DNA of 64,000 bases from Actinomycetota bacterium (lineage in GTDB: Bacteria > Actinomycetota > CADDZG01 > JAHWKV01 > JAOPZY01). The notes below the pieces were generated by a model, which worked only from the letters and a program-made list of their open reading frames with translations, was not told the origin of the DNA and made no database searches. The translations under genes and the position numbers were made by a program. Location of the stretch: assembly GCA_035765775.1 (NCBI GenBank), contig DASTWV010000059.1, forward strand, positions 248,001-312,000, in the 5' to 3' direction. Each line of letters begins with the position of its first letter. Positions within the stretch are counted from its first letter, which is position 1. Below, in pieces: positions 1 to 64,000 of this stretch.

Positions 1-452
1 GCCTCGGTGAGGACCGCCCCGCCGGCGAAGGCGTCGAGGTACACCCCGCTGTGCGGCACCCGCAGGAGGAAATGCCCGGGCATGCCGACGCCCTCCAGCG
101 CCACTCCGGCCCGCCAACCCACCTCCATGGCCAGCACCGACAAAGAGATCGGGATCCCGACCCGCCGGGCCATGACCCGGTGCAGGAAGGAGTTGGCCGG
201 GTTGTAGTAGTCGGAGGTGGCGCCCCGCAGCCCCAGCTCGGCGAACAGGCGATGGCGCAGAGCGTCCAGGTCCCCGATGCCGTCCGCCCACACGTCGAGC
301 TGGCCCTGCCAGGGCTTGAGATCGATGCCCGGATCCCCCGCCTCGGCGATCAGGAACGCTCCCGCCCCGAGGTCGACATCGGCCGGCGGCAGCGCCACCA
401 ACGCGGCGAAGCGCTGGACTGCCTCCAAGGTTGCCTCCCACGACGGGGCCAC
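1..452 (-). CDS. SirB1-like transglutaminase-fold protein (3' end outside window)
   Basis: About 150 N-terminal residues are visible on the minus strand; the gene runs off the left edge. Reading from a GTG at 452, the protein contains the SirB1/transglutaminase-like core: NSFLHRVMARRVGIPISLSV followed by EVGWRAGVALEGVGMPGHFL and then the LRVPHSGVYLDAFAGG stretch. This order (hydrophobic 'GIPISLS' strand, then 'GVGMPGHF', then 'DAF.GG') is characteristic of the family, whose biochemical role is poorly defined. The gene diverges from the proteasome-activator gene with only about 20 bases between the starts. The GTG is the most plausible start; no ATG is available in this frame close by. Confidence 0.75.
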   Translation of the reverse strand, partial: MAPSWEATLEAVQRFAALVALPPADVDLGAGAFLIAEAGDPGIDLKPWQGQLDVWADGIGDLDALRHRLFAELGLRGATSDYYNPANSFLHRVMARRVGIPISLSVLAMEVGWRAGVALEGVGMPGHFLLRVPHSGVYLDAFAGGAVLTE

Positions 453-473
453 AGACGCATAGTATCGAGAGCC

Positions 474-962
474 ATGGAGGAAACCCCGTTCCGCCTCGAC
501 CCGCCCTCCGGCCCCCTGCCGGGCTCCCTGTCCGATGCCGATGCCCCCGGCCCGACCGAGCAGGTCCACAACGTGGGCAAGCTGCTGCGGGTGGGCGGGA
601 TGCTGCGCGAGATGCTGGACGAGACCCGGCGGGACTCCCTCGACCAGGACGCCCGCCAGCGGGCGGTTGCCCTGCTCGGGCGCTGCATCGCCGAGCTCAA
701 GGAGGCGATCTCCCCAGACCTGCAGGCCGAGCTGGACCGGGTGAACCTCGCCTTCGGCACCGAGCCCCCGTCGCAGTCCGAGCTGCGCCTCACCCAGGCC
801 CAGCTGGTCGGCTGGTTCGAGGGTCTGTTCCACGGCATGCAAGCCACGCTCATGGGCCAGCAGATGGGCTCGATGATGGGTCAGGGGCCAGGCGGGGTGC
901 CGCACCCGCTGCGCCGTCCCGGCCCCCCCGGACCCGACACCCGGCCGGGCCAGTACCTCTGA
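474..962 (+). CDS. bpa: Bacterial proteasome activator Bpa/PafE homologue (copy 1)
   Basis: 162 residues, the usual size of the actinobacterial Bpa/PafE family (DUF2587). This family forms an ATP-independent ring that docks on the 20S proteasome and feeds it unfolded proteins. The helical core (about residues 30-125) has the VHNVGKLLRVGGMLREML segment, a LLGRCIAELKEAISPDL helix and LVGWFEGLFHGMQATLM. A Gly/Pro-rich linker follows, then the C-terminal GQYL, the HbYX-like tail that inserts into proteasome alpha-subunit pockets. The stop codon overlaps the start of the pterin dehydratase gene (TGATG). A second homologue with the same GQYL end lies at 43566-44045. No proteasome subunit gene is in the window. 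Confidence 0.93.
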   Translation: MEETPFRLDPPSGPLPGSLSDADAPGPTEQVHNVGKLLRVGGMLREMLDETRRDSLDQDARQRAVALLGRCIAELKEAISPDLQAELDRVNLAFGTEPPSQSELRLTQAQLVGWFEGLFHGMQATLMGQQMGSMMGQGPGGVPHPLRRPGPPGPDTRPGQYL

Positions 963-1243
963 TGGCGCTCGACGAGGCGGCCGCGGCGGCCGCTCAGGCG
1001 GGCCTTGACCCGGCCTGGGAGCGCGCCGGCACCGCCTCCATCCGCCGGACCTTCTCCTTCCCCAACTTCGTGGATGCCTTCGGCTTCGCCACCCGCATCG
1101 CCCTGCTGGCGCAAGGCGAGAACCACCACCCCGACCTGGAGGTGGGCTGGGGCCGGGTGTCCGTGACCTTCAGCACGCACTCGGCCGGGGGCCTGACCGA
1201 CAACGATTTCGCCATGGCAGCGAAGGTGGACGCCCTGCGCTAG
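962..1243 (+). CDS. Pterin-4a-carbinolamine dehydratase
   Basis: 93 residues, a normal length for the PCD/DCoH family, which dehydrates 4a-hydroxytetrahydropterin and thereby recycles tetrahydropterin cofactor after aromatic amino acid hydroxylation. The hallmark active-site stretch is present near residue 58: ENHHPDLEVGWGRVSVTFST, with the paired His and the Trp that bind the pterin, followed by 'GGLTDNDFAMAAKVDAL'. The ATG overlaps the TGA of the preceding Bpa gene, so the two are probably translationally coupled, although no functional link is evident. No aromatic hydroxylase gene is in the window. Confidence 0.92.
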   Translation: MALDEAAAAAAQAGLDPAWERAGTASIRRTFSFPNFVDAFGFATRIALLAQGENHHPDLEVGWGRVSVTFSTHSAGGLTDNDFAMAAKVDALR

Positions 1244-1271
1244 GTGCGGGTCGGGTCGGGACGGCGCCACC

Positions 1272-2228
1272 TCACACGGCGAAGCGGAAGTGGCACACGT
1301 CACCCTCGGCCATGCGGTACTCCTTGCCCTCCAGGCGCAGCACACCCTTCGCCTTGGCGGCGTTCCACGACCCCGCCGCCACCAGGTCGTCGTAGCCGAT
1401 GATCTCGGCCCGGATGAACCCCCGCTGGATGTCGGAGTGGATCACCCCGGCTGCCTCGGGGGCGGTCGCCCCCCGGCGGACCTCCCAGGCCCGGGACTCG
1501 GTGTCCCCGGTGGTGAGGAAGGTGATCAGGTCCAGCAGGCGGTACACCGCGTCCACCACCCGTCCGGCCACCGGCTCGGCCACGCCGTAGGCGGCGAGCA
1601 GGTCGGCGGCCTCGCCCGGGTCCAGCCCGGTGACCTCGGCCTCCAGCGCGGCAGCCACCGAGAACCCGTCGGGGGCGGGCGAGTCCAGGCCCCCCTCGTC
1701 CACGTTGCGCACCACCACCGCCGGCTTCAGCGTCAGCGGGGCGAGGCCGGCGAAGGCCCGGAGCTCCTCGGGCTCCCAGACCCGGGAGCGCAGGGGCTGG
1801 CCGCCCTCGAGGTGGGCCATCCCGGCTTCCAGGAAGGGGATGTCGGCCCGGGCGGCCGGGTCCTTGCGCGCCCGGTTCAGGCGGGTCTCGAACGGGCCGA
1901 GGTCGGCCAGGATCAGCTCCTCGCCGAAGGCGGCGATCTCGGGGGCGGGGTCCTGGCCCCCGAACGCCGGCGCCACCACCATGAGGGCGTCCATGGTGCG
2001 CAGCTCGGCGAAGGCGGCCGCCGAGCTGCGGGCAGCGGCGTGGACGTCGGCCACCTGGATCTGGATCGGCACCCGCTTGCGCGAGCTCTCCATGGCCACG
2101 AGGACATCCAGGCGAGGGTCGGGGACATCGACCACGCCGACCTCGCCCCGGGCGCCGCCGCCGGTGATTGCGCGCCAGAGCGTCGTCTTGCCGCCGCCGG
2201 GGGGACCGGTGATGCCGACCGCTTTCAC
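1272..2228 (-). CDS. YchF/OLA1-like P-loop NTPase, short form
   Basis: The protein starts with the P-loop GITGPPGGGKTTLWRAITGG and has NVDE at the position of the nucleotide-base motif. NxxE instead of NKxD is the signature of the ATP-preferring YchF/OLA1 branch of translation-factor-like GTPases. The C-terminal TGS-like domain is clear: GDTESRAWEVRRGATAPEAA, 'GVIHSDIQRGFIRAEII', then 'EGKEYRMAEGDVCHFRFAV' at the extreme end. At 318 residues it is shorter than usual YchF (about 360). The GTG at 2228 puts the P-loop at the N-terminus as in the family; an ATG at 2252 would overlap the divergent gene start at 2251. YchF proteins associate with ribosomes and stress responses. Confidence 0.85.
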   Translation of the reverse strand: MKAVGITGPPGGGKTTLWRAITGGGARGEVGVVDVPDPRLDVLVAMESSRKRVPIQIQVADVHAAARSSAAAFAELRTMDALMVVAPAFGGQDPAPEIAAFGEELILADLGPFETRLNRARKDPAARADIPFLEAGMAHLEGGQPLRSRVWEPEELRAFAGLAPLTLKPAVVVRNVDEGGLDSPAPDGFSVAAALEAEVTGLDPGEAADLLAAYGVAEPVAGRVVDAVYRLLDLITFLTTGDTESRAWEVRRGATAPEAAGVIHSDIQRGFIRAEIIGYDDLVAAGSWNAAKAKGVLRLEGKEYRMAEGDVCHFRFAV

Positions 2229-2250
2229 CGCCGGGAGGATACTGGAGCCC

Positions 2251-2508
2251 ATGCCCCTGCAAATCACCGACGACGCCGCCACCGTGCTCGAGCGCGCCTA
2301 CGACGCCGCCGCCCGCTTCAACCCCTCGGTGAAGCTGCGGGTCTCCCGGGTGGGCCCCCGGGTGGACGTCGGATTCGCCGACCACCCGTCGCCGGGCGAC
2401 GAGGTGGTGCTGGTGGGCGACATCATCGTGTTCGTTGAGTCCGGGATCACCGGCACCCTGGACGCCGTCAAGCCCCACGACCACCTCACCGTGCGGGAGC
2501 ATGGGTGA
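2251..2508 (+). CDS. IscA/HesB-like protein without cysteines
   Basis: 85 residues that follow the A-type Fe-S carrier (IscA/HesB) pattern: an N-terminal 'ITDDAATVLERAYDAA' helix, then 'KLRVSRVGPRVDVGFAD' in place of the usual Gly/Cys-rich strand, 'PGDEVVLVGDIIVFVES' and 'TGTLDAVKPHDHLTV'. The three cysteines that bind the cluster in true IscA/SufA proteins are all missing; there is no Cys in the protein. It is therefore unlikely to carry a cluster, and its role is unknown. It overlaps the acetyltransferase gene by 4 bases (GTGA), indicating co-transcription. Confidence 0.65.
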   Translation: MPLQITDDAATVLERAYDAAARFNPSVKLRVSRVGPRVDVGFADHPSPGDEVVLVGDIIVFVESGITGTLDAVKPHDHLTVREHG

Positions 2509-3059
2509 GCCCGGCCAACCACGTCGCCGTCCGGCCAGCCCGCGCGGAGGAGTACGAGGCAATCGCCGCTCTCACGGTCGCGGCGTACGCCGAATACCAG
2601 CCCCTCCTAACGGCTGAGCAATGGGATGAGTACCGCAGCGACCTCGCCGACATTGCAGGCCGGGCGCAGCGCGGCACGGTGTTCGTCGCCGAGGATGCGG
2701 GCGGCGCCCTGAGCGGGGTCGTGACCTACTACCGCCATGTGGCGGACGGGCCAGACGGGCCCCGCGGCGACTGGTGGTGGTGGCCGGCGGACTACGGCTA
2801 CATCCGTGCGCTGGCGGTCGATCCCGCCGCCCGGGGGCGGGGCGTGGGGCGGGCCCTCATGGAGGCGTGCTTCTCCGAGGCCCGCGCCACCGGGGCGGCC
2901 GGGGTGGCACTCAACACCACCCCTGCCATGTCGGCGGCGAAATCGCTGTATGAAAGGTTGGGATTCCGGATGCTGCCACCGGCGGAGGGGCACCTTGACT
3001 ATGGGGGTTTCCATTTCTTCTCATATGTCCTGGATTTGTCCATAATCCCGCCCGCTTGA
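2505..3059 (+). CDS. GNAT-family N-acetyltransferase
   Basis: 184 residues with a single GNAT fold. The acetyl-CoA binding motif A is visible near residue 106 as IRALAVDPAARGRGVGRALM (the RGRGVGRA loop grips the CoA pyrophosphate), followed by 'ALNTTPAMSAAKSLYERLGF', the motif B region. An unusual WWWWP stretch sits just before motif A. The substrate cannot be told from sequence. The GTG start overlaps the stop of the IscA-like gene; the 3' end overlaps the likely promoter of the next gene. Confidence 0.9.
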   Translation: MSPANHVAVRPARAEEYEAIAALTVAAYAEYQPLLTAEQWDEYRSDLADIAGRAQRGTVFVAEDAGGALSGVVTYYRHVADGPDGPRGDWWWWPADYGYIRALAVDPAARGRGVGRALMEACFSEARATGAAGVALNTTPAMSAAKSLYERLGFRMLPPAEGHLDYGGFHFFSYVLDLSIIPPA

Positions 3060-3065
3060 TAGAAT
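3036..3065 (+). promoter_or_regulatory. Predicted sigma-A-type promoter for the XRE/PBP regulator
   Basis: TTGTCC at 3036-3041 and TAGAAT at 3060-3065 are separated by 18 bases, a good match to -35/-10 hexamers in an otherwise GC-rich region. The -10 lies 18 bases upstream of the ATG at 3084, so the mRNA would be leaderless or nearly so. The AT-rich TAGAATTAGAACTAGAC stretch that follows could also hold an operator for the XRE protein itself. Confidence 0.5.
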
Positions 3066-3083
3066 TAGAACTAGACTGCGGAC

Positions 3084-4106
3084 ATGCGGAATACCGTTGC
3101 GGAGCGGCGCAAGGCGTTGGGACTCACCCAGACCGAACTGGCGCTTGCCAGCCGGCTTTCTCGCCCGCTGATCAGTGCGGTAGAGACCGGCCGCCACGTC
3201 CCCAGCGTCAAGGCGGCCATCGCCATCTCCGAAGTCCTGGGCGGCACGGTCGAGGAAATCTTCGGCAGCAGCGAAGCCCAGGAGGTCCACGTCCCGGCCC
3301 TGGGCACCGCCCCGGCGGGCACGGTGCCCGTGATGGTGGCGCGGGTGGGCGACGTCTTGTCCTACCACCCACTGGACCACGGCGGCGCCGCGGCGACGTC
3401 CTGGGAGAAGGCGGACGGCCTCTACGTCAACGGCCGGGTCGAGCTGTTCCCCGACGCCGATGCCTCGGGCTTCGCGGTCGCCGGCTGCGAGCCGGCCCTC
3501 GGTCTGGCCGCCGCGCTCCTGCCGAAGTCGGGCCCGCAGCGACTGGTGGCGATGCCGGCCACCAGCGGCGAGGCCATCGATGCCTTGAATGCCGGCCGCA
3601 TCCACGGCGCCGTCACCCACGGGCGCCCCGGGCACCTGCGGCGCACCGCGCGCCCGGTGCGGCGCTTCGTGCTGACCGGCTGGCGGGTGGGCCTCGCCTC
3701 CCGGGTCGGGCTGCCCGCCGAACTCGAGCAGCTCGCCAGCGGCCAGCTCAAGGCCGCGACGCGCGATCCGGGTGCCGAATCGCAGAAGGCGCTGGAGCGG
3801 GCGCTGACCCCCTACGGAGGCGTCGCCAAGCTCAGCGGTCTCTCGGCCTCGGGCCACCTGGACGCCGCCCGGCGGGTCTCGGAGGGCCTGGTGGACGTCG
3901 GCATCACCATCGAGGCGGCCGCCCTGGCCTACGGTCTGGTCTTCGCACCGCTCGAGGAGCACCGGGTCGAGTTGCGGGTGTCCGATGAGTGGCAGGACCA
4001 TCCGGGTGCCCACGCCCTGCTTGAGCTCTTCTTCTCCGACAACTTCCGGCACCGCCTGAAGGCGTTGGGCGGCTACGACCTCAGCCAGGCGGGTCCGGTC
4101 GCGTAG
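3084..4106 (+). CDS. XRE-type regulator fused to a periplasmic-binding-protein-like domain
   Basis: 340 residues. Residues 1-60 are an XRE helix-turn-helix (RRKALGLTQTELALASRLSR, then 'PLISAVETGRHVPSVKAAIAI'). Residues about 65-335 look like the PBP-like domain (PF12727 type) found C-terminal to some MoeA and ModE-like proteins, with 'GLYVNGRVELFPDADASGFAV', a GCEPAL loop, 'AGRIHGAVTHGRPGH' and DVGITIEAAALAYGLVFAPL. Such proteins are thought to be one-component regulators that sense a small molecule, often in molybdenum-related contexts. Its own AT-rich promoter lies just upstream. Targets are unknown: the adjacent ABC-2 exporter and the molybdenum locus 3 kb away are both candidates. Confidence 0.75.
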   Translation: MRNTVAERRKALGLTQTELALASRLSRPLISAVETGRHVPSVKAAIAISEVLGGTVEEIFGSSEAQEVHVPALGTAPAGTVPVMVARVGDVLSYHPLDHGGAAATSWEKADGLYVNGRVELFPDADASGFAVAGCEPALGLAAALLPKSGPQRLVAMPATSGEAIDALNAGRIHGAVTHGRPGHLRRTARPVRRFVLTGWRVGLASRVGLPAELEQLASGQLKAATRDPGAESQKALERALTPYGGVAKLSGLSASGHLDAARRVSEGLVDVGITIEAAALAYGLVFAPLEEHRVELRVSDEWQDHPGAHALLELFFSDNFRHRLKALGGYDLSQAGPVA

Positions 4107-4200
4107 CCCTTCGCCTTTTCGATCGACCCCGCCGAACTCGTCCCGTAACCCACTGCCTACCTGCTAGATCGCCTGCTCGGAAGCGAGTAACCTGGCGGGC

Positions 4201-5169
4201 ATGTCGCAGAACGGACACCCGGCAGGGGGGATCGGGCCGGGGGCCGGGAAAGGCATCCGCCTCACCAACCTGCACAAGTCCTTCGGGCCGGTGCACGCGG
4301 TGGCCGGGGTCGACCTGACCATCGACGCCGGCGAGACCGTGGCGCTGCTCGGCCCCAACGGCGCCGGCAAGTCCACCACCATCGACATGCTGCTCGGCCT
4401 GCTGGCGCCCGATGCCGGCAGCGTCACCATCTTCGGCACGAGCCCGTCGGACGCGATCCGGCGGGGGGCGGTGGGCGCCATGCTGCAGACCGGGTCGCTG
4501 CTGCGGGACCTGAGCGTACGGGAGCTGGTGACCGTGATGGCGTCGCTCTACCCCAACCCGCTGCGCGTGGACGACGTGATGGCGCAGGCGGGCATCGCCG
4601 ATATCGCCGACCGCCGCACCCAGAAGCTGTCCGGCGGCCAGACCCAGCGGGTACGGGCCGCCATCGCCCTGGTCTCGCGGCCCGAGTTGCTGGTGCTCGA
4701 CGAGCCGACGGTCGCCCTGGACGTCGAGGGCCGCCACGACTTCTGGGCCTCGATGCGGGGCTTCGCCTCGGCGGGCAACACGGTGGTCTTCGCCACGCAC
4801 TACCTGGAGGAGGCCGACGCCTACGCCGACCGCATCGTGCTCATGGCCCGGGGAGTGGTCGTGGCCGACGGCCCCTCGACCGAGATCAAGTCGGCGGTGA
4901 AGGGCCGGACGATGCGGGCGACACTGCCCGAGGTGGGCGTCGATGCCCTGAGCGCGCTGCCCGGGGTCGCCACCGCCGAGCGCCGGGGGGAGGCGGTGAT
5001 CCTGCGCTGCCCGGACTCCGACGCCACCGTCCGGGCGCTGCTGGCCGCCTACCCGCAGGTGCGGGACCTGGAGATCACCGGCGCCGGCCTGGAAGAGGCG
5101 TTCATGCTGCTGACCGGGGAGACGGAGGCGGAGACGGCCTCCGGGGGCGTCGCCGGAGGGGCCGCATGA
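4201..5169 (+). CDS. ABC-2-type exporter, ATP-binding subunit
   Basis: 322-residue ABC ATPase of the drug/lipid exporter (DrrA/CcmA-like) class. Walker A is 'LLGPNGAGKSTTIDMLLGLL' (about residue 50), the Q-loop is in 'GAMLQTGSLLRDLSV', the signature is 'KLSGGQTQRVRAAIAL', Walker B is 'LLVLDEPTVALDV' and the switch His is in 'VVFATHYLEEADAYADRI'. The C-terminal accessory region is typical of ABC-2 ATPases that pair with one membrane subunit. Its stop overlaps the permease start by 4 bases (ATGA). Substrate unknown. Confidence 0.93.
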   Translation: MSQNGHPAGGIGPGAGKGIRLTNLHKSFGPVHAVAGVDLTIDAGETVALLGPNGAGKSTTIDMLLGLLAPDAGSVTIFGTSPSDAIRRGAVGAMLQTGSLLRDLSVRELVTVMASLYPNPLRVDDVMAQAGIADIADRRTQKLSGGQTQRVRAAIALVSRPELLVLDEPTVALDVEGRHDFWASMRGFASAGNTVVFATHYLEEADAYADRIVLMARGVVVADGPSTEIKSAVKGRTMRATLPEVGVDALSALPGVATAERRGEAVILRCPDSDATVRALLAAYPQVRDLEITGAGLEEAFMLLTGETEAETASGGVAGGAA

Positions 5170-5903
5170 ACCTGACCTACCTGCGTTACGAGATCATCCG
5201 CACCTTCCGCAACCGGCGGTTCTTCATTTTCTCGCTCATCTTCCCCCTGATCCTGTTCCTGCTGATCGCCGGGCCGTTGCGCGGGAACCACAACTTCGAG
5301 GGCACCGGGATCTCCGCCGCCACCTACCTCATGGTGGGCATGGCCGGCTTCGGAGCGATGGGGGCGGCGATCTCGGGCGGCGCCCGCATCTCGGCCGAGC
5401 GCCAGGTGGGCTGGAACCGCCAGCTGCGCATCACGCCGCTCAGCACGCGGAACTACTTCCGGGCAAAGATCGTCGCCAGCTACCTGATGTCGGTGCTGTC
5501 CATCGGCCTGCTGTACGCCGCCGGGCTGTCGCTCGGGGTGCACATGCCCGCCGGCGACTGGGTCCGCATGACCTTCCTGATGCTGGTCGCCCTCGCCCCC
5601 TTCGCCGCCCTGGGCATCGTCGCCGGCCACCTGCTGACCCCCGACGCCATCGGGCCGGCCATGGGCGGCGCCATGGCACTCTTCGCCCTGATCGGCGGCT
5701 CGTGGGGGCCGATCGTGAAGGCGGGCAGCTCCATCGCCAAGGTGGTGAAGCTCATCCCGTCCTACTGGCTGGTGCAGGCCGGGCAGGCGGCACTGGGGGG
5801 CAAGGGGTGGGCCACCGAGGGGTGGGTCGTGGTGGCCGCCTGGACGCTGGGCCTCGCCGTGCTGGGGGGCAAGGTCTACCAGCGGGACACGAAGAAGGTC
5901 TAG
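5166..5903 (+). CDS. ABC-2-type exporter, membrane subunit
   Basis: 245 residues with about six hydrophobic segments, as in the ABC2_membrane family: an N-terminal 'RTFRNRRFFIFSLIFPLILF' segment, 'YLMVGMAGFGAMGAAISGGA', 'SYLMSVLSIGLLYAAGLSLG' and further helices to the C-terminus. The cytoplasmic 'RISAERQVGWNRQLRITPLS' loop is typical of permeases related to YadH/DrrB that dimerise and pair with a single ATPase. It is the second gene of a two-gene operon with the ATPase at 4201 and ends about 15 bases from the convergent pentapeptide gene. Confidence 0.9.
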   Translation: MNLTYLRYEIIRTFRNRRFFIFSLIFPLILFLLIAGPLRGNHNFEGTGISAATYLMVGMAGFGAMGAAISGGARISAERQVGWNRQLRITPLSTRNYFRAKIVASYLMSVLSIGLLYAAGLSLGVHMPAGDWVRMTFLMLVALAPFAALGIVAGHLLTPDAIGPAMGGAMALFALIGGSWGPIVKAGSSIAKVVKLIPSYWLVQAGQAALGGKGWATEGWVVVAAWTLGLAVLGGKVYQRDTKKV

Positions 5904-5917
5904 CCTCGCCGGAGTCG

Positions 5918-6763
5918 TCAATCCCAGTGGGTGGGCCGTTGGCACCCGGCAGGGATCCGGGTACGGGTATCGCCCCGGGCAGAATCGATCTGGGACTGGG
6001 TGACAAATAGGCAGGCCCCGAGCCCGGCCCCGCGCAGGTCGGCCCCGCGCAGATCCGCGCCCGTGAGATCGGCGGCGCCGAGGTCGAGTCCCTGCAGGTT
6101 GGCCCCCACCAGGAGCGCCCCCCGCAGGCTGGCGTTGCGGAGATCCTGCCGCCGGAGGTCGGCCCCCATCAGCAGTGCCCCCCGCCGGTCGGGCCCGAGC
6201 CCCCCGCGGGCGCCCCTGACGACCACGCTCACCGCGACCAGGGTTTCGTTGACCCCGCGCCGGTGCGCGTCGAGGTCGAGCGCCACCAGCCTGGCTGCGT
6301 CTCCGGAAGCCATCGTTTCTGTTGCTTCGCGGGCCTCAGCCAGGCGCGGCGCGAGGAGCTCGGCGCCCGGCAAGGCCTCGGCGCCGGTCAGCGCCTCGGC
6401 CTCCGTGAGGTACCAGAGCAGCTCGTGGAGCTGGCGCATGACCCCGAAGGCGGCGAACATCTGCCGGGCGGTCCCCGGGGCGCTGCGCCAGTCCCGGCCC
6501 CCGAAGGTCGCCTGCGCAATCCGTTGCCCCGCCCCGAAGCAGTCGTAGGCGGCGCACCCCGGGAACCCCTGGGCGCGCAACGATGGGTGGATGGCGCAGC
6601 GGTGATCCGGGGCCAGGTTCGGGCACGGGCGCCCGGCGGGCTTGTCGAGGGCAAAATCGGCCGAGACCGAAAAGGCCGGTGCGACGCAGCACAGCCCGAA
6701 GCAGCGGCTGCAGTCGGGGCGGAGCTCCGTCCTGCCCGAGTGGCCTTCCACGGACGGGGGCAT
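5918..6763 (-). CDS. Pentapeptide-repeat protein with N-terminal cysteine cluster
   Basis: 281 residues. Residues about 15-75 form a Cys-rich head ([17 protein letters not shown], then '[29 protein letters not shown]' pattern), which could bind a metal. The middle is helical. Residues about 205-260 are pentapeptide repeats of the A(D/N)LxG type: '[20 protein letters not shown]', '[20 protein letters not shown]'. Such repeats make a right-handed quadrilateral beta-helix that mimics DNA in some proteins, but here function is unknown. It is transcribed convergently to the exporter and divergently from mosB. Confidence 0.85.
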
Positions 6764-7084
6764 GGCGCCCAGCGTACTTGCGGCCGGATCCGTCGACCGA
6801 CCGAGTCACGCCTCACTTCTGTAAGCCCGGCTACTGCGGGCCCTCGGCGTCGTCGGGACGGCTTCCTGCCAGCAATTTTTCTCGAAAAGATGTGCAGGGT
6901 CTCGCCCGCGAGCCCCACGCCGATGGTCGTCCGCGTCTCGGACCCTCAGCCGGTAAGAGGGCAGCAGATGCAGGCTTTCCAGGCGGCCGCACTGCCCGCA
7001 CAGCCCAACTCCGCCGCCGCATACTGGCCCCAACCACACGAGCCAGGTGCCCACCGCGCAACCCACATCACAAGGAGGAACCGC
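6764..7084 (+). promoter_or_regulatory. Leader/promoter region of mosBA
   Basis: Non-coding 321 bases between the pentapeptide gene and mosB. It holds an AT-rich patch with the palindrome TTTTCTCGAAAA at about 6878-6889, the only AT-rich island here, which may be a promoter or operator. It is followed by a potentially structured stretch at 6896-6946 closed by AGGGTC/GACCCT. A strong ribosome-binding site (AAGGAGG, about 7071-7077) precedes the ATG at 7085. I could not match the leader to a molybdenum-cofactor riboswitch by eye. Confidence 0.4.
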
Positions 7085-7888
7085 ATGGAAAGCGCCCTGC
7101 ACGACCTGCTGATGCACCGGTCCCTGACCGACAGCGCCCTCATGGAGGCCACCGCCCAGGCCGCCGACTTCCGCATCCTGCCCACCGTGAGCGTGGTCAA
7201 GATCGGCGGCCAGAGCCTGATCGACCGGGGCCGGGCTGCGGTCTACCCGATCGTCGAGGAGCTGGTGGAGGCCTCCAAGCGCCACAAGATCCTGATCGGC
7301 ACCGGGGCCGGCACCCGGGCCCGCCACCTGTACGCCACCGCCGCCGACCTCGGGCTGCCGACCGGTGTGCTGACCGACCTGGGCACCGCGGTCGCCGGCC
7401 AGAACGCCGAGATGCTGGGCTACCTGATGGCCCGGCACGGCATCAGCGTGGTGGGGGTCGGCGGGTTCAGTGGGCTCCCCCTGCACCTGGCCGAGCGCAA
7501 CGCCGCCATCTTCCCCGGCATGCCGCCCTACGACATGTGGCAGCACGTGCCGCGCGAGGGCATCATCCCGCCTTACCGCACCGACGCCGGTTGCTACCTG
7601 GTGGCCGAGGCCTACGGGTGCCGGTCGATGATCTTCGCCAAGGACGAGGACGGGCTGTTCACTGCCAACCCGAAGCGGGACGACTCGGCGACCCTCATCC
7701 CCGAGATCACCGTCAGCGAGTTGCTGGCCATGGACCTGCCCGATCTCGTCGTCGAGCGGCCGCTCCTATCCCTGCTGGCGAAGGCCCGCCATGTCCGCCA
7801 GATCCAGGTGGTCAACGGGCTGAAGCCGGGCTCGATCACCCGGGCACTCGACGGCGAGCACGTCGGCACCATCATCACGGCCGGCTAG
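7085..7888 (+). CDS. mosB: Molybdenum storage protein, beta-type subunit (MosB-like)
   Basis: 267 residues of the amino-acid-kinase (UMP kinase-like) fold that matches the Azotobacter molybdenum storage protein beta subunit along its whole length: start ESALHDLLMHRSLTDSALME, 'ADFRILPTVSVVKIGGQSLI' with 'DRGRAAVYPIVEELVEA', the nucleotide loop IGTGAGTRARHLYATAADLG, GMPPYDMWQHVPREGIIPPY, 'KDEDGLFTANPK' and the end VQVVNGLKPGSITRALDG with EHVGTIITAG. MoSto is an ATP-using cage that stores polyoxomolybdate or tungstate. The ATG at 7085 has a strong Shine-Dalgarno; the longer open frame from 6263 lacks coding character. It is followed by mosA 35 bases on. Confidence 0.93.
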   Translation: MESALHDLLMHRSLTDSALMEATAQAADFRILPTVSVVKIGGQSLIDRGRAAVYPIVEELVEASKRHKILIGTGAGTRARHLYATAADLGLPTGVLTDLGTAVAGQNAEMLGYLMARHGISVVGVGGFSGLPLHLAERNAAIFPGMPPYDMWQHVPREGIIPPYRTDAGCYLVAEAYGCRSMIFAKDEDGLFTANPKRDDSATLIPEITVSELLAMDLPDLVVERPLLSLLAKARHVRQIQVVNGLKPGSITRALDGEHVGTIITAG

Positions 7889-7923
7889 GCCGCACCGACA
7901 ACCCCATCAAGGAGGGATCCCCA

Positions 7924-8730
7924 ATGAGCGAAGCACTGCACGTCGAGTCCGCCCTCATGCGCCAGACCCTGCTGGACCGGGACCTCGTCGCCCCGGCGAC
8001 CGCCCGCCCTGTCATCCGGCTGCTGCCCAACCTGCACGTCGTGAAGATCGGCGGCCATTCGGTTTTCGACCGGGGCCGGGACGCCATCCTCCCGGTGGTC
8101 GACGAGCTGAAGGGCGCCATGAAGGAGCACAAGCTGCTGATCACCACCGGTACCGGCATCCGGGGTCGGCACGTCTTCGAGGTGGGCCTCGACCTCGGCC
8201 TGCCGACCGGCGTCCTGGCAGGCCTGGCGTCAGTGGACGCCGAGAAGAACGGCCACATGCTTGCGGCCCTGCTGGCCGAGGAGGGCGTCGTCTACCTGCC
8301 GCACCAGAGCGTCGGCCACCACCTGCCGGTCTTCCTGGCGGCGGTGCCGGCCGTGGTCGCCAACGGCTACCCGCCCTACGGGCTGTACGAGTTCCCCCCC
8401 GAGGTCGGGCGGATCCCGCCCCACCGGACCGATGCCGGGGCCTTCCTCCTCGCCGACGCCTACGGCGCGGCGAGGCTGGTGTACGCCGACGACGTGGACG
8501 GCATCTTCACGGCCGACCCGGCGACCGACCCGGGGGCGACCCTGATCCCGCAGGCCACCGCCGCAGAGCTGCAGGGCCTGGCGACGCTGCCGATTGACCG
8601 GATCGTGCTGGAGCTCATGGCCTCGGCCAAGCACATCAAGCAGATCCAGGTGGTGAACGGGCTGCGGCCGGGTGCCATCACCAGGGCGCTGGCGGGCGAG
8701 CACGTGGGAACGATCGTTACTGCCGGTTAG
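7924..8730 (+). CDS. mosA: Molybdenum storage protein, alpha-type subunit (MosA-like)
   Basis: 268 residues, paralogous to the upstream gene and closer to the MoSto alpha subunit: 'MRQTLLDRDLVAPATARPVI', RLLPNLHVVKIGGHSVFDRG, TGTGIRGRHVFEVGLDLGLP, 'AEKNGHMLAALLAEEGVVYL', GRIPPHRTDAGAFLLADAYG, DDVDGIFTADP and VNGLRPGAITRALAGEHVGT. Alpha/beta trimers of dimers form the storage cage. Two segments differ from the Azotobacter alpha protein as I recall it: PHQSVGHHLPVFL replaces a segment ending in IHL, and PPYGLYEF replaces PPYHHHEF, so the histidines reported to anchor the molybdate cluster appear to be missing. Shine-Dalgarno AAGGAGG at 7909-7915. Convergent with the Mop-domain regulator gene. 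Confidence 0.9.
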   Translation: MSEALHVESALMRQTLLDRDLVAPATARPVIRLLPNLHVVKIGGHSVFDRGRDAILPVVDELKGAMKEHKLLITTGTGIRGRHVFEVGLDLGLPTGVLAGLASVDAEKNGHMLAALLAEEGVVYLPHQSVGHHLPVFLAAVPAVVANGYPPYGLYEFPPEVGRIPPHRTDAGAFLLADAYGAARLVYADDVDGIFTADPATDPGATLIPQATAAELQGLATLPIDRIVLELMASAKHIKQIQVVNGLRPGAITRALAGEHVGTIVTAG

Positions 8731-8752
8731 GTCTGGTCAACAGGTCATGCGC

Positions 8753-9148
8753 CTAGTGGTCGGCGGGTAGCTCGATCATCACGCTCGTCGATTTCACCGC
8801 CGCCACCGCCAGCATCCCGGGCTCCAGGCCGAGGTCGTCCGCCGCCTCCCGCGTCATGAGGGAGACCATGCGGAAGGGCCCGGCCTGGAGCTCGACCTGG
8901 GCAGCGACCCCGTCGCGCACCACCCGGGTGACGATGCCCGTCAGGTGGTTGCGGGTGGACTGCACCCGGAGCCCCTCGATCTCGTGGGTGCCGGAGGAGA
9001 CGAAGCGGGCCAGCTCGGCCCCGTCGATCATGCGTTGCCCGCCGCCGGTGCGCTCGGCGGGCAGCTTGCCGGCATCGACCCAGCGCCGCACGGTGTCGGC
9101 GCTCACGCCGAGGACCTCAGCGACCTGACCGATCCGGTACTGGGGCAC
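8753..9148 (-). CDS. MerR/excisionase-type HTH protein with Mop (TOBE) molybdate-binding domain
   Basis: 131 residues. Residues 1-45 are a MerR-like helix-turn-helix (PQYRIGQVAEVLGVSADTVR, 'RWVDAGKLPAERTGGGQRMI'). Residues about 62-128 are a Mop/TOBE domain: TRNHLTGIVTRVVRDGVAAQ ... 'AVAAVKSTSVMIEL', the fold that binds molybdate or tungstate oxyanion in ModE and ModC. This is the third gene of the modA-modBC operon (28 bases after modBC), so it is probably a molybdate-responsive regulator or oxyanion carrier. The GTG start at 9148 puts the HTH at the N-terminus. Confidence 0.88.
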   Translation of the reverse strand: MPQYRIGQVAEVLGVSADTVRRWVDAGKLPAERTGGGQRMIDGAELARFVSSGTHEIEGLRVQSTRNHLTGIVTRVVRDGVAAQVELQAGPFRMVSLMTREAADDLGLEPGMLAVAAVKSTSVMIELPADH

Positions 9149-9176
9149 GGGGCGACTCTACTGAAACGTGCAGAAA

Positions 9177-11042
9177 TCAGCGAACTGGGGTGGCGCTTCG
9201 CTGCACGGGATCCGGGGCTGGTTCAGCCACAGCCCATACCGTGATGTGGCCCGGGGGCAGGGAAACGTCCACCAGATCCCCCGGACGTACCGACGGAGCG
9301 GTCACCGAGCGTGCCCGCAACTCGGGGCCCACCCCGTCGCCCAGGCGCAGCACCAGGTCGCTCACCGCCCCCATGTTCACGATGTCCAGGACCCGCGCCC
9401 CGTAGCGCGCCCCTCTCTGCAGCCCGTCGAGCGCCACGTACTCAGGGCGGATCGACCAGAGCACGGCACTGCCGGGGCTGAGGCCAGGAGTGGGCACCGA
9501 GATCGTCACACCGTCCACATCAATGCCGCCGTCCGCCCCCACGATGCCCTCCCGTAGGTTCTGGATCCCCAGCAGGCGGGCCACCTGGGGCGACGCCGGG
9601 CGGGCGTAGACCTCGGGCAGGGGCCCGGCCTGCAGGACCCGCCCGTGATCCATCACGATGACCTCGTCCGCCAGCAGGGCGGCCTCCTCGGGGTCGTGGG
9701 TGACCAGCACCGAGGACAGCCCGGTCTGCAGCTGGAGCCGGCGCAGCTCCCGGCGCAGCTCGTCGCGCACCGGGGCATCGAGGGCCGAGAAGGGCTCGTC
9801 GAGCAGCAGCAGCCGGGGCCCCCGGGCCATCGCCCGGGCGACGCTCACCCGCTGGCGCTGGCCGCCTGAGAGCTGCGAGGGAAGGCGGTCCTCCAGCCCG
9901 GTGAGGTGCAGGGTGTCCAGCCACCAGGCGGCGACCGCGGGGTCGGCGTCCGGGGCGAAACGCAGCTGCTGCCACACGGTCAGGTGCGGGAAGAGGCCGG
10001 TCGTCTGGGGCACGTAGCCGATCCGGCGGGCCTCGACCGGGACCCGGTTGACCACCTCCCCGTCGTAGAGCACCGGGCCGCACTTCGGCCCCATCAGCCC
10101 GGCCAGGCACTTGAGCGTCATGGACTTCCCCGACCCTGACGCGCCCAGGATCGCCACCCGGAACCGGGTGGACTGGTGGGCGAGGCGCAGGTGGAACGAG
10201 CCGACCGCGGTGTCCAGGTCGAAGCCGACCGGCGTGTGCGGCGCGGGCGCCGGGGGTGTCGCCAGCGGCAGGACCGCCTTGCGGCGGTAGCGCACGCCGG
10301 GCCGGATGTGCTCCAGACCGACGAGGAGGGCGGCGATGCACAGGGCCAGGGCGGTGGGAGCCACGGTTGCGTCCAGGCCGACGGCCTGGAACTGGACATA
10401 GTTGAAGACCGGCAGCGTGTAGGGGTGGTAGGCGAGGATGACCGTGGCGCCGTACTCGCCGAAGGCCCGGAGCCAGGCGAGCAGCAGCCCGGCCCGGATG
10501 CCGGGAGCGGCGGCGGGCAGGCTCACCTGGAAGAAGCGGGCGAGCGGGCGGCGGCCCAGCGTGGCGGCGACGTCCTCGAGGGCGGGATCGGCCGCCTCGA
10601 ACGCCGACCGGGCGGCGACGATCAGGAACGGCGCCGAGACAAAGCTCTGGGCGATGACCACCCCGGCCAGCGTCCCGGTCAGGTGCCCCCCGAACAGCCT
10701 CCCGACGGTGGTGTAGGGGCCGACGAGGAACAGCAGGAGGATGCCGCTCATCAGAGGCGGCAGGGCCAGGGGGAGGTAGACCGCAACCCCCACGGCCGTG
10801 GCGATCCAGCTCCGGCTGTGGGCCAGGGCGTAGGCGAGCGGGATGCCCGCCAGGGCGATCACCAGCACCGAGATGGTGGCGCTGGACGACGAGACCCAGA
10901 CCGCGTCCCACAGCCCGGGCGTGCTGGGCAGGGGTGCCTGGTGGGACAGCCGGACCAGGAAGGCGAGGACCGGCACGAGCAGGTACAACGCCAGCAGCCC
11001 CCCCAGCCACATGAGGGGGCTGCGGGCTGCCCGGAAGTTCAC
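9177..11042 (-). CDS. modBC: Molybdate ABC transporter, fused permease-ATPase (ModB-ModC)
   Basis: 621 residues, which fuse two normally separate subunits. Residues about 1-265 are the ModB-type permease: five or six membrane segments and the EAA loop 'LEDVAATLGRRPLARFFQVS' near residue 165. After a Pro/Ala linker ('ATPPAPAPHTPVGFD') comes the ModC-type ATPase, with Walker A 'ILGASGSGKSMTLKCLAGLM' near 300, 'IGYVPQTTGLFPHLTVWQQL', signature SQLSGGQRQRVSVARAMA, Walker B LLLLDEPFSALDAPVRDEL and switch 'SSVLVTHDPEEAALLADEVI'. The C-terminal about 130 residues form a TOBE-like oxyanion domain. A transporter would need two copies of the fusion. Starts with GTG, 31 bases after modA. Confidence 0.92.
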   Translation of the reverse strand: MNFRAARSPLMWLGGLLALYLLVPVLAFLVRLSHQAPLPSTPGLWDAVWVSSSSATISVLVIALAGIPLAYALAHSRSWIATAVGVAVYLPLALPPLMSGILLLFLVGPYTTVGRLFGGHLTGTLAGVVIAQSFVSAPFLIVAARSAFEAADPALEDVAATLGRRPLARFFQVSLPAAAPGIRAGLLLAWLRAFGEYGATVILAYHPYTLPVFNYVQFQAVGLDATVAPTALALCIAALLVGLEHIRPGVRYRRKAVLPLATPPAPAPHTPVGFDLDTAVGSFHLRLAHQSTRFRVAILGASGSGKSMTLKCLAGLMGPKCGPVLYDGEVVNRVPVEARRIGYVPQTTGLFPHLTVWQQLRFAPDADPAVAAWWLDTLHLTGLEDRLPSQLSGGQRQRVSVARAMARGPRLLLLDEPFSALDAPVRDELRRELRRLQLQTGLSSVLVTHDPEEAALLADEVIVMDHGRVLQAGPLPEVYARPASPQVARLLGIQNLREGIVGADGGIDVDGVTISVPTPGLSPGSAVLWSIRPEYVALDGLQRGARYGARVLDIVNMGAVSDLVLRLGDGVGPELRARSVTAPSVRPGDLVDVSLPPGHITVWAVAEPAPDPVQRSATPVR

Positions 11043-11073
11043 GGGTAGGTCAGGGCATGACGCCGCCCTGCGA

Positions 11074-12042
11074 TCACATACCCAACGCCGTGTTGAGACC
11101 CGCCGGTTCCCCGGTGCCGGTCACCGAGGGCGGGGTGACGAGCTGGAACTGGTCGGTGGTCATGAAGGCCTGGCCGGTCTTGCCGAGGAGGAAGTTGACG
11201 AAGGCCTCCGCCCCGGCCTCATCGGACGCCTTGTTCAGGATGGTGATGGTGTAGGTGGCATGCAGGGTGGAAGCCGGCCCGGTGAGCGGCACCGTCTTGA
11301 TGCCGGACGCCTGCGCCTCGATCGTGTAGAAGAACGCGGCATCGAGCTGCTTGGTCTGCAGCTGGGCGACCAGCGAGGTCTCGTCGAAGACGTTGCCGGT
11401 GTTGGTGGCAGCGACCAGGGCCTTGAGCGCCGTCGGGTTGGACACCGCCGGCGACAGGCCGCCGGCCGCCGCAGTGGTGGTGACCGCCTGGGCGGCCAGG
11501 ACCCCCTTCGGGTCGGTCTTCGGATCGGTCCGGCCCAGCTTGAAGCCGTTCAGGGTCACGGCGTTGTACCAAGGCCGGCTGGTGATCGCCGAGGCATAGG
11601 TGCTGCTGGGGTTGTAGCCGAGCACCAAGCCCGACGTGGCGATGGTGGCATACCACGAGACCCAGTTGCCGTTGGCCGACCCCATCAGGGAGGCGTTGGG
11701 GGCGGCGGCGGCGGAGAGGAAGACGTCGCCCTGGTACACGCCACTCTTGATGCCGCTGGCGAGGGCGGTGGAGCCGGCGCCTGTGCCGTTGAATTTATAG
11801 CCGGTGGCCGCCTGGAAGGCCGGTCCGATCTGGTTGGTCATGAGGCCGGCCAGCGAGCCGGCGTACAGCACGTTGACCGGTTGGCCGTTGCCGTTGACCG
11901 CGGTGGGGCTGGCAGTGGTCCCGCCGCTGGGCGTGGAACCACCGGTCGAGTGGTTGGTGCTCTTGCTGCACGCGGCCAGCAGCAGGACGAACACGGTGGA
12001 CAGCACCGCCGCACGGCGCGCCCGTGAGGTGGACTGCTCCAT
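11074..12042 (-). CDS. modA: Molybdate/tungstate-binding lipoprotein (ModA/WtpA-like)
   Basis: 322 residues from the ATG at 12042, which has an AAGGAG Shine-Dalgarno and begins a lipoprotein signal peptide (ARRAAVLSTVFVLLLAACSK, lipobox LLAAC). The mature protein starts with a Ser/Thr/Gly-rich tether and shows the oxyanion-binding-protein pattern: 'VNVLYAGSLAGLMTNQIGPA', GAGSTALASGIKSGVYQGDV, 'LVLGYNPSST' and a late 'ASDEAGAEAFVNFLLGKTGQ'. The VLYAGSL start resembles the WtpA branch, which prefers tungstate in some species, so molybdate against tungstate cannot be settled by reading. First gene of modA-modBC-regulator. Confidence 0.88.
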   Translation of the reverse strand: MEQSTSRARRAAVLSTVFVLLLAACSKSTNHSTGGSTPSGGTTASPTAVNGNGQPVNVLYAGSLAGLMTNQIGPAFQAATGYKFNGTGAGSTALASGIKSGVYQGDVFLSAAAAPNASLMGSANGNWVSWYATIATSGLVLGYNPSSTYASAITSRPWYNAVTLNGFKLGRTDPKTDPKGVLAAQAVTTTAAAGGLSPAVSNPTALKALVAATNTGNVFDETSLVAQLQTKQLDAAFFYTIEAQASGIKTVPLTGPASTLHATYTITILNKASDEAGAEAFVNFLLGKTGQAFMTTDQFQLVTPPSVTGTGEPAGLNTALGM

Positions 12043-12203
12043 TGCTCGGGATGCTCCTTCCCTGTACGGACTGGTCGTCGAGCCAGCATCCGCGTTCCGG
12101 CGCGCGCGAGGTCTGGCCCTCGTCTGGACCATCCTGCCATCCCGTGGGGACCGATGTCCAGCGTTTGCAGCCTTGCTGGGGCAAATCGGCTGGATTTTGC
12201 GAG
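12043..12203 (-). promoter_or_regulatory. Leader of the modA operon
   Basis: 161 non-coding bases between DUF2277 (upstream on the same strand) and modA. This must contain the promoter of the modA-modBC-regulator operon. I see the Shine-Dalgarno sequence (AAGGAG about 11 bases before the ATG) but no clear ModE palindrome and no recognisable molybdenum-cofactor riboswitch. An open frame extends the modA frame upstream to 12132 but does not look like coding sequence. Confidence 0.35.
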
Positions 12204-12422
12204 CTAGGACCCGGAAATCTCCTGGCGAACGCCAGGTTGCAGGGAGTCGAGCAGACGGGCAGAGGCCTGCGTGATCTCCTGGACCGCCGCCTCGAACGCT
12301 GCCGTGTTGGCCCGGGAAGGTGCCCGGTAGCCACTCACCTTGCGCACGTATTGGAGCGCAGCGGCGTGGATCTCCTCGGGAGTGGGGTCAGCACCCCGGA
12401 GCGTCTTGATACTGCGGCACAT
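12204..12422 (-). CDS. DUF2277 family protein
   Basis: 72 residues that match DUF2277 end to end: 'MCRSIKTLRGADPTPEEIHA', AALQYVRKVSGYRAPSRANT, then 'AAFEAAVQEITQASARLLDS'. This small family has no assigned function; the invariant MCRxIKTLR start and QYVRKVSG motif are both present. The ATG lies 5 bases after the stop of the flavin-dependent oxidoreductase gene, so the two form an operon. Confidence 0.9.
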   Translation of the reverse strand: MCRSIKTLRGADPTPEEIHAAALQYVRKVSGYRAPSRANTAAFEAAVQEITQASARLLDSLQPGVRQEISGS

Positions 12423-12427
12423 GGGGT

Positions 12428-13312
12428 TCAGCCCTCCTCAGCTGCGATCTGGTCCGGGTCGGCGGGCGGGGCGGGGGCGAAACGGCTGGCGGTCTCCATC
12501 AGCACCCCGAGGGCCTCGAAGACCTCATCGAGCTCGGGGTTCTCGCCGGCGGGCATGTTCACGATGCAGCGCAGGACGGTTTCGTCCAGCACCGCCTCGT
12601 AGGGCTCAGCCATGGCTATCGCCTTTTCCGGGTCGGGGGCCCCGATGCCAGCCGAGGCCACCCCCATGGCGGCGAAGTTCTGCGCGTACTGCGGCATCTG
12701 GTTGTACCGCGAGGCCTCGGCGGCCACCCGCATCCCGGCGCCCTGGCCGAGGGCCACCCGCACGTAGGAGGCCACCTCGGGCTCCGGCGCCCGGAGGCCG
12801 GCGAGCCGGTTGGCCGCCCCTTCCCGGATCCGTTCCCGGGCCCAGGCGATGCGCTCCGGGTTCATCCAGTTGAGGAGCACCAAGTCGGCCACCTCGCCCC
12901 CCATCCGGCACATCTTCGGCCCCATGGCGGCCACCCCGACGGTGAGGTCGGGCGCGAGGTCGCGCAGCTCGCCGACCGCCGCCCGGACCTGGTTGACCGT
13001 GGCTTTCATCCCCGCCCCGAGGACCACCACGAGGCGCTCGCCCGCGGCCCCGCGGGCTGCCCCGTCAAGGGCCTGGGCGATCACGGTGGGAGGCCTGCGG
13101 TCCACCGCGACCGCCCCCACCCCTACCCGGATGTGCTGCGCCGCCTCGAGCATCGCGGTGGCGCACGCCAACCCGTCGCCCGGTGGGGCGTCGTTGGTCC
13201 AGACCGTTCGGTAGCCGAACTCCTCGGCGCTGCCGGCGATGGTGGCGACCAGCCCGAGGTCACCGGTCGACGGGAAGGCAAAGCCCCGCACCGGGGCTGT
13301 GGGCGTCGTCAT
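12428..13312 (-). CDS. LLM-class flavin (probably F420)-dependent oxidoreductase
   Basis: 294 residues with the luciferase-like monooxygenase TIM-barrel pattern: 'VRGFAFPSTGDLGLVATIAG', 'SAEEFGYRTVWTNDAPPGDG', 'AAQHIRVGVGAVAVDRRPPT' and RLVVVLGAGM. Actinobacterial LLM proteins of this kind mostly use reduced F420 or FMN; the substrate cannot be deduced. The protein is shorter than typical (330-350), with a compact middle section. It heads a two-gene operon with the DUF2277 gene and is followed about 50 bases upstream by an unrelated nucleotidyltransferase gene on the same strand. Confidence 0.83.
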   Translation of the reverse strand: MTTPTAPVRGFAFPSTGDLGLVATIAGSAEEFGYRTVWTNDAPPGDGLACATAMLEAAQHIRVGVGAVAVDRRPPTVIAQALDGAARGAAGERLVVVLGAGMKATVNQVRAAVGELRDLAPDLTVGVAAMGPKMCRMGGEVADLVLLNWMNPERIAWARERIREGAANRLAGLRAPEPEVASYVRVALGQGAGMRVAAEASRYNQMPQYAQNFAAMGVASAGIGAPDPEKAIAMAEPYEAVLDETVLRCIVNMPAGENPELDEVFEALGVLMETASRFAPAPPADPDQIAAEEG

Positions 13313-13366
13313 AGGAATCCTTTCCCGCCTCTGGGGTTGTGCGCCCAGTATCCACCGGTCCCGGAA

Positions 13367-13864
13367 CTAGCCGCGTTCCTGCCGCAGGGCCGCCAGCACC
13401 TCCACCTCGATCCGGTCCTTGGGCCGGGCCGCAGCCCGCTTCATCCGGATGAGGTCGTCGAGATCGCAGACCGGGACCACCAGGCCGTCCCCCAGGTCGA
13501 AGGCCACGGCGTGGGCGTCGAGCTCGCCGAAGCCTTTGACGCCCTCCGGAACACCGAGGGCGTCGAGCGAGCCGGCAGTGGTGGTGAAGGTGAAGTTCTG
13601 GCCCCGGCCGAGCGTCTTGGCGTCGAGGTGGAAGGGGAGGTCTGGTTCAGCCCCGCGCAGCGTCGCCCCGAGCTCGGTGAGGGCGGCGGCGAGCCGGGTA
13701 AGGTTCTCGGGGTCCCGGGCATAGCAGACGTCGAGGTCATTGGTCATGGTGGGGGATCCCCAGAGCCGCCCGGCCACCCCACCGATGACCACGAAGCGCA
13801 CCTGGTGGGCCTGCAGGGCGCGCAGGGCGGCGAACGGGTCGAAGCGCGCCGGGGCGGCGGTCAC
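13367..13864 (-). CDS. Nucleotidyltransferase-fold protein, partner of HTH protein
   Basis: 165 residues. The nucleotidyltransferase core is visible as RFVVIGGVAGRLWGSPTMTN followed by 'DLDVCYARDPENLTRLAAAL' (GG..(12)..DxD metal site), and a later 'VPVCDLDDLIRMKRAAARPK' gives the third strand. Proteins of this type are the toxin-like or effector half of nucleotidyltransferase/HTH pairs related to AbiEii and MNT systems. The GTG start at 13864 overlaps the stop of the HTH gene by 4 bases (GTGA), so translation is coupled. Alternatively it may be a housekeeping nucleotidyltransferase of unknown substrate. Confidence 0.78.
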   Translation of the reverse strand: MTAAPARFDPFAALRALQAHQVRFVVIGGVAGRLWGSPTMTNDLDVCYARDPENLTRLAAALTELGATLRGAEPDLPFHLDAKTLGRGQNFTFTTTAGSLDALGVPEGVKGFGELDAHAVAFDLGDGLVVPVCDLDDLIRMKRAAARPKDRIEVEVLAALRQERG

Positions 13865-14208
13865 TCGACTCGGCGGGCCCGGTCGAGGCGCTCCAGAACG
13901 GGGGACTCGTCCATCAGGGCCTCCAGCCGCTGCGCCGGGGTCAGGGCGAGCAGCTCCCCGATGGCGGTGCGATCGATGCCCGCCCCAGGTAGGGGTGCGG
14001 TGGCCGGTGTCGCTGCGGGGGCGGGGGCCGCCTGCAGGGCCTGGCCGCATGCCTGCAGCAGGCGGGCGAGGGTGGCCACCCGCGGGTCGGCGTGCCCGGA
14101 CTCGATCCGGGCAATGGTGGGCTGGGCCACCCCGGTGGTGGCGGCGAGTGAGCGCTGGCTGAGCCCGGCCCGCCGCCGGGCCTGCCGGAGCATCTCGGAG
14201 GCGTCCAT
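13861..14208 (-). CDS. XRE-type HTH protein (antitoxin-like)
   Basis: 115 residues. An XRE helix-turn-helix occupies residues 5-60 (MLRQARRRAGLSQRSLAATT, 'GVAQPTIARIESGHADPRVA'); the tail is Ala/Pro-rich and ends in a short helix 'LTPAQRLEALMDESPVLERL'. Gene order (HTH first, overlapping nucleotidyltransferase second) resembles type II/IV toxin-antitoxin operons in which the HTH protein autoregulates. A 7-bp inverted repeat directly upstream (14217-14236) supports this. The ATG at 14208 was chosen because it lies downstream of that repeat. Confidence 0.82.
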   Translation of the reverse strand: MDASEMLRQARRRAGLSQRSLAATTGVAQPTIARIESGHADPRVATLARLLQACGQALQAAPAPAATPATAPLPGAGIDRTAIGELLALTPAQRLEALMDESPVLERLDRARRVE

Positions 14209-14216
14209 CACCCATA

Positions 14217-14236
14217 CGATAGCGCAAAGGCTATCG
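14217..14236 (-). promoter_or_regulatory. Putative operator of the HTH/nucleotidyltransferase pair
   Basis: CGATAGC at 14217-14223 and GCTATCG at 14230-14236 form a perfect 7-bp inverted repeat with a 6-base spacer, ending 8 bases before the HTH start codon. The position over the promoter/RBS is typical of an autoregulatory site. Confidence 0.55.
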
Positions 14237-14258
14237 GGGAGGGCCAGTGGCCCGGCCG

Positions 14259-15239
14259 TCACATGTCGACGCTGAGGCCCCCTCCGCGTGCGCGGGCCGC
14301 CTGGAGAATCAAGGCCGCCGCGGCGGCATCTTGGACGGCGACGCCGACCGACTTGTACAGGGTCAGCTGCTCATCATCGATGCGGCCGGTGGCCTGCCCC
14401 GCGGCGATCTCGCCGATCTCGGTGGGTATGTAGTCGGCGCCGATCAGGCCCGCTTCGATGGCTCGGCGCAGCTCCACGGCTCCTGATGGCGGTGCGCCCA
14501 GCGCGGCCGCGCGCGACTCGACGACCACGAGGGCGTCGCGAACGGTTTCGCCGTCGATCTCGCCTGCCCCGGCGGTGTTGTAGCCGACCGAGTTGATATG
14601 TGTGCCGGGCCGCAGCCATGCGCGGCGCACGACCGGCGCGTCGGCGTGGGTGGCGACACAAACGATGTCGGCCGAGCGGACGGCGTCTTCGATCGACGAC
14701 GCCGGTTGTGCTGCGACGGCGGCTTCGGCAAGGTCGTCGATGAGTCGGGCGACCTTCGACCGGTCGCGCCCGGCGATCTGCACCAACTTGACCTGGGGCA
14801 GCCGGATCAGCGCTCGGGCATGGGTGCCGGCCTGTACACCCGTCCCGATCACCGACACCACCTCAGCGTTCTTGCGGGCGAGCAGGCGGGCGGCCAACGC
14901 CGAACCGGCAGCGGTGCGCGTCGCGGTCACATAGGTTCCGTCCATGACGGCCAGCGGGCTGCCGGTAACAGGATCGAAACAGCAGATCAGCGCCTGGTGG
15001 GTAGGTCGATCGGTATTCTCAGGGAACAAGCTGACCAGCTTGGTGGTCAGCGCCCCCGCCGAGGGCAAGAACGCCGGCATTGCCGCGAGCATTGCCCGTC
15101 GATCCGTAACGCTCGCCGCCACCCGCGAGGGCATCGACGCCCGGCCTGCGCTGAGATCGACCATGGCCGCCTCTACCGCGCCGACCAGCTCATCGAGGTC
15201 GAGGAGAGCGGCAACATCATCGGCGGACAACACGAGCAT
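14259..15239 (-). CDS. Ornithine cyclodeaminase/mu-crystallin family protein
   Basis: 326 residues, the normal length for the family (NAD(P)-dependent ornithine cyclodeaminase, alanine dehydrogenase, imine reductases). The N-terminal substrate domain has 'RAMLAAMPAFLPSAGALTTK', with LVSLFPEN in the position of the conserved KxxxxxPxN; the family's TxxRTAA motif is present as YVTATRTAAGSALAARLLAR; the Rossmann fold has VVSVIGTGVQAGTHARALIR; and 'HINSVGYNTAGAGEIDGETV' follows. The reaction cannot be assigned from motifs alone. It stands alone, with a long inverted repeat (15306-15348) about 70-110 bases upstream of its start. Confidence 0.85.
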   Translation of the reverse strand: MLVLSADDVAALLDLDELVGAVEAAMVDLSAGRASMPSRVAASVTDRRAMLAAMPAFLPSAGALTTKLVSLFPENTDRPTHQALICCFDPVTGSPLAVMDGTYVTATRTAAGSALAARLLARKNAEVVSVIGTGVQAGTHARALIRLPQVKLVQIAGRDRSKVARLIDDLAEAAVAAQPASSIEDAVRSADIVCVATHADAPVVRRAWLRPGTHINSVGYNTAGAGEIDGETVRDALVVVESRAAALGAPPSGAVELRRAIEAGLIGADYIPTEIGEIAAGQATGRIDDEQLTLYKSVGVAVQDAAAAALILQAARARGGGLSVDM

Positions 15240-15305
15240 GCGTCAGACCTCCACGCGGTATCGGCAGGTCAACTTACCGTCTGGGGATCGAGCCGCCCCC
15301 CCCTT

Positions 15306-15348
15306 GTTGGTGGAGTAGTACAGCTGGTGGATGTACCACTCCACCAAC
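15306..15348. promoter_or_regulatory. 17-bp inverted repeat upstream of the ornithine-cyclodeaminase-like gene
   Basis: Arms at 15306-15322 and 15332-15348 match at 16 of 17 positions (GTTGGTGGAGTAGTACA against its reverse complement) with a 9-base spacer. It lies between the 3' end of the TetR gene (15368) and the start of the next gene (15239), both on the minus strand. No T-run follows the hairpin in that direction, so an operator is more likely than an intrinsic terminator. Confidence 0.6.
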
Positions 15349-15367
15349 TATGGCCCGTACAGGCGCC

Positions 15368-15970
15368 CTACGGCTCCAGGGCGTGGCGGACGAAGGTCAC
15401 CAGCTCCTGCTCCCGCTGGCGCAGGGCGGTGTGGCCGCTGGCGTCGCCTGCCACCGCCCGCAAGGTGCCCGCTTCGGCCAGGGTGCCGACGACGGCGGTG
15501 TACAGGGTGAAGAGCAGCAGGCCGGGGTCCTGGCGGCGGAACTCGCCCACCTCCATCCCCCGCTCCAGGAAGCCGATGGCCGCTTTGCGGAAGGGCTCCA
15601 GGGCGTCGGCGATGCGCTGTACCACCAGCGGGCTGCGCCGGGCGGCCTCGCGGATGAAAAGGGGGAACTCGGGCCAGTGCTCGGCGAGGCGGAACAGCGT
15701 GCGGATGACGAACTCCACCCGATCCAGGCCCTCGTCCCGGCTGACCAGCACCTTGCTGAGCGAGCGCTCCAGGCCTTCGATCAGGGCGTCGACGCAGGCG
15801 TCGAAGAGGTCGTCCTTGGTGGGGAAGTAGTACAGGAGGGTCTGCTTGCGGACCCCCGCCGCTTCGGCAATGGCATCGAGGGTGGTGGCCTCGTACCCCC
15901 GATCGCCGAAGGCGCGCAGCGCCTCCCGCACCAGCTCCTGATGCCGCTGCTCACGGGGGAGGCGGCTCAC
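15368..15970 (-). CDS. TetR-family transcriptional regulator
   Basis: 200 residues. The N-terminal HTH is typical: RHQELVREALRAFGDRGYEA, 'TTLDAIAEAAGVRKQTLLYY', FPTKDDLFDACVDALIE. The remainder is helical ligand-binding/dimer domain. It is the last gene of the acyl-reductase operon; its GTG start overlaps the acyltransferase stop (GTGA). It probably represses this operon by binding the 16-bp palindrome at 22104-22119, with a lipid or acyl-CoA ligand as inducer; that part is inference. Confidence 0.9.
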   Translation of the reverse strand: MSRLPREQRHQELVREALRAFGDRGYEATTLDAIAEAAGVRKQTLLYYFPTKDDLFDACVDALIEGLERSLSKVLVSRDEGLDRVEFVIRTLFRLAEHWPEFPLFIREAARRSPLVVQRIADALEPFRKAAIGFLERGMEVGEFRRQDPGLLLFTLYTAVVGTLAEAGTLRAVAGDASGHTALRQREQELVTFVRHALEP

Positions 15971-16980
15971 GGCTCCTCGTCGTCCCCCGCATCGAAAGCC
16001 TCCGGGCCCTCGCCCGGGAACCCGCCGGCCAGCAGCTCGCCGGCGGACCAGGGCGCCTCGTGGCTCCACTCGTCCTTCTCCGGCTCCCACACCGAGCGGG
16101 CGTGCGAGCGGCGGGCGGGCCGGGAGCCCTCCCACATCCGCCGCCACTGGGCGACCTGCGGCCCGCCCGGGTCGAGCAGCTCGCCCTCGGCCCCGGCCCG
16201 CAACGTCTGCCACCAGCCGGTGCGGTCCTCCTCGATGACGGCGCCCAGCCCCAGGCGCAAGCGGTCGCTGAAGGACTGCGGCCGCTCGCCGTCCTCGGCC
16301 CAGATCGGCGTCCCGAACCGCACCCCCACGGGCGGCCGGCCGGGCTTGGGCCACGAGCGGCCCCGGGGCATGGCCTGGTAGGTGCCGGTGAGGGCGACGG
16401 GGACGACCGGCACGCCGGCCTCGATGGCCAGCCAGGCGGCGCCGGTGCGGAACTGGCCGATCCAGCCGTCCTTGGTGCGGGTCCCCTCCGGGAAGAGGAC
16501 CAGCGACCAGCCATCGGCCAGCAGCTTGCGGGCCAGGCGGGCGGAGCGCAGGCCCCCACCCCGGGCGATGGGGAAGGCGTTGAAGAACAGCGTGGTGGCC
16601 ACCGAGCGGTACCAGACATCGAAGAAGTAGTCGGCCGCCGCCCCGACGGCCGCCTTGCGCCGCCACTCGGTGGGCAGGCTGGTGACGATGGTGGCGGCAT
16701 CCAGGTGGCTGGAGTGGTTGAGCACGAAGATCACCGGCGGCTTCAGCGGCTTCAGGATGTCGGCGCCGGTGATCTCGACGTCCACCTCGTAGTTCAGCAC
16801 CGGCCCGAGCGCCCAGCGCTGGGCCACCTCCCGGGCGGCCTTGCCCAGCGGGGTGCGGATCCAGCTGGTGGGGAAGTCGTGCGGAGCGGTCAGCTCGCGC
16901 TCCACCGAGGCGGGGACCAGCGGCCGCCGGGTCCAGCGCCAGCCCCGGGCCACCTGGCGGACGTCGTCCGCTATGCCCAT
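15967..16980 (-). CDS. 1-acyl-glycerol-3-phosphate acyltransferase-like (PlsC family)
   Basis: 337 residues with a PlsC acyltransferase domain at about 80-260: the catalytic NHSSHLDA (HxxxxD box) in 'VIFVLNHSSHLDAATIVTSL', 'FPIARGGG', the acyl-acceptor motif FPEGTRTKDG in 'LVLFPEGTRTKDGWIGQFRT', and 'GVPVVPVALTGTYQAMPRG'. A C-terminal extension of about 70 residues, rich in Trp and acidic residues, is unlike housekeeping PlsC. It lies in the operon between the LarA-like and TetR genes. The acceptor may be lysophosphatidate, another lyso-lipid or a fatty alcohol-derived lipid. Confidence 0.88.
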   Translation of the reverse strand: MGIADDVRQVARGWRWTRRPLVPASVERELTAPHDFPTSWIRTPLGKAAREVAQRWALGPVLNYEVDVEITGADILKPLKPPVIFVLNHSSHLDAATIVTSLPTEWRRKAAVGAAADYFFDVWYRSVATTLFFNAFPIARGGGLRSARLARKLLADGWSLVLFPEGTRTKDGWIGQFRTGAAWLAIEAGVPVVPVALTGTYQAMPRGRSWPKPGRPPVGVRFGTPIWAEDGERPQSFSDRLRLGLGAVIEEDRTGWWQTLRAGAEGELLDPGGPQVAQWRRMWEGSRPARRSHARSVWEPEKDEWSHEAPWSAGELLAGGFPGEGPEAFDAGDDEEP

Positions 16981-16991
16981 CTCCTGCCCCC

Positions 16992-18569
16992 CTACCGGAC
17001 GTCCGCCAGCAGCAGCGGCGGCACCTTCAAGGCGGTGATCCGGGGGGTGCGGCCGACGGTCTCGGACGCCATCTCCAGGGCGTCGGCCAGCGTCCCCGCC
17101 GAGCGGAAGCCGAGGCGGGCCACCGTCTTGCGGTCGCCGCCGACGAAGATCACATCGCCCAGGTGCTGCATGGCATGCGACGCCCAGTACCACATGTAGA
17201 ACGGGTGGACGCCGTGGTAGGCGTGCGATGTCCGGTACAGGTGGATGTACCAGGGATCGGTGGCGAAGGACTCCTCGTACTTGGACTCGATGACCGCCGG
17301 GTCGGTGGTCTCGGCCAGCACCTCCTCGAAGAAGTCCACGTAGCTGGGGTGGTGCACCTGGTGGAACTCCCGGCGCACCGGGTGGAACATGATCATCACG
17401 CCGCCCGGCCGCACCAGGGGCTGGTTGCGGTACAGGTTGAAGAAGTAGCCCAGCCCGAGGCACACCACCAGGATCGGGTTCATGATCGAGTTGACGTTGT
17501 AGGGCCCGACGAAGGGCAGCCCGGCGATGAGGATGTCGGACTGGCCGTTGACCTCGACCAGCTGCTGGCGGTGCAGGTTGGCGAGGGTGCGGGTGTGCAC
17601 CGCCTCGGTCTCGCCGGCGTTGATCCCGGTGATGCCGTAGGGCGAGTAGATCTTGTGGAAGATCGAGCGCTTGAGGTGGGCCGGCGCCCGGTCGGTGGAC
17701 GCCTTGGTGGCCAGGTAGGCGGCCTGGTCCTTCGCCGACCACTCCCACTCCCGGCGCATCAGGAAGTCGAACGGGGGGCCGAAGGTGTCGTTGTTGAGCG
17801 TGGTCTCGATGGTGAAGATCTTGACGTGCTCGGCGAGCAGGTGACCCATGCGGGTGGCCGAGGAGTGCAGGGCGCTGGCCGGCGGGTCCATGTAGGAGCG
17901 GCTGTGCAGCATCGTGTGGACGTTGTGGTGGTGCTTCAGGCTCTTGTAGCTCGCCAGGCCCACGGGCACGCTCTTGTGGCCGCCGTCCATGGCCACCAGG
18001 TTGATGTTCACGTAGACGAGAAGGTCGCTGGTGGCCGCCCGCTTGGAGATCTCGACGTCCTCACCCATCTCGGTCTTGCCCACGTGGATCAGGGCGTCGG
18101 GGTCCTCGGCGTCGAAGTTGTACAGGGCGTGGGGCCAGAACGAGCGGTAGACCCGCTCCCCCACCGCCCGCTTGACCTCGGCGGCGGTCATCCGGCGGTG
18201 CAGGGCGGTGGCGATGATGATCTCTACGTCGTCCACGCCCGCCCGGGCGGCCCGCTCCAAGACGTGCTCCAGGATGCGGCCCCGGATGTCGGGCGTCTTC
18301 ATCTGCGGCAGGGGGATTGAGATGTCGTCGATTGCGATGGTCAGCTTCATCCCCCGCGTGAGGAGGGCGGTGAGGGGCTCGCTGCCCTGCGGGTGGTCGA
18401 GGGCGTGGTCGATGGCGGCATCGACGTCCTTGATGCCGGGCAGCGACTCCGGCGGGTAGACGACCCGGCTCCCCAGCGGGAGGCGCTCGAGGCGGAACCC
18501 CTCGCCGTTGTGGAACAGCAACGGAGGGGTGCGCTCGTCCACCTCCAGCACGAAGCCCGGTCTGCTCAC
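16992..18569 (-). CDS. LarA-like (DUF2088/lactate racemase superfamily) protein
   Basis: 525 residues. The N-terminal half resembles the nickel-dependent lactate racemase LarA: 'MKLTIAIDDISIPLPQMKTP', IIIATALHRRMTAAEVKRAV (LarA His in LHR), and 'NLVAMDGGHKSVPVGLASYK' with a Lys where LarA attaches its nickel-pincer cofactor, followed by a KHHHN cluster. The C-terminal half ('YFFNLYRNQPLVRPGGVMIM', 'HAYHGVHPFYMWYWASHAMQ') is less typical, and some LarA residues (the Arg after the Asp, one His) seem absent, so it is a divergent member. It sits with lipid enzymes; no larB, larC or larE is in the window. GTG start with a GGAG site. Confidence 0.72.
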   Translation of the reverse strand: MSRPGFVLEVDERTPPLLFHNGEGFRLERLPLGSRVVYPPESLPGIKDVDAAIDHALDHPQGSEPLTALLTRGMKLTIAIDDISIPLPQMKTPDIRGRILEHVLERAARAGVDDVEIIIATALHRRMTAAEVKRAVGERVYRSFWPHALYNFDAEDPDALIHVGKTEMGEDVEISKRAATSDLLVYVNINLVAMDGGHKSVPVGLASYKSLKHHHNVHTMLHSRSYMDPPASALHSSATRMGHLLAEHVKIFTIETTLNNDTFGPPFDFLMRREWEWSAKDQAAYLATKASTDRAPAHLKRSIFHKIYSPYGITGINAGETEAVHTRTLANLHRQQLVEVNGQSDILIAGLPFVGPYNVNSIMNPILVVCLGLGYFFNLYRNQPLVRPGGVMIMFHPVRREFHQVHHPSYVDFFEEVLAETTDPAVIESKYEESFATDPWYIHLYRTSHAYHGVHPFYMWYWASHAMQHLGDVIFVGGDRKTVARLGFRSAGTLADALEMASETVGRTPRITALKVPPLLLADVR

Positions 18570-18581
18570 TCCTGCTCCTCT

Positions 18582-18606
18582 CTGTAGCGTCGAGCTGTAG
18601 CGTCGA
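18582..18606. repeat. Two 12-bp direct repeats between the LarA-like and alcohol dehydrogenase genes
   Basis: CTGTAGCGTCGA occurs at 18582-18593 and again at 18595-18606, a 13-base period, in the 38-base gap between the dehydrogenase stop and the LarA-like start. It is just upstream of the Shine-Dalgarno sequence and might affect translation of the LarA-like gene or mark a local duplication. Confidence 0.7.
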
Positions 18607-18607
18607 C

Positions 18608-19777
18608 TCAGGCGTCGAGTCTGGGGTCGAAGGCGATCTTCACGCCCCCCAGCCGGCCCGCCGACATCGCATGATCCACCGCATCCCGGTACCGGGAGAG
18701 CGGGTAGGCCTCACTGACCATCCGGCCGAGGTCGGCCTCGGCCACCAGCCGGGTGGCCTCCGGGAAGGCTCCCGACCCGGTGTAGGCCCCCACCAGCTCC
18801 AGCTCCCGGAACCACGCGGGCGACAGGTCCGCCCCCTCGGGCATCCCGGCCAGCACGATCCGGCCGCGGCCCTTGGTGGCCCGCAGGGCCAGGTCGAGCG
18901 CGTCCTTGGAACCGACGCACTCGAAGGAGACGTCGGCACCGCCCAGCAGGAAGGGCTCGGCCCGCTCGGGGCGCAGGCGGAAGGCCCCGGTGGCCCGGCG
19001 GACGGCCCCGATGGCCTCTTTGGAGCTGACCACCGTGGCGCCCAGCTCGGCGGCGAGGCGGGCCTGGCGGCCGTGGCGGACGACGGCGATCACCGCCACG
19101 TCGGGCACCATCGATGTAAGGGCAGCGATGGTCAGCAGGCCGACGGTGCCCGCCCCCACCACCAAGACGGTGGCCCCGGGCTGGACGCCGGCCCGGCGCA
19201 CGGCGTGGATGGCGCACGCGGTCGGCTCGATCATCACCGCCGCCTCGTCGCTCATCCCGGGCGGGACGGGGTGGAGCTGGCTGGTGTGGGCCATCATCGT
19301 CCCGCTCCAGCCCCCGCCGGTGGAGTTGCAGTAGCCGGTCTGCAGGCCCGCCTTCAGGTGCCCGGCGACGACCCGTTCGCACAGCCAGGGCTGGCCGCTC
19401 TGGCACGGCCCGCACGCCGGGTCGAGGCCCCGGGGGGCGCAGGACAGGACGGGGTCGATGACCACCCGCTGGCCGGCGTGCAGGTCGCCCGCCTCGTCCA
19501 GGAGGTCCCCGACCACCTCGTGGCCCGGGATGAAGGGCATCGACACCAGCGCCGAGAAGTAGAAGCTGGAGCGTCCGGCCAGCGTGTTGAGGTCTGATCC
19601 GCAGATGCCCGACAGGCGGGGAGCGATGCGCACCCAGCCGGGGCCGGGCGGGGCCTGCTCCCGCCGGTCGACGTAGCGCAGCGGCGACAGCGGGCCGGCG
19701 ACCAGCCCGGGCATGGAATGGCCGAACGCCCGGGCGCCGAGGTACTTGGGGACGGAGCGGTACAGCTCCAGCGACAT
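18608..19777 (-). CDS. Zinc-dependent alcohol dehydrogenase (MDR family)
   Basis: 389 residues of the medium-chain dehydrogenase family. Catalytic zinc ligands are visible as 'SGICGSDLN' (Cys) and 'FIPGHEVVGDL' (GHE); the structural zinc lobe is reduced (C in 'LSCAPRGLDPACGPCQSGQP', 'WLCERVV'). The Rossmann motif is GATVLVVGAGTVGLLTIAAL, and 'GADVSFECVGSKDALDLALR' is typical. In this operon it would interconvert a long-chain aldehyde and alcohol together with the acyl reductase downstream in coordinate terms; that is inference. It starts 2 bases after the reductase stop, a tight operon arrangement. Confidence 0.88.
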   Translation of the reverse strand: MSLELYRSVPKYLGARAFGHSMPGLVAGPLSPLRYVDRREQAPPGPGWVRIAPRLSGICGSDLNTLAGRSSFYFSALVSMPFIPGHEVVGDLLDEAGDLHAGQRVVIDPVLSCAPRGLDPACGPCQSGQPWLCERVVAGHLKAGLQTGYCNSTGGGWSGTMMAHTSQLHPVPPGMSDEAAVMIEPTACAIHAVRRAGVQPGATVLVVGAGTVGLLTIAALTSMVPDVAVIAVVRHGRQARLAAELGATVVSSKEAIGAVRRATGAFRLRPERAEPFLLGGADVSFECVGSKDALDLALRATKGRGRIVLAGMPEGADLSPAWFRELELVGAYTGSGAFPEATRLVAEADLGRMVSEAYPLSRYRDAVDHAMSAGRLGGVKIAFDPRLDA

Positions 19778-19779
19778 GC

Positions 19780-22020
19780 TCACCAGGTGAAGTCCTCGGG
19801 CGTCGGCGGCACCAGCACCTTGGGGGTGCCCTTGCCCGGTTCCCAGATCTCGACCGGCCACCGCCGGGAGTTCGCCATCCGGGCCAGCGGGACCTCGGGG
19901 TTCACCGCCACCGGGTGCCCCACCGCCTCCAGCATCGGCAGGTCGGTGAGCGAGTCGGCGTAACCGTAGGAGGCCGAGAGATCGGCCCCCGTGTCCCGGG
20001 CGTAGTCGTTGAGCCACGACGCCCGGGCCTCGCCCACCAGCGGGGGCCGGGCGAGGTCGCCGGTGAAGACGCCGTCGAGCTCGCCGAGCGAGGCGCACAC
20101 CAGCTCGTCGCACAGCGGGCGCAGGCACTCGAAGCAGAAGTCGAGGCCGGCGGTCATCAGGATCACCCGGTGCCCGAGGGCCCGGTGCTGGCGGATGCGG
20201 CGGATGGCGGCCGGGGCCATGCGCTTCAGCATCAGCTCGGGCAGCACGGTGTCAGCCAGCGCCCGGATGCCGGCGGCCGAGGCCCCCTCGTACAGGCGGT
20301 AGAACTTGCGCAGGAACTCGCCCCGGTCCCGGCGCTCGGCGGAGAGGAAGCCCGGGCCCTTCCCGGCCAGGCCCACGAACTCCCTCGCCCGCTCGAAGCC
20401 GTCCTGCTCGGCCATCCTCAGCCACAGGTAGGGCTCGATGACGTTGGAGGCGACGATCACCCGGTCGATGTCGTAGACCGCGAGCACCAGCTGATCCCGG
20501 GCGGGTGGGGCCAGCTTCACCGCCGGCTTGGTCCGGGCGGGCGAGACGCGGCGCAACGAGCGCGTGATCTGGGGCAGGTGGATGTCCCGGAAGTAGTGCG
20601 CCCACGTGTAGCACGCCGGGTCGAAGCCGAACTCGGCCTGGTCCTCGGCGGGCAGCGTCTCGAACAGCTCCTTGGTGCGCAGGTCGGTGTAGATCACCTC
20701 GGCCTCGACGTACGGGCCGTAGAGCTCGGCGTAGCGCTTGGCGAAGTCCAGCCGGCCCCGGAGGTCGTCCACCCGGCGGGCGGTCTTGCGGGCGAACTCG
20801 CCGTGCGGCAGGCGGCCGACCGCCTTCTCGGCAGTGGAGATCGCCTTCTCGGCGAAGTCCATCTTGCGCTTGACCGCCAGCCGCCCCGGGAAGGTCCACA
20901 CCGGGACCTTGTAGGCGCCCCGGCCCCGCTCGGGCAGGGGGTCGTCCAGGAAGTAGGCCCGGCAGTAGTCGTAGAGATCCCGGTACTTCAGCGGGTTGCG
21001 GGAGCCGCTGGAGACGTGGTGCACCGCCCGGCGTTTGGGCGGGGAGGCCGCCACCGCCAGGATGGCGTTGACTACCAGGTCCACCGGGATCACGTCCAGT
21101 ACCCCTTCGGGGATGCCGGGGAACTCGGGCAGGGCGCCCCGGCCGAACGCCAGGATGACGGGCTCGGCCATGCGGAACCCCTCGATCCAGCCCGGGGTGG
21201 GGCGCTCCAGGGCGCTCTCGATGATCGAGGGCCGGACGATGGCGAGCGGGTTGTCGCCCGCGGTCTCGTCGAGGGCCAGCTCGGTGAGCGCCTTGGTGAA
21301 GGTGTAGGCGTCGGGCCAGCCCAGGCTGCGCGCCCGGGCCCGGCCGTACTCCACCAGCCGGTCCCGTTCCCAGTTGCGCCGGAACTGCTCGGCCCGCTTG
21401 GCCACCGACTGGGGGCCGGCCCGGCCGATCTCCTTGCGCGCCTTGGACTCGAAGCTGGCCAGCAGCTCGGGGCGGCGGGAGTCGGCCTCGATGTCGTCCC
21501 GGGCCCGGGAGGCGGACTCGGCCTCGGCCCGCCAGCGCACCCGCCGGACGAGGAGCTCCTCGGGCTGCGTGCCCCGGGTGAGCCCGGCGACGTAGGCAGT
21601 GGAGACGTGGAGGAAGGGCTTGCCACCGCCGGCGTTGTAGAGGTTCAGGGTGCCCTTGAGGTTGGTCTCGAAGGCATCGTCCACCGCCGGGTCGAACGAG
21701 ACGGTGGCGGCGGTGTGGATGATGAGGTCGATGTCGTCGGCCACCGGGATCGTGTCCGGCTTGGTGAGGTCGGCGGTGAGGGGCCGGACCTTGGCGGCAG
21801 CGAGTTCCCGGAGGGCATCCACGCCCATGGCCTCCACCGTCGGCTTGAAGGCCGAGCCCGACAGGATGGTCTTCAGCCGGGCCGGGCCGTCCCGGCGGAT
21901 GAGCAGGTCGATGCGCTCGACCGGGATGTCGATCAGCAGGCGTTGCAGGAGCGCGGTGCCCAGGAAACCGGTGGCCCCGGTCATGCAGATGCGCTTGCCT
22001 GCCAAGCCTTCTCGGATCAT
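19780..22020 (-). CDS. Fatty acyl reductase-like SDR fused to HAD-IB phosphatase
   Basis: 746 residues with two enzyme domains. Residues 1-380 are a thioester reductase/male-sterility-type SDR: RICMTGATGFLGTALLQRLL (NAD(P) loop), 'IDLIIHTAATVSFDPAVDDA', 'NLYNAGGGKPFLHVSTAYVA' and YTFTKALTELALDETAGDNP (YxxxK). Residues about 515-746 are a SerB-like HAD-IB hydrolase: 'LVLAVYDIDRVIVASNVIEP' (DxD), 'RVILMTAGLDFCFECL' and 'YGYADSLTDLPMLEAVGHPV'. The fusion suggests reduction of an acyl thioester coupled to removal of a phosphate from a lipid intermediate. First gene of the five-gene operon; the ATG at 22020 is about 85 bases from the palindrome. Confidence 0.85.
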   Translation of the reverse strand: MIREGLAGKRICMTGATGFLGTALLQRLLIDIPVERIDLLIRRDGPARLKTILSGSAFKPTVEAMGVDALRELAAAKVRPLTADLTKPDTIPVADDIDLIIHTAATVSFDPAVDDAFETNLKGTLNLYNAGGGKPFLHVSTAYVAGLTRGTQPEELLVRRVRWRAEAESASRARDDIEADSRRPELLASFESKARKEIGRAGPQSVAKRAEQFRRNWERDRLVEYGRARARSLGWPDAYTFTKALTELALDETAGDNPLAIVRPSIIESALERPTPGWIEGFRMAEPVILAFGRGALPEFPGIPEGVLDVIPVDLVVNAILAVAASPPKRRAVHHVSSGSRNPLKYRDLYDYCRAYFLDDPLPERGRGAYKVPVWTFPGRLAVKRKMDFAEKAISTAEKAVGRLPHGEFARKTARRVDDLRGRLDFAKRYAELYGPYVEAEVIYTDLRTKELFETLPAEDQAEFGFDPACYTWAHYFRDIHLPQITRSLRRVSPARTKPAVKLAPPARDQLVLAVYDIDRVIVASNVIEPYLWLRMAEQDGFERAREFVGLAGKGPGFLSAERRDRGEFLRKFYRLYEGASAAGIRALADTVLPELMLKRMAPAAIRRIRQHRALGHRVILMTAGLDFCFECLRPLCDELVCASLGELDGVFTGDLARPPLVGEARASWLNDYARDTGADLSASYGYADSLTDLPMLEAVGHPVAVNPEVPLARMANSRRWPVEIWEPGKGTPKVLVPPTPEDFTW

Positions 22021-22103
22021 TGTCCCTGTGCGCCCCCGCGCGCGGGTAGAGAGCGGGTGGTGGTGGTCAGCCCCTGAGCGGCATGGCCTGGGGCCCCGAT
22101 CTG

Positions 22104-22119
22104 TCTACCGGCCGGTAGA
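22104..22119. promoter_or_regulatory. Perfect 16-bp palindrome, predicted TetR operator
   Basis: TCTACCGGCCGGTAGA reads the same on both strands. It lies in the 163-base gap between the acyl-reductase operon (start 22020, minus) and the isochorismatase-like gene (start 22184, plus), 84 bases from the former and 65 from the latter. Size and symmetry fit a TetR dimer site, and the last gene of the operon encodes a TetR protein. Confidence 0.7.
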
Positions 22120-22183
22120 TTAGCGCGGCCCGGGCGGAGGCTGCAAGCTCCGGAGGCCGGGGGCGGGCGGTTAGGCTCCCGGC

Positions 22184-22771
22184 ATGGCCCCCGCCGACCC
22201 CACCCTCGCGGGCAGCGCCCTGCTGGTCATGGACCTCATGCAGGGCATTGCCGCCCGCTACGCCGAGGCGGGTGCCGGAGAGCTGCTCGAGGCCCTGGGC
22301 GGGGCCATCGCCGCCGCCCGGCACGCCGGCATCCCGGTGATCTTCGTGCGGATCGCCTTCCGCGAGGGCTATCCCGAGGTCAGCTCCCGCAACCGGTTCT
22401 TCGGCACCCTGCAGCAGCGGGGCGGATTCTCCGAGGCCGACGAGGCCACGGCGATCGTGGCCGCCCTGGGCCCGGAGCCGGGCGACATCACCGTCCTCAA
22501 GCGCCGGGTGAGCGCCTTCACCGGCAGCGACCTGGACGTGGTCCTGCGGGCGCAGGGCATCACCACCCTGGTGCTCACCGGGATCTCCACGAGCGGCGTC
22601 GTTCTCTCCACGCTGCGGGAAGCGGCCGACCGGGACTACGGCCTCATCGTGCTGGCGGACGGCTGCCTGGACGCCGACCCCGAGGTGCACCGGGTCCTGA
22701 TGGAGAAGGTCTTCCCCCGGCAGGCGGAGGTGACGACCGTCGACGACTGGTGCGCCCGCCTGCTCCAGTAG
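22184..22771 (+). CDS. Isochorismatase-like hydrolase
   Basis: 195 residues of the isochorismatase/cysteine hydrolase fold: 'SALLVMDLMQGIAARYAEAG' (catalytic Asp in MDLM), 'AARHAGIPVIFVRIAFREGY', VLKRRVSAFTGSDLDVVLRA (Lys), and 'TLVLTGISTSGVVLSTLREA'. In nicotinamidase-type members the last motif holds the catalytic Cys; here it reads STSGVVLST with Gly, as in true isochorismatases and a common actinobacterial subgroup. The substrate is not known. It is transcribed divergently from the acyl-reductase operon and is followed 13 bases later by the epimerase gene. Confidence 0.88.
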   Translation: MAPADPTLAGSALLVMDLMQGIAARYAEAGAGELLEALGGAIAAARHAGIPVIFVRIAFREGYPEVSSRNRFFGTLQQRGGFSEADEATAIVAALGPEPGDITVLKRRVSAFTGSDLDVVLRAQGITTLVLTGISTSGVVLSTLREAADRDYGLIVLADGCLDADPEVHRVLMEKVFPRQAEVTTVDDWCARLLQ

Positions 22772-22784
22772 GATTCGGGGCTCC

Positions 22785-23846
22785 TTGGACACCCACCTCA
22801 GCGCACAGTCGGAGCGCGTCGCGCTCGTCACCGGGGCCACCGGGTTCATGGCCCACCACCTGATCCCCACTCTGCTGGACCGCGGGTGGGAGGTGCGTGC
22901 CACCGCACGGGGACCCCGGCCCGCCTGGCTGGCGGGCGCGGTGGGCTACGGATCGGTGGACCTGGCCGACCCGGGCGCCGACCTCAAAGCCGTGTGCGCC
23001 GGCGTCGACACCGTCTTCCACCTGGCGGGCGCCACCAGCTCGCTGTCGTCCCCCGAGGAGATGCACCAGTCCAACGCGGTCGCCACCGCCAACCTGGTCG
23101 AGGGGGCGCTAGGGGCGGGCGTGGGCCGCTTCGTGCACATGGGGTCCACATCGGTCTACGGCGAGGAGGAGCCGCTCCCCCAGCCCGTGGTCGAGACCGT
23201 CGAGCCACACCCCAGCCGGGGCTACGGCAAGGCGAAGTGGCTGGCGGAGCAGGCGGTCTGGGCCGGCGCCCGCAAGGGCCTCCCGGCCGTGGTGCTGCGC
23301 CCCGTGTCGGTGTTCGGGCCGGGCGCCATCAAGCTGGTGGCCAGCGCGGTGCTGGACGTGGCCATCGAGCGCTTCGCCGGGCAGGCCACCTTCGCCGTCG
23401 AGCGTGCCCCGGTGGAGCTCCGGCTGGTACACATCGCCGATGTCGTAGGGGCCGCCATGCATCTGGCGACGGCGGACCTCCCCCAGGTCGAGGGGAAGGC
23501 TTACAACGTGGTCGCCCCCTGGTACCCCTCCGCCCTCGAGCTGGCCGCGCTGATCACCACCCACCTCGGCCTGGAGCTGCAGGCCTGCGAGGCTCCGCCC
23601 TGCGGCCTGTCGCTGACCTCCCGGCGCAAGGCCTGGGAAGCGATGACGGCAGGCGGCATGGTGCCCGCCATCTTGTTCACCGACGAGCGCCTGCGGTTCC
23701 TGAAGAAGCAAAACCGCAACAACCGCCTGAGCATCGACGCCCTGCTGGGGACCGGGTACGCCCTCGCCTACGGGACCGCCGAGGCCGTGGCCCGGGGGAT
23801 GCGGGAGACCATCGACTGGTACCTGGCACAGGGGTGGATCCGGTGA
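22785..23846 (+). CDS. NAD-dependent epimerase/dehydratase (extended SDR)
   Basis: 353 residues. The NAD loop is RVALVTGATGFMAHHLIPTL, the central strand 'VFHLAGATSSLSSPEEMHQS', the catalytic Ser/Tyr/Lys are in 'VHMGSTSVYGEE' and 'SRGYGKAKWLAEQAV' (YGKAK), and 'RPVSVFGPGAIKLVASAVLD' follows. This is the extended SDR pattern of sugar-nucleotide epimerases and 3-beta-hydroxysteroid dehydrogenase-like enzymes. The start appears to be TTG at 22785; there is no ATG near the Rossmann motif. Its stop overlaps the HAD gene start (GTGA). Confidence 0.85.
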   Translation: MDTHLSAQSERVALVTGATGFMAHHLIPTLLDRGWEVRATARGPRPAWLAGAVGYGSVDLADPGADLKAVCAGVDTVFHLAGATSSLSSPEEMHQSNAVATANLVEGALGAGVGRFVHMGSTSVYGEEEPLPQPVVETVEPHPSRGYGKAKWLAEQAVWAGARKGLPAVVLRPVSVFGPGAIKLVASAVLDVAIERFAGQATFAVERAPVELRLVHIADVVGAAMHLATADLPQVEGKAYNVVAPWYPSALELAALITTHLGLELQACEAPPCGLSLTSRRKAWEAMTAGGMVPAILFTDERLRFLKKQNRNNRLSIDALLGTGYALAYGTAEAVARGMRETIDWYLAQGWIR

Positions 23847-24625
23847 CGCTGGAGGCGGTGGTGTTCGACGTGGACGGCACCCTGGCGGACACCGAACGCC
23901 ACGGTCACCGGGTGGCGTTCAATCAGGCGTTCGCCGAGGCGAACCTGCCCTACGAGTGGGACGCCGAGAGCTATGGCGTGCTGCTGGAGCTGCCCGGCGG
24001 CGAGGGGCGCATCGCCCGCTACCTGGCCGCCCAGGGCCACGAGGCCGGGGCGGCGGCATCGATGGCCCGCGCCCTGCACCGGCGCAAGCAGGACCATTTC
24101 CTGGCCCTCGTGCGCGCCGGGGCGATCCCGCCCCGCCCCGGCATGCTGCGCCTGATCGACGAGCTGAACGCGGCCGGGGTCCGCCTGGGAGTGGCAACCA
24201 CCGGGGGCCGGGTGTGGGTGATCGAGTTGCTGCGCACCGTGTTCGGGCCGGTGCGCACCCGGACCTTCGGGGCGGTGGTGACCAGCGAGGACGTCGATGT
24301 GCACAAGCCTGACCCGGCCGCCTACCGCATCGCGCTCGAGCGCCTGGACTGCCCAGCGGACCACGCGGTGGCGGTGGAGGACTCCGCGGTGGGGCTGCGG
24401 GCGGCGAAGGCGGCCGGCCTGGCCTGCCTGGCGGTGCGCAACAGCTACACGCGGCACCACGACTTCACCGGGGCCGACCTGGTGGTGGACGGGCTGGGCG
24501 ATGGTGAGGGCAACGGTGAGGGCGCCGGCGTGGTAGCCAACCCGCACGGGATCATCGTCGAGCCGGTGCTGGGCGTCGAGACGCTCCGCCGGCTGGTGTC
24601 GGCAACCGCGGCCGCAGCGGCGTGA
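23843..24625 (+). CDS. HAD-superfamily phosphatase, CbbY/beta-phosphoglucomutase-like
   Basis: 260 residues. HAD motif I 'AVVFDVDGTLADTERHGHRV' (DxD), motif II 'LGVATTGGRVWVIELLRTVF' (Thr), motif III/IV KPDPAAYRIALERL ... 'VAVEDSAVGLRAAKAAGL'. The cap domain and 'LPGGEGRIARYLAAQGHE' resemble CbbY, the xylulose-1,5-bisphosphate phosphatase linked to Rubisco in other bacteria, but no Rubisco is present here. GTG start overlapping the epimerase stop; its own stop overlaps the cupredoxin gene. The 3' part carries a Gly/Glu-rich insertion not usual in the family. Confidence 0.88.
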   Translation: MTLEAVVFDVDGTLADTERHGHRVAFNQAFAEANLPYEWDAESYGVLLELPGGEGRIARYLAAQGHEAGAAASMARALHRRKQDHFLALVRAGAIPPRPGMLRLIDELNAAGVRLGVATTGGRVWVIELLRTVFGPVRTRTFGAVVTSEDVDVHKPDPAAYRIALERLDCPADHAVAVEDSAVGLRAAKAAGLACLAVRNSYTRHHDFTGADLVVDGLGDGEGNGEGAGVVANPHGIIVEPVLGVETLRRLVSATAAAAA

Positions 24626-25032
24626 GCGGGCACGGCTTCCGGCGGGTGGCTCTGGCAGCCACGCTGGTGCTGTGCGCGGCGTGCAGCAGCGGCGGGCCGA
24701 CCCCGGTGTCGATGCCGGGCTCGGTGGTGAACAAGGGGACGGTCAACCTCGGCTCGGCCGCTGCCCCGTCGGTCACGGTGAACATGGGCGACGACTGGTT
24801 CTCCCCCTCCTTCGTCAAGGCGGCGCCCGGTACGGCGGTGACGGTGACCGTGGTCGAGGAGGGCGATGTCGCCCACACCTTCACGATCGATGGGCAGAAC
24901 ATCGACGTGGCCCTCAGCAAGAAGGGCGACCGGCACACGGTGACCGTGACCCTGCCGGCCAACGGCAAGCCGCTCATCTTCTACTGCAAGTACCACCGAT
25001 CGGTGGGGATGCAGGGCGCCCTCTACTCGTAA
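24622..25032 (+). CDS. Cupredoxin-like lipoprotein
   Basis: 136 residues: a lipoprotein signal (RRVALAATLVLCAACSSGGP, lipobox LCAAC), then a plastocyanin-like domain. Type 1 copper ligands are present: His in 'VAHTFTIDG', then Cys, His and Met in 'IFYCKYHRSVGMQG'. It would be an extracytoplasmic electron carrier or copper-binding protein, but no redox partner is nearby. The GTG start overlaps the HAD gene stop, giving a chain of four coupled genes from 22785. Confidence 0.88.
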   Translation: MSGHGFRRVALAATLVLCAACSSGGPTPVSMPGSVVNKGTVNLGSAAAPSVTVNMGDDWFSPSFVKAAPGTAVTVTVVEEGDVAHTFTIDGQNIDVALSKKGDRHTVTVTLPANGKPLIFYCKYHRSVGMQGALYS

Positions 25033-25355
25033 CCCGGCCCCGTGGGCCGCTGTCGGTCGCCGTCGGCCGCTATGAGATGCTCCTATAGATCGTCAAGCCG
25101 TGGCGGCGACCGGTTGGGGGGACTTGGGGGGCCGCGCCGCACAGCTTGGCGAAGCTGGCCTCCGAGCCAGGAATTTTTGGGTCAGACGCCACCGGGCCGC
25201 CGCCCCCCATCATTCGGGGGACATTTGTCCCACTGGCCGGGACGAAAGTCCCCCACCTCAGCCCGGACTCGGGCCGCCGCCCACATCATCGCAGGTCGAT
25301 TGGCACGCGAATGCGGGCAGAGTGACCCCACCCTCCGGCTTATGCCGGGACGGGT
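25033..25355. other. Convergent intergenic region with two DosR-box-like palindromes
   Basis: Between two converging genes there are 323 bases with no convincing gene in six frames. It contains two 14-bp imperfect palindromes, GGGACATTTGTCCC (25218-25231) and GGGACGAAAGTCCC (25239-25252), centres 21 bases apart, which resemble the DosR/DevR half-site arrangement GGGACtttnGTCCC. A short CCGGC-TTAT-GCCGG hairpin lies near 25340. No small coding gene or RNA could be supported next to the boxes. Confidence 0.5.
25218..25252. promoter_or_regulatory. Tandem DosR-like boxes
   Basis: Both arms read GGGAC...GTCCC, with centres separated by two helical turns, as expected for cooperative binding by two response-regulator dimers. 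The target is unclear because flanking genes converge here; an unrecognised small RNA or leaderless small gene is possible. Confidence 0.4.
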
Positions 25356-26441
25356 CTACACCCCCGGGCGGGCGGCGCCCACGTAGTCGCCCTGCAGCGG
25401 CGCCACCTGGACCAGCTCGCCGGTCTCGGGGGCGTGCACCATCATCCCGTTGCCCACGTAGATGCCCACGTGGTGGATCGGGCTCCCGTAGAACACGAGG
25501 TCCCCGGGCTGCAGCTGGCTGCGGGCGACGTGGGGCTCGGAGTAGTACTGGGCGGCGGCCGAGTGGGGCAGCGAGATCCCGGCGGCCCGGTAGGCGAACA
25601 TCGTGAGGCCGGAGCAGTCGAAGCTGCCCGGCCCCGCCCCGGCCCAGAGGTAGGGCTTGCCAATCTGCTCCATGGCCACCCGCAGAGCGGCGCCCGCCGC
25701 GCCCGAGGTGGGGAGGGCCGGGAGGTTGGCGGCGGAGGCGGTGGCAGCAGTCAGGCGGGCCTGCACCTGGGCGGCCCGGGCGGCGGCGGCCCGGGCGGCG
25801 GCGGTCCGGCTGGCGGCGTTGATCTGGCCGAGGAGCACCTGCTCGGAGGCCAGCTGCGTCTTGAGGTTGGAGCGTTCTGAGGCGAGCTGGGCGCTGATGG
25901 CCTGCGCCTGGTTGAGCGCGCTGGCCAGGACGGTGCCGGCGTTCTGGGCGCGCTGGTCGGCGATCTGCAGCTTGGTGATGATCCCCGACTCCCAGCTGCT
26001 CACCTGGGTGATCAGCTCCATGCGCTGGTTGAATTCCTTCAGGTCCTTGGAGCTGAGGAACGCCTCCAGGACCGTGGGTGCCCCGACCTTGTAGAACGCT
26101 GCCGCCTGCTGCGAGGCCACCTGGACCAGCTCCGCCCGGGTGCCCTGCGCCTTGGCGGACAGGGCCTTGTCGTCGTTGATCTGGGCCTGCACCTGCTGCA
26201 GGTGGATCTCGGCCTGGTTGTACTCCTCATCCAGGGTGGCGATCTTGCTGGACAGGGTGTCGATCTGGGCCTGGACCGTCGCCTGCGAGACCGCCCCGGC
26301 CGATTGCGGGGGAAGGGTCGGGGCGAGCACAGCCAGGGCACAGGCCAACACAGCCACGGCTGCGGTGCGCCGGTGCGCGCGGTGCGCTCGATGCGAGCTG
26401 CGGAGGTCGCCCACCAATCGGGCGAGGGCCAGACGGGCCAT
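25356..26441 (-). CDS. Secreted NlpC/P60 peptidoglycan endopeptidase with coiled-coil domain
   Basis: 361 residues from ATG 26441 (a GTG at 26480 would add 13). A signal peptide (RRTAAVAVLACALAVLAPTL) is followed by a long coiled coil (about residues 55-230; 'QAQIDTLSSKIATLDEEYNQ'), an Ala-rich helix, and a C-terminal NlpC/P60 domain with catalytic Cys in 'YLWAGAGPGSFDCSGLTMFA', His in 'SPIHHVGIYVGNGMMVHAPE' and the third residue His near MVHAPE. This architecture matches RipA/CwlO-type hydrolases that cut gamma-D-Glu-mDAP bonds during growth. Standalone gene, convergent to the cupredoxin operon. Confidence 0.9.
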   Translation of the reverse strand: MARLALARLVGDLRSSHRAHRAHRRTAAVAVLACALAVLAPTLPPQSAGAVSQATVQAQIDTLSSKIATLDEEYNQAEIHLQQVQAQINDDKALSAKAQGTRAELVQVASQQAAAFYKVGAPTVLEAFLSSKDLKEFNQRMELITQVSSWESGIITKLQIADQRAQNAGTVLASALNQAQAISAQLASERSNLKTQLASEQVLLGQINAASRTAAARAAAARAAQVQARLTAATASAANLPALPTSGAAGAALRVAMEQIGKPYLWAGAGPGSFDCSGLTMFAYRAAGISLPHSAAAQYYSEPHVARSQLQPGDLVFYGSPIHHVGIYVGNGMMVHAPETGELVQVAPLQGDYVGAARPGV

Positions 26442-26564
26442 GCGGCGACATGCTATCCGGATTGACCAGAACCGAGCCACCCAGGGGCACCGCCGCTAGG
26501 TTGTATGGGGGAACTCTAACGAGCGTCGCCCGACGGGGGGCGCACAAAGGGGAACCGAGGGGCT

Positions 26565-27080
26565 TTGGCTGAGATCAGCATCGTGCGGGGCGACCTCACC
26601 ACCCAGGAGGTCGACGCCATCGTCAATGCCGCGAACTCCTCGCTGCTGGGCGGCGGCGGCGTGGACGGGGCGATCCACCGCCGGGGCGGCCCCGAGATCC
26701 TGGCGGCGTGCCGGGAGCTGCGCAGGACGAGCCACCCGGGCGGGCTCCCGACGGGCGAGGCGGTGGCAACCACTGCCGGCCGGATGGCCGCCCGCTGGGT
26801 GATCCACACGGTGGGGCCGGTATGGTCGCCAAGGGAGGACCGCTCCCCCCTGCTGGCTGCCTGCCACACGAATGCCCTGCGGGTGGCGAGCGAGCTGGGG
26901 GCCCGGACGATCGCCTTCCCGGCAATCTCCACCGGGGTGTACGGCTACCCGCTGGCCGAGGCGGCGCCGGTGGCGGTGGCCACGGTCCGGGCGGCGGGCG
27001 GGGATTTCGACGAGATCCGCTTCGTGCTGTTGGGCGACGAGGCGTACGCCGCCTTCGAGCGGGCCTTGCGCCGTTCCTAG
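26565..27080 (+). CDS. Macrodomain (ADP-ribose-binding/deacylase) protein
   Basis: 171 residues, a single macrodomain of the YmdB/MacroD type. Key motifs: 'IVRGDLTTQEVDAIVNAANS' (the NAAN motif binds the distal ribose), 'LLGGGGVDGAIHRRGGPEIL' (GGGGVDGAIH), 'ARWVIHTVGPVW' and 'FPAISTGVYGYPLAEAAPVA' (ISTGVYGYP). Such proteins remove ADP-ribose from proteins or deacetylate O-acetyl-ADP-ribose. TTG start at 26565; no ATG is available upstream of the beta-strand 'ISIVRGD'. Ends before a bidirectional terminator. Confidence 0.93.
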   Translation: MAEISIVRGDLTTQEVDAIVNAANSSLLGGGGVDGAIHRRGGPEILAACRELRRTSHPGGLPTGEAVATTAGRMAARWVIHTVGPVWSPREDRSPLLAACHTNALRVASELGARTIAFPAISTGVYGYPLAEAAPVAVATVRAAGGDFDEIRFVLLGDEAYAAFERALRRS

Positions 27081-27100
27081 CCTTAGTTCGCTCGGCAAAG

Positions 27101-27149
27101 GTTCTGGGGACTTTTTGCCGTTTTTTTGACGGAAAAGTTTCCCCAGAAC
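27101..27149. terminator. Bidirectional intrinsic terminator
   Basis: Perfect 10-bp stem GTTCTGGGGA/TCCCCAGAAC (27101-27110 and 27140-27149), extended inwards by A/T-rich pairing with a run of seven T in the loop region (27121-27127) and A-runs on the other side. It lies between the macrodomain gene (plus) and the ABC-2 permease (minus), both of which end here. Confidence 0.75.
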
Positions 27150-27185
27150 TTCATGCCCGGCCGCGCATGTCGGAGGGCCCCGTCC

Positions 27186-28205
27186 CTAGCGGGCCGACTC
27201 GTCGATGTCCCGGCGCAGCAGGACCAGCGCCCAGGTGGCGACCAGGACCACGAGCAGGATCCCGAGGAACAGGGCCGCCCGATCGGCGTGCACGAAGACG
27301 GAGGGCGGCGGGGTCGACAAGAAGCGGGCAGGCCCCCGGATCACCGGATCGACGTGCACCCACCCACCGATGAGGGCCCCGGCGTTCGTGGTGAGCAGCC
27401 ACCGGATCCACTCCGGGTGCTGGCGGCGCACGACGATCTCGAAGACCACCAGGTAGCCGACCGCCCCGACCAGGGCCGCCGCGGTGTGGCGGGTCAGCCC
27501 GGCAATGGCCGCCCCGGCACCGGTCAGGGCCACGACGAGGAGCAGGCCGCGCAGGGAGTACATGAGGATGTGGTGCTTGACCGCGCCCGTGATGCCTGCC
27601 GTCGTGCCCCGGGTGGCGGCAATCAGCCAGCCGCCGAAGAGGAGCAGCACGGTGGTCACCACCCCGATGGCGACGAAGGTGATGATGAGCGCAGCCAGCT
27701 TGGAGCCCAGCACCCGCAGCCGGCGGGGTTCCCAGGTGAGCAGGAGCGGGAACGTGCCGGCGGTCCACTCGGCCCCGATGAACCCGGTCCCGATGACGAA
27801 GCCCAGGATGCTGACCAGCGCGATGGCGGCGACCACCAGATGCGTGCCGTTGTCGGCGAAGGAGAAGCGGGGATCCTGGTAGAGGTCGGATGCGGACGGG
27901 GCGAAGATGGTGCACGGGCCAGCGCCCTTGAGCACCGGCCCGGGACCGTCCCGGGAGGCACTCGCCGGGGCGGGCGTGATGGTGACCGACCCCCCGCACG
28001 CCTGCTCGAGTCCGGGCGGCCGCTGGGTCAGGAATCCCTGCGCCTCCTGCTGGGCCTTGGCGTGGGCGCCCGCCAGGTCGCGATTGGAGAGGGCCCCGTT
28101 CACGACGATGATGGCCAGCACGGTCAGGAACAGGGCGGCCAGCAGCACCCGGAACAGCCGGCGCTTGAACAGGCGCCGGAGCTCGACCTTCGTGAGGCGG
28201 ATCAC
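27186..28205 (-). CDS. ABC-2-type permease (second exporter)
   Basis: 339 residues. N-terminal 'IRLTKVELRRLFKRRLFRVL' plus a membrane helix (LLAALFLTVLAIIVVNGAL), a large external loop with two Cys, then five or more helices ('LVVAAIALVSILGFVIGTGF', 'AALIITFVAIGVVTTVLLLF', 'GLLLVVALTGAGAAIAGLTR', 'LFLGILLVVLVATWALVLLR'). The cytoplasmic 'GAEWTAGTFPLLLTWEPRRL' loop matches ABC-2 permeases of the NatB/BcrB kind. GTG start overlaps the ATPase stop by 4 bases. Confidence 0.88.
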   Translation of the reverse strand: MIRLTKVELRRLFKRRLFRVLLAALFLTVLAIIVVNGALSNRDLAGAHAKAQQEAQGFLTQRPPGLEQACGGSVTITPAPASASRDGPGPVLKGAGPCTIFAPSASDLYQDPRFSFADNGTHLVVAAIALVSILGFVIGTGFIGAEWTAGTFPLLLTWEPRRLRVLGSKLAALIITFVAIGVVTTVLLLFGGWLIAATRGTTAGITGAVKHHILMYSLRGLLLVVALTGAGAAIAGLTRHTAAALVGAVGYLVVFEIVVRRQHPEWIRWLLTTNAGALIGGWVHVDPVIRGPARFLSTPPPSVFVHADRAALFLGILLVVLVATWALVLLRRDIDESAR

Positions 28206-29197
28206 GGCGCCCCTCCGGCAGGCGTGCCCGGCACGGGCCGGTCCACCGGCGCCAGCACACCGGTGCCCTGGGCGGAGGGGTCCTCGGTGAGCGAGATGAA
28301 CACGTCCTCGAGCTCGGCCTGGTCCACGGTGATCTCGTCCAGCCAGATCCCCTGGGCCACCAGGAGGCGGTTGACCTCCCGGGGCGGGGCGCCGCCCACC
28401 ATGCAATGGCCATTGCCGGCGACCGCGGTGAGCCCCGCCTGGGTCAGGACGGCGGCTGCGGCGGCAGGGTCCTCGACGGTGACCCGGACCCGCCTGGCCG
28501 CCGACCCGTCGCCCGTGGCCCCGGCCAGGACCTCGGTCACCGAGCCCGTCCGCAGCGCCCGGCCCCGGGCCACGATGGTGACCGAGGAGCAGACCTGCTC
28601 GACCTCATGGAGGAGGTGGGAGGAGAGCAGCACCGTGACGCCCTGCTCGGCCAGCCGGCGCATGAGCGTGCGGACCTCCCGCATGCCGCCCGGGTCGAGG
28701 CCATTGGTGGGCTCGTCGAGCAGCAGGAGCCGGGGCCGCTTTAGGAGGGCACCGGCGATGCCGAGCCGCTGGCGCATGCCGAGCGAGTAGGCCCTGACCG
28801 GGTCGTTCTCCCGACCGATCAGCCCGACGGTCTCCAGGGCCTCGTCCACCCGCTTGGCGTCGAACCCGGCGACATCGGCCAGCAGGCCGAGGTTGTAGCG
28901 TCCGCTAAAGGGCGGGAAGAACCGGGGGCTCTCGACAACCGAGCTCATCGAGTTCACGACGTCGGCGAGCCCGCCGGGCAGGGAGTGGCCGAGCACCGAG
29001 ACCGCCCCCGAGTCGGCGTGGACCAGGCCGGTCAGGACCCGGAGGGTGGTGGTCTTACCGCTCCCGTTGGGGCCGAGGAAGCCGTGGACCTCGCCCTGGG
29101 GGACGGTCAGATCCAGCCCGTCGAGGGCCCGGCGGGGCTGGCCCCGGAAGCCACCCCGGTAGGTCTTGCGCAGGCCGCGGACTTCAACGGCGATCAT
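28202..29197 (-). CDS. ABC-2-type exporter ATPase (second exporter)
   Basis: 331 residues. Walker A 'GFLGPNGSGKTTTLRVLTGL', signature 'YSLGMRQRLGIAGALL' (LGMRQ variant of LSGGQ, common in BcrA-like ATPases), Walker B 'LLLLDEPTNGLDPGGMREVR', switch 'TVLLSSHLLHEVEQVCSSVT'. The C-terminal part is the accessory domain of BcrA/NatA-type exporters, linked to lantibiotic or bacitracin self-protection in other bacteria; here the substrate is unknown. An inverted repeat upstream (29236-29254) may be the operator of an unlinked regulator. Confidence 0.92.
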   Translation of the reverse strand: MIAVEVRGLRKTYRGGFRGQPRRALDGLDLTVPQGEVHGFLGPNGSGKTTTLRVLTGLVHADSGAVSVLGHSLPGGLADVVNSMSSVVESPRFFPPFSGRYNLGLLADVAGFDAKRVDEALETVGLIGRENDPVRAYSLGMRQRLGIAGALLKRPRLLLLDEPTNGLDPGGMREVRTLMRRLAEQGVTVLLSSHLLHEVEQVCSSVTIVARGRALRTGSVTEVLAGATGDGSAARRVRVTVEDPAAAAAVLTQAGLTAVAGNGHCMVGGAPPREVNRLLVAQGIWLDEITVDQAELEDVFISLTEDPSAQGTGVLAPVDRPVPGTPAGGAP

Positions 29198-29235
29198 CGA
29201 GGTTGCCTTTCACCAGCCGCCCGCACCCGGGGCAA

Positions 29236-29254
29236 CTATACACTACGGGTATAG
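29236..29254 (-). promoter_or_regulatory. Inverted repeat CTATAC-N7-GTATAG upstream of the second exporter
   Basis: Perfect 6-bp arms at 29236-29241 and 29249-29254 in an AT-rich island about 40 bases upstream of the ATPase start. The arms also resemble -10 elements, so it may combine promoter and operator (GntR/YtrA-type sites often look like this). Confidence 0.5.
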
Positions 29255-29338
29255 CGTGCGCGGGCAGGTGCCTACTTCTCCGCCGCTCGAGCCCCTCCCG
29301 AGCGGCGCCCCGGCCCAGAAGCCTTACGGCTAGAAACC

Positions 29339-30088
29339 TTACGGCGAGAGCTTGTAGCCCAGGCCCCGGATGGTCTTCACATGCTCCGGCTGCCGGGGGT
29401 CCTGCTCGATCTTGGCCCGCAGCCGCTTGATGTGGACGTCCAGGGTGCGGGTGTCACCGAAGTACTCCACGCCCCAGACCTCGGACAGCAGCACCTGGCG
29501 GGTCACGAGCTTGCCCGGGCGCAGCATGAAGGCCTCCAGGAGGGCGAACTCCTTGGGCGGCAGCTCGACCTGCTCGCCGCGCACCGAGACCTCGTGGCGC
29601 TGGGTGTCCATCTCGATCGGCCCCACCACCAGGCTGCCGCCCCGGGCCCCCTCCCCGCCCTTGGCGGGCAGCATCCCGGCCCGGCGCAGGTGCGCCCGGA
29701 CCCGGGTGACCAGCTCCCGCATGGAAAAGGGCTTGGTGACGTAGTCGTCGGCGCCGATCTCCAGGCCCGCCACCTTGTCGGCCTCCCGGTCCTTGGCGGT
29801 GAGGATGACGATGGGCACCCCGGACTCGGCCCGGATGATGCGGCACAGGTCCAGCCCGTTCATGCGCGGCAGCATGAGGTCCAGGATCACCAGGGCAGGC
29901 GAGCGCTCCCGGAACAGGTCGAGGCCCCGCGCGCCGTCCATCGCCGACAGGGCCTCGAAGCCCTCCCGCTGCAGCTGGTAGCAGATGGCCCCGACCAGGG
30001 CCTCCTCGTCCTCGACCACCAGGATGGGTCCGGCGACGGCGGGTGCCTCGGGGAACTCGGCACCGGTGGCCAGGTCAGAGCTGCTCAA
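29339..30088 (-). CDS. OmpR-family response regulator in the pst-phoU operon
   Basis: 249 residues. Receiver domain: 'PILVVEDEEALVGAICYQLQ' (acidic pair), phospho-acceptor in 'VILDLMLPRMNGLDLC', Thr in 'VPIVILTAKDREADKVAGLE', Lys in 'YVTKPFSMRELV'. C-terminal winged helix: 'VELPPKEFALLEAFMLRPGK', RTLDVHIKRLRAKIEQDP, 'VKTIRGLGYKLSP'. It ends the pstS-phoU operon; its likely TTG start at 30088 overlaps the phoU stop. No kinase gene is adjacent: the nearest one belongs to the divergent pair at 34782-36874. RegX3/PhoP-like; a role in the phosphate response is inferred from context. Confidence 0.9.
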   Translation of the reverse strand: MSSSDLATGAEFPEAPAVAGPILVVEDEEALVGAICYQLQREGFEALSAMDGARGLDLFRERSPALVILDLMLPRMNGLDLCRIIRAESGVPIVILTAKDREADKVAGLEIGADDYVTKPFSMRELVTRVRAHLRRAGMLPAKGGEGARGGSLVVGPIEMDTQRHEVSVRGEQVELPPKEFALLEAFMLRPGKLVTRQVLLSEVWGVEYFGDTRTLDVHIKRLRAKIEQDPRQPEHVKTIRGLGYKLSP

Positions 30089-30798
30089 CGTCCGGCCTCC
30101 GTCAGCTTCGCATTGGCCTCCACCTCGGGGTGCGAGGCGTCGGTGAACTCCTCGAAGACGCCGGTGACCAGGTAGGCCACCTGCTCGCCGATGTCCACCG
30201 CGTGGTCGCCCACCCGTTCGATCTGGCGGGACACCAGGTGCATCTGGACGCCCCATTCCAGCATCGGTTTGCCCCGGGACTCGGTGAGGATCTCGGCCAG
30301 CATGCCCCGGTTCAGGTCGTCCAGCGGCTCGTCCATCGTCGGCAGCGCCCGGGCGAGATTGTTGTCGCGACGCTCGAGGGCGTCCATGGCGGCCGCCAGC
30401 ATCTCGAGGGCGATGGCCCCCATGGTGCGCAGGTGGCCGAGCACGGTGGGCTGCTGGGGCAGCCCGTGGGCGGCGGCCGTGATCTTGGCGACGTTCACCG
30501 CCATGTCGGCGATGCGCTCCAGGTGCAGGTTGATGTGGAGGAGCGCCGCCAGCAGGCGCAGATCGCTGGCCACCGGGCCCTGCAGGGCAAACAGCTCGAC
30601 GACCCCCTGCTCGATCTCGATGTAGAGGGCATCGACGCTGTCGTCGCCCGCCACCACGGCCTCACAGCTGGCGAGGTCGTCCGCCTCGATGGTGGCGAGG
30701 CCGGCCCGGAAGAGGTCGCTCGCCCCCCGTCCCATCACCTGGATCTGCTGCTCCAGGTGGGCGAGCTGCTCGTGGAAACGCTTGCGGGTCTCGACCAT
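30085..30798 (-). CDS. phoU: Phosphate uptake regulator PhoU
   Basis: 237 residues made of two PhoU helical bundles: 'RKRFHEQLAHLEQQIQVMGR' starts the first, with metal-binding acidic patch 'AVVAGDDSVDALYIEIEQGV' and 'LERIADMAVNVAKI'; the second ends with 'IERVGDHAVDIGEQVAYLVT', the repeated E/DxxxD signature. PhoU connects the Pst transporter to the PhoR kinase and damps phosphate import and signalling. It overlaps the pstB stop (1 base) and the regulator start. Confidence 0.95.
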   Translation of the reverse strand: MVETRKRFHEQLAHLEQQIQVMGRGASDLFRAGLATIEADDLASCEAVVAGDDSVDALYIEIEQGVVELFALQGPVASDLRLLAALLHINLHLERIADMAVNVAKITAAAHGLPQQPTVLGHLRTMGAIALEMLAAAMDALERRDNNLARALPTMDEPLDDLNRGMLAEILTESRGKPMLEWGVQMHLVSRQIERVGDHAVDIGEQVAYLVTGVFEEFTDASHPEVEANAKLTEAGR

Positions 30799-31574
30799 CA
30801 GCCGAACCGCCCCGTGATGTAGCCCTCGGTGCGTTTGTCCTCGGGCTGAGTGAAGATCTTCTTGGTGGGGCCGACCTCGATGATCCGCCCGGGGTCGCCG
30901 GTGTTCTCGGCCAGGAGGAAGGCGGTGCGGTCCGCCACCCGGGCGGCCTGCTGCATGTTGTGGGTGACCAGCACGATGGTGTAGCGCTCGCGTAGCTCCA
31001 TGATCAGGTCCTCGATCTTGAGGGTGGCGACCGGGTCCAGGGCCGAGCACGGCTCGTCCATGAGCAGGATCTCGGGCTCGACCGCGGTGGCCCGGGCGAT
31101 GCACAGCCGTTGCTGCTGCCCGCCGGACAGGCCGGTGGCCGGGGAGCCGAGCCGGTCCTTGACCTCGTCCCAGAGGCCTGCTCCGGTCAACGCCTTCTCG
31201 GCGATCTCGTTGATCTCCGTGCGGGACTTCCGGCCGTTCAGGCGGTACCCGGCCACCACGTTCTCCTCGATCGACATGGTCGGGAACGGGTTGGGGCGCT
31301 GGAACACCATGCCCACAGCCCGCCGGACGGCGACCGGGTCCATAGCGTCGTCGTAGATGTTCTCGCCGTCCAGGCTGACCGTGCCCTCGGCCCGGGCGCC
31401 CGGGATCAGCTCATGCAGCCGGTTGAGACACCGGATGAACGTGGACTTGCCGCACCCGGAGGGGCCGATGAGGGCCGTGACCTGGTTGGGCTCGACCGAG
31501 AGCGACATGTCCTCGATGGCGAGGCGGCTGCCGTACCAGGCGTTCAGGTTGGAGATCTCGAGGCTCGATGCCAT
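30798..31574 (-). CDS. pstB: Phosphate ABC transporter ATPase PstB
   Basis: 258 residues, standard PstB: '[20 protein letters not shown]', Walker A '[20 protein letters not shown]', '[20 protein letters not shown]' (the PstB-specific FQxPNPFP), signature [20 protein letters not shown], Walker B '[20 protein letters not shown]' and switch His in '[20 protein letters not shown]'. It provides ATP hydrolysis for high-affinity phosphate import. The ATG overlaps the pstA stop by 4 bases. Confidence 0.97.
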
Positions 31575-32437
31575 CAGGTGACACTCCTTCGGGCGGTGAC
31601 GAACCGCGCGGCCAACGTGAGGATCAGGACAAATGCAAGGAGCGTGAGGGCGGCGCCCCACGCCCTGGCCACCTGGGGGTCGTAGGCCGAGGTAGCACCG
31701 CTGAAGATGGCCACCGGCAGCGAGCTGATGGGCTGCGTGATCTTGAACGACATGAACTGCCAGTCCAGGGCGGTGAAGAGCAGTGGGGCGGTCTCCCCCG
31801 CCGCCCGGGAGACGGCCAGCATGGCGCCGGTGGTGATGCCGGCGCCCGCCGAGGGCAGGACCACCTTCAGCACGGTCTTCCACTTGGGCGTGCCCAGCGC
31901 CAGGGACGCCTCCCGGATGCCGGAGGGCACCCGCAGGAGCATTTCCTCGGTGGTGCGCAGCACGATGGGCCACATGATCATGCCGAGGGCGAGTGCCCCG
32001 GCCAGGCCGGAGTAGTGGTGGACGTAGACCACCACGAGGCCGTAGGCGAAGACCCCGAACAGAATCGAGGGGATCCCGGTCATCACCTCGGCGAAGAAGC
32101 GCACCAGCCGGGCCAGGCGGGTCCCGGGGGCGAACTCGGCCAGGTACACCGCTCCCAGGATGCCGAGGGGGATGAACACCACCGACGCGAGCAGCACCAT
32201 GAGCACCGTGCCGATGATGGCGTTGCCCACGCCCCCGGCCGTCGAGGTGGGGTCGCCGGGCGGCGGCTGCGTGAAGAACGAGACGCCGTGGATGGCGTGG
32301 AGCCCCTTGATGATCACCTCGATGAGGATCGACACCAGGGGCACGGCGGACAGCACGAGGGCGGCCACCATCGCCACGAGCATCGCCTTGTCCACGACCT
32401 TGCGCCGGGTGGAGGCGGTCTGCATCGCCCTTGCCAT
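31574..32437 (-). CDS. pstA: Phosphate ABC transporter permease PstA
   Basis: 287 residues with six predicted membrane helices. Typical PstA stretches are '[20 protein letters not shown]', '[20 protein letters not shown]', the EAA-like coupling loop '[20 protein letters not shown]' and '[17 protein letters not shown]', with the conserved Arg and Glu in SRAAGET that are needed for phosphate transport. It pairs with PstC in the membrane. Confidence 0.96.
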
Positions 32438-32441
32438 CGCC

Positions 32442-33419
32442 CTAGCCCCCCGCCTTGCGCACCAGCAGGCGGGCGCCGATGTCGATCACGACCGTCACCA
32501 GGAACAGGACGATGCCGATGCCGATGAGGGCCTGGACGTGGAGGTGCTCGATGGCCTCGTTGAACTCGTTGGCAATGACGCTGGCCATCGAGTAGCCCGA
32601 GGCGAAGAGCGAATGGTTGACCGCCGGGACGTCGCCGATGAGCATGAGGACGGCCACCGTTTCGCCGAGCGCCCGCCCGAGGCCGAGGATCAGGGCGCCC
32701 ATGATGCCCGTCCGGGCGGGCGGCAGGACCGCCATGCGGATCATCTCCCAGCGGGTGGCGCCCAGGGCGTAGCCAGCCTCCCTGGCGTCGCGGGGGATGG
32801 TCAGCATGACCTCACGCGACACCGCCGAGATGGTGGGCAGGATCATGATCGCCAGCACCACGCCGGCGGCGAAGAACCCGCTGCCGTTGCCCCCGATCGG
32901 CCCGGAGAAGATGGGGATCGCCCTGCCGAGCGAATCGGCCAGCGCCCGCTCGACCGGCAGCAGGATGGGCAGCAGGACGTAGATCCCCCACAGACCGTAG
33001 ATCACCGAGGGGACCGCGGCCAGAAGGTCGATGACGCTGCCGACCGGGCGGCGCAGCCGGGCCGGGCACAGCTCGGAGATGAACAGGGCGGTGCCGACCC
33101 CGAGCGGCGTGGCGATCACCAGGGCAATCGCCGACGTGATGACCGTGCCCAGGATGAACGGGAGGGCGCCGAACACGCCGTTGGCCGGGGCCCAGGTGGA
33201 GCCCCACACCCACGAGATGCCCTTCTCTTTCCATATGGGCGCCGACAGCTGGGCCAGGCGGACGATCATCAGCCCCAGCGCCCCCAGGAGCAGGAGGGCA
33301 CCACCCATCGCAACGCCCCGGGCGACGCCCTCGGAAGGGCGTCGCCCGGTCAGCGTACGGCGGTGCGTAGTGGGGGCAGTAGTTACGGCCAAGGCAGGGT
33401 CTTCGGAACCAATGCGCAC
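32442..33419 (-). CDS. pstC: Phosphate ABC transporter permease PstC
   Basis: 325 residues. N-terminal cytoplasmic segment of about 35 residues, then six membrane helices; 'GTALFISELCPARLRRPVGS', 'LLAAVPSVIYGLWGIYVLLP', the coupling loop 'REAGYALGATRWEMIRMAVL' and 'GLGRALGETVAVLMLIGDVP', with the conserved Arg and Glu, mark it as PstC. It begins 11 bases after the end of pstS in transcription order. Confidence 0.96.
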   Translation of the reverse strand: MRIGSEDPALAVTTAPTTHRRTLTGRRPSEGVARGVAMGGALLLLGALGLMIVRLAQLSAPIWKEKGISWVWGSTWAPANGVFGALPFILGTVITSAIALVIATPLGVGTALFISELCPARLRRPVGSVIDLLAAVPSVIYGLWGIYVLLPILLPVERALADSLGRAIPIFSGPIGGNGSGFFAAGVVLAIMILPTISAVSREVMLTIPRDAREAGYALGATRWEMIRMAVLPPARTGIMGALILGLGRALGETVAVLMLIGDVPAVNHSLFASGYSMASVIANEFNEAIEHLHVQALIGIGIVLFLVTVVIDIGARLLVRKAGG

Positions 33420-33429
33420 TCTGCCTCGT

Positions 33430-34551
33430 CTAGCTGCCCATCAGGGCCGTGCCGTTATACGTCACGGACTTGAGGGCCGCGATGGCCTTTGTCGCCAGGT
33501 CCGGCGGCAGCTCCACGTAGTCCAACGCGGCCTCCTCGGCCTGACCGGTGGTGAGCCCCCAGGCGAGGAAGTTCACCACGGCCTTGCCCTTGGCGCCGTC
33601 GGCCTGCTGCTGGTACAGGATGGCATAGGTGGGCCCGGCAATCGGGTACGAGGAGGCGCCGGGCTCGTTCAGCAGGTTGAAGATCAGGTTGTCGCCGGTG
33701 AGGCTCGAGGCGCTGAAGTTCGACGCCGCCGAAGCCGTGTTCGACACCGTAGGCGCCAGGTAGGCCGACTTGTCGGCGTTCTGGATCAGCGCGGTCTGGG
33801 TGTTGTTCTGGAGGGCGTAGGTCAGCTCGACGTAGCCGATGGCCCCGGGGGTGGTCTTGACCAGCTGGTCCACGCCCGTGCTCTTGGCGCCTGCTTTGAA
33901 CTGGGCCGTCGTGGGCCAGGTGGGGATGGTGCCCGCACCGATGGCTGTCTTGAAGCCGGCCGAGACTGTCGACAGGTAGCTGGTGAAGATGAAGGTCGTC
34001 CCCGAACCGTCCGAGCGGTGGACGACGGACACCGGGGTGCTCGGCAGGTTGACGCCCGGGTTGTCCGCCTTGACCTCAGCGTTGTTCCACGCCGGGATCT
34101 TGCCCGAGAAGATGTCGGCCAGCGTCTGGGCACTGAGCTGCAGCTTGCTGACCCCGGTCAGGTTGTAGGTCACCGCCACCGCGCCCAGGGCAGTGGGGAT
34201 GTTGAGGATCGGGTCGGTGTGGGTCTCGGTAGCAGCCGGGATGTACGGGGCGTCGGTGCCGGCGAAGTCGACCACCTTGTGCAGCAGGTCGGAGATCCCC
34301 TGAGAGGAACCCGTGCCGCTGTAGCTCACCTGGGTGCCCTTGGAGGCGTAGCCGGTTGCCCACTTGACGTACAGCGGCTGGGCGAACGTACTCCCGTCGG
34401 CGGTCAGCGCGGAAGCGGCGGTGATCGACGATGACCCGCCGCCGGTGGCTCCCGTTGAGGCATAGGTGCCTGTGTTGGTCTTGCTGCTGCACGCTACGGC
34501 GGTCATGCCCACGAGAGCAGCGATCCCAACGAGCGTCTTCCCACGTCTCAT
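33430..34551 (-). CDS. pstS: Phosphate-binding lipoprotein PstS
   Basis: 373 residues from ATG 34551, which has a GGGAGG Shine-Dalgarno and gives a proper lipoprotein signal (GKTLVGIAALVGMTAVACSS, lipobox TAVAC). Phosphate-site motifs: 'ADGSTFAQPLYVKWATGYAS', YSGTGSSQGISDLL (the Gly-Ser loop), 'VVDFAGTDAPYI' (Asp), 'VVHRSDGSGTTFIFTSYLST' (RSDGSGT). Captures phosphate outside the membrane and passes it to PstCA. First gene of the pst operon; PHO-box-like repeats lie 116 to 217 bases upstream. Confidence 0.97.
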   Translation of the reverse strand: MRRGKTLVGIAALVGMTAVACSSKTNTGTYASTGATGGGSSSITAASALTADGSTFAQPLYVKWATGYASKGTQVSYSGTGSSQGISDLLHKVVDFAGTDAPYIPAATETHTDPILNIPTALGAVAVTYNLTGVSKLQLSAQTLADIFSGKIPAWNNAEVKADNPGVNLPSTPVSVVHRSDGSGTTFIFTSYLSTVSAGFKTAIGAGTIPTWPTTAQFKAGAKSTGVDQLVKTTPGAIGYVELTYALQNNTQTALIQNADKSAYLAPTVSNTASAASNFSASSLTGDNLIFNLLNEPGASSYPIAGPTYAILYQQQADGAKGKAVVNFLAWGLTTGQAEEAALDYVELPPDLATKAIAALKSVTYNGTALMGS

Positions 34552-34666
34552 CCCGGCGTTCCTCCCTTTGTGTGCTGTGTCCGGACTCACCGGGGGAGCG
34601 CGCCGCGCGCCACCCCGGCTTACAACGCGACGCTAGGGGCCGGGGAGGGCCGGTTGGTGGTCTCCA

Positions 34667-34684
34667 CGCGAACTCTGTGTGAAC
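34667..34684 (-). promoter_or_regulatory. PHO-box-like direct repeat in front of pstS
   Basis: Read towards pstS, GTTCACA-CAGA-GTTCGCG: two 7-base units separated by 4 bases, 11-base period. This is the spacing of actinobacterial PHO boxes (consensus GTTCACC units), where a PhoP dimer binds. It lies 116-133 bases upstream of the pstS start. Confidence 0.65.
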
Positions 34685-34730
34685 TTCTCGCCCTTCTTCG
34701 CCGGATCGGGCGGGCGGCGGGGCCGCGTAT

Positions 34731-34768
34731 GGTGAAATACAGATGAAATTGGGGTGAAAACCGTGAAA
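34731..34768 (-). promoter_or_regulatory. Three-unit PHO-box-like repeat in front of the PhoP/PhoR genes
   Basis: On the minus strand TTTCACC, TTTCATC and TTTCACC occur at 34753-34759, 34742-34748 and 34731-34737, in perfect 11-base register, and a fourth related unit lies at 34762-34768 (9-base offset). The array ends just before the ribosome-binding site of the response regulator gene at 34782, fitting autoregulation of phoPR and joint control of the divergent pst operon. Confidence 0.7.
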
Positions 34769-34781
34769 ACTGGAGGCCGTT

Positions 34782-35585
34782 GTGGCGCTGGTGCTGGTGG
34801 TGGAGGACGACCCCACCATGGCCGACATGGTGGCCTACAACCTGCGCCGCCAGGGCCTGGAGGTGGACATCGCCCGGGACGGGGCGGCCGGCCTGCGCCG
34901 AGCCCGGGAGCCGGACGTCTCCCTGGTGCTGCTCGATGTGATGCTCCCGCGGCTGGACGGCGTGCAGGTGGCCGAGCAGCTGCGCGGCGCTCGCCCCAAC
35001 CTGCCGATCCTCATGCTGACCGCCCGGGGGGAGGAGGAGGTCAAGCTGCGGGGCTTCGCCGCCGGGGCGGACGACTACCTCACCAAACCGTTCTCCATGG
35101 AGGAGCTGGTCGTCCGGGTGAAGGCGCTGGTGCGCCGCTCCCGGGCCGAGGCCATCCGCACCGAGGCGCCGCCGGAGATCCAATTCGGTGACCTGCGCCT
35201 GGTGGCCAGGGACTTCCGGTGCTGGGTGGCCGGCGCCGAGATCGGGCTGCGGCCCAAGGAGTTCTCGCTGCTCGCCCGCCTGGCCTCGGAACCGGGCCGC
35301 CTGTTCTCCCGCCTGGAGCTGGCCGAGCAGGTCTGGGGCTACAGCCACCTAGGCGACACCCGCACCATCGACACCCACGTGAAGAACGTGCGCCGCAAGA
35401 TGGAGGCCGGCTCGGCGTACCGGTACATCGAGACGGTGCGGGGGCTGGGCTACCGCTTCCGCGTGCGGCCGAAGGGGACGCTCGACGAGTCCGCCGACGA
35501 GGCCGACGAGGCCGCCGCGGACGAGTTCGATGCCGGTGGCCTTGGTTCGGGCGGCGACCCGCCGGCCGCATGGGGCGGGCTGTGA
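34782..35585 (+). CDS. phoP: Phosphate-type OmpR-family response regulator (PhoP-like)
   Basis: 267 residues. Receiver: 'LVLVVEDDPTMADMVAYNLR', 'VLLDVMLPRLDGVQVAEQLR' (Asp), 'LPILMLTARGEEEVKLRGFA' (Thr), 'YLTKPFSMEELVVRVKALVR' (Lys). DNA-binding winged helix: 'LRPKEFSLLARLASEPGRLF', DTRTIDTHVKNVRRKMEAGS, 'IETVRGLGYRFRV', then an acidic Ala/Asp/Glu tail of about 35 residues that is unusual for the family. GTG start with a GGAGG-like site. Overlaps the kinase gene by 16 bases. Predicted to bind the PHO-box-like repeats next to its own gene. Confidence 0.9.
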   Translation: MALVLVVEDDPTMADMVAYNLRRQGLEVDIARDGAAGLRRAREPDVSLVLLDVMLPRLDGVQVAEQLRGARPNLPILMLTARGEEEVKLRGFAAGADDYLTKPFSMEELVVRVKALVRRSRAEAIRTEAPPEIQFGDLRLVARDFRCWVAGAEIGLRPKEFSLLARLASEPGRLFSRLELAEQVWGYSHLGDTRTIDTHVKNVRRKMEAGSAYRYIETVRGLGYRFRVRPKGTLDESADEADEAAADEFDAGGLGSGGDPPAAWGGL

Positions 35586-36874
35586 GGTCCGGGCGCCTGG
35601 GCCGGCGGGTCGCCACCACCCATCTCGCGGTGGCGGTCACCGGCGTGGGGGTCACCGGGCTGGGGATCGCCGCCGGGCTGCCCGATGGCTGGGCGCTCCT
35701 CGTCGGCCTCGGGTCAGCCGGCACCCTGGCCGGCGTCCTGGCCGCCGCCAACAGCCGCTGGGTGACCGACCCGCTCACCGAGATGTCGGGCGCCCTCTCG
35801 ACCGCCCTCGCCGGACAGCCGCCGCCCCCGGTGGAGCGGGGGCCGCAGGAGGTCCGCCGCCTGGCCGGCTCGCTGAGCGAGGTGGCCCGGGAGGTCTCCG
35901 GGCGCCTCGACGAGCTCCACCGGGAATCCAGCCTCAGGGAACAGATCCTCTCCTCGATGTCCGAGGGAGTGGTGCTGGCCGATCCCACCGGACGGATCCT
36001 CTACGCCAACCCGACCGCCCAGGACCTCCTGTCCGGCGCCACGGTGCTGCCCACCCAGCTACGGGCGGACGGGCCGGTGGAGCTCACCCTGCGCCACCCC
36101 CGCCGTCTGGAATTGAAGGCCTCCTGCCTGCGCCTCGCCGACGGCCGCCGCCTGGTGGCGATTCAGGACGTGACCGAGGCCAAGCGGATCGAGGCGATGC
36201 GGCGGGACTTCGTGGCCGACGCCTCCCACGAGCTGAAGACCCCCGTCGCCTCCATCCTGGCGGTCGCCGAGACGTTGGAGATGGCCGTGGAGGACGACCC
36301 CCGCGCCGTCCCGGGTTTCATGCGCACCCTCCTCAGCGAGACCCGCCGGATGTCGGCGCTGGTCCAGGACCTCCTGGACCTCGCCCGGCTGGAGGGGCGT
36401 CCACCCGAGCGGGGCGTCATCTCACTCACCCGGCTGGTGAGCCAGGAGGCCGCCCGGGTGCGCGCGACGGCGGAGTCCAAGGGCCTGGCCTTCAAGGAGG
36501 AGTCCGAGGAGGGCGTCATGGTGGCGGGCAACCTGGAGGACCTCCACCTCGCCCTCCGCAACCTGCTGGACAACGCCCTGCGCTACACGCTGGACGGGGA
36601 GATCACCGTGCGCCTGCGCTGGGAGGGCGAACAGGCCATCGTCGAGGTGGCGGACACCGGGCCGGGCATCCCCGGCAAGGACCTGGGCCGGATCTTCGAG
36701 CGCTTCTACCGCGTGGACCGGGCCCGCTCCCGGGAAACCGGCGGGACCGGCCTCGGCCTGGCCATCGTGCGCCACGTCGTGGAGCAGCACAACGGCCGGG
36801 TCTCGGTGGACAGCGAGCTGGGCCGGGGCACCCGGTTCACCGTCGCGTTGCCCGCCCTCCGCCCGCCGGCATAG
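35570..36874 (+). CDS. phoR: PhoR-type sensor histidine kinase
   Basis: 434 residues. Two N-terminal membrane helices with almost no external loop, then a HAMP-like linker, a PAS domain (LREQILSSMSEGVVLADPTG, 'RILYANPTAQDLLSGA'), the HisKA box 'FVADASHELKTPVASILAVA' with the phospho-accepting His, and an ATPase domain: N box 'LALRNLLDNALRYTLDGEIT', G1 'VADTGPGIPGKDLGRIFERF', G2 'TGGTGLGLAIVRHVVEQHNG'. Lack of an external sensor fits PhoR/SenX3 kinases that are controlled through PstB/PhoU. Likely also phosphorylates the orphan regulator at 29339; that is inference. Confidence 0.9.
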   Translation: MGRAVRSGRLGRRVATTHLAVAVTGVGVTGLGIAAGLPDGWALLVGLGSAGTLAGVLAAANSRWVTDPLTEMSGALSTALAGQPPPPVERGPQEVRRLAGSLSEVAREVSGRLDELHRESSLREQILSSMSEGVVLADPTGRILYANPTAQDLLSGATVLPTQLRADGPVELTLRHPRRLELKASCLRLADGRRLVAIQDVTEAKRIEAMRRDFVADASHELKTPVASILAVAETLEMAVEDDPRAVPGFMRTLLSETRRMSALVQDLLDLARLEGRPPERGVISLTRLVSQEAARVRATAESKGLAFKEESEEGVMVAGNLEDLHLALRNLLDNALRYTLDGEITVRLRWEGEQAIVEVADTGPGIPGKDLGRIFERFYRVDRARSRETGGTGLGLAIVRHVVEQHNGRVSVDSELGRGTRFTVALPALRPPA

Positions 36875-37711
36875 GCCGGCCCGGGCAGGACCCTCCACGC
36901 GCCGGCGGGCGGGGTCGAGGAAGAGCGCCGGGCTGTGGCCACCGTTGAGGTTGAACATGCTGTCCCGCGACCCGGCGATGGTCGTGAAGGAATTCAGGTC
37001 CAGGCTGTTGAGCTTCCAGTTCTTGCTCGATGAAGCTGGAGACCGAGCTCTGGTCGGTCACGGTGTGGCCCACGAAGTTGGGCTTGGCGCACGGCGAGAT
37101 CACCTACAACGTCGTAGTGGGTCGTCACGTTCCGTTCACATCGCTGCTCTAGCGTGGTGCCCGCCGATGCCGGCGAGGTTGCTGTCGAGCATCGGGGATC
37201 AGCGCTTAGCGGGGCGGACACTACGTTAGGATTCCAGCATGAAGCCAACCATGTGCCGGCAGGTCGCTCCTCGGCCGTCAACGGAGATGGCAACGATCCT
37301 GGGCTGCGAACTCTGCCGACGGTCGATCGCCATTGATGGAACTCGGCTTTTCGGCGTCTGGGCGGCCAGTCCCTGCCCCTACCTGGACCACCCAGCGGTC
37401 GCAGACCGCCAACCCGGCGCTGCTGGCTGGATTCAGAATCGACTCGCCAGCCGACGTGCTGACCTATTATACTGACCCAATGCTAACATCCTGCCAAGTT
37501 GCTTCCGGCAGCACGCAGGCAGGTACGAGCAGTGCGGCAACCGGCGGGGCATCACGGGAAGGGATCCATCCCCCACAGGGCGGTTTCTCGGCGAAGCGAC
37601 CTGATGGTTGGGAGAGGGCAGGCTCGATCCCCCCAAGGCGGCTCCCTCTGGGATCCCCTCCCGCCCCAGCCGGCCGCGCGGGCGGGGGGGTGGGCAGAGC
37701 GCCCCCGCCGG
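36875..37711. other. Non-coding, decaying region between phoR and a membrane-protein remnant
   Basis: Apart from the phosphoesterase remnant at about 36900-37103 I find no supported gene in these 837 bases. A GC-rich hairpin (GGCGGGGG at 37681-37688 and its complement at 37702-37709) lies just after the stop of the broken membrane gene and could terminate transcription or be a folding block. A more AT-rich patch near 37460-37490 is promoter-like but has no gene behind it. Confidence 0.5.
36900..37103 (-). pseudogene. C-terminal remnant of a phosphoesterase/phospholipase C-type gene (PF04185-like)
   Basis: One frame reads 'ISPCAKPNFVGHTVTDQSSV' and 'SSFIEQ', which matches the 'VISPYAK...VDHT..DQ.SV..FIE' C-terminal core of the phosphoesterase family. 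The next frame continues without a gap with NWKLNSLDLNSFTTIAGSRD and 'SMFNLNGGHSPALFLDPARR', the following part of the same family. A one-base shift at about 37017-37021 therefore breaks the gene. No N-terminal two-thirds is present. Such enzymes are frequent Pho-regulon members, which suits a site next to phoPR. The fragment overlaps the end of nothing else. Confidence 0.7.
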
Positions 37712-38129
37712 TTAGAACCAGGCGGGGTGGAACAGCGAGCCCACCAGGGCCACGACGGCGGTGCCACCGAAGAGGGCCAGGCCCACCAGCCAGAGGCGGT
37801 AGTTCCCCTCGCTGATGTGTGCGAGTGCCTCGGCCGGATCCGACCCCGGGCCCCCACCGGGGACCATCAGGTCGTCGTAGCCCAGACGCCGGGCGATGGC
37901 CGCCGCGATCGTGGCGTGCTCTCGACATCAGCGAGATCACCAGCGAGAGCGTTGCGGTGATCAGGCGGGCCAGCCGCGGGCTCTTCGGGTCCAGAAGGAC
38001 CGTGAACTGGAACGCCTGGGCCATGAGGCTGACCGCCGGGACCTGCCACAACAGCGTGACGTAGGAGTTGCACTGCTCCGCGTGGACGCCGAGCAGTGCG
38101 CCGAGGGTGTCGTCGCTACTGGCTGCCAC
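37712..38129 (-). pseudogene. Frameshifted membrane-protein gene
   Basis: From a GTG at 38129 the frame reads 'LGALLGVHAEQCNSYVTLLW', QVPAVSLMAQAFQFTVLLDP and 'SPRLARLITATLSLVISLMS'. Around 37922 the frame shifts by one base and continues as 'EHATIAAAIARRLGYDDLMV' and 'GNYRLWLVGLALFGGTAVVA', ending in LVGSLFHPAWF and a TAA. Both halves fit one small membrane protein of about 138 residues with helices at both ends. The single extra base looks like a real mutation (or a sequencing error). Family not recognised. It overlaps the next gene by 14 bases. Confidence 0.65.
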
Positions 38130-38343
38130 GGCGCGCCCGGACGAGAGTCGCCGCCAGCAGGGCAATGGCGAGCCCGGGGAGCACCACGACCGGCACCATC
38201 CGGGGTGCTCCCACCCCCACCAGCAGGGCGATCAGGCCGAGTACCAGCAGGGCGCCGATGAACAGCTCGGGGGTGTCGCCCACCAGGAACTCCCACCAGA
38301 AGCGCCCGAAGGCGGCGGCCCCGGCCCGGAGTTTCGCCTTCAC
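38116..38343 (-). CDS. Small two-helix membrane protein
   Basis: 75 residues from GTG 38343: a short cytoplasmic 'KAKLRAGAAAFGRFWWEFLV' followed by 'GDTPELFIGALLVLGLIALL' and 'APRMVPVVVLPGLAIALLAA' helices. The stop of the upstream gene overlaps this start (GTGA), so it is likely a partner of that multi-pass protein. No family recognised; similarly placed small proteins accompany COG4280-type membrane proteins. Confidence 0.7.
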   Translation of the reverse strand: MKAKLRAGAAAFGRFWWEFLVGDTPELFIGALLVLGLIALLVGVGAPRMVPVVVLPGLAIALLAATLVRARRGSQ

Positions 38344-39119
38344 GCGGCTTCCCGCCTGCTCTGGCGCTCCGCCACCGGGGCGGCGGCGTGCAGTGCCCGG
38401 ACGGCGGCCCAGGCACACAGCCCGTAGAGAGCCACGAGAGCAACGATGGCGATGTCCTCTCCCGGCCAGCGCACCCCGAGGCCCTCGCCGCTCCAGAAGG
38501 TCCCGAAGCTGACCAGCATGAGGCCGACGCCCATCTTCATGGCGTTCTCGGGCACCCCGGCGAGCTGGCGGGCCACGACCGCGCCCACCCCGCCGACGAG
38601 GATGACCGCGGCCCCGGCGCCGACCGCTGCGAGCCCCAGCCGGTGGGCTGCGGTGCCCAGGGTGAGGACGACGATGACCACCTCGAGGCCCTCGAGGAAC
38701 ACGCCCTTGAAGGCGACGGTGAACGCCAGGGCGTCCCGCCCGGCCCCCCGCCCGGGCTCCCGGCGGGGGGCGGCGGAGAGCTCAGCGGTCTCCCGGCGGA
38801 AGATGGCGTCCTCGTCGTGGCGGGCCTTCAGCCCGGCGGCGCGCAGGACGGCCTTGCGCAGCCACTGCAGACCGAAGACCAGGAGGATCCCCCCGACCAC
38901 GACCCGGAGGGCGTCGAGCGGGACGTAGGTGACGATGGCCGGCCCGAGGACGGCGACCAGGGCGCCCAGGGTGAGCACCGCCACACCGACCCCTTCGAGC
39001 GCTGAGCGCCAGCCCCGGGTGGAGCCGGCAGCGACCACGATGGTGAGGGCCTCCACCATCTCGACCGCGCTCGCGAGGAAGACGGCAGCAAAGAGGACCA
39101 GGTTGTTGCTGTGGGCCAT
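38340..39119 (-). CDS. Multi-pass membrane protein, COG4280/FTR1-like
   Basis: 259 residues with six or seven membrane helices and two acidic repeat motifs: 'FLASAVEMVEALTIVVAAGS' near the N-terminus and 'FKGVFLEGLEVVIVVLTLGT' in the middle (ExxEALT and E-G-LEVVI). The internal duplication with Glu in membrane helices recalls ion permeases such as FTR1 and UPF0016, and I would place it in the COG4280 group. The cation, if any, is unknown. Forms a two-gene unit with the small protein at 38116, followed by the frameshifted gene. Confidence 0.6.
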   Translation of the reverse strand: MAHSNNLVLFAAVFLASAVEMVEALTIVVAAGSTRGWRSALEGVGVAVLTLGALVAVLGPAIVTYVPLDALRVVVGGILLVFGLQWLRKAVLRAAGLKARHDEDAIFRRETAELSAAPRREPGRGAGRDALAFTVAFKGVFLEGLEVVIVVLTLGTAAHRLGLAAVGAGAAVILVGGVGAVVARQLAGVPENAMKMGVGLMLVSFGTFWSGEGLGVRWPGEDIAIVALVALYGLCAWAAVRALHAAAPVAERQSRREAA

Positions 39120-39204
39120 GGCGTGACCAGCCTATGCGAGTAGCCGGGCCCGGGCCGGCTGGTTAACGGCCACTGTCCGGGGTGCCCCGGCATGGTCCCG
39201 GCGC

Positions 39205-39370
39205 ATGCGCACCTACTTCCAGGCGATCCTGCTCGGGGTCGGGCCCGGCGGCGGTGACGGCGTACATCGCCACCCGGCTCCTCCTGCGGTTCTTCGCGTC
39301 GAGGAACCTGGCGCCCTTCGGGACCTACTGCCGGGTGGCGGGCGCCCTGGGCATACTGCGGTTCGCCTGA
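39205..39370 (+). pseudogene. Remnant of an undecaprenyl-diphosphatase (UppP)-like gene
   Basis: A short frame MRTYFQAILLGVG (39205-39243) passes, with a one-base shift, into 'AAVTAYIATRLLLRFFASRN' and LAPFGTYCRVAGALGILRF, stop at 39368-39370. The second part matches the C-terminal end of UppP/BacA ('A.V.AY..TRFLLRFF.TR.L.PF..YC...G'). Only the last 50 or so residues remain and the frame is broken, so it is not functional. It overlaps the 3' end of the convergent MarR gene. Confidence 0.55.
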
Positions 39371-39810
39371 GCCTCCCGGGCCGCCACCAGGCGGGCGTCG
39401 TAGTCCGCCACTGCGCCGGTCAGGGCACGCACCGCATCGGCCACTGATTCCGGAAGGCCCTCCAGTACCGCCGCCATCCGCCGGGTGGTGCACGCCCGCC
39501 CGTGAGCGAGCGCCTCGTGCCCGGCGGCGGTGAGATTGACGAAGGTGCGCCGGCGGTCAGCGGTGTCCGGCACCCGCTCGACCCATTCCCGGTCCACCAG
39601 CACGTCCAGGATGGCGGTGATGGCCGACATCCGCATCTGTCGGGCGGCGGCGAGGGCGCTGACGTGGTGCAACCCCTCGTCGATGCGGTGCATCACCCGC
39701 AACTGCTCCAGCGACGGGGAGCCGGGCTCGACATCGAGGGCCGTGCGCAGCAGCCGGTAGAGCCTCGGCACCAGCTCCGCCAACTCCTCGGCGGCGTCTT
39801 GCATCTCCAT
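39325..39810 (-). CDS. MarR-family transcriptional regulator
   Basis: 161 residues. Winged helix in the centre: 'LEQLRVMHRIDEGLHHVSAL', AAARQMRMSAITAILDVLVD and 'REWVERVPDTADRRRTFVNL' (DxRRxxxxLT wing of MarR). Divergent from the P-type ATPase gene with overlapping palindromes in between (39837-39859), so it probably represses that ATPase and itself. The inducer is not known. Confidence 0.9.
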   Translation of the reverse strand: MEMQDAAEELAELVPRLYRLLRTALDVEPGSPSLEQLRVMHRIDEGLHHVSALAAARQMRMSAITAILDVLVDREWVERVPDTADRRRTFVNLTAAGHEALAHGRACTTRRMAAVLEGLPESVADAVRALTGAVADYDARLVAAREAQANRSMPRAPATRQ

Positions 39811-39836
39811 CGCCGGATCGTATACTACTTCACTAG

Positions 39837-39859
39837 ATGAACTATTCAGTTCATGAACT
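39837..39859. promoter_or_regulatory. Overlapping palindromes, predicted MarR operator
   Basis: ATGAACT-ATTC-AGTTCAT at 39837-39854 is a perfect inverted repeat; its right arm is also the left half of a second perfect palindrome, AGTTCATGAACT, at 39848-39859. The unit TGAACTATTCAG is repeated directly. The site sits between divergent MarR and ATPase genes, just before the ATPase ribosome-binding site (CAGGAGGT, 39863-39870). Confidence 0.75.
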
Positions 39860-39875
39860 ATTCAGGAGGTGGTCG

Positions 39876-42257
39876 ATGTCCGGCACGCAGGTCGCCCGCA
39901 GCTTCGCCGCCCCGCCCTTCGAGGGGCTGGCGAGCGCCGAGGCCGCCCGCCGGCTGGCCGAGGTCGGGCCCAATGCGGTCGAAGAGCGGGCCGAGCCCGC
40001 CCTCGTGCGGCTGGCGCGGCGATTCTGGGGCCCGCTGCCCTGGATGCTGGAGGTCACCATCGTGGCGACCTTCGCCCTTGGCAAGGCCACCGAGGCGGTG
40101 ATCATCACGGGCCTCCTCGTCGTCAATGGGCTGCTGGGCTTCCGTCAGTCCGCCCGGGCCGACCGGGCGTTGCAGGCCCTGAAGAGCCGGCTGGCCGTCA
40201 CCGCCCGGGCGCACCGGGACGGGGCCTGGCGGCGGGTGCCAGCCCGCGAGCTGGTGCCCGGCGACCTGGTGCGCATCCGGACCGGCGACATCGTCCCCGC
40301 CGACCTCGAGGTCCTGGAGGGCTCGGTCAGCCTGGACCAGTCCAGCCTCACCGGGGAATCGCTGCCCGAGGATGTGCACGCGGGCGGGGTGGCGCTGGGC
40401 TCCAGCCTGGTGCAGCGGGGCGAGGTGACCGCCCGGGTGACGGCCACAGGGCCGGCGAGCTACCTGGGCCGGGCCGCCCGCCTGGTACAGGAGTCCCGGG
40501 CACCCACCGCGCTCGAGCGGGCGGTCTTCACGATCATCCGGTACCTGGTGGCCATCGACGCCACGCTGGTGGCCGTCATGGTGGTCTACGCGCTGGCCAC
40601 CGGCACGCCGCTGGGGCAGGTGGCCCCCTTCGCCCTCATCGTGCTCATCGCCTCGGTGCCGGTGGCCCTGCCGACCACGTTCAGCGCCGCCCAGGCCGTG
40701 GGCGCCCAGGAGCTCAGCCGGGAGCACGGCGTGCTGGTCCGCCGGCTGGCGGCGGTGCAGGAGGCGGCGTCGATGGACGTGCTGTGCACCGACAAGACCG
40801 GGACGCTGACGCTGAACCGGCTGCGCCTGGCGGCCGCCGAGCCGGGTCCGGGATTTGACCGGGACGCCCTGCTCGAGCTCGCCGCCCTGGCATCGGACTC
40901 CGCCGGGCAGGACCCCATTGACCTGGCGATCCTGGCAGCAGCGGCTGGGACACCGGGGACGCCGGGGACGCAGGCCGCCTCGGGGTGGCGCCGGGTGGCC
41001 TTCCAACCCTTCGACCCGTCCACCAAGCGGACCGAGGCGACGGTGGACCGGGACGGCCCCCATGGACTCGAGCGCGAGGTGGTGGTGAAGGGGATGCCCC
41101 AGGTGGTCGCCGGCCTGTGCGCGACGCCCCCGGAGGGGCTGGACGCCGCGGTGGAGCGCCTGGCGGTGATGGGGTGCCGGGTGCTGGCGGTGGCCGCCGG
41201 GCCGGCCGGGGCGCTCGAGTTCGCCGGCCTCCTCGGCCTGGCCGACCCGCCCCGGCCCGACGCCCGGGCGCTGGTGGACCAGCTGCACGCCCTCGGTGTC
41301 GCGGTGAAGATGGTGACCGGCGACACGGCCGCCACCGCCATGGCCGTGGCCCGGGCCGTGGGCATCCGCGGGCCGGTCATCACGGGCGCGGACATCCGAG
41401 CCAACCCGGGGCGGGCCCGCAGTGCGGCGGTGGTGGCCGCGGTCTACCCCGAGGACAAGCACGCCGTGGTGGCTGCCCTCCAGGAGGCCGGGCACACCGT
41501 CGGGATGACCGGCGACGGGGTCAACGATGCCCCGGCCCTCCGCCGGGCGGAGGTGGGCGTGGCGGTCGAGGGGGCGGTGGACGTCGCCCGGGCGGCCGCC
41601 AGCATGGTCCTGACCGACCCCGGGCTGGTTGACCTGGTGGAGGCGGTGCGGGTGAGCCGCAGCATCCACCAGCGGATGCTGACCTGGGTGCTGAACAAGA
41701 TCGTGAAGACGGCGCAGGTGTCGGTCTTCCTCACGGTGGGCTTCTTCCTCACCCACCGGATGGTCACCACGCCGCTGGACATCGTGCTGCTGCTGTTCGC
41801 CAACGACTTCGTCACGATGTCGCTGGCGGTGGACCGGGTGCGCCCCTCGGCGTGGCCCGACCGCTGGCGGGCGGGTGCCCTGACCGCGGCGGCCCTGGTG
41901 CTGGCGCTGGGCGTGGCCGGCCAGTCGTTCCTCGACCTGGCCCTCGCCCGGGGGGCGTTCCACCTGGACTGGGGCCAGACCCAGACCCTGATGTTCGTGA
42001 TGCTGGTGGTCACCGGCCAGGCAACGGTCTACCTGGTGCGGGAGCGGGGCCGGCTGTGGGCGTCGCGGCCCGCCGGGCTGCTGCTGGCGGCCACGGTAGG
42101 CGACCTGCTGGCGGTCGGCCTGGTGGCCCGCCTGGGGATCCTGATGCCGGCGGTGGGCCTGGGGCCGATGCTGGCGGTGCTGGGGATCGCGGTGGCATCG
42201 ATGCTGGCGCTGGACCCCGTCAAGGTGCGGGTGCTGCGCCGTCTGGGCCTAGGCTGA
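39876..42257 (+). CDS. P-type cation-transporting ATPase, plasma-membrane H+-ATPase (P3A)-like
   Basis: 793 residues. An N-terminal domain ('FEGLASAEAARRLAEVGPNA') and ten-helix P-type core. Actuator motif LTGES ('QSSLTGESLPEDVH'), phosphorylation site 'VLCTDKTGTLTLNRLRLAAA', N-domain, 'VAVKMVTGDTAATAMAVARA' and hinge GMTGDGVNDAPALRRAEVGV. Membrane helix 4 has 'LIVLIASVPVALPTTFSAAQ' (PVALPT), the form seen in P3A proton pumps. The start ATG at 39876 has a strong CAGGAGGT site; a longer frame from 39837 lies over the operator. Likely pumps protons or another cation when MarR repression is relieved. Confidence 0.9.
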   Translation: MSGTQVARSFAAPPFEGLASAEAARRLAEVGPNAVEERAEPALVRLARRFWGPLPWMLEVTIVATFALGKATEAVIITGLLVVNGLLGFRQSARADRALQALKSRLAVTARAHRDGAWRRVPARELVPGDLVRIRTGDIVPADLEVLEGSVSLDQSSLTGESLPEDVHAGGVALGSSLVQRGEVTARVTATGPASYLGRAARLVQESRAPTALERAVFTIIRYLVAIDATLVAVMVVYALATGTPLGQVAPFALIVLIASVPVALPTTFSAAQAVGAQELSREHGVLVRRLAAVQEAASMDVLCTDKTGTLTLNRLRLAAAEPGPGFDRDALLELAALASDSAGQDPIDLAILAAAAGTPGTPGTQAASGWRRVAFQPFDPSTKRTEATVDRDGPHGLEREVVVKGMPQVVAGLCATPPEGLDAAVERLAVMGCRVLAVAAGPAGALEFAGLLGLADPPRPDARALVDQLHALGVAVKMVTGDTAATAMAVARAVGIRGPVITGADIRANPGRARSAAVVAAVYPEDKHAVVAALQEAGHTVGMTGDGVNDAPALRRAEVGVAVEGAVDVARAAASMVLTDPGLVDLVEAVRVSRSIHQRMLTWVLNKIVKTAQVSVFLTVGFFLTHRMVTTPLDIVLLLFANDFVTMSLAVDRVRPSAWPDRWRAGALTAAALVLALGVAGQSFLDLALARGAFHLDWGQTQTLMFVMLVVTGQATVYLVRERGRLWASRPAGLLLAATVGDLLAVGLVARLGILMPAVGLGPMLAVLGIAVASMLALDPVKVRVLRRLGLG

Positions 42258-42284
42258 TCCCAGCCCGCCCCGCCAGGGGCCCGC

Positions 42285-42671
42285 TCAGCCCGGAAAGGGC
42301 GGCTGCAGGCCGGCGAACATGGGGAAGTGCTTCACGTTCAACGTGATGAGCGGCAACCCGGCGACATCCGCCGTCGCCGCAATGAGGTAATCCCCGAGGT
42401 CGATGCCGGCGTGCGACCGGCGATGCGACCGGATCATCCGGCCCGCAGTGCGCGCCACTTCATCCGTTACCGGGAGGAGTGTCAGGGCGTCGAAGAGGCG
42501 CGCAACCGCGCTTCGCTCGGCCGAGCGCGTGCCGCCTTCAACTTCTGACCGGGAAACGACGCTGGCATAGGTTTCACGCCGAAGGAGCAGCGCCGTGGCC
42601 CGTTCATCGCCCCGGAGGTGGGCGATGAGAATCGTGCTGTCGAGCAGGTGCCCGGCTCCGGCTGCACTCAT
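42285..42671 (-). CDS. PIN-domain toxin (VapC-like)
   Basis: 128 residues. PIN domain: first acidic residue in GHLLDSTILIAHLRGDERAT, second in 'YASVVSRSEVEGGTR' (Glu), third and fourth in 'HAGIDLGDYLIAATADVAGL' (Asp), ending in PLITLNVKHFPMF. VapC toxins cut tRNA or rRNA. It starts at ATG 42671 inside a run of four 10-bp repeats that also spans the end of the antitoxin gene, leaving no clear Shine-Dalgarno. Confidence 0.9.
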   Translation of the reverse strand: MSAAGAGHLLDSTILIAHLRGDERATALLLRRETYASVVSRSEVEGGTRSAERSAVARLFDALTLLPVTDEVARTAGRMIRSHRRSHAGIDLGDYLIAATADVAGLPLITLNVKHFPMFAGLQPPFPG

Positions 42672-42704
42672 AACCACTCATAACCACTCATAACCACTCA
42701 TAAC
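42665..42704 (-). repeat. Four perfect 10-bp tandem repeats at the VapC start
   Basis: CACTCATAAC is repeated four times at 42665-42704. On the coding strand each copy carries ATGAGTGGTT, so four successive ATG codons occur every 10 bases and hence in rotating frames, with the antitoxin stop TGA in the first copy. Only the last ATG (42671) opens the toxin frame. Repeat gain or loss would move the toxin start relative to the antitoxin stop. Confidence 0.85.
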
Positions 42705-42955
42705 CCAAGGCGATGCAGCTTCTCGTCGGCTGACGGCCCCCGTACCGATGCCAACCATTCTGGCCAGTCCGGGTAGTCGGCGAGTAGGCCGGACGTCTGG
42801 AGGATGGCCGCCTCCCGTTCCCCACCCTCGTCGATCCCAAGCCGCTCGTCCAACAACTGGCGGATCACCGCCGCCTTCGAGACCCCCAGCTCGCGCGCTC
42901 GGGTCCCCACGAGTTGATCCTGCTCCTCGGTCAGATAGATCTGTGTTCGCCGCAT
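42698..42955 (-). CDS. Ribbon-helix-helix antitoxin (VapB-like)
   Basis: 85 residues: RRTQIYLTEEQDQLVGTRAR, 'ELGVSKAAVIRQLLDERLGI' form a ribbon-helix-helix DNA-binding domain at the N-terminus; the C-terminal half ('ASVRGPSADEKLHRLGL') would clamp the PIN toxin. It lies directly upstream of the PIN gene (26-base gap filled by the tandem repeats), the usual antitoxin-toxin order, and probably represses the pair through the RHH domain. Confidence 0.88.
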   Translation of the reverse strand: MRRTQIYLTEEQDQLVGTRARELGVSKAAVIRQLLDERLGIDEGGEREAAILQTSGLLADYPDWPEWLASVRGPSADEKLHRLGL

Positions 42956-43078
42956 ACATCAGGAGTATACATCGCCGCTGTGTGCGAAGACGATGTGCGG
43001 GCGGTGAGAGACAAGCCTTGCGCAGGCGGAGAGGAGCGACGAACTGGAAGCGAGGTGCGGGCTAACCCAAAAAAAGGC

Positions 43079-43372
43079 CTAGTCCTCGGCGTACCACACC
43101 GGCTCGACGATGTGCTCCGGCCGGAACCACGGGGCCTGCCCGGCGCTCGCCCGCAGGGTGCCGCTCGCCGCGGTCACCGTCGGCGGCACGGTGGTGACAT
43201 CGAGGCCCAGAGCGGACCGCAGGGCGTCGTACCCCCAGGGACTCCGGAGGAAGGGCTTGGGGGACGGAGCCCCTGATGGGTCGGGCCAGACGGGTAGAAG
43301 AGGAGTCCGGGAGATCGCCTGCCTGAGCCGCCGGAAGAGCCCATGCGTGGTTGCGTCCGTCACCGGGTTCAT
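43079..43372 (-). CDS. Small protein of unknown function with PHO-box-like site upstream
   Basis: 97 residues: 'MNPVTDATTHGLFRRLRQAI', 'SRTPLLPVWPDPSGAPSPKP', 'PWGYDALRSALGLDVTTVPP', 'WFRPEHIVEPVWYAED'. No family recognised and no signal or membrane segment seen; the Trp/Pro-rich composition and codon use look genuine. The ATG follows GGGAGG. Two copies of GAATGTCCCT (43385-43404) lie just before it, and a PHO-box-like repeat oriented towards it lies 87 bases upstream. Divergent from the second Bpa gene. Confidence 0.6.
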   Translation of the reverse strand: MNPVTDATTHGLFRRLRQAISRTPLLPVWPDPSGAPSPKPFLRSPWGYDALRSALGLDVTTVPPTVTAASGTLRASAGQAPWFRPEHIVEPVWYAED

Positions 43373-43458
43373 CCTCCCGTCCCCGAATGTCCCTGAATGT
43401 CCCTGAAGGCAAGCTAGCGTACCGACCTTGCGCCAGCGGGACCGCCACCTGTCGAGAC

Positions 43459-43476
43459 TGTGAACAACGCGTGAAC
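43459..43476 (-). promoter_or_regulatory. PHO-box-like direct repeat between the small protein gene and bpa copy 2
   Basis: On the minus strand GTTCACG-CGTT-GTTCACA: identical GTTCAC cores in 11-base register, a better match to the actinobacterial PHO unit (GTTCACC) than the site at pstS. It lies 87 bases from the small-protein start and 90 bases from the bpa start. Confidence 0.55.
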
Positions 43477-43565
43477 GTTTCCCCAATCGACGCCCTGGAT
43501 AAACCTGGGCGGACCAGACTGGCCCAGGCCGGGTAAAGCCCGGGGGAGCGGGTACCCTGGGTCCC

Positions 43566-44045
43566 ATGGTTGAAGTGCAGATCGCCGGCGAGGGCGGCGT
43601 CGAGGTGCCCGAGGGCGACCGGCCTCTGGACCCCGAGCGGCTGCTCCGGCTGGCCGGCCTGGTGCGGGCAGTGCTGGAGGAGGCCCGCCAGATGGACCCC
43701 GACCAGGCCACCGCCGCCGAGCTGGCCGCCCTGCACGACCGGGTCACCGCCCAGGCCTGGGAGGCGCTCCCCAACAGCCTGCGCAGCGAGTTGGAGGCCA
43801 TCGACCTCACCCTCCCCTGGCGGGACCGGGCGGAGGCCGCCACGCCCCAGGAGGTGCGGGTGGCCTACTCCGGGCTCATCGGGTGGCTGGGCGGGCTCTT
43901 TCAGGGCCTGCAGGCCGCCGTGCAGTACCAGCAGATGCAGGCGCTGGCGCAGCTCGGCCAGGGCGGCGGCGGCCCGGGCGGCCAGATTCGGCCCCCGGGC
44001 ATCGGTGAGCCCGAGCGGGAACACCCCACGGGGCAGTACCTGTAG
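43566..44045 (+). CDS. bpa: Bacterial proteasome activator Bpa/PafE homologue (copy 2)
   Basis: 159 residues. Same plan as copy 1: a helical core ('LLRLAGLVRAVLEEARQMDP', 'VTAQAWEALPNSLRSELEAI', GLIGWLGGLFQGLQAAVQYQ) followed by a Gly/Pro-rich linker and the same C-terminal GQYL used to open the proteasome. The sequence is clearly diverged from copy 1, with a charged N-terminus of about 20 residues. It is followed by only 2 bases before a MoxR-type ATPase gene and a VWA gene, an arrangement different from the single-gene bpa of mycobacteria. Confidence 0.88.
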   Translation: MVEVQIAGEGGVEVPEGDRPLDPERLLRLAGLVRAVLEEARQMDPDQATAAELAALHDRVTAQAWEALPNSLRSELEAIDLTLPWRDRAEAATPQEVRVAYSGLIGWLGGLFQGLQAAVQYQQMQALAQLGQGGGGPGGQIRPPGIGEPEREHPTGQYL

Positions 44046-44047
44046 CG

Positions 44048-45463
44048 ATGGCAGCCACCACCCTCGGCGAGCTCCGGGCTGCCGGCTACCCCGACCGCAC
44101 GGTGAAGGAGGAGCTGCGCGCCAACCTCGTCGCCCGCCTCGGCCGGGGCGAGGAGCTCTTCGCGTCGATCATCGGCTACCAGTCGTCCGTCCTGCCCTCC
44201 CTGGAGCGGGGCATCCTGGCCGGCCACGACCTCATCCTGCTCGGCGAACGCGGCCAGGCCAAGACCCGGCTGATCCGCCACATGGTGGAACTGCTGGACG
44301 ACGAGATCCCGGTCATCGAGGGATGCGAGGTCAACGACCACCCCTACCACCCGATCTGCGCCCGGTGCCGGGCCCTCGTGCTCGAGCGGGGCGACGCGAC
44401 GCCGGTGGCCTGGGTGGGCCGGGACACCCGCTACGCCGAGAAGCTCGCCACCCCGGACACCTCGGTGGCCGACCTCATCGGTGACGTCGACCCGATCCGG
44501 GTGGCCGAGGGCCGCTACCTGGCCGACGAGCTCACCATCCACTACGGCCTGATCCCGCGCACCAACCGGGGCATCTTCTCGGTCAACGAGCTGCCCGACC
44601 TGCCCGAGCGGATCCAGGTCGGACTGCTGAACATCCTCGAGGAGCGCGACGTCCAGATCCGGGGCTACAAGATCCGCCTACCGCTGGACCTGCTGCTGGT
44701 GGCCAGCGCCAACCCGGAGGACTACACCCACCGGGGCCGCATCATCACGCCCCTGAAGGACCGCTTCGGCACCCAGGTGCGCACGCACTACCCGCAGGAG
44801 GTCGCCGCCGAGATCCGCATCATGGACCAGGAGGCGCACCTCCCCGACCTGCGGCCGGACGGTGGGCCCGAGCTGGCGCTGCCGCTCTACATGAAGGAGC
44901 TGGTGGCGGCGCTCACCCGGGAGCTGCGCCGCTCGGCCCAGGTCAACCAGCGCAGCGGCGTGTCGGTGCGCTACAGCATCGGCAACCTCGAGACCGTGGC
45001 GGCGGGTGCCCTGCGCCGCGCGCTCCGGGCGGGCGAGCCCCGGGCGGTCCCCCGCCCCGTCGACCTGTGGTCGGCCCTCGGGGAGTCGCTCGGCCGGATC
45101 GAGTTCGAGACCCTGGAGGAGGGCCGGGAGGAGTGGGTGGTCGAGCAGGCCCTCAAGCGGGCGATGGTGGACGTCTACCGCCGCCGCCTCGGGGGCGAGA
45201 GCCTCGGCCCGCTCCAGCAGCTGTTCGACGAGGGGCTGTCGGTGGAGACCTCGGAGGCGATGGGGGCCGAGACCTTCCTCGCCCAGTTCGCCCGGGTGCC
45301 CGGCCTGGGCCGGATCATGCAGGCCCTGGCCATCACCGAGGAGTCCAAGCAGTCGGCCGCCTCGGCGCTCGAGTTCGCCCTGGAGGGGCTCCACCTCTCC
45401 AAGCGCCTGAACAAGTCGGCCGGCACTGCCGCCAATGGAGGCGGCTGGACGTTCGGGAACTGA
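44048..45463 (+). CDS. MoxR/magnesium-chelatase-type AAA+ ATPase
   Basis: 471 residues. Walker A 'LILLGERGQAKTRLIRHMVE' (GERGQAKT), a Cys pair in 'HPICARCRALVLERG' that may bind a metal, Walker B-like 'GIFSVNELPDLPERIQVGLL' (NE as usual in this subgroup), sensor 1 'LLLVASANPEDYTHRGRII', Arg finger 'PLKDRFGTQVRTHYP'. Similar to the magnesium-chelatase-like/MoxR subunits that pair with a VWA protein as a remodelling chaperone. It sits between the Bpa and VWA genes; ATP-driven unfolding of proteasome substrates is an attractive but unproven idea. Confidence 0.9.
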   Translation: MAATTLGELRAAGYPDRTVKEELRANLVARLGRGEELFASIIGYQSSVLPSLERGILAGHDLILLGERGQAKTRLIRHMVELLDDEIPVIEGCEVNDHPYHPICARCRALVLERGDATPVAWVGRDTRYAEKLATPDTSVADLIGDVDPIRVAEGRYLADELTIHYGLIPRTNRGIFSVNELPDLPERIQVGLLNILEERDVQIRGYKIRLPLDLLLVASANPEDYTHRGRIITPLKDRFGTQVRTHYPQEVAAEIRIMDQEAHLPDLRPDGGPELALPLYMKELVAALTRELRRSAQVNQRSGVSVRYSIGNLETVAAGALRRALRAGEPRAVPRPVDLWSALGESLGRIEFETLEEGREEWVVEQALKRAMVDVYRRRLGGESLGPLQQLFDEGLSVETSEAMGAETFLAQFARVPGLGRIMQALAITEESKQSAASALEFALEGLHLSKRLNKSAGTAANGGGWTFGN

Positions 45464-45468
45464 GCCCG

Positions 45469-47436
45469 ATGGCTTCCCGCTTTGCGCAGTGGGACGGGAG
45501 CCAGGACCCGTTCGGGCCCGACGTCGACCTCGCCCAGGTCCTCGATGAGATCTCCGACGACGTCCTGTCCGGCTTCGGCGCCCAGGCCGCCCTCCGGCGC
45601 CTCATGCGGCGGGGCATGCGCGGGGCCAACGGAACGAAGCTGGGGGGCCTCGACGACCTCCGCAAGCGGCTGGAGAAGCGCCGGCGCCGGATGGCCCGGG
45701 ACCTCAACCTGGAGGGGCCGATCGCCGACCTCCAGGACCGCCTGAACGAGATCCTCCAACAGGAGCGGGCGGCGCTCGCCGAGCAGCAATCCGACGACGC
45801 CCGCATGCGGGAGGGCTTCCTGGACACCCTGCCCGACTCGCCGCCCGGAGCACTCAAGGAGCTCATGGACTACCGCTTCGCCTCGCCCGAGGCCCAGCAG
45901 GCCTTCGACCAGCTGGTGGCCGACCTGCAGAAGCAGATCCTGGACGCCCACTTCAAGGCGATGTCGGGCGGGCTGGGATCGATGACCCCCGAGGACGTCG
46001 CCCGGGTGCGGGAGATGCTGGCCGCCCTGAACGCCATGATCGCCGCCCGGGAGCGGGGCGATGAGTACGACTTCCCCGCCTTCATGGACCGCTTCGGCGA
46101 CATGTTCCCGGAGAACCCCAAGACCCTCGACGAGCTGCTGGAGTCCCTCGCCCGGCGCATGGCGGCGATGAGCCGGCTGCTGGCGAGCCTCTCGCCCGAG
46201 CAGCGCCGCCAGCTGCAGGAGCTGACCGAGACCCTCCTCGGCGACCTCGACCTGGCGTTCCAGATGGACCAGCTGGCCTCGGAGCTGCGGGCGCTGGCCC
46301 CCTACCTGCCCTGGGGAGAACCGGTGAGCGGGTTCGGCGACGAGCCGATGCCGCTCTCCGACGCCGTCGGCGCGGTGGAGGAGCTGAGCGACCTCGACGA
46401 ACTCGACCAGGCCCTGCGGGGCGACTACCCCGGGGCGTCGCTGGACGACGTGGACGAGGAGAAGCTGCGCCGCAGCCTGGGCGAGGGGGCCGTCACCAAC
46501 CTGCGCCACCTGCGCTCGATCGAGAAGGCGCTGGAGGAGGCGGGGATCGTCACCCGGCAGGGCGGCAAGCTGGAGGTGTCCCCCCGGGGCGCCCGCCGGC
46601 TGGGCGAGCGCGCGCTGGTGGCGGTCTTCGAGCGGATCCACAACGAGCGCCCCGGCACCCATGACGCCCCCGAGACCGGCGGCGCCGCCGAGCCCACCGG
46701 GGCCACGAAGCCCTGGCACTTCGGCGACACCGGCGAGATCGCCGTGCAGCGCAGCGTGTTCAACGCCGTCCTGCGGGCCGGGCCGACGTCGTCCGGGGGC
46801 CGGGTGGCGCTGATCCCCGACGACTTCGAGCTGGTCGAGTCCGAGACCCGCACCCGCACCGCCACGGCCCTGCTGCTGGACCTGTCGTTCTCGATGCCGC
46901 TGCGCGGCCACTGGCTGCCGGCCAAGCGGATGGCCCTCGCCCTGCACGCGCTGATCGAGGGCAAATACCCGCAGGACCGCCTGCACCTGATCGGGTTCTC
47001 CGACTACGCCCGCCGGCTGCAGCCCACGGACCTGACCGCCCGGGCGCCGCTGGAGCGGGTGTACGGCACGAACATGCAGCACGCCTTCCTGCTGGCCCGG
47101 CGGCTGCTGGCCGAGGACCCCCGGGCCTCCAAGCAGGTGATCATGGTGACCGACGGCGAGCCCACCGCCCACCTGGTGGAATTCGGTCCGAACCGGGAGC
47201 CGGAGGCCTTCTTCTCCTACCCGCCGACGGTCGAGACGATCCGAGCCACCCTGGCGGAGGGGATGCGTCTGGCGGCGTCAGGCGTGACGCTGAACGTGTT
47301 CATGCTGGAGGACTCACCCGGCCTGGTGGCCTTCATGGAGAAGCTGGGGCGGCTGACCGCGGGCCGGGTGTTCCGGATGGACAGCCAGGACCTGGGCCGC
47401 TTCATCCTGTCGGACTACGTCCGGCGCCGCGGGTAG
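45469..47436 (+). CDS. VWA-domain protein, partner of the MoxR-type ATPase
   Basis: 655 residues. The first about 450 are acidic and helical ('DLDLAFQMDQLASELRALAP', 'LRHLRSIEKALEEAGIVTRQ'); the VWA domain covers about 460-650 with the MIDAS motif in 'ATALLLDLSFSMPLRGHWLP' (DxSxS), Thr in 'YGTNMQHAFLLARRLLAEDP' and Asp in 'QVIMVTDGEPTAHLVEFGPN'. This is the classic MoxR-VWA arrangement, where the VWA protein recruits the client. It starts 5 bases after the ATPase stop, so the three genes bpa-moxR-vwa form one operon. Confidence 0.9.
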   Translation: MASRFAQWDGSQDPFGPDVDLAQVLDEISDDVLSGFGAQAALRRLMRRGMRGANGTKLGGLDDLRKRLEKRRRRMARDLNLEGPIADLQDRLNEILQQERAALAEQQSDDARMREGFLDTLPDSPPGALKELMDYRFASPEAQQAFDQLVADLQKQILDAHFKAMSGGLGSMTPEDVARVREMLAALNAMIAARERGDEYDFPAFMDRFGDMFPENPKTLDELLESLARRMAAMSRLLASLSPEQRRQLQELTETLLGDLDLAFQMDQLASELRALAPYLPWGEPVSGFGDEPMPLSDAVGAVEELSDLDELDQALRGDYPGASLDDVDEEKLRRSLGEGAVTNLRHLRSIEKALEEAGIVTRQGGKLEVSPRGARRLGERALVAVFERIHNERPGTHDAPETGGAAEPTGATKPWHFGDTGEIAVQRSVFNAVLRAGPTSSGGRVALIPDDFELVESETRTRTATALLLDLSFSMPLRGHWLPAKRMALALHALIEGKYPQDRLHLIGFSDYARRLQPTDLTARAPLERVYGTNMQHAFLLARRLLAEDPRASKQVIMVTDGEPTAHLVEFGPNREPEAFFSYPPTVETIRATLAEGMRLAASGVTLNVFMLEDSPGLVAFMEKLGRLTAGRVFRMDSQDLGRFILSDYVRRRG

Positions 47437-47446
47437 CCGTGACCGC

Positions 47447-47836
47447 TCAGCCCATGTGGCTCACGTGCTCGGGCGTGATGCGGATGATGACCCGCTGCTC
47501 CTCGGGCGGGCTGGGGTAGTCGGTGCCCGTGTACTTGTGCCCCAGCTCCTGGATCAGCACCTTGTCGGAGTCGTCTTCGATGGTCGCAGTGCCCCGGATC
47601 TCGAGGTACCGGTAGGGGTTGTCGGGGTCCAGGATGGACACCGCAACCCGGGGATCGCGGGAAAGGTTGCGGAACTTCTGGCGGCCCTTGGTGTTGCTGA
47701 ACATCAGTTGAGAACCGTCCCAGGTGAACCAGACGGGCGTCGTCTGCGGTTCGCCCTTCGGGCCGACTGTGGCGATGTGGGCGAAGCCCTTCTTCTCCAG
47801 CAGGTCGCGGTGGCTTTCGGGGATCTCGATGGGCAT
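47447..47836 (-). CDS. PPOX-class (probably F420-dependent) oxidoreductase
   Basis: 129 residues of the split-barrel pyridoxamine-phosphate oxidase-like fold: 'EKKGFAHIATVGPKGEPQTT', PVWFTWDGSQLMFSNTKGRQ, 'KFRNLSRDPRVAVSILDPDN', 'YRYLEIRGTATIEDD'. This is the typical pattern of actinobacterial 'PPOX class F420-dependent' enzymes that reduce various small molecules or biliverdin. Single gene; convergent with the VWA gene with only 10 bases between the stops. Confidence 0.9.
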   Translation of the reverse strand: MPIEIPESHRDLLEKKGFAHIATVGPKGEPQTTPVWFTWDGSQLMFSNTKGRQKFRNLSRDPRVAVSILDPDNPYRYLEIRGTATIEDDSDKVLIQELGHKYTGTDYPSPPEEQRVIIRITPEHVSHMG

Positions 47837-47914
47837 TGCTTCCTCCTCGCGTAGAGTTAGTCCCAGTAGTTGCCTCCCATACTACCGGGAGCTTCTGGGC
47901 CACGGCTGGGGCCT

Positions 47915-48832
47915 TCAGGCGGCCATCGCCGCCCGTAGCGAACTGAGGAAGGGGCGTGGGTCCGCCAGATCGTCGGGCGTAATGTGCAGCAGGGTCCAGT
48001 GCCGCGCGGTGATGGCGTTGCGGCGCCGCAGATCGTGCCACCACCCTTGGCGACCACCGTGGAACTCGAACCCGTCCCCTTCCACGCCGAGGCGGAGCGG
48101 CGGGTACGCGAAGTCCACCACGGCGATCAGCCGGCCGCGCACGTCCCGGATCTCGTACTCCTCGACGAAATCGCCCTCCGGAGCCAGGAGCGCCCGGACC
48201 GACTTCTGGAAAGCGCTGGCCGAGGGGCCGTCCTTGGGGCCGCGGTCGTCCAGGAGGCGGGCAAGCCGACCCACACCGCGGCGGCCAGGACCCGCGATCT
48301 TGGCCATCGCCCAGCGCAACTGCATCTCGCTGGCGAAGTTGCGGCGCATCACCTCGTCGACGGTGTTCTCGAACACGACCGGGTCCGGCTCAACCTCGGC
48401 GAGGTTGATGAGGGTCATGGCAGGGTTCATCACCGGGATGCCCTCCGCCTGCATGACGAACTGAGGGTTTGGGACGCGGCGGTAGACCTGCACCTGGGGG
48501 ACGCTCAGGCCACGCTTCGGGGCGATGATCTGGAGGGGTTCCAGAACTCCCTGGGCATCCCGGGCGTTGAGGTCGTAACCCTTGAGCCCGTGCAGGGCCG
48601 CCGCTGAGCGGTGCGAGGCCGCGCCGCTCCCCGACCACAGGCACGCGGCCATCAGATCCTGGTGCCGGGAGGGGGGCGCGCCGGTCAGCCGGTACACGTC
48701 GGGCAGGACCCGCTCGATTTCTTCCCGCTCGATGGCCCGGACCAGAGCGCCGGGGTACAGGCCGCAAGCCAGGCACTGTTCCCTGGTGACGAGGCCGTGC
48801 TGCTCGGCGGCGAACTCCCTGAGAAGATCCAT
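47915..48832 (-). CDS. AbiEi-like HTH domain with DUF559/Vsr-type nuclease-fold domain
   Basis: 305 residues. The N-terminus (AEQHGLVTREQCLACGLYPG, 'VLPDVYRLTGAPPSRHQDLM') is the winged-helix of AbiEi-like antitoxins, which regulate type IV toxin-antitoxin operons. The C-terminus has the DUF559 pattern, 'LIAVVDFAYPPLRLGVEGDG' followed by FEFHG and 'RRNAITARHWTLLHITPDDL', the D...E.D core of Vsr-like nuclease folds. Proteins with this pair of domains are common orphan genes in actinobacteria. No partner toxin gene is adjacent. Function unknown. Confidence 0.83.
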   Translation of the reverse strand: MDLLREFAAEQHGLVTREQCLACGLYPGALVRAIEREEIERVLPDVYRLTGAPPSRHQDLMAACLWSGSGAASHRSAAALHGLKGYDLNARDAQGVLEPLQIIAPKRGLSVPQVQVYRRVPNPQFVMQAEGIPVMNPAMTLINLAEVEPDPVVFENTVDEVMRRNFASEMQLRWAMAKIAGPGRRGVGRLARLLDDRGPKDGPSASAFQKSVRALLAPEGDFVEEYEIRDVRGRLIAVVDFAYPPLRLGVEGDGFEFHGGRQGWWHDLRRRNAITARHWTLLHITPDDLADPRPFLSSLRAAMAA

Positions 48833-48870
48833 GAGGGCACCATAACGATGCCCACCGACATTTTTGGATC

Positions 48871-48895
48871 AAAATCACGCGTCACGCGTGATTTT
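48871..48895. terminator. Intrinsic terminator, perfect 12-bp hairpin
   Basis: AAAATCACGCGT and its reverse complement (48871-48882, 48884-48895) surround a single C. With an A-tract on one side and a T-tract on the other it can terminate both strands. The hyuB stop codon (48895-48897) is part of it; it thus lies at the end of hyuA-hyuB and upstream of the DUF559-type gene. Confidence 0.75.
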
Positions 48896-50466
48896 CATCC
48901 ATTAATGCTTCCCCAGCCGCCTCCACCAGGCGTCCGCACCGAGATGACGTCGCCACGGTGGAGTTCCCGGGTGACCTTGTCGGGCAGCTCCTCTTCTTCC
49001 CCGCCCGCCCGCAGCAGCACGTTTCGGCCGGGCGCCCCCGGTTGCCCCCCGGCGAGGCCGTAGGGCCGGGACACCCGCCGGTCGGTCTGCAGCGACAGCG
49101 TCGCCGCGTCGGCCAGCAACTCCAGGTCGCGCCGGATGCCGTCGCCGCCCCGCCAGCGGCCTTCGCCGCCGGTGCCCTCCCGGAGCTGGTAGGCCCGGAC
49201 CCGGAGGGGATAGGCGTACTCCAGGGCCTCCGCCGGGGTGTTCTTGGTGTTCGTCATGTGGGTGTGCACGCCCGACATGGCGTCGCGGCCCGGGCGGGCG
49301 CCCTGGCCGCCGCCCACGGTCTCGTAGTAGGCAAACGAGGACCACCCGATCAGCGTGTTGTTCATGGTGCCCTGCGAGGCGGCCGGGATGCGGTCGGGCA
49401 CCGCCTGGGCGAAGGCCCCGAGCAGCACGTCCACGATGCGCTGCGAGGTCTCCACGTTGCCCGCCGAGACCGCCGCCGGGGACTGGGCGTTCACCACGCT
49501 CCCTTCGGGCGCGATCACCGTGACCGGGCGCATGCCGCCCGCGGTCGGGGGGACGTCGGGGCCGGTCACGGCCCGCACCACGTAGGTGACCGCCGAGACC
49601 GTCACCGGGAGCGGGGCGTTCACGTTGCCCCGGGCCTGGGGATCGGTGCCGGTGAAGTCCACGGTGAGGGCGTCCCCGGCGATGCCCAGGCGGACCACGA
49701 TGCGCACCGGGCCGGAGCCGGAGCCGTCGGAGTCGAGGACGTCGGCGAAGGTCCACTCCCCGTCCGGCAGGGCCGCGATCCCCGCCCGGACCGCGGCCTC
49801 GCTGTAGGCGATCAGCCCGGCCATGGCGGAGGCCAGGCCGGCCACCCCCAGGCGCGCGGCGAGGGAGCGAAGCCGGGCAGCGCCCACCGCGTTGGCGCCC
49901 TCCTGGGCGCGGAAGTCGCCCAGGCGCTCCGCCGGCGTGCGGGAGTTCACCGCGATGATGTCGAGGACGGCGTCGTCCGGTACCCCGCCCCGCCAGGCGA
50001 GCACCGGCGGCAGCCGGAGGCCCTCCTGGAAGACGTCGGTGGAGTCGCCCGGCATGCTGCCCGGCGTCTTGCCGCCGACGTCGGCGTGGTGGGCGCGGTT
50101 GGCGACGTAGCCCAGCAGGGTGCCGCCGGCGAAGACGGGCGAGACCAGCGTGAGGTCGTTCAGGTGCGTGCCGCCGGCGAAGGGGTCGTTCACCACGGCG
50201 GCGTCGCCCTCGTCCAGCCCGGGGAACTTGGCGAGGACCGCGGCGATGCTGGCGGGCATCGAGCCCAGGTGCACCGGCATGTGCTCGGCCTGGGCGCACA
50301 GCTCGCCATCGGGTGTGGCCAGGGCGCACGAGCAGTCCTCCCGCTCGGTGATGTTCGGCGACCGGGCGGTGCGCTTCAGCGTGACGCCCATCTCCTCGGC
50401 GATGCCGGCGAGGGCGTGGCGGGCGATCTCGAGATCGAGGGCGTCCATCCTCAGGCCCAGCCTCAT
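48895..50466 (-). CDS. hyuB: Hydantoinase B/oxoprolinase-type subunit (HyuB)
   Basis: 523 residues, normal for HyuB. 'LAGIAEEMGVTLKRTARSPN', 'ITEREDCSCALATPDGELCA', 'QAEHMPVHLGSMPASIAAVL', NDPFAGGTHLNDLTLVSPVF, 'RAHHADVGGKTPGSMPGDST' (metal ligands HHADVGG) and the Gly-rich end 'GDVISVRTPGGGGWGS'. With HyuA it carries out ATP-dependent opening of hydantoins, N-methylhydantoin or 5-oxoproline; related acetone carboxylases also share the fold. Substrate undefined. The ATG overlaps the hyuA stop by 4 bases. Confidence 0.93.
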   Translation of the reverse strand: MRLGLRMDALDLEIARHALAGIAEEMGVTLKRTARSPNITEREDCSCALATPDGELCAQAEHMPVHLGSMPASIAAVLAKFPGLDEGDAAVVNDPFAGGTHLNDLTLVSPVFAGGTLLGYVANRAHHADVGGKTPGSMPGDSTDVFQEGLRLPPVLAWRGGVPDDAVLDIIAVNSRTPAERLGDFRAQEGANAVGAARLRSLAARLGVAGLASAMAGLIAYSEAAVRAGIAALPDGEWTFADVLDSDGSGSGPVRIVVRLGIAGDALTVDFTGTDPQARGNVNAPLPVTVSAVTYVVRAVTGPDVPPTAGGMRPVTVIAPEGSVVNAQSPAAVSAGNVETSQRIVDVLLGAFAQAVPDRIPAASQGTMNNTLIGWSSFAYYETVGGGQGARPGRDAMSGVHTHMTNTKNTPAEALEYAYPLRVRAYQLREGTGGEGRWRGGDGIRRDLELLADAATLSLQTDRRVSRPYGLAGGQPGAPGRNVLLRAGGEEEELPDKVTRELHRGDVISVRTPGGGGWGSING

Positions 50467-52361
50467 GCCCTCTGCAGGATCAGGGTGCCGACGCCATCCA
50501 CCTCGCCCGCCCAGCCCGGCTCCACGACGACGGTGGCGTGGTCGCCCCAGAGGCACGCCGGCCCCTCCACCCGGACCCGGTGGCTCTCCGGTACCGGGGG
50601 CAGCGGGAGCGCCGGCTCCGGGCCCAGCGCCCGCACCCGGAAGGTCACCAGCTCGACGGGATCCCCCGGTGCCTCCCAGCCGTAGCGGGCCTGGTGGGCG
50701 GCGCCGAAGGCCGCTGGCAGCTCGGCCAGCTCGGCCAGCGAGGTGAACGGGACCGAAACCTCGTGCGCCTGGCCCCGGTAGCGGCAGTCGATCCGGGCCT
50801 CGGTGACCGCGGGCTCGGCCCCCTGGCGCCGCAGGCCATCGGCGGCCTCGGCGGCGAGCTGGTCCAGTACTGCCTCCACGTCCTTGAGGAAGGGGTCCAC
50901 CATCGGCCGGGTCAGGGCGACGTCCGCCGCCAGGGGCGCCGCCAGCAGGCCCAGGGCGGACAGCGCCCCGGCCGACGGCGGGATGAGCACCGTGGCGATC
51001 TCGAGGGCCGAGGCGAGCGCGCAGGCGTGCATCGGCCCCGCCCCGCCGAAGGCGACCAGGGCGAAGCCCCGGGGATCGCGGCCGCGCTCCACCGTGACCA
51101 CCCGGATGGCCCGGGCCATCTGCGCCTCCACGACCCGGAGGCCGGCGGCGGCCACCTCCGCCACCGGCACGCCCAGCGGCCCGGCGAGGGTGGCCAGGGC
51201 ACGCTCGGCGGCGCCGGCATCGAGCCCCAGCCGCCCGCCAAGAAAGTGGTCCGGGTCGAGGTGGCCGGCGACCACCTGGGCGTCGGTCACCGTCGGCCGC
51301 TCGCCTCCCCGGCCGTAGCAGGCCGGGCCCGGCTCCGCCCCGGCGCTCTCCGGCCCGGCACGCAGGGCACCGGCGGCGTCCAGCCACAGGATGCTGCCGC
51401 CGCCCGCCCCCACGGTGTGGATGGCGAGGGCTGGGATGCGCACCGGCAGGCCCCCGAGCTCGGTCTCCGAGTCGACGGCCGGAGTGCCACCCTCGATCAG
51501 GCAGACGTCGGTGGACGTGCCGCCCATGTCGAAGGTCACCAGGTCGGCGAAGCCGGAGGCGGCGGCGGCCACCAGGGCCCCCCGGACGCCGGCAGCCGGC
51601 CCGGAGAGCACCGTGTGCACCGGGGCTCGGGCCGCCTCGTCCAGCGTCATGGTGGCGCCCCCCGAGCGCATGACCACGACGCCGGCGCCGAGGTCGGTGC
51701 AGCGCTGGGCGAGGCGGTCGAGGTAGCGCTCCACCACCGGGCCGACATAGGCGTCCAGCGCCGTGGTGGATGCCCGCTCGTACTCCCGGAACTCCGGGCT
51801 CACTGACGACGACAGCGAGACCCGGATCCCGGGCGCCACCTCGGCAGCAAGGGCCGCCAGGCGGCGCTCGTGACCTGGGTTGGCGAAGGAGAACAGCAGG
51901 CACACCGCCAGCGACTCGACCCCCGCCTCGACCAACGTGGCGATCGCCGAACGGGCGGCGTCCTCGTCGAGGGCCACCTCGACCGCCCCGTCGGGCAACA
52001 CCCGTTCCGGCACCCCGGCGCAGCGCGCCCGGGGCACCACCGGGTCCGGGCGGTCGACCCAGAAGTCGTAGAGCGAGGGCCGGTTCTGGCGCCCGATGGC
52101 GAGGAGGTCGGCGAACCCGGCGGTGGCGAGGAACCCGGTCACCGCTCCCCTGCGCTCCAGCACGGCGTTGGTGGCCACCGTGGTGCCGTGGGCGATGCGG
52201 GCCACGCCCGGCGCCCCGGCGATGTCCAGGGCTTCCCGCACCCCGGCCTCGAAGCCGGCGCTCTGGTCGTCCGGGGTGGTGGGGACCTTCCAGGTGACCA
52301 GGCGGCCGTCGACCGAGACCACCACGTCGGTGAAGGTGCCCCCGACGTCAACGCCGACCAG
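50463..52361 (-). CDS. hyuA: Hydantoinase A/oxoprolinase-type ATP-binding subunit (HyuA), non-standard start
   Basis: About 632 residues. ASKHA-type ATPase motifs: GVDVGGTFTD at the N-terminus (phosphate 1), GTTVATNAVLERRGAVTGFL, 'VVVMRSGGATMTLDEAARAP', 'TVLSGPAAGVRGALVAA', 'LVTFDMGGTSTDVCLIEGGT' and 'HTVGAGGGSILWLDAAGALR'. The first ATG/GTG/TTG in frame is the GTG at 52325, but that would cut off the essential GVDVGGTFTD loop, which is encoded just upstream without any standard start. A CTG at 52361, 6 bases from the stop of the preceding gene, is the best candidate and would rely on coupled re-initiation. Confidence 0.9.
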   Translation of the reverse strand: MVGVDVGGTFTDVVVSVDGRLVTWKVPTTPDDQSAGFEAGVREALDIAGAPGVARIAHGTTVATNAVLERRGAVTGFLATAGFADLLAIGRQNRPSLYDFWVDRPDPVVPRARCAGVPERVLPDGAVEVALDEDAARSAIATLVEAGVESLAVCLLFSFANPGHERRLAALAAEVAPGIRVSLSSSVSPEFREYERASTTALDAYVGPVVERYLDRLAQRCTDLGAGVVVMRSGGATMTLDEAARAPVHTVLSGPAAGVRGALVAAAASGFADLVTFDMGGTSTDVCLIEGGTPAVDSETELGGLPVRIPALAIHTVGAGGGSILWLDAAGALRAGPESAGAEPGPACYGRGGERPTVTDAQVVAGHLDPDHFLGGRLGLDAGAAERALATLAGPLGVPVAEVAAAGLRVVEAQMARAIRVVTVERGRDPRGFALVAFGGAGPMHACALASALEIATVLIPPSAGALSALGLLAAPLAADVALTRPMVDPFLKDVEAVLDQLAAEAADGLRRQGAEPAVTEARIDCRYRGQAHEVSVPFTSLAELAELPAAFGAAHQARYGWEAPGDPVELVTFRVRALGPEPALPLPPVPESHRVRVEGPACLWGDHATVVVEPGWAGEVDGVGTLILQRA

Positions 52362-52366
52362 GGAAG

Positions 52367-52624
52367 CTACTTCTCGCCTCCCATGCGCAACCCCAGGGCG
52401 CTCACCGCGGCGAGGGCCCCGTCCACCGACCCGTACACCTCGGCCAGCAGCGTGGCGGAGACGATCGCCAGGGTGGTGGCCATCGACTCGGCCGGGACCA
52501 GCTTCAGCGAGGCCTTCAGCGCCTCGGTGTCCCGGCGCAGGGCGGCCGCCAGCACGGCGATGGCGGAGCGGGAGAGCTCACGGCCCGGCTCGCCTGCGAA
52601 GTCGAAGTTGCTGGGGTCCCCCAT
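52367..52624 (-). CDS. Small helical protein of unknown function upstream of hyuA
   Basis: 85 residues from ATG 52624 (a GTG/ATG at 52642 would add 6). It reads 'MGDPSNFDFAGEPGRELSRS', 'AIAVLAAALRRDTEALKASL', 'KLVPAESMATTLAIVSATLL'. It looks helical and has no signal peptide. No family recognised. Its stop is 5 bases before the predicted CTG start of hyuA, so its translation probably drives that of hyuA. Confidence 0.65.
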   Translation of the reverse strand: MGDPSNFDFAGEPGRELSRSAIAVLAAALRRDTEALKASLKLVPAESMATTLAIVSATLLAEVYGSVDGALAAVSALGLRMGGEK

Positions 52625-52647
52625 ACCCGTATCGTTGCACACGCGGG

Positions 52648-53085
52648 TCAGGCGCCGGGCGGGCCACCGACCGCCTCCTCGTTGAGGTCGTCCAGCACCT
52701 CCTCGAGGATCTCCCGGTCGTGGCTGTAGGTCAGCGCCTCTACGGCCTCGGCCGGTGGCATCCAGCGCAGCTCATCCACCTCGGAGTTGGGCGCGAAGCG
52801 CCCGTCGAGCGGGCGCATGAGCCAGTAGCGCACGACCTTCGGCCGGTCCCGCCGGTCCCGGTAGCTGGAACGCCCGGCGGGCAGGCCGAGCTCGCACTGC
52901 AGCCCGGTCTCCTCGCGGACCTCGCGCAGGGCCGCCTCCTCGAAGGACTCCCCGTCCATCAGCTTGCCCTTGGGGAAGGACCAGTCGTCGTACGCAGGGC
53001 GGTGGACGATGGCGATGTGCGCCTCGCCCGTGGGCCCGCGGCGGACGATGACGCCTCCCGCCGCCCGGACGATCTCATCTGCCAT
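52648..53085 (-). CDS. NUDIX hydrolase (MutT1-like)
   Basis: 145 residues. NUDIX box complete: GKLMDGESFEEAALREVREE followed by TGL (G-x5-E-x7-REVREETG). 'AAGGVIVRRGPTGEAHIAIV' and HRPAYDDWSFPKGKLMDGES match the N-terminal domain of mycobacterial MutT1/diadenosine polyphosphate hydrolases. ATG 53085 chosen; upstream frame is basic and not conserved. In mycobacteria MutT1 combines this domain with a histidine phosphatase domain; here histidine phosphatases are separate neighbours (53186 and 54071). Confidence 0.92.
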   Translation of the reverse strand: MADEIVRAAGGVIVRRGPTGEAHIAIVHRPAYDDWSFPKGKLMDGESFEEAALREVREETGLQCELGLPAGRSSYRDRRDRPKVVRYWLMRPLDGRFAPNSEVDELRWMPPAEAVEALTYSHDREILEEVLDDLNEEAVGGPPGA

Positions 53086-53185
53086 CCGCCGTTTCCTCCG
53101 CTCCCGGCGTTCCCGCCCCGTTCTCGGGCTCATTGTTCTGGCGCTCCGGCTCCGCCTACGCTGTCTTGCCTTACCATCATTCCCG

Positions 53186-53704
53186 GTGACCCTTCTCTAT
53201 CTCGTGCGCCATGCCAAGTCGAGCTGGGACGACCTGGCCCTCGCCGACCGCGATCGGCCGCTGTCGGCCCGGGGCGAGCGCTCGGCGGCGACGCTGGCCG
53301 AGTATCTCGAAGTCTCCTTCGAGGGCGGCGCGCCCCGGCCCGGGCTGGTCCTGTGCTCACCGGCCCGCCGCACCCTCGACACCCTCGAGACCCTGCGGCC
53401 GGTACTCGGCTCCGCCACCATCGCCGTCGAGGAGGAACTCTACGGGGCCACCTCGGGCGAGCTGCTGCGCCGGCTGCGCCGGATTCCAGGGAAGACCTCG
53501 GCGGCAATGGTGATCGGCCACAATCCGGCACTGCAGGAGCTGGCGATCATGCTGGCCCGGGCCTCGGACGACCTCCGGCGGCTGCACGAGAAGTTCCCGA
53601 CCGGCGCCCTGGCCGCCTTGCGCACGCACGGAGCGTGGAAGGAACTTGGGGCTGAGCCAGCCGAGCTGGAAGACTTCGTGGCGCCCCGGGAGATGCAGGA
53701 CTAG
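53186..53704 (+). CDS. SixA-like histidine phosphatase
   Basis: 172 residues. RHA catalytic motif in 'LLYLVRHAKSSWDDLALADR' (HAKSSW is typical of SixA), second Arg in 'GLVLCSPARRTLDTLETL', second His in 'TSAAMVIGHNPALQELAIML' (GHNP). Such enzymes act on phosphohistidine or small phosphate esters. GTG start at 53186 places the beta-strand at the N-terminus. Divergent from the NUDIX gene, 100 bases apart. Confidence 0.92.
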   Translation: MTLLYLVRHAKSSWDDLALADRDRPLSARGERSAATLAEYLEVSFEGGAPRPGLVLCSPARRTLDTLETLRPVLGSATIAVEEELYGATSGELLRRLRRIPGKTSAAMVIGHNPALQELAIMLARASDDLRRLHEKFPTGALAALRTHGAWKELGAEPAELEDFVAPREMQD

Positions 53705-53740
53705 CTGCTAGCCGGTGAGGACCAGCTCCGGCACCCCGGC

Positions 53741-54035
53741 CTACACAGCCAGCGGCGACCGGCGGTCCAGGGCCAGCCTGCGGGTGCTCAGGGCCTCGAC
53801 GTCATCGACGTCCAGGCGAAGGCCGTGCCGCGGGCCGACACCGGGACCGGCGTCGCCCGAGGCGATCAGCGTGCGGGCGATGGCCTTCACGGTCCCGCCC
53901 GCGGCCACGCAGCGCTCGCGCCACACCCGGTGACCGGTTGGCTGCGCAGGAGCCGGCGCTCGCCAACCTCGGCCGGGACGGGCAGCGCAGCCCGGAGCGC
54001 GCGATAGGTGAGGGTCGCTTCCCTCGTCCCCCGAG
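53741..54035 (-). pseudogene. Fragment of a Ppx/GppA-type exopolyphosphatase gene
   Basis: Minus strand. One frame reads 'REATLTYRALRAALPVPAEV' and GERRLLRSQPVTG; a second frame, from about 53935 on, reads RERCVAAGGTVKAIARTLIA, 'SGDAGPGVGPRHGLRLDVDD' and VEALSTRRLALDRRSPLAV then a stop. The GGTV.AIAR motif and the RH..LR.DDVEAL segment resemble Ppx/GppA phosphatases. The frame breaks once and both ends are lacking, so this is a remnant. It lies in the 366-base gap between two histidine phosphatase genes, in a polyphosphate neighbourhood. Confidence 0.5.
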
Positions 54036-54070
54036 AGGATCCGCACCGGTACACCGGCCGTGGGAAAAGC

Positions 54071-54556
54071 TCAGGCAGGCGGGGGCAGCAGGCGCCCGGC
54101 GGCGATGCGGCTCTCTCCCTGGACCCCCGCACGCTCCAGCACCCAGGTGGCGCCTTTGCGGGTCTCCTCGCCGTTCCCAGAACGGCCGTCCAGGAGCACG
54201 CCGGCCTCGCCCAGGATGCCCAGGATCCCCTCGACCACGTCGCCGTGGGTGCAGGCGTAGGCCGGGTCCGGCAGGGCCGCGAGCCGGTCGAGCGCGGCCG
54301 CCGGGGAGGCCCCCTCAGCCAGCCAGGCCGCCTCCTCGATCGCCACCCCGAGCGCCGCCGCCAGCGGCTCGACCGACTGGACGCAGCGCACGTACGGGCT
54401 GCTGAGGACTGGCCCGGCCCCCGCTGCGCTCAGGAGGGGCACCAGCCCGAGGGCTTGTTGTTCGCCCTGGGCGGTCAGCGGCCGGAGGTGGTCGGGGGCG
54501 GTCCACTCCGAGCGCCGGCCGGCCTCGCCGTGGCGGATCAGGAAGATCGAGCCCAT
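54071..54556 (-). CDS. Histidine phosphatase family protein
   Basis: 161 residues. RHG motif at the N-terminus 'MGSIFLIRHGEAGRRSEWTA', 'LRPLTAQGEQQALGLVPLLS', 'LSSPYVRCVQSVEPLAAALG' (SSPYxRC) and 'ACTHGDVVEGILGILGEAGV' (catalytic His). It matches the C-terminal histidine-phosphatase half of mycobacterial MutT1, whose NUDIX half is encoded separately at 52648. ATG start at 54556. Confidence 0.9.
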   Translation of the reverse strand: MGSIFLIRHGEAGRRSEWTAPDHLRPLTAQGEQQALGLVPLLSAAGAGPVLSSPYVRCVQSVEPLAAALGVAIEEAAWLAEGASPAAALDRLAALPDPAYACTHGDVVEGILGILGEAGVLLDGRSGNGEETRKGATWVLERAGVQGESRIAAGRLLPPPA

Positions 54557-54701
54557 TGCGCCCTGCTCTGAGCAGCCTGTGAGTGTTTGGGGGTGCTATA
54601 GGGAACTGAGCAGTCACAGACTGCGCGGAGGACCTCAGCCCCTCCGGCGCCCGCGGCCCCGCCGGCGCCCGCGGCCGGCGGACCGCCGCTCCCGCCGCGG
54701 C

Positions 54702-56198
54702 TCACAGCTCCAGGGCCCGGGCCGCCTTCCGCAGGCCCTTCCAGGCATCCGGCCAGTGCGAGCGGGCCTCGGCCGCCGCCGCCTGTTCCAGGCCCGCCAG
54801 TTCCCCGGCGGCGAAGGCGACCTCGGCGGGAGCCCCGGTGCCCCGCTTCCGCAGGACTCCGGCGGCCACCACCGCGTCCTGGTGCTCGCCGAGCACCTCC
54901 TGCAGCCCGGCAGCGGCGCGGGCGTACGCGGCCGCCCGCCGGCCCAGGACCGGCGCCACCGCCTCGGCGGCGTAGCGGCACCGCTTCGCCCGGATGCGCA
55001 CCTCGTGCAGCTCGGCGTCCGGGGGCGGGAAGGCCAGCGCCGCCACCTGCCGGCGCAGCTTGCGCCACGGCCCGCGCAGCAGGCTTCCGGCGACCTGGTG
55101 GGCGGGCTGGTGCGAGTCGGGCAGGAGGTGGGGCGAGCGGGCCGCATCCACCAGGGCCTGCACCACCGCGATGTACTCGTCGCCCTTCAGGGCGTCCAGC
55201 AGGGCGGCGTGCGCGGCCGCCCGGTCGGCGCCCAGGTCGGCAGTCAGCTTCGAGCCGGCCGGGCGGTCGTCCTCGGGGAGGGACTCCACCCGGGCGCGCA
55301 GGCGCTCGTGGAGGACGTCGGCGTCCCGGGCGGCGCCCAGGAGCCCGCCCAGCCAGCGCACCTTGTCGCCCAGCTCCTGGCTCCAGCTCTCCTCGATGAG
55401 AGGCGCGAACGTGCGCAGATCGGAACGCAGCCGCCGGGTGGCCACCCGGGCCTGGTGCACGGCCTCGGGATCCTCGCCCAGGCGCACGCCAGGCTCCTGG
55501 CGCAGGTAGCGGTCGACCGACGCGGCGATGGCCCGGCGAACGAGCTGACCGGCCGAGGCGGTGGCGCTGAGCTCGGTGACCTCGACCTCGGGGGGTGCCC
55601 AGGCCCGGGTGCCGAGGGCCCGGGCGTACTTCGGCACCGGGTCGGTGGGCACGGCGCCGGACGACCGCAGCGCCTCGAGGATGACGTCAAGGGTCTCGGC
55701 GGACGTGTTCGGCCCCACCTCGACCTCGATCTCCCGGAAGCGCTCCACCAGCTTGCGGCCCTCGAGGACCGACACCTCGTCGAGCACCATCTCGGCCAGG
55801 GGCGTGCCGTCTGCCCCCTGCAGCCGCACGGGGTGGCGCACGGTCCGCAGCCGGGCGGCGGGCTTGGTCTCCGCCCCGCGGATGTAGGCGGTGACCAGGG
55901 CCAGGGCCTCGGCGGGCGGCTTGGGGTTGGGGCCGGTGGCCTCGCCCTCAAAGGTGTACTCGCCCCGCACCAGCAGCGGCCCCGATGCCGAGGCTGTCGG
56001 CAGCTTCAGCGTCCACCCCTCGCCGCTGCGGTGGCGCAGGCTGCAGCCCCACCGGGCGAGGCGCAGGTCGGGCGTGTCCACGTACACGGTCTGGAAGTTC
56101 TTGCGCTCCTGCGCGACGGCGACCACGGCCGACTCGGGCGGGAACACCGGCCAGCGGAAGCCGGCCGGGGCCGACAGCTTCACCTCCCGCTCAAACAA
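54702..56198 (-). CDS. CYTH-CHAD domain protein (polyphosphate-binding)
   Basis: 498 residues. A CYTH domain (residues 1-200) opens with EREVKLSAPAGFRWP and has 'YVDTPDLRLARWGCSLRHRS' and 'GEGWTLKLPT', the EXEXK-type fold that hydrolyses or binds triphosphates. A CHAD domain (about 225-498) has 'DPEAVHQARVATRRLRSDLR' and 'ELHEVRIRAKRCRYAAEAVA', the paired His/Arg/Lys helices that bind polyphosphate. The start is probably TTG at 56198, which overlaps the ppk stop by 8 bases; no ATG is close. The operon ppk-CYTH/CHAD fits a role on polyphosphate granules. Confidence 0.93.
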   Translation of the reverse strand: MFEREVKLSAPAGFRWPVFPPESAVVAVAQERKNFQTVYVDTPDLRLARWGCSLRHRSGEGWTLKLPTASASGPLLVRGEYTFEGEATGPNPKPPAEALALVTAYIRGAETKPAARLRTVRHPVRLQGADGTPLAEMVLDEVSVLEGRKLVERFREIEVEVGPNTSAETLDVILEALRSSGAVPTDPVPKYARALGTRAWAPPEVEVTELSATASAGQLVRRAIAASVDRYLRQEPGVRLGEDPEAVHQARVATRRLRSDLRTFAPLIEESWSQELGDKVRWLGGLLGAARDADVLHERLRARVESLPEDDRPAGSKLTADLGADRAAAHAALLDALKGDEYIAVVQALVDAARSPHLLPDSHQPAHQVAGSLLRGPWRKLRRQVAALAFPPPDAELHEVRIRAKRCRYAAEAVAPVLGRRAAAYARAAAGLQEVLGEHQDAVVAAGVLRKRGTGAPAEVAFAAGELAGLEQAAAAEARSHWPDAWKGLRKAARALEL

Positions 56199-58437
56199 GG
56201 GCGATGACCTCCTTGATCGCCCCACCCCGCCCGCGGACCGCTGCCATCTCCTGCAGGCGGTGCTGCGCGTTGATCCCCACCGTGGTGGGCACCTTGGTCC
56301 AAGCCCCGTCGGCACCCAGCTCCCAGGCCAGTTCGTCGTCGGCGAGATTGACCTCCAGAACCTCGTCCAGCCGAGCGGTGAGGATGGGGTCGGCGATGGG
56401 CACGAGGGCCTCCACCCGCTCGTCGAGGTTGCGGATCATAAGGTCGGCGGAGCCGATGTAGTAGTGCGCCTGCCCACCGGAGTCACCCCCGGCGACACCG
56501 AAGCGCAGGATGCGGGAGTGCTCGAGGTAGCGGCCCACGATCGACCGCACCCGGATGTTCTCCGACAGCCCCTCGGCGCCCGGGCGCAGGCAGCACACAC
56601 TGCGCACGATGAGGTCGATCTGGCACCCCGCCCCCGAGGCGGCGTACAGGGCGTCGATGATGGTGGGGTCGGCGAGGTTATTGACCTTGATGGTGATCCG
56701 GCCGCCGGGGTGGGACTGGCCCTCGATCAGGCGGAGGATCTCGGCCCGCATGGTCACCGGGGCCACCAGGAGGCTGCGGTACTCCCGGCGCTGGCTGTAG
56801 CCGGTCAGGTAGTTGAAGAGCTCAGACAGGTCGGCGCCCAGCACCGGGTTGGCGGTGAGAAGGCCCAGATCCTCGTACAGCCGGGCGGTGTCCGAGTTGT
56901 AGTTGCCGGTGCCGATGTGGGCGTACAGGCGGATGCCGGAGATCTCCTGGCGCACCACCAGCGAGGTCTTGGCGTGGGTCTTCAGCCCGACGACGCCGTA
57001 CACCACGTGGACGCCGGCCTCCTCGAGCACACGGGCCCAGGCGATGTTGGCCTCCTCGTCGAAGCGGGCCTTCAGCTCGACGAGGGCCACCGCCTGCTTG
57101 CCCGATTCCGCCGCCCGGATCAAGGCACGCACGATGGGGCTGTCGGTGGACGAAGTCCGGTACAGCGTCTGCTTGATGGCGAGGACGTCGGGGTCGGCGG
57201 CGGCCTGGTCGACGAAGGCCTCAACCGAGGCGGCGAAGCTCTCGTAGGGATGGTGGACCAGCACGTCGCCCTGGCGCAGGATCGAGAAGACGTTGGGCAG
57301 CTGGCCGGTGGCGCCCGGCGTGCCCGGGGTCACCGACACCGGGGCCAGCCGGGGCGGGATGCTGGCCGTCCACGGCTCCATCTTGAGGTCGGGGCGCGGG
57401 AGCCCGTAGAGCGCCCACAAGCCGGTGAGATCCAGCGGCCCCTTCAGGGTGTACACCCGGCTGTCGTCCACCTCGAGCTCCCGGGTGAGCAACTCCCGGA
57501 CCCAGTCCGACATACCCTTCTCGATCTCGAGGCGCACCACCATCGGGGACCGCTTGCGCATGCGGATGACGGACTCGACCGCCACCAGGATGTCGGCGGC
57601 GCCGTCGTCGGTCTCGAAGTCCGCCTGGCGGGTGAGGCGGAAGGTGTGGTGGGCCAGGACCTGCATGCCCGGGAACAGCGAGCTGAGGTGGGCAGCGATC
57701 ACCTGCTCCACCGGCACGAAGCGCTCGCCGTCGGGCAGCACCACGAAGCGGGGCAGCAGGGGCGGCACCTTGACCCGGGCCATGAGCGGCGGCACCCGGG
57801 GCCCCTGGCGGACCACCACGGCAAGGTTCAGGGACAGGTTGGAGATGTAGGGGAATGGGTGGGCGGGGTCCACCGCCAGCGGCGTGAGCACCGGGAAGAT
57901 CCGGGTCTCGAACACCCGGTCGAGGTGTGCGCGATCCTCCTCATCGAGGTCCTTCCACTGCGAGAAGCGGATGCCGGCGGCCTCCAGATCGGGCACCAGC
58001 GTCTCCCGGAAAATGCGGGACCGGCGCTCCATGAGGATCTCCGCCGCCTCGCGCACCCGGGCGAGCTGCACGCTGGGGCTGAGCCCGTCGGGTGACAGCG
58101 TCGGGGCACCCAGCAACTGGCGCTCGTGCAGGGCGGCCACGCGCACCTGGAACAGCTCGTCGAGGTTCTGGCTGAAGATCGCCAGAAACTTGGCCCGTTC
58201 CAGGACCGGCAGGGTCGGATCTTCGGCCAGAGCCAGCACCCGGGCGCTGAAGTCCAACCGGGCGATCTCGCGGTTGAGGTACCGGTATTCGGCCCCGTGC
58301 TCGGAGGCGGGCGGGCTGGCGGCACGCGACCGGCGGGCGCCGCCCGCCCGGCCGGTCTTGGGCGCCCGCCGGCGGGTGGCGCCGGCGGGGACGTCGGGGG
58401 CGGCGCTGGTGCCCTCCGTCCGTTCGGGTTGGCTCAT
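56191..58437 (-). CDS. ppk: Polyphosphate kinase PPK1
   Basis: 748 residues with a Lys/Arg/Ala-rich N-terminal extension of about 45 residues. PPK1 motifs: 'YLNREIARLDFSARVLALAE', FSQNLDELFQVRVAALHE, 'GDVLVHHPYESFAASVEAFV', 'VLAIKQTLYRTSSTDSPIVR', the autophosphorylated His in 'GLKTHAKTSLVVR', 'RLYAHIGTGNYNSDTARLYE' and 'RSIVGRYLEHSRILRFGVAG'. Polymerises phosphate from ATP into polyphosphate. Transcribed with the CYTH-CHAD gene. Gene placement beside a NUDIX/MutT1 unit resembles mycobacterial ppk-mutT1. Confidence 0.96.
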   Translation of the reverse strand: MSQPERTEGTSAAPDVPAGATRRRAPKTGRAGGARRSRAASPPASEHGAEYRYLNREIARLDFSARVLALAEDPTLPVLERAKFLAIFSQNLDELFQVRVAALHERQLLGAPTLSPDGLSPSVQLARVREAAEILMERRSRIFRETLVPDLEAAGIRFSQWKDLDEEDRAHLDRVFETRIFPVLTPLAVDPAHPFPYISNLSLNLAVVVRQGPRVPPLMARVKVPPLLPRFVVLPDGERFVPVEQVIAAHLSSLFPGMQVLAHHTFRLTRQADFETDDGAADILVAVESVIRMRKRSPMVVRLEIEKGMSDWVRELLTRELEVDDSRVYTLKGPLDLTGLWALYGLPRPDLKMEPWTASIPPRLAPVSVTPGTPGATGQLPNVFSILRQGDVLVHHPYESFAASVEAFVDQAAADPDVLAIKQTLYRTSSTDSPIVRALIRAAESGKQAVALVELKARFDEEANIAWARVLEEAGVHVVYGVVGLKTHAKTSLVVRQEISGIRLYAHIGTGNYNSDTARLYEDLGLLTANPVLGADLSELFNYLTGYSQRREYRSLLVAPVTMRAEILRLIEGQSHPGGRITIKVNNLADPTIIDALYAASGAGCQIDLIVRSVCCLRPGAEGLSENIRVRSIVGRYLEHSRILRFGVAGGDSGGQAHYYIGSADLMIRNLDERVEALVPIADPILTARLDEVLEVNLADDELAWELGADGAWTKVPTTVGINAQHRLQEMAAVRGRGGAIKEVIALV

Positions 58438-58561
58438 GTTCTGTGCCTTTGCCTTCGGGGGTTCGGGGCTGTGCCTGTGCTTACCGGGAATCCGGGTCCG
58501 TGCCTGTGCGTCTGGCTTCGGGAGGCCAGGGGCAGAGCCCCCCGGATGTCAAATCTATCTT

Positions 58562-58578
58562 GTCCGTCCCCCACGGAC
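58562..58578. other. Small hairpin between ppk and DUF2252 genes
   Basis: GTCCGT/ACGGAC, 6-bp arms around five C. It lies in the 177-base divergent region between ppk (start 58437) and the DUF2252 gene (start 58615), where CCGTGCCTGTGC-like repeats also occur. No PHO-box-like array was seen in this gap. Confidence 0.3.
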
Positions 58579-58614
58579 GAGCACTGCGGGCCGGGCCGGC
58601 ACTACGCTTCCCCG

Positions 58615-59949
58615 GTGAGCAAGGAGGCGCTGGAGGGCCGCGGGAGCGCGCTGCGCGAGCGGGTGCCCCGCTCGTCCCACGCCGCGTGGTCGCCCCCGGC
58701 CGACCGTGCCGATCCGGTGGCCCTGCTCAGCGCCGAGGACGAGCACCGGGTGGCCGAGCTGGTCCCCCTGCGCTACCAGCGGATGCTGGCTTCGCCCTTC
58801 GCCTTCCTGCGGGGGGCTGCGGTGGTCATGGCGCACGACCTGGCCACGGCGCCGGCCACCGGTCTGCGGGTGGAGGCGGCGGGCGACGCCCACCTGGCCA
58901 ACTTCGGGCTGTACGGCACCCCGGAGCGCAACCTCATCTTCGACCTCAACGATTTCGACGAGACGCTCCCGGCTCCCTGGGAGTGGGACGTGAAGCGGTT
59001 GGCGGCCAGCGCGGTGGTGGCGGGGCGCACCGCCGGGCGGTCGGGGCTGGAGTGCCAGGAGGCGGCCCGGGCGGCGGTGCAGAGCTACCGGGAGCACATC
59101 CGCACCATGGCGGCGTGGACGCACCTGGAGGTCTGGTACGCCGCGGTGGACGCCACCGCGGTGGCATCGCTGCTGGGCGCCACCGAGAAACTGGGCGAGC
59201 GGGCAATCGCGCGTACCCGGGCGGAGACCGGTGCCGAGGAGCTCGCCAAGCTCACCGCAACCCCCGCAGCCGGGGACGCGCCCCGCTTCGTGGAGGACCC
59301 ACCCCTGGTGGTGCACGAGACCGGGGGGCCGGGGTCGGTCTCCGGGATGGACCGACTCCTGGCAGGCTACGCCGGCTCGCTGGAGCCGGAGCGGCGGGTC
59401 CTGCTGGGGCGATACCGCCTGGTGGATGCGGTGCGCAAGGTCGTGGGGGTGGGCAGCGTGGGCACCCGGTGCGCCGCCGCCCTCCTGCTGGGCGGGGCGG
59501 GGGCCGGGGATGCGTTGTTCCTGCAGGTCAAGGAGGCCTCCGCCTCGGTACTGGAGCCGGCGGCGGGCCGGTCCGCGTACGGCAACCATGGCGAGCGGGT
59601 GGTGCGCGGGCAGCGCCTCTGCCAGGCGGCCAGCGACCTGTTCCTCGGGTGGGTCCGCGGCGCCGACGGCCGCGACTACTCCGTGCGCCAACTGCACGAC
59701 ATGAAGCGCTCGGTGGATGCCACGGCGCTGTCCGGGCCCCAGCTGGCCAGCTATGCCTCGGTGTGCGGCTGGGTGCTGGCCCGCTCCCACGCCCGCTCGG
59801 GCGACCCGGTGGCGATCGCGGCCTACCTCGGCAACAGCGACTCCTTCGACCGGGCCCTGGTGTCGTTTGCCGAGGCCTACGCCGACCAGAACGAGCGGGA
59901 CCACGCCGCGCTCGCCCAGGCGGTGCGGTCGGGCCGGATCGCGCAGTAA
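58615..59949 (+). CDS. DUF2252 family protein (kinase-like fold)
   Basis: 444 residues. DUF2252 hallmarks: 'ALLSAEDEHRVAELVPLRYQ', 'RMLASPFAFLRGAAVVMAHD', 'EAAGDAHLANFGLYGTPERN' (GDAHLxNFG), LIFDLNDFDETLPAPWEWDV, 'KRLAASAVVAGRTAG', then 'FLQVKEASASVLEPAAGRSA', 'GERVVRGQRLCQAASDLFLG' and 'YSVRQLHDMKRSVDA'. GDAHxxNFG and DFD look like the catalytic and metal loops of aminoglycoside-phosphotransferase-like kinases, but activity is unknown. GTG start. The stop region has a 12-bp duplication (GCGCAGTAAATG/GCGCAGTAAAGG). Confidence 0.9.
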   Translation: MSKEALEGRGSALRERVPRSSHAAWSPPADRADPVALLSAEDEHRVAELVPLRYQRMLASPFAFLRGAAVVMAHDLATAPATGLRVEAAGDAHLANFGLYGTPERNLIFDLNDFDETLPAPWEWDVKRLAASAVVAGRTAGRSGLECQEAARAAVQSYREHIRTMAAWTHLEVWYAAVDATAVASLLGATEKLGERAIARTRAETGAEELAKLTATPAAGDAPRFVEDPPLVVHETGGPGSVSGMDRLLAGYAGSLEPERRVLLGRYRLVDAVRKVVGVGSVGTRCAAALLLGGAGAGDALFLQVKEASASVLEPAAGRSAYGNHGERVVRGQRLCQAASDLFLGWVRGADGRDYSVRQLHDMKRSVDATALSGPQLASYASVCGWVLARSHARSGDPVAIAAYLGNSDSFDRALVSFAEAYADQNERDHAALAQAVRSGRIAQ

Positions 59950-59999
59950 ATGGCGCAGTAAAGGGGCTGGCGCAGCCGCCCGCTATCGCAGAACTGGGG

Positions 60000-60040
60000 A
60001 ATCGCACTGGGAATCGCACTGGGAATCGCACTGGGAATCG
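60000..60040. repeat. 12-bp tandem repeats before the LuxR-type gene
   Basis: Three perfect copies of AATCGCACTGGG (60000-60035) followed by a partial fourth (AATCG, 60036-60040). They lie in the 179-base gap between the DUF2252 gene and the LuxR-type regulator, about 90 bases upstream of the GTG start. Twelve bases is close to one helical turn, so they could be spaced regulator sites or a local slippage expansion. Confidence 0.8.
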
Positions 60041-60128
60041 CCGCTCTCCGGTCGATAGACTTCTGCCCGCGGAAGCGCGGCACGGGTTGGGCGGCGCCTG
60101 GCGGGACCACACCCTGGGGAGGAGGGCT

Positions 60129-63100
60129 GTGACGTTGGGCCCACCGCCGATTACAACGGGCACCGACACCGATAGCCCATTCGTGGGCCGCAGCACCGAG
60201 TTGGGCGAACTGCTGCTCTCGCTCACCCAGGCCGAACGCGGCCGCGGGCGCCTGGTGCTCGTCGAAGGCGAGGCGGGCATCGGCAAAACCTCCCTGCTGC
60301 GCGAGGCGCTCCTGCAGGCCGAGGCCATGGGCTTCCGCTGCTGGTCGGGCGGCGCGGACGAGCTGGAGCGCCACCGGCCCTTCGGGGCCGTCACCGAGGC
60401 CCTCGGCATCCGCCACCGCGGGAGCGCAGCGGGTAGGCCCGAGGGCGCCGTCGACGTGGCGGCCGGGATCCTGCGCCTGCTGCGGGGGGACCTGAGTGAG
60501 GGCCGGAGTGAGGACCGGACCCGGGGCGCCGGGAGCCCGGCCCGCGCCCAGGTGCAGACCCCGGGGGCGCCGGAGGCGGAGTACCGCATCGTTGACGCCC
60601 TCATCGACTACGTCGAGCAGCTGTGCGCCGACGGGCCGGTGGCCATCGCCGTGGAGGATCTGCAGTGGGCGGATGCCTCCAGCCTCCTGGCCCTCAACCG
60701 GCTGAGCCGTGAGGTGCCCGACCTGCCGCTGCTGATCCTCGCCACGCTGCGCCTCCTGCCCCGCTCGCCGGAACTCGAGGCGCTGCTGAACCTCGGCAAC
60801 CCGGACCAGGGGCGGGACCAGGGGCGGGACCAGGCCGGACGGCCGCTGCGCATCGTGCTGGAGCGCCTGGACCGGGCCTCGGTGGCGTCCATGGTCAGCG
60901 TCCTGGCCGGCGCCCCGCCGGGCGACGGGCTCCTGCGCCAGCTCGACCGGGCGGGCGGCAATCCCTTCTTCACCGCCGAGCTGCTGGCCACACTGGCGCA
61001 GACGGATGCCCTGGAGATGGCCGGTGGCCGCGTGGAGCTGCGGTCGCCCGAGGGGAGCCCGGCCACCCGGTGGCTGCCCGCCTCCCTGACCGCCACGGTC
61101 CTGCACCGGCTGCACTACCTGAGCCCGGGAGCCCGTACCACGCTGCAGGTGGCATCGGTGCTGGGCTCCTCCTTCCCGGTCTCGCACCTGGCGGCCCTCA
61201 CCGGCCGCCCACCTGTGAGCCTGCGCCCGGACCTGCACGAAGCGATCCGGGGCGGCATCCTGAATGGCGACACCGCCCGCCTGGCGTTCCGCCACGACCT
61301 CATCCGGGAGTCGCTCTACCAGTCGATGCCCCAGGCCTTGCGTCACGCGCTGCACCTCAACGCGTCGGCCACCCTGCTGGAAGCCGGCGTCCCCCCCGAG
61401 GAGGTGGTCGAGCACGTCTTCCGGGGAGCCGATGCCGGGGACCTGGAGGCGGTGCAGCTGCTGCGGACCGCGGCGGCGCAGGCGGGGAGCCGCTCGCCGG
61501 TCATCGCCGCCGAGCTCCTCACCCGGGCCCTCGAGTTGGCGGAGGAGCGCGGACCCAGCTACGACGCCGCGCAGGCAGACCTCGCCCTCTTCCAGCTTTC
61601 CTCGGGCCGGCTGGCGGATTCCGAGGCGCTCTGCCGGGCGACGTTGGCCCGGCCCCACGACCCGGCAGTGGAGGGGCCGCTCCGGCTGTGCCTGGTGCAG
61701 GCGTGCGTGGGGCAGGGCCGGGTGGCCGGCGGGCTGGCCGAAATCGCCCTGGCGGTGGAGTCACCCGCGCTCACCGAGCGGGAGCGGGGCCGTCTGTGGG
61801 CATGGGCATCCACCTGCCGGGTCATCGTCTGGGACCTCCCCGGGGCGCTGCGGGACGCCGATGAGGCGCTCCGGATCTGCGGGGGCATCGAGGACGAGCT
61901 CGGGACGACTGTCGCCCTGGCGGGCGTCGCAGCCGTGCGCCAGTGCCAGGGGCAGTTCCGAGAGGCGCTGGCGCTCGGCGAGGAGGCGGTCGCGGCGGCG
62001 GCCGGCAGCGGGTCGGCCGAGGCCCGCCGGCTCCGGCTGACGATCATGCACGCCCTGATGCTCATCGACGTCGACCGCTTCGAGGATGCCCAGCACGCCC
62101 TGCGCCAGGGGCGCTTCGCCCGGGAGCAGCGGGGAGCCCGGTGGAACCTACCCACCTACCATTTCGTCTCAGCCCTGGGGCGGTTCTGCTCCGGCGAGTG
62201 GGACGAGGCCCTGGCGCAGTGCGATTCCGCCGCCGACTTCGCCGAGGAGGTGGTGGTCTTCCAGGCGCAACTGGTCGCGCACAGCCTGCGGGCGCTGATC
62301 GCCCTGCAGCGCGACGATCTGGTGACCGCCGAGCGGGAGTTGGCGGCAGCCGAGGCCGAGGGCGACGCCAGTGGCCCGCAGTGGCGCCCGGACTGGGTGC
62401 TGTGGGCGCAGGCCCTGCTCGCCGAGGCGCAGGGCCGCCCGGGCGAGGCCCTGGTCACGCTGCTCAAGGCCTGGGACCTGTGCTCGGCGGCGGGAGTGGC
62501 GGCGGAGTTCCCGGTGATCGGGCCTGACCTGGTCCGCCTGGCGATGGCCAACCGGGAGTCCATCGTCGCCACGCAGGTGACCGAGGCACTGGAGAGCCTG
62601 GCGGCCGCGGCTGGCGTCGCCAGCGTGACCGGGGCCGCCCTGCGCTGCCGGGGCCTGGTGTCCGGGGAGCCTGCCCCGTTCGTGGCCGCCGCCGACGCCT
62701 ACCGGGCCAGCGGCCGGCTGCGGGAACTGGGGCTGGCGTGCGAGGACGCCGCGGTGGCCCTGGCAGCGACCGCACGCGGGCAGGAGGCGAAACCGCTGGC
62801 CGAGGAGGCCCTGGCCATCTTCCAGGCCCTGGACTCCCGGCGCGACACAGCCCGGGCGGTGGCGCGCCTGCGCTCGGCCGGGGTGCGGACCGCGTCGCTC
62901 GGCCCCCGTTCGGAGCGGGCGCGGCCCGAGCGGGGCTGGGATGCCCTCACCGAGACGGAGGTCCGGGTCGCCGGTCTGGTGGCCGAGGGCCTGAACAATC
63001 CCGAGATCGCCCGGCGTCTCTTCGTGTCCCGGCGGACGGTGCAGACCCATGCGTCCAACATCCTCCAGAAGCTGGGCATGTCCCGGCGCGCCGAGCTGGC

Positions 63101-63161
63101 GGCTGCTGCCACCCGCTGGCAGGCAGGGGGCCCTCCGGAACCGCGTGGCCCGCTGCCCTGA
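60129..63161 (+). CDS. Large ATP-binding LuxR-type regulator (LAL/MalT-like), copy 1
   Basis: 1010 residues. N-terminal STAND-type ATPase: 'SPFVGRSTELGELLLSLTQA', Walker A 'VLVEGEAGIGKTSLLREALL', Walker B 'VAIAVEDLQWADASSLLALN', 'GGNPFFTAELLATLAQTDAL'. A TPR-like middle (about 400-900), then a LuxR HTH: 'LTETEVRVAGLVAEGLNNPE', IARRLFVSRRTVQTHASNIL and 'QKLGMSRRAELAAAATRWQ'. LAL regulators activate catabolic or secondary-metabolite clusters upon ligand binding. GTG start preceded by GGGAGGAGGG-like site; a second, similar gene follows at once. Confidence 0.93.
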   Translation: MTLGPPPITTGTDTDSPFVGRSTELGELLLSLTQAERGRGRLVLVEGEAGIGKTSLLREALLQAEAMGFRCWSGGADELERHRPFGAVTEALGIRHRGSAAGRPEGAVDVAAGILRLLRGDLSEGRSEDRTRGAGSPARAQVQTPGAPEAEYRIVDALIDYVEQLCADGPVAIAVEDLQWADASSLLALNRLSREVPDLPLLILATLRLLPRSPELEALLNLGNPDQGRDQGRDQAGRPLRIVLERLDRASVASMVSVLAGAPPGDGLLRQLDRAGGNPFFTAELLATLAQTDALEMAGGRVELRSPEGSPATRWLPASLTATVLHRLHYLSPGARTTLQVASVLGSSFPVSHLAALTGRPPVSLRPDLHEAIRGGILNGDTARLAFRHDLIRESLYQSMPQALRHALHLNASATLLEAGVPPEEVVEHVFRGADAGDLEAVQLLRTAAAQAGSRSPVIAAELLTRALELAEERGPSYDAAQADLALFQLSSGRLADSEALCRATLARPHDPAVEGPLRLCLVQACVGQGRVAGGLAEIALAVESPALTERERGRLWAWASTCRVIVWDLPGALRDADEALRICGGIEDELGTTVALAGVAAVRQCQGQFREALALGEEAVAAAAGSGSAEARRLRLTIMHALMLIDVDRFEDAQHALRQGRFAREQRGARWNLPTYHFVSALGRFCSGEWDEALAQCDSAADFAEEVVVFQAQLVAHSLRALIALQRDDLVTAERELAAAEAEGDASGPQWRPDWVLWAQALLAEAQGRPGEALVTLLKAWDLCSAAGVAAEFPVIGPDLVRLAMANRESIVATQVTEALESLAAAAGVASVTGAALRCRGLVSGEPAPFVAAADAYRASGRLRELGLACEDAAVALAATARGQEAKPLAEEALAIFQALDSRRDTARAVARLRSAGVRTASLGPRSERARPERGWDALTETEVRVAGLVAEGLNNPEIARRLFVSRRTVQTHASNILQKLGMSRRAELAAAATRWQAGGPPEPRGPLP

Positions 63162-64000
63162 CGCCGCCCGCCCGGCCCCCCGGCCGCCCGTCCTCGTGGG
63201 GCGGGAGGCGGAGATGGCGCGCATTGACGCCGTACTGGGCGGGGCCGCCTCCAAGGGACCCTACCCCGGTGGAGTCGGTGGCGTCGGCGTCATCCTGATC
63301 GAGGGCGAGTCCGGCATCGGCAAGACCTCGCTGCTGGAGGAGGCCCTAGCCCGCGCCCGGGGCCTGGGCTTCCAGTGCTGCTCCGGAGCCGCTGCCGAGC
63401 TGGAGCGCCACCGGCCCTTCGGCGCCATCGCCCAGGCGCTGGGGATGCCCCGGCGGTGGGAAGGTGAGGGCACGCCGGCGGACGATGCCGGCTCGCCGGA
63501 GACCGAGTTCCGCATCATCGACGGGCTCGTGGATGAGGTCGCCCGGCGCGCCACCCGGGGACCGGTGGCCATCGGCCTCGACGACCTGCAGTGGGCCGAT
63601 CCCTCCACCCTCCTCACCCTCCTCACCCTGATCCGCATGGGGCGGCAGGCCGCCGAGCTTCCCTTGGTGGTGATCGGGACCCTGCGCCCGCTGCCCCGCT
63701 CCATCGAGATGGAGACCGTCCTGGCCGCCCTGCGCGCCGGCTCCGGCGGCGTCCTGCGATTGACACTGGGCCGGTTGGAGGCGGGCGCGGTGGCCGCCCT
63801 GGCGAGCAACCTGCTCGGTGCCGAGCCGGGCCCCGGCCTGCTCCGCCAGCTCGCCCGCGCGAGCGGGAACCCGTTCTTCGCCACCGAGCTCACCGCCAGC
63901 CTCGCACGGGAGGGGGCGATCGCCTTCGCCCAGGAGGGCGATCTGGTGCGCGCCGAGGTGACCGGGCCGGAGGGCGAGGCGGTGCCGATGCCCGCGTCGC
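63145..64000 (+). CDS. Large ATP-binding LuxR-type regulator (LAL), copy 2, 5' part only
   Basis: About 285 N-terminal residues are visible; the rest is beyond the window. Start taken as GTG 63145 (overlapping the previous gene by 17 bases), giving 'PPVLVGREAEMARIDAVLGG', Walker A GVILIEGESGIGKTSLLEEA, 'CCSGAAAELERHRPFGAIAQ', Walker B 'VAIGLDDLQWADPSTLLTLL' and 'ARASGNPFFATELTASLARE'. Parallel motifs to copy 1 (for instance 'ELERHRPFGA' occurs in both) show a tandem duplication. An ATG at 63214 is the alternative start but would drop the conserved LVGRE. Confidence 0.88.
   Translation, partial: MARCPDAARPAPRPPVLVGREAEMARIDAVLGGAASKGPYPGGVGGVGVILIEGESGIGKTSLLEEALARARGLGFQCCSGAAAELERHRPFGAIAQALGMPRRWEGEGTPADDAGSPETEFRIIDGLVDEVARRATRGPVAIGLDDLQWADPSTLLTLLTLIRMGRQAAELPLVVIGTLRPLPRSIEMETVLAALRAGSGGVLRLTLGRLEAGAVAALASNLLGAEPGPGLLRQLARASGNPFFATELTASLAREGAIAFAQEGDLVRAEVTGPEGEAVPMPAS

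What the first reader, a model, noticed from the sequence alone, without database searches (positions are those of the whole stretch)
7085..12042. Complete molybdenum uptake and storage locus in an actinobacterium
Two molybdenum-storage (MoSto) subunits are convergent with a modA - fused modBC - Mop-regulator operon. MoSto has been studied mainly in Azotobacter and related proteobacteria as a nitrogenase supply store. Here no nitrogenase gene is in view, so the stored metal may serve other molybdo- or tungsto-enzymes.
Basis: partly seen in the sequence, partly recalled or inferred. Interest (0 to 1): 0.75.

Follow-up and report, generated by a model that had tools for sequence, protein, structure and literature searches.

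The report
Actinobacterial molybdenum-storage cage lacking known ligands
This actinobacterium without nitrogenase carries genes for the hollow protein cage that Azotobacter uses to hoard molybdenum, next to a molybdate/tungstate uptake operon, but its cage lacks the amino acids known to hold the metal clusters, so it probably stores the metal differently and for other enzymes such as CO dehydrogenase.

Summary
7085-7891 (+) is a MosB (beta) and 7924-8730 (+) a MosA (alpha) homologue of the Azotobacter molybdenum-storage protein (66% and 57% identity; PDB E 3e-113 and 4e-86), not a UMP kinase. They converge on an operon of a WtpA/ModA-type binding lipoprotein, a fused permease-ATPase, and an HTH-Mop regulator. 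The 96%-complete genome has no nitrogenase and no tungsten aldehyde oxidoreductase, but two form-I Mo-Cu CO dehydrogenases, further Mo hydroxylases and a formate dehydrogenase with an in-frame TGA. New here: the alpha residues that hold polyoxomolybdate in Azotobacter (E129, H156) and their neighbours (H157, H158) are P, G, L, Y; H140 is F. A survey shows this is a lineage feature: 61 alpha chains of a proteobacterial clade keep the E/HHH set with rare exceptions, and all 17 alpha chains of a mostly actinobacterial assemblage lack E129, H156 and H157. nifD occurs in 20 of 24 genomes of the first and 0 of 20 of the second. The tree nests the E/HHH clade inside the other, so the covalent ligands look like a later invention. 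New variant of a known kind; metal identity and loading are untested.

The parts
7085..7891 (+). mosB, beta subunit of a MoSto-type storage cage (267 aa); pump residues K42 and M149 (Azotobacter numbering) kept
   Evidence: 66% identity to A. vinelandii MosB; PDB E 2.9e-113; residue counts
7924..8730 (+). mosA, alpha subunit (268 aa), with E129/H140/H156/H157/H158 replaced by P/F/G/L/Y and Q136 by H
   Evidence: 57% identity to A. vinelandii MosA; PDB E 4.3e-86; fold search ranks 1-15 all MoSto; survey
8753..9148 (-). HTH (MerR/BldC-like) plus single Mop/TOBE domain, likely molybdate/tungstate-responsive regulator
   Evidence: PF12728, PF03459, TIGR00638 (45.8 bits, cut-off 55); 57% identical protein beside mosBA in L020, L023, L024
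9177..11042 (-). fused permease-ATPase-TOBE_2 of a molybdate/tungstate-type ABC transporter (621 aa)
   Evidence: PF00528, PF00005, PF08402; best permease models Mo_ABC_porter and WtpB; about 53% identical fusion beside mosBA in L020 and L023
11074..12042 (-). oxyanion-binding lipoprotein, WtpA/ModA-like (322 aa; lipobox LLAAC supports the start at 12042)
   Evidence: PF13531; WtpA 65.8 bits, ModA 32.8 bits; PDB relatives MA_0280 and AF_0094

Best explanation
A molybdate/tungstate uptake-and-storage locus built on a non-diazotroph type of MoSto. The lipoprotein and the fused ABC transporter import the oxyanion; the HTH-Mop protein senses it and presumably controls the genes. MosB and MosA form an (alpha-beta)3 cage in which the beta subunit spends ATP to drive molybdate through the wall (K42 and the M149 gate are kept). 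Inside, clusters cannot be held by the covalent E129/H156 ligation known from Azotobacter, nor on the three-fold axis by H140; other contacts (nonpolar pockets, H130, the new H135/H136) would hold them, giving a different and perhaps more labile store. Likely clients are Mo-Cu CO dehydrogenases, other Mo hydroxylases and formate dehydrogenase. Shown: identities, gene layout, absent ligands, absent nitrogenase, present Mo enzymes, clade pattern. Inferred: hexamer, pumping, metal, regulation, clients, lability.
For: Membership. Ligand loss as a lineage feature: E129, H156 and H157 absent in 17 of 17 alpha chains of the mostly actinobacterial set and present in 59-60 of 61 of the proteobacterial clade; role of His156 and Glu129 from PMC4504029. 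Pump residues kept in 82 of 82 beta chains. Uptake genes beside mosBA recur in L020, L023, L024 and L026. No nifD in 20 of 20 such genomes. Clients. E/HHH clade nested, support 100/100.
Against: No experiment on any member of this set. Most members keep H140 and Q136, so the window alpha is unusual even there and could be degenerating. Two Actinomycetospora alpha chains are fast-evolving. Most other actinobacterial loci in the survey have no mod genes in the stretch held. The link to CO dehydrogenase is confounded by kinship.
Confidence: 0.6

Rival explanations
1. Functionally ordinary MoSto: the altered residues change which clusters are seen in crystals but not how much polyoxomolybdate is stored or how it is released.
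For: Whole-length homology and fold; some Azotobacter clusters are held by van der Waals contacts only (PMC4504029); a solved H156A variant exists in the PDB (6h6w), so the cage assembles without that ligand.
Against: E129, H156 and H157 are near-invariant in one clade and absent in the other, with a two-residue length change beside them, which suggests a functional shift of the pocket.
Confidence: 0.22
2. The cargo is mainly tungsten: a tungstate store for formate dehydrogenase, or a trap that keeps tungstate away from the Mo enzymes.
For: Binding protein closer to WtpA than ModA; formate dehydrogenase with in-frame TGA; a distant single-gene relative sits beside a TupA-like protein; Azotobacter MoSto takes tungstate and protects against it (PMC6448029).
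Against: WtpA-type binders are known to bind both oxyanions (own knowledge); no W aldehyde oxidoreductase; most Mo enzymes present are Mo-Cu or Mo hydroxylases; in L026 the neighbouring binder is a ModA over cut-off.
Confidence: 0.13
3. Not a storage protein: a nucleotide or other small-molecule kinase of the amino-acid-kinase family.
For: NCBIfam's nearest models are UMP kinases, and public plasmid records call such genes 'uridine kinase'.
Against: UMP kinase scores are far below cut-offs; matches to MoSto are better by more than 70 orders of magnitude in sequence E-value and about 18 in fold E-value; paired alpha/beta subunits, the M149 gate and linkage to oxyanion uptake genes recur.
Confidence: 0.03

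Closest known systems
Molybdenum storage protein MoSto (MosA/MosB) of Azotobacter vinelandii (PDB 2ogx, 4f6t, 6rkd)
   Same: Two tandem homologous subunits, whole-length homology, same fold, pump residues K42 and M149 of beta kept
   Different: Host has no nitrogenase; alpha lacks E129, H140, H156, H157, H158; two extra residues after the loop; linked to its own uptake operon and regulator
UMP kinase PyrH and other amino-acid kinases
   Same: Same superfamily fold (PF00696)
   Different: About 20-24% identity; scores far below family cut-offs
WtpABC / ModABC oxyanion transporters
   Same: Binding protein, permease, ATPase with TOBE_2 domain
   Different: Permease and ATPase fused; below curated cut-offs of both WtpA and ModA
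ModE and Mop/TOBE molybdate sensors
   Same: TOBE (Mop) domain joined to a helix-turn-helix
   Different: MerR/BldC-like HTH and only one TOBE domain, unlike ModE with its own HTH and two TOBE domains
Tub, tungstate store of Eubacterium limosum (PMC11980592)
   Same: Hexameric oxyanion store outside diazotrophs
   Different: Single TOBE domain, unrelated fold, eight oxyanions per hexamer

Membership tests
MoSto (MosAB) | Whole-length homology to MosA and MosB well above other amino-acid kinases | tested here: met
MoSto (MosAB) | Two paralogous subunits encoded in tandem, each in its own clade | tested here: met
   (alpha and beta separated with 100/100)
MoSto (MosAB) | ATP-dependent pump residues of beta (K42, M149) | tested here: met
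   conserved in window and in 82 of 82 beta chains; their role is known to me from the structural papers, and a K-beta-42-S variant is solved (6ris)
MoSto (MosAB) | Covalent polyoxomolybdate ligands of alpha, Glu129 and His156 | tested here: not met
   P and G in the window. Described in one organism (PMC4504029), so I treat it as defining the Azotobacter type, not the family
MoSto (MosAB) | (alpha-beta)3 hexamer loading about 100 Mo or W with ATP | not testable with these tools
   needs expression and ICP-MS
UMP kinase (PyrH) | Score over the PyrH equivalog cut-off | tested here: not met
   51.0 and 48.1 bits against 158.05 (TIGR02076)
WtpABC tungstate transporter | Binding protein over the WtpA equivalog cut-off | tested here: not met
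   65.8 against 355 and 54.7 against 242.75 bits; nearest relatives nonetheless
ModABC molybdate transporter | Binding protein over the ModA cut-off | tested here: not met
   32.8 against 62.5 bits

The most novel reading that the evidence does not exclude
Outside the nif-linked proteobacteria there is an older and broader type of MoSto cage that holds Mo or W without the covalent cluster ligands and feeds CO dehydrogenase, other Mo enzymes or formate dehydrogenase; the ligands seen in Azotobacter arose once, in the proteobacterial clade. A single-gene relative beside a TupA-like protein hints at a still simpler, homomeric tungsten store.
Probability: 0.45. Interest if true: 0.72.

Novelty: new variant of a known kind. 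Interest (0 to 1): 0.56.

Why it matters
To my knowledge MoSto is the only known protein that uses ATP to pump an oxyanion into a cage and builds polyoxometalates there, and the open literature treats it as nitrogen-fixation machinery. A cage that keeps the pump but lacks the cluster ligands is a natural test of what those ligands do. The locus also suggests that metal hoarding serves aerobic CO oxidation or similar metabolism, and it corrects a common misannotation of these genes as uridine or UMP kinase.

Tried and rejected
UMP kinase or other amino-acid kinase: rejected by scores. Moco riboswitch or other Rfam RNA: none in window 1-30000. Shared operator between the mosB and binding-protein upstream regions: no shared 9-mer; an 11-mer shared with Pseudonocardiales upstream regions is expected by chance at this G+C, so not claimed. 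Sigma-70 promoters: none by consensus; no terminator-like site between the convergent ends. Enzyme genes shared by the neighbourhoods of actinobacterial mosBA: neighbours sampled from several loci were unrelated, so the clients cannot be read from gene order. CO dehydrogenase as client by co-occurrence: 10 of 16 actinobacterial mosBA genomes against 55 of 397 of the phylum sample have form-I CoxL over the cut-off, but the 16 are related, and close relatives without mosBA have it too, so it is only suggestive. The NifH search gave only short P-loop ATPase stretches. More members of the single-gene type near G306: none new among 148 relatives. Papers on MoSto in actinobacteria or nitrite oxidisers: none in the held library.

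Full report
The observation. Two tandem plus-strand genes at 7085-7891 and 7924-8730, each with an AAGGAGG ribosome site, encode 267 and 268 aa. Their best solved relatives are the beta and alpha subunits of the Azotobacter vinelandii molybdenum storage protein (E 2.9e-113 and 4.3e-86), with UMP kinases far behind. Identity to the Azotobacter chains is 66% (beta) and 57% (alpha) over the whole length. An AlphaFold model of the alpha chain (pLDDT 82.9) finds MoSto chains as its first 15 matches in the PDB, and UMP kinases only then. Convergent with them, on the minus strand, lie an HTH plus Mop/TOBE protein (8753-9148), a fused permease-ATPase (9177-11042) and a solute-binding lipoprotein (11074-12042). 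The binder is not a clear ModA: it scores better against WtpA, is below both curated cut-offs, and its PDB relatives are archaeal molybdate/tungstate binders.

The host. The window lies in a 547-kb contig of a 3.6-Mb, 95.8% complete genome and the G+C is even across the locus, so a stray contig is unlikely. The phylum is Actinomycetota: genome G101, given as 'same phylum', shares its contigs with the Solirubrobacteraceae MAG of locus L026. mosBA-like genes are rare: 4 of 397 genomes sampled from the phylum have one, the window's own included, and none of the 40 closest relatives does. This points to horizontal gain (inference).

What it could feed. The genome has no Oxidored_nitro protein and no nifD, and no tungsten aldehyde oxidoreductase. 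It has two aerobic CO dehydrogenase large subunits over the curated cut-off, both with the form-I AYRCSFR motif, a CoxL-like Mo hydroxylase, a xanthine-dehydrogenase-like protein and a DMSO-reductase-family protein. It also has a formate dehydrogenase (1560 bits, cut-off 1400) whose frame contains one TGA, probably selenocysteine, about 50 kb from the window. Mo is more likely than W, though the formate dehydrogenase could use either.

The main result. In the Azotobacter alpha subunit an octamolybdate is bound covalently by His156 and Glu129, and a tungsten cluster sits on the three-fold axis on three symmetry-related histidines (PMC4504029; that this histidine is His140 is my own recollection). 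In the window these positions are Gly, Pro and Phe; His157 and His158 are Leu and Tyr; and Gln136, invariant in all other surveyed alpha chains, is His. Of 209 MosB relatives found in 84,980 species genomes, the 80 best were read. mosA follows mosB wherever the contig allows. The alpha chains fall into two sets. In 61 chains of Pseudomonadota, A. vinelandii included, E129 is kept in 60, H156 in 60, H157 in 59, H158 in 61 and H140 in 61. In 17 chains from Actinomycetota, a Chloroflexi MAG, a Nitrococcus MAG and a Vicinamibacterales MAG, position 129 is P or S, 156 is G, E or D, and 157 is L, I or V; H158 remains in 4 and H140 in 15. A histidine at 135, present in 1 of 61 of the first set, is present in 13 of these 17. 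The beta chains keep lysine 42 and Met149 in 82 of 82. So the pump looks intact in both sets while the cluster pocket differs.

Order of events. In a careful tree of 72 chains, alpha and beta lie on two sides of one branch. Each Pseudomonadota E/HHH clade has 100/100 support, and the remaining chains do not form one clade in either subunit (0% and 3% of bootstrap trees). Rooted on the alpha-beta split, the E/HHH clade is nested; the PPY-[GED]-[LIV]-[YFHW] loop of the other alpha chains also resembles the beta chains and the distant relatives. The covalent ligand set is thus most simply a later gain of the proteobacterial clade.

Link to nitrogen fixation. nifD is present in 20 of 24 tested genomes with the E/HHH type, in 0 of 20 with the other type, and in neither of two genomes with more distant relatives (Fisher p 6e-9). 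This is one evolutionary contrast, not 44 independent ones. Four E/HHH genomes without nifD (Nitrobacter, Nitrotoga and two MAGs) keep the ligands, so the residues follow descent rather than nif content.

Mechanism and rivals. By homology the beta subunit would hydrolyse ATP to push molybdate into an (alpha-beta)3 cage. Without E129, H156 and H140, the window cage would have to hold clusters by nonpolar pockets, already described for some Azotobacter clusters (PMC4504029), or by its own histidines H130, H135 and H136. A weaker, faster-releasing store is my preferred reading. Unchanged function and tungsten as the cargo are live rivals; MoSto of A. vinelandii accepts tungstate and protects against it (PMC6448029). 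Uptake genes beside mosBA recur in three Pseudonocardiales MAGs (same HTH-Mop, fused permease-ATPase and WtpA-like binder, but divergent rather than convergent with mosBA) and, with a true ModA, in the Solirubrobacteraceae MAG, which supports a common function in oxyanion storage.

Novelty. In the open-access library I found no paper on MoSto in actinobacteria or on a ligand-free type. A 2026 survey lists mosAB among nitrogen-fixation metal genes (PMC12903952). Most structural MoSto papers are in subscription journals not held here, so earlier mention of actinobacterial homologues cannot be excluded. I rate it a new variant of a known kind.

Limits. 129 of the 209 loci were not read. Ligand roles rest on one organism. 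Neighbour sampling was partial. No experiment bears on the actinobacterial protein.

Noticed in passing
L097:854-1657 and 1888-2778 (genome G306, Actinomycetota): A single, unpaired MoSto-like gene (43% to window MosB, Met149 kept) lies directly upstream of a TupA-like tungstate-binding protein (239 bits): a possible homomeric tungsten store.
   Followed up: partly
L096:1501-3083 (genome G214, Actinomycetota): A third, strongly diverged MoSto-like pair, both members with a Met at the gate position, beside an ABC ATPase gene.
   Followed up: partly
window 16992-18569 (-); L019 and L022:11947-13518: A nickel-pincer hydroxyacid isomerase (LarAH14/15/16) lies 8-9 kb from mosBA; two actinobacterial MAGs also have mosBA within 3 kb of a 67% identical LarA. 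Chance or shared transfer unknown.
   Followed up: partly
G000:C59 about 196.3-200.6 kb (L012): Formate dehydrogenase frame with one in-frame TGA, probably selenocysteine; selenocysteine machinery was not searched for.
   Followed up: partly
window 3084-4106 (+): HTH_3 plus PBP_like (PF12727) regulator, a domain also found at the end of MoeA-like molybdopterin proteins, upstream of an ABC exporter.
   Followed up: no
window 5918-6763 (-): Pentapeptide-repeat protein with a cysteine-rich N-terminal stretch (CSRCFGLCC).
   Followed up: no
window 48048-48128 (-): ARAGORN calls a tRNA with a four-base anticodon (ccgc); probably spurious.
   Followed up: no
Azospirillum plasmids, e.g. NZ_CP007798.1:78370-79155: MosB homologues are annotated as uridine kinase or UMP kinase in public records.
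   Followed up: no
alpha chains of most Actinomycetota (L014-L030): The usual kinase lysine (K45 of KIGG) of alpha is V, A or S in 14 of 17 chains of this set but kept in the window; the alpha nucleotide site may be non-catalytic.
   Followed up: partly

Follow-up and report, generated by a model that had tools for sequence, protein, structure and literature searches.

By sequence and fold, the adjacent genes mosB and mosA in a 64,000-nucleotide stretch of DNA from an Actinomycetota bacterium (contig DASTWV010000059.1, positions 248,001 to 312,000; hereafter the window) belong to the MoSto kind of molybdate/tungstate storage protein. Our reading of the pair, to which we assign a probability of roughly one half, is that it would encode an (alpha-beta)3 storage cage that is nearest not to the Azotobacter type but to a type found scattered among actinobacteria and in one Chloroflexi MAG, and that would hold its metal-oxide clusters differently. 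Judged from an alignment of 23 alpha subunits, the real oddity of the window alpha is that a histidine is lost at position 140 and one is gained at position 136. Positions and columns of the alpha subunit are numbered throughout on the A. vinelandii MosA sequence in the PDB (Glu129, His130, Gln136, His140 and His156/157/158).

The mosB-type beta gene (7085..7888, plus strand, 267 amino acids) precedes the mosA-type alpha gene (7924..8730, plus strand, 268 amino acids), each with an AAGGAGG ribosome site upstream, and the two homologues are thus encoded together. In phmmer searches the best match of the beta subunit is MoSto beta (E 3e-113) and the alpha subunit matches MoSto alpha in the PDB (E 8e-86), being about 57% identical to Azotobacter MosA; in NCBIfam no model recognises the two products as storage proteins, and only weak kinase matches below the cut-off were obtained. 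An AlphaFold model of the window alpha (13 sequences, mean pLDDT 80.9) superimposes on 2ogx_A with a Z-score of 33.8 and 1.9 Å over 233 residues; no other protein of this fold exceeds a Z-score of 24.9. The register of the alpha subunit is not in doubt, since the phmmer match, the structural match and a 55-sequence alignment of alphas, betas and beta-like relatives all give the same columns.

Like A. vinelandii MosA/MosB (2OGX, 4F6T, 4NDO), the window pair consists of two homologous subunits of the amino-acid-kinase fold, with nucleotide-site lysines in both subunits and with alpha His130. UMP kinases (PyrH) share the fold (Z up to 24.9), but they are only some 20-25% identical and do not form an alpha/beta pair beside mod genes, whereas the TOBE-domain Mop/Tub molybdate/tungstate storage proteins do a similar job with an unrelated small fold and hold single oxyanions instead of clusters (PMC11980592). 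By analogy with the ATP-dependent loading of Azotobacter MoSto (PMC6448029), assembly into an (alpha-beta)3 cage and ATP-driven loading would be expected of the window protein. The solved MoSto structures that we found all come from one species, and a paper of 2019 states that the storage protein has no known homologues (PMC6448029).

The mosBA pair as a whole is, on the evidence of its conserved columns, not decaying, because the beta subunit shows a single, conservative change (V163I) and keeps the other 104 of the 105 columns that are invariant in other betas. Its nucleotide-site lysine, Lys39, is retained, and KIGG (in the Lys42 region) and other invariant segments are intact; with these residues kept, beta would presumably take part in ATP-dependent loading. 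The nucleotide-site lysine of the window alpha (Lys41, 8044..8046, plus strand; Azotobacter Lys45) is kept as well, as it is in the Azotobacter type and in all betas, but V or S takes its place in the other actinobacterial alphas. In one branch of these (L051-L054), eroded nucleotide-site motifs in alpha stand beside fully conserved betas, which suggests that the nucleotide role of alpha was lost there.

According to a review of polyoxometalate structures, the Mo8 cluster of Azotobacter has His156 and Glu129 as covalent ligands, and three histidines, equivalent by symmetry and given no residue number, bind a W3 unit on the threefold axis (PMC4504029). The original prediction held that the histidines anchoring the cluster appear to be missing from the window alpha. 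The strings on which it was based, VFL, PPYGLYEF and SVGHHLP, are indeed present in the translation of 7924-8730, and alignment to A. vinelandii MosA places Phe137, Gly153, Leu154 and Tyr155 at the equivalent positions; the structural comparison with Azotobacter MoSto that it had proposed upholds this register, as the alpha model fits 2ogx_A. We take the three-histidine W3/Mo3 site on the threefold axis to be alpha His140.

At positions 129, 130, 136, 140, 156, 157 and 158 the window alpha has Pro, His, His, Phe, Gly, Leu and Tyr, so that the Azotobacter ligand positions read E129P, H140F, H156G, H157L and H158Y. The residues concerned, all encoded on the plus strand, are Pro126 (8299..8301), His127 (8302..8304), Phe137 (8332..8334) and Gly153-Leu154-Tyr155 (8380..8388), and the loop after the last of these exceeds that of Azotobacter by two residues; in the model, loop 156-162 has a pLDDT below 50. 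Both Mo8 ligands and His140 are thus absent, including Glu129, the loss of which had been overlooked at first, and the equivalent of His130, invariant in 23 of 23 alphas, is retained. A further departure from Azotobacter MosA is Lys108 at position 111 (8245..8247, plus strand), where Gln is found in every one of the 54 other alphas, betas and beta-like sequences of the alignment. Because His156 and Glu129 are lacking, it follows from the sequence that the window cage cannot anchor Mo8 as Azotobacter does. With Pro and Gly at alpha 129 and 156, and Phe at 140, the pair is not filed as Azotobacter-type.

That part of the original prediction therefore stands, but the lack of the anchor does not set the window apart, as is evident from its relatives. 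We searched about 1,600 genomes together with plasmid and species-genome collections, in which the Pseudomonadota were represented by Azotobacter and Azospirillum only. mosBA is rare, occurring in 4 of 396 genomes of the window's phylum and in none of the other searched genomes of its own class; it occurs in 15 of 150 genomes in the family of one Pseudonocardiales genome. Relatives in the plasmid collection were confined to Azospirillum, and the viral and phage collections yielded none. Glu129, His156-157-158 and the short loop are found together in five of the 22 other alphas, one from Azotobacter, two from Azospirillum plasmids and two from Chloroflexota genomes; these five make up a clade with support of 100/100. 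The remaining 17, nearly all from Actinomycetota, carry P, G or S at position 129 and G or E at position 156, and their loop is longer by two residues; the beta subunits and beta-like relatives lack the Glu129/His156 pair too. The missing anchor of the window is ordinary, given that 17 of 22 other alphas and the betas do without it, and to say that the window lacks anchoring histidines is mostly to compare it with a derived minority type. The simplest reading makes the Mo8 anchor a derived trait of a single clade; its absence, the common state, is probably also the older one. More distant MosAB-like proteins (L038-L042, L011 and L012), single or paired, occur in Chloroflexota and in other genomes of the window's phylum; they are neither clearly alpha nor clearly beta and may be undescribed relatives of the storage proteins.

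The actinobacterial and Chloroflexi pairs (L003-L010, L032, L033, L046-L054) resemble the window at 129, at 156 and in the longer loop, and in several of them mod genes are adjacent; identity to the window is at most 72% for alpha and 74% for beta. Unlike the window, all of them keep Gln111, Gln136 and His140, and with few exceptions their alpha shows V or S in the Lys45 column. Across the 22 other alphas 64 columns are identical, and the window departs from them at three, namely Gln111 to Lys, Gln136 to His and His140 to Phe. In a leave-one-out comparison the other alphas depart at zero to four such columns, many of the changes being mild (for example V to I). Gln136 and His140, invariant in 22 of 22, occupy positions i and i+4 of one helix, predicted in the window at residues 127-140, and His136 would thus lie one turn before the lost His140 on the same face. 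The probability that two of three changed invariant sites fall within four residues by chance is about 0.12, so that clustering alone is weak evidence, and the argument for a swap would have to rest on the identity of the changed residues and not on their spacing. The 'new HH' of the original prediction (His132-His133, 8317..8322, plus strand; Asp135 and Gln136 in Azotobacter), which lies within the same helix, is new in its second residue only: His133 is unique to the window, but a histidine in column 135 is common in actinobacterial relatives and occurs in 11 other alphas. The combination of His136 and Phe140 comes from one sequence in one assembly and is found in none of the 22 other alphas. 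A single sequencing error was considered as its source and set aside, because the changes from Gln to His and from His to Phe need at least three base changes; the codons are CAC (8320-8322) and TTC (8332-8334), and the frame is intact.

How, then, would such a cage hold its metal? Without Glu129 and His156 as covalent Mo8 ligands, a cluster in the alpha pocket would have to be a different one or be held by other contacts, candidates for which are the invariant residue equivalent to His130 and the extended loop behind position 158. On the threefold axis, Phe occupies position 140, and the His at 136 precedes it by one turn on the same face of the helix; the histidine ring would then most probably be shifted along the axis and not abolished, which would change the axial cluster. 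This displacement by one turn is the least certain step of our proposal, drawn as it is from one sequence. The full proposal, in which the trinuclear anchor has moved from alpha 140 to 136, the axial polyoxometalate has a geometry unlike that in the Azotobacter structures and the cage buffers Mo for Moco enzymes in a host without nitrogenase, is accordingly put forward tentatively.

A rival that we hold to be less likely than our main reading is that Phe140 simply removes the axial site and His136 is incidental, in which case the alpha half would store metal noncovalently or not at all and storage would take place elsewhere in the cavity. H140F does take away a conserved ligand, several Azotobacter clusters are reported to be retained largely through van der Waals contacts (PMC4504029), and the structure of an Azotobacter H156A variant has been solved (6h6w), so that the anchor is not needed for folding. 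However, such a loss would not readily explain why Gln136 in particular became His on the same helix face, or why alpha otherwise keeps 61 of the 64 invariant columns. Nor does the beta subunit offer a specific compensation. Its His134 lies in the column that matches alpha 140, and a reciprocal exchange of histidines between the two subunits was dropped as a strong claim, as betas vary widely in this column (Y, Q, S, F, K or H) and the beta subunit of L054 has His as well, together with an alpha subunit that keeps His140. The three non-conservative changes at otherwise invariant sites might also mean that the window alpha is decaying and serves only a structural purpose, all the more since some actinobacterial alphas (L051-L054) have clearly lost their nucleotide-site motifs; with Lys41, nearly all invariant sites and an intact frame preserved, we consider this improbable.

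A related question is whether Phe140 was acquired at all. The window alpha may have branched off before His140 and Gln136 became fixed, which would make Phe140 an old state rather than a loss and would be compatible with either mechanism; we regard this as plausible, if somewhat short of an even chance. Phylogenetically, the window alpha diverges before all other alphas (98/92), a placement that persists once alignment columns 126-166 are removed (96/90), and in the 140 column the betas and the single-gene relatives rarely carry H but show Y, F, S, Q or K. Then again, a tree constrained to place the window alpha among the actinobacterial alphas is worse by no more than 5.4 log-likelihood units and is not rejected (p-AU 0.074), and the PPYGLYEFPPEVG motif and the mod neighbourhood link it to them. 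Phe140 may therefore be either old or the result of a later loss.

The genes downstream of mosBA, on the opposite strand, link the pair to molybdate metabolism. They encode a regulator with a MerR-type HTH and a TOBE domain (8753..9148, minus strand), a fused ABC permease-ATPase that is ModB-ModC-like and has a C-terminal TOBE_2 domain (9177..11042, minus strand), and a ModA-like solute-binding protein (SBP_bac_11; 11074..12132, minus strand). TOBE is a molybdate-binding type of domain. The same regulator gene is located near mosBA in L005, L009, L064 and L075, and mod genes adjoin mosBA in L005, L009 and L075 and in part in L064. The genome contains two MoeA genes, one of them on the mosBA contig, and Moco synthesis is present. 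The 95.8% complete assembly gave no PF00148 (Oxidored_nitro) match, and Rfam found no RNA element, hence no Moco riboswitch, in 5500-12500. Tungsten is a known cargo of the Azotobacter storage protein. The context supports Mo/W as the cargo, with other oxyanions disfavoured because mod genes adjoin mosBA here and in relatives and the genome has Moco synthesis, and it supports Moco enzymes as the consumer: this genome, unlike that of Azotobacter, yielded no nitrogenase match, so that the stored metal would probably feed molybdopterin enzymes. The original prediction had left room for a different cluster, W, a phosphate-containing cluster or another oxyanion. A changed or differently held cluster of Mo or W is retained as our reading, but phosphate clusters and other oxyanions find no support. 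That the cage binds, for example, phosphate, vanadate or arsenate in place of Mo/W would fit a ligand set different from Azotobacter's; next to a TOBE regulator and molybdate-type ABC genes, in an arrangement kept in relatives, and with Moco synthesis in the genome, it is very improbable.

Several other genes of the window deserve mention. A few genes away from mosBA lies an HTH_3 regulator fused to a PBP-like domain (3084-4106, plus strand), an arrangement that could serve to sense molybdate or another oxyanion. Immediately upstream of mosBA, and divergent from it, a gene at 5918-6763 (minus strand) encodes a pentapeptide-repeat protein whose N-terminal part contains several cysteines. A LarA-like protein with the N-terminal domain of lactate racemase, a nickel enzyme family, lies at 16992-18569 (minus strand). 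The regions 28202-34590 and 56191-58437 (both minus strand) carry genes for ABC transport of the phosphate type, accompanied by response regulators of the OmpR/PhoB type, and a polyphosphate kinase next to a CHAD/CYTH protein.

Taken together, the comparison shows that the covalent Mo8 site is a trait of a minority clade, whereas Gln136 and His140 of alpha form the more general signature. One natural variant replaces exactly this pair, and it offers a natural experiment on how protein ligands determine the metal-oxide cluster that grows in the cage.

Follow-up and report, generated by a model that had tools for sequence, protein, structure and literature searches.

Gene order, co-occurrence, cofactor genes, protein fold and active-site residues were computed for a gene set on the minus strand (positions 15368–22020 of the window, the 64,000-nt stretch of DNA that was analysed and to which all coordinates refer), which is best explained as a conserved actinobacterial lipid-biosynthesis operon. 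One of its products, a member of the LarA superfamily, is with a probability of about 70% an enzyme that depends on the nickel-pincer (NPN) cofactor and works in the lipid pathway. The gene set is carried by hundreds of actinobacterial species and was counted here in 71 of 296 sampled genomes. To our knowledge, all known NPN enzymes are racemases or epimerases acting on small hydroxy acids, no LarA is known to work on lipids, and no reaction is known for the LarA groups that lack the second catalytic His. The gene set suggests a role for this rare nickel cofactor in building an unusual membrane lipid. It places one single-His LarA group in a pathway, with partner enzymes and a source of cofactor, and because cultured organisms carry the genes, the role of LarAH14 becomes directly testable.

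Gene order and co-occurrence

All five genes of the operon are present (Table 1). As the earlier note had claimed, they are tightly spaced, with gaps of 2 nt (FAR-HAD/ADH), 38 nt (ADH/LarA-like) and 11 nt (LarA-like/PlsC), and plsC overlaps the TetR gene by 4 nt.

Table 1. Genes of the operon and codons of the LarA-like gene discussed in the text
Feature	Position	Strand	Length and basis
Fatty acyl-CoA reductase (NAD_binding_4, weak Sterile match)/HAD-IB phosphatase fusion (FAR-HAD)	19780..22020	(-)	746 aa; Pfam and motifs kept in the family
Zinc-dependent medium-chain alcohol dehydrogenase (ADH)	18608..19777	(-)	389 aa; Pfam ADH_N, ADH_zinc_N; adjoins LarA in 79/80 loci
LarA-superfamily protein, NCBIfam LarAH14/15/16 family	16992..18569	(-)	525 aa; NF052592; AF2 model
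PlsC/AGPAT-type acyltransferase, ~150-residue C-terminal extension	15967..16980	(-)	337 aa; Pfam PF01553 (Acyltransferase); aligned motifs
TetR-family regulator	15368..15970	(-)	200 aa; Pfam TetR_N
Codons D81-D82-I83-S84-I85, DDxS motif	18315..18329	(-)	alignments; I85 stands where L. plantarum LarA has Arg75
Codon H124, equivalent of catalytic His108, invariant	18198..18200	(-)	alignments
Codon K199, equivalent of NPN-linked Lys184	17973..17975	(-)	alignments
Codons of the invariant H214-H215 pair, in the region of nickel ligand His200	17925..17930	(-)	alignments

The order reductase/HAD, ADH, LarA, PlsC was strictly consecutive in all 68 loci that hold the four core genes; the gaps there had medians of −4, 50 and −1 nt. 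FAR-HAD was found in 71 of the 71 genomes with a LarA above the cut-off; seven genomes have FAR-HAD without such a LarA, and four of these contain partial LarA matches (Fisher p 7e-61 across the 296 actinobacterial genomes). Chance neighbourhood is ruled out by this strict order and co-occurrence. The carriers make up about a quarter of the sampled genomes and include the cultured genera Kribbella, Nocardioides, Actinomadura and Frankia. The proposed link between a LarA-superfamily protein and a lipid operon is thus supported by near-absolute co-occurrence in relatives. The TetR protein, also listed in the earlier note as part of the operon, is indeed encoded there but is peripheral: relatives occur in 8/80 loci, and it is probably a regulator of the operon outside the conserved core.

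Departures from the full set were few. One locus (L161) is missing ADH from the operon, and FAR-HAD occurs with a PlsC relative on a Streptomyces plasmid, where neither ADH nor LarA was detected. Streptomyces NBC_01450 gave the sole full-length FAR-HAD match in the plasmid search, in a region that is unannotated there; the corresponding search for LarA relatives returned only distant matches (<30% identity) and no annotated operon. Sister LarAs of 25–41% identity (loci L118–L137) are unlinked to the lipid gene set. Among the papers searched, none brought nickel-pincer, LarA and acyltransferase together or linked DUF2088 with ether lipid, and none covered as many as three of the topics Frankia, fatty acyl-CoA reductase, lactate racemase and acyltransferase.

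The first protein of the operon had been described as a thioester reductase fused to a HAD phosphatase. The fusion is real, but fatty acyl-CoA reductase is the better name for its first domain, which scored 150.5 bits with NAD_binding_4 (Pfam) and only 64 bits with the thioester-reductase model TIGR01746, against a cut-off of 213 bits. The TGxTGFxG, YT.TK and HAD motifs are conserved in the FAR-HAD family alignment, and that of PlsC contains the NHSSHLD and FPEGTR motifs. The PlsC tail, previously thought unusual, is mostly a family feature with a conserved WRR.We.t.p...W motif; only its final ~37 residues are restricted to this genome.

The LarA-like protein and its probable cofactor

The LarA-like protein matched Lar_N (PF09861) with 141.6 bits and, over residues 6–525, NF052592 (LarAH14/15/16) with 912.9 bits against a curated cut-off of 740. 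Rather than a divergent LarA, as first described, it is therefore a member of a group already recognised and numbered by Desguin et al. (2020; PMC7583248). Like the protein studied here, that group is without an equivalent of His174; the literature consulted gives no activity or pathway for it, whereas the present loci link it to a lipid operon and larBCE. Across the family, the alignments conserve the first catalytic His, the NPN Lys and the nickel His. The second catalytic His (His174 equivalent) is absent throughout and its loop is shortened, and the Arg that binds the carboxylate and the NPN phosphate (Arg75 equivalent) is replaced by Ile or Leu. Fold, NPN Lys, nickel His and His108 are thus common to this protein and LarA of Lactiplantibacillus plantarum, but His174 and Arg75 are not, and the gene context also differs.

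An AF2 model of the protein (pLDDT 96) was compared with known structures using VIA-align, where rows 13 and below (Z 6 or less) were taken as background. The closest structure was 9q3k (Z 41.6, rmsd 2.2 Å over 451 residues), an NPN-loaded single-His enzyme (PMC12611868). The best matches were the single-His LarAs of Streptococcus plurextorum (9q3k/9q2u) and Blautia wexlerae (9q3j), with Z of 41.6 and 38.1; they share with the LarA-like protein one catalytic His, the NPN Lys, the nickel His and the equivalents of Tyr307 and His401. They differ in sequence (~25% identity) and in the Asn185-bearing loop, which is ~4 residues shorter in the LarA-like protein, and their gene context is sugar metabolism (PMC12611868) rather than a lipid operon.

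An ordinary lactate or malate racemase is ruled out by the residues and the family score. The earlier note had favoured a hydroxy-acid or hydroxyacyl substrate, in which case the protein would be a 2-hydroxyacid or 2-hydroxyacyl racemase or epimerase that fixes the configuration of a 2-hydroxy fatty chain ahead of its reduction, as in hydroxy-fatty-acid or 1,2-diol lipids. Membership in the LarA superfamily and the neighbouring acyl reductase and acyltransferase would suit such a role. We nevertheless consider it improbable and the proposed substrate unsupported, given that the family has neither the second catalytic His nor the Arg that binds the carboxylate, and that a Frankia LarAH14 was inactive in seven hydroxy-acid assays, albeit with small acids only (PMC7583248).

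Genes for the pincer cofactor, sought elsewhere in the genome, were found: larB and larC lie together and larE is also present. With these genes present and the co-occurrence in relatives established, neither of the conditions that the earlier note named as refuting its proposal applies. Because the LarA-like protein is the sole Lar_N protein of its genome, no other user of the cofactor is visible there, and the same holds in 35 of the 41 carriers with one Lar_N protein. At 23 of 80 loci larB, larC or larE lie beside the operon, upstream or downstream, on either strand and once overlapping plsC; three further loci outside the 80 show the same. LarC was present in 62/71 carriers and in 131/225 other genomes (p 2e-6). 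Seven of the 71 genomes with the LarA-like gene have none of larB, larC and larE. Genome incompleteness predicts about four such losses (P of 7 or more = 0.11), and some of the seven may be real because two of these genomes share a genus.

These seven carriers could instead indicate a protein that has lost NPN or does not need it and whose role is that of a scaffold or rests on other chemistry, with the lar genes serving another purpose. A distant sister LarA (L127) has lost the cofactor residues, and group 16 has been regarded as not NPN-dependent (Desguin et al., 2020; PMC7583248), both of which would agree with this explanation. It is very improbable in our judgement, however: the cofactor residues are kept in six of the seven lar-less genomes (the six that were read), many carriers that retain lar genes have no Lar_N protein other than this one, and lar genes are linked to the operon.

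Proposed pathway and product

Family assignments suggest how an NPN-dependent LarA could fit into the pathway. The reductase domain would convert fatty acyl-CoA to an aldehyde or alcohol, PlsC (PlsY in one family) would join chains to a glycerol-phosphate-type backbone, the HAD domain would take off the phosphate, and ADH and the LarA-like enzyme would set the oxidation state of the hydroxyl-bearing carbons. Most likely, judging from its sequence, the LarA-like enzyme would abstract a hydride from one alcohol and deliver it elsewhere on a carboxylate-free lipid or glycerol intermediate, by redox isomerisation or internal hydride transfer. Such a reaction is preferred to 2-hydroxy-acid racemisation because the enzyme retains a single catalytic His together with the NPN Lys and the nickel His, while the second His and the carboxylate Arg are gone.

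As the end product we tentatively favour an alkyl-ether (non-ester) glycerolipid building block, which in our estimate has less than an even chance of being correct. In one family (f13), a PlsY scoring above the TIGR00023 cut-off directly precedes FAR-HAD and was the only PlsY in three of the four genomes tested; PlsY in the place of PlsC points to a glycerophospholipid. Alternatively, the operon might make fatty alcohols, wax-ester-like or long-chain-diol lipids unrelated to ether bonds, for which a fatty acyl-CoA reductase and an acyltransferase would be enough. The tested carriers also yielded no known ether-forming enzyme. AGPS-type proteins were not found in the present genome (G000) or in G041, G011 and G061, where the PF02913 proteins resemble GlcD or ~1000-aa oxidases (those of G011 were judged by frame length alone), and the Ger/PlsA-type HGD-D domain (PF06050) was absent from the six carriers searched. 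We know of no ether lipids from most carriers (Kribbella, Nocardioides, Actinomadura, Frankia). Such ether-free products are still unlikely, since a glycerol-3-phosphate acyltransferase, PlsY, replaces PlsC in one family and HAD, ADH and an NPN enzyme would be superfluous for waxes.

If the product is an alkyl ether, a route independent of both AGPS and Ger can be envisaged. The NPN enzyme would move a hydride between the hydroxyl-bearing carbon of glycerol and that of a hemiacetal or its equivalent, forming the ether bond without net redox change, and ADH would then reduce the ketone. This specific scheme is unlikely to be right in full; if true, it would for the first time take NPN enzymes into lipid synthesis and beyond hydroxy-acid isomerisation. 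FAR, HAD and acyltransferase functions are also joined in the elb cluster of Myxococcus, whose ether lipids are mainly AGPS-independent and in which ElbB is a HAD protein and ElbD a FAR-ACS-ACP-acyltransferase (PMC9131029). The ACS (acyl-CoA synthetase) and ACP domains of ElbD have no Pfam counterpart in the five operon proteins.

Mixed ether/ester lipids occur in Rubrobacterales (Sinninghe Damste et al., 2023, cited in PMC11150832). An ether product would make the present gene set a source of candidate genes for Rubrobacter ether lipids. Sinninghe Damste and colleagues reportedly proposed in 2023 an alkyl-glycerol-phosphate operon, possibly the same as this one. The PlsY-bearing family f13 is probably Rubrobacteraceae, a group with known ether lipids; it carries PlsY, FAR-HAD and ADH, and its LarA gene either adjoins them or lies a few kb off.

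A conserved operon around a LarA-like protein

Five genes form a single minus-strand run at window positions 15368-22020. From the gene for the fatty acyl-CoA reductase/HAD phosphatase fusion (FAR-HAD) to that for TetR, they are separated by gaps of 2, 38 and 11 nt, and the last pair overlaps by 4 nt. Because the LarA-like protein scores 912.9 bits against NCBIfam NF052592 (cut-off 740), its gene is assigned by sequence to a recognized orphan enzyme group, the 'NPN-dependent hydroxyacid isomerase, LarAH14/15/16 family' (NPN, nickel-pincer nucleotide). LarAH14 of Frankia was purified and proved inactive in seven assays, and LarA groups lacking an equivalent of His174 may not invert a stereocentre, another hydride-mediated reaction being possible (Desguin et al., PMC7583248). 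The group and its missing His are already known; a tie to a lipid operon was not found in the literature searched, although the supplementary context table of Desguin et al. may list some of the operon's neighbours.

Features of the window
Feature	Position	Strand	Pfam content
ABC permease-ATPase fusion and adjoining solute-binding protein	9177-11042 and 11074-12042	minus	BPD_transp_1, ATPase, TOBE_2; SBP_bac_11
Small HTH protein and 165-aa protein	13367-14208	minus	HTH_3; no match
TetR	15368-15970	minus	TetR_N
PlsC	15967-16980	minus	Acyltransferase
LarA-like	16992-18569	minus	Lar_N
Zinc alcohol dehydrogenase (ADH)	18608-19777	minus	ADH_N, ADH_zinc_N
FAR-HAD	19780-22020	minus	NAD_binding_4, HAD, weak Sterile match
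Isochorismatase-like hydrolase, NAD-dependent epimerase, HAD hydrolase	22184-24625	plus	
Macro-domain protein	26565-27080	plus	

Scanning a single genome for each species returned at least 573 stretches encoding relatives, and 80 loci, all apparently actinobacterial, were kept for analysis. FAR and HAD domains were present in 73 of these, ADH in 79 and PlsC in 75, the absences lying mostly at contig ends. Wherever all four core genes were called (68 loci), they were strictly consecutive on the same strand (68/68), and the gaps between them had medians of -4, 50 and -1 nt. Among 296 evenly drawn actinobacterial genomes, 71 had LarA over the cut-off and 78 had FAR-HAD. All 71 LarA-positive genomes also carried FAR-HAD (Fisher p = 7e-61, which is only indicative because related genomes are not independent), and four (G095, G138, G141, G286) of the seven genomes with FAR-HAD alone had partial LarA-family matches. 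The operon described in the earlier note is real, and the case for it is stronger than stated there; gene order and co-occurrence are kept in relatives. Sister LarA proteins (25-41% identity) sit in other gene surroundings, so the linkage to lipid genes is specific to the operon LarA family.

Cofactor supply and the predicted active site

The genome encodes larB and larC side by side (contig C59, 522.7-524.6 kb) and larE on another contig (C55, 177 kb), all over curated cut-offs, which answers the question of larBCE raised earlier. It contains one Lar_N protein, and the operon protein is therefore its only visible NPN user. A single Lar_N protein was likewise found in 41 of the 71 carriers of the operon LarA, 35 of which have LarC. 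Across all carriers LarC was present in 62/71 versus 131/225 other genomes (p = 2e-6, again only indicative given the relatedness of the genomes). In 23 of the 80 loci, the operon has one or more of larB, larC and larE as neighbours within a few kb; representative proteins were checked, and one LarB fell 0.1 bit under its cut-off. Three further lar-linked loci were found in addition to the 23. The lar genes are upstream and divergent, upstream and co-directional, downstream and convergent, or downstream and co-directional, with larE overlapping plsC in the last case. This variety suggests more than one origin for the linkage.

Nine of the 71 carriers were without LarC. Two have larB and larE, and in seven (G084, G106, G160, G181, G213, G263, G293) none of the three genes was found. 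Genome incompleteness alone would be expected to remove a single locus from about four of the carriers (P(≥7) = 0.11). Some losses may be real, because two of the seven belong to the same genus and because larE can sit apart from larBC, as it does here. The genes may have been lost or may lie on contigs missing from the assemblies, or the cofactor may be supplied externally. The cofactor residues are kept in the six LarA proteins of this set that were read, those of all the genomes but G084 (L088, L105, L112, L113, L161 and L162).

Four residues, D82, H124, H214 and H215, do not vary in the wider alignment (53 sequences), where K199 and N188 are conserved to at least 90%; all six reach at least 98% in the close family. 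By motif, the L. plantarum LarA counterparts of conserved residues are Asp72, the catalytic His108, the Ni ligand His200 and the NPN-linked Lys184. The Arg75 position of that enzyme, however, is Ile or Leu in the operon family, and the loop bearing its His174 (Asn185 in the Streptococcus plurextorum enzyme, LarASp) is about four residues shorter and lacks a His. Pairwise alignment placed Tyr307 and His401 of LarASp at Y357 and H455, and His306 at a Pro. An AlphaFold2 model (mean pLDDT 96, pTM 0.93) was closest to the single-His LarA-like enzyme 9q3k (Z 41.6, rmsd 2.2 Å, 451 residues), followed by 9q3j from Blautia wexlerae, also single-His (Z 38.1), and then by racemases of the two-His type (Z about 32 or lower). 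The predicted site seems capable of holding NPN and of accepting a hydride with a single base. As modelled, it is not the two-base site of a racemase, nor does it form a carboxylate pocket of the lactate type, which makes the proposed action on a hydroxy acid doubtful. A distant LarA relative in genome G111 (L127, 7958-9448, minus strand) has lost the catalytic His as well as the Lys linked to NPN and the His that binds nickel, and it probably represents a non-NPN branch.

A candidate lipid product and mechanism

Judged by its genes, the operon would supply a fatty chain reduced by FAR, together with acyltransferase, phosphatase and dehydrogenase activities. In one family of carriers (f13), which we infer to be Rubrobacteraceae, plsY (TIGR00023 over cut-off) immediately precedes FAR-HAD, and the f13 loci have no PlsC relative after larA. 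Of the four f13 genomes tested, three have no other PlsY; none was found in four carriers outside f13, the present genome among them. A lipid study of Rubrobacterales reportedly proposes a putative operon for 1-O-alkyl-glycerol-phosphate, which may be the same operon. Mixed ether/ester lipids are dominant in five Rubrobacterales species, according to a title cited in PMC11150832. No AGPS was recognized among the PF02913 proteins read from the present genome, G041 and G061 (GlcD-like or ~1000-aa oxidases) or, by frame length only, in G011, and PF06050, the Ger/PlsA-type domain, was absent from six carriers. ElbD (FAR, ACS, ACP, acyltransferase) is the main route to ether lipids in Myxococcus, AGPS playing a minor part, and the ElbD operon also encodes a HAD protein and ElbC, of unknown function (PMC9131029). 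Because of the f13 plsY, the Rubrobacterales lipids, the lack of AGPS and PF06050 in the carriers covered and the ElbD parallel, an alkyl-ether glycerolipid is the most attractive putative product.

Sequence establishes the operon, its co-occurrence, the cofactor genes, the residues and the predicted fold. By family, FAR would reduce acyl-CoA, HAD would dephosphorylate, ADH would oxidize or reduce an alcohol carbon, and PlsC or PlsY would acylate. More speculatively, the NPN enzyme could shift a hydride inside one lipid intermediate, a redox isomerization; the ether might then arise if oxidation at C2 of glycerol were coupled to the reduction of a hemiacetal carbon. Two loci are exceptions that any proposed mechanism must explain. 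L161 (5993-11035; G263, also without larB/C/E) has FAR-HAD, LarA and PlsC without ADH. On a plasmid of Streptomyces sp. NBC_01450 (L138, 6858-12214), FAR-HAD (41% identity) is accompanied by a PlsC relative on the opposite strand, with no ADH or LarA detected, possibly a LarA-free variant.

Other genes in the window

The permease, ATPase and TOBE_2 domains fused in one protein, next to a solute-binding protein, make up an oxyanion-type importer, perhaps for molybdate or tungstate. The small HTH_3 protein overlaps the 165-aa protein, nucleotidyltransferase-like on reading, and the two may form a toxin-antitoxin pair. Divergent from the operon, the three genes starting with the isochorismatase-like hydrolase are tightly packed, and the macro-domain protein (145 bits) stands alone.
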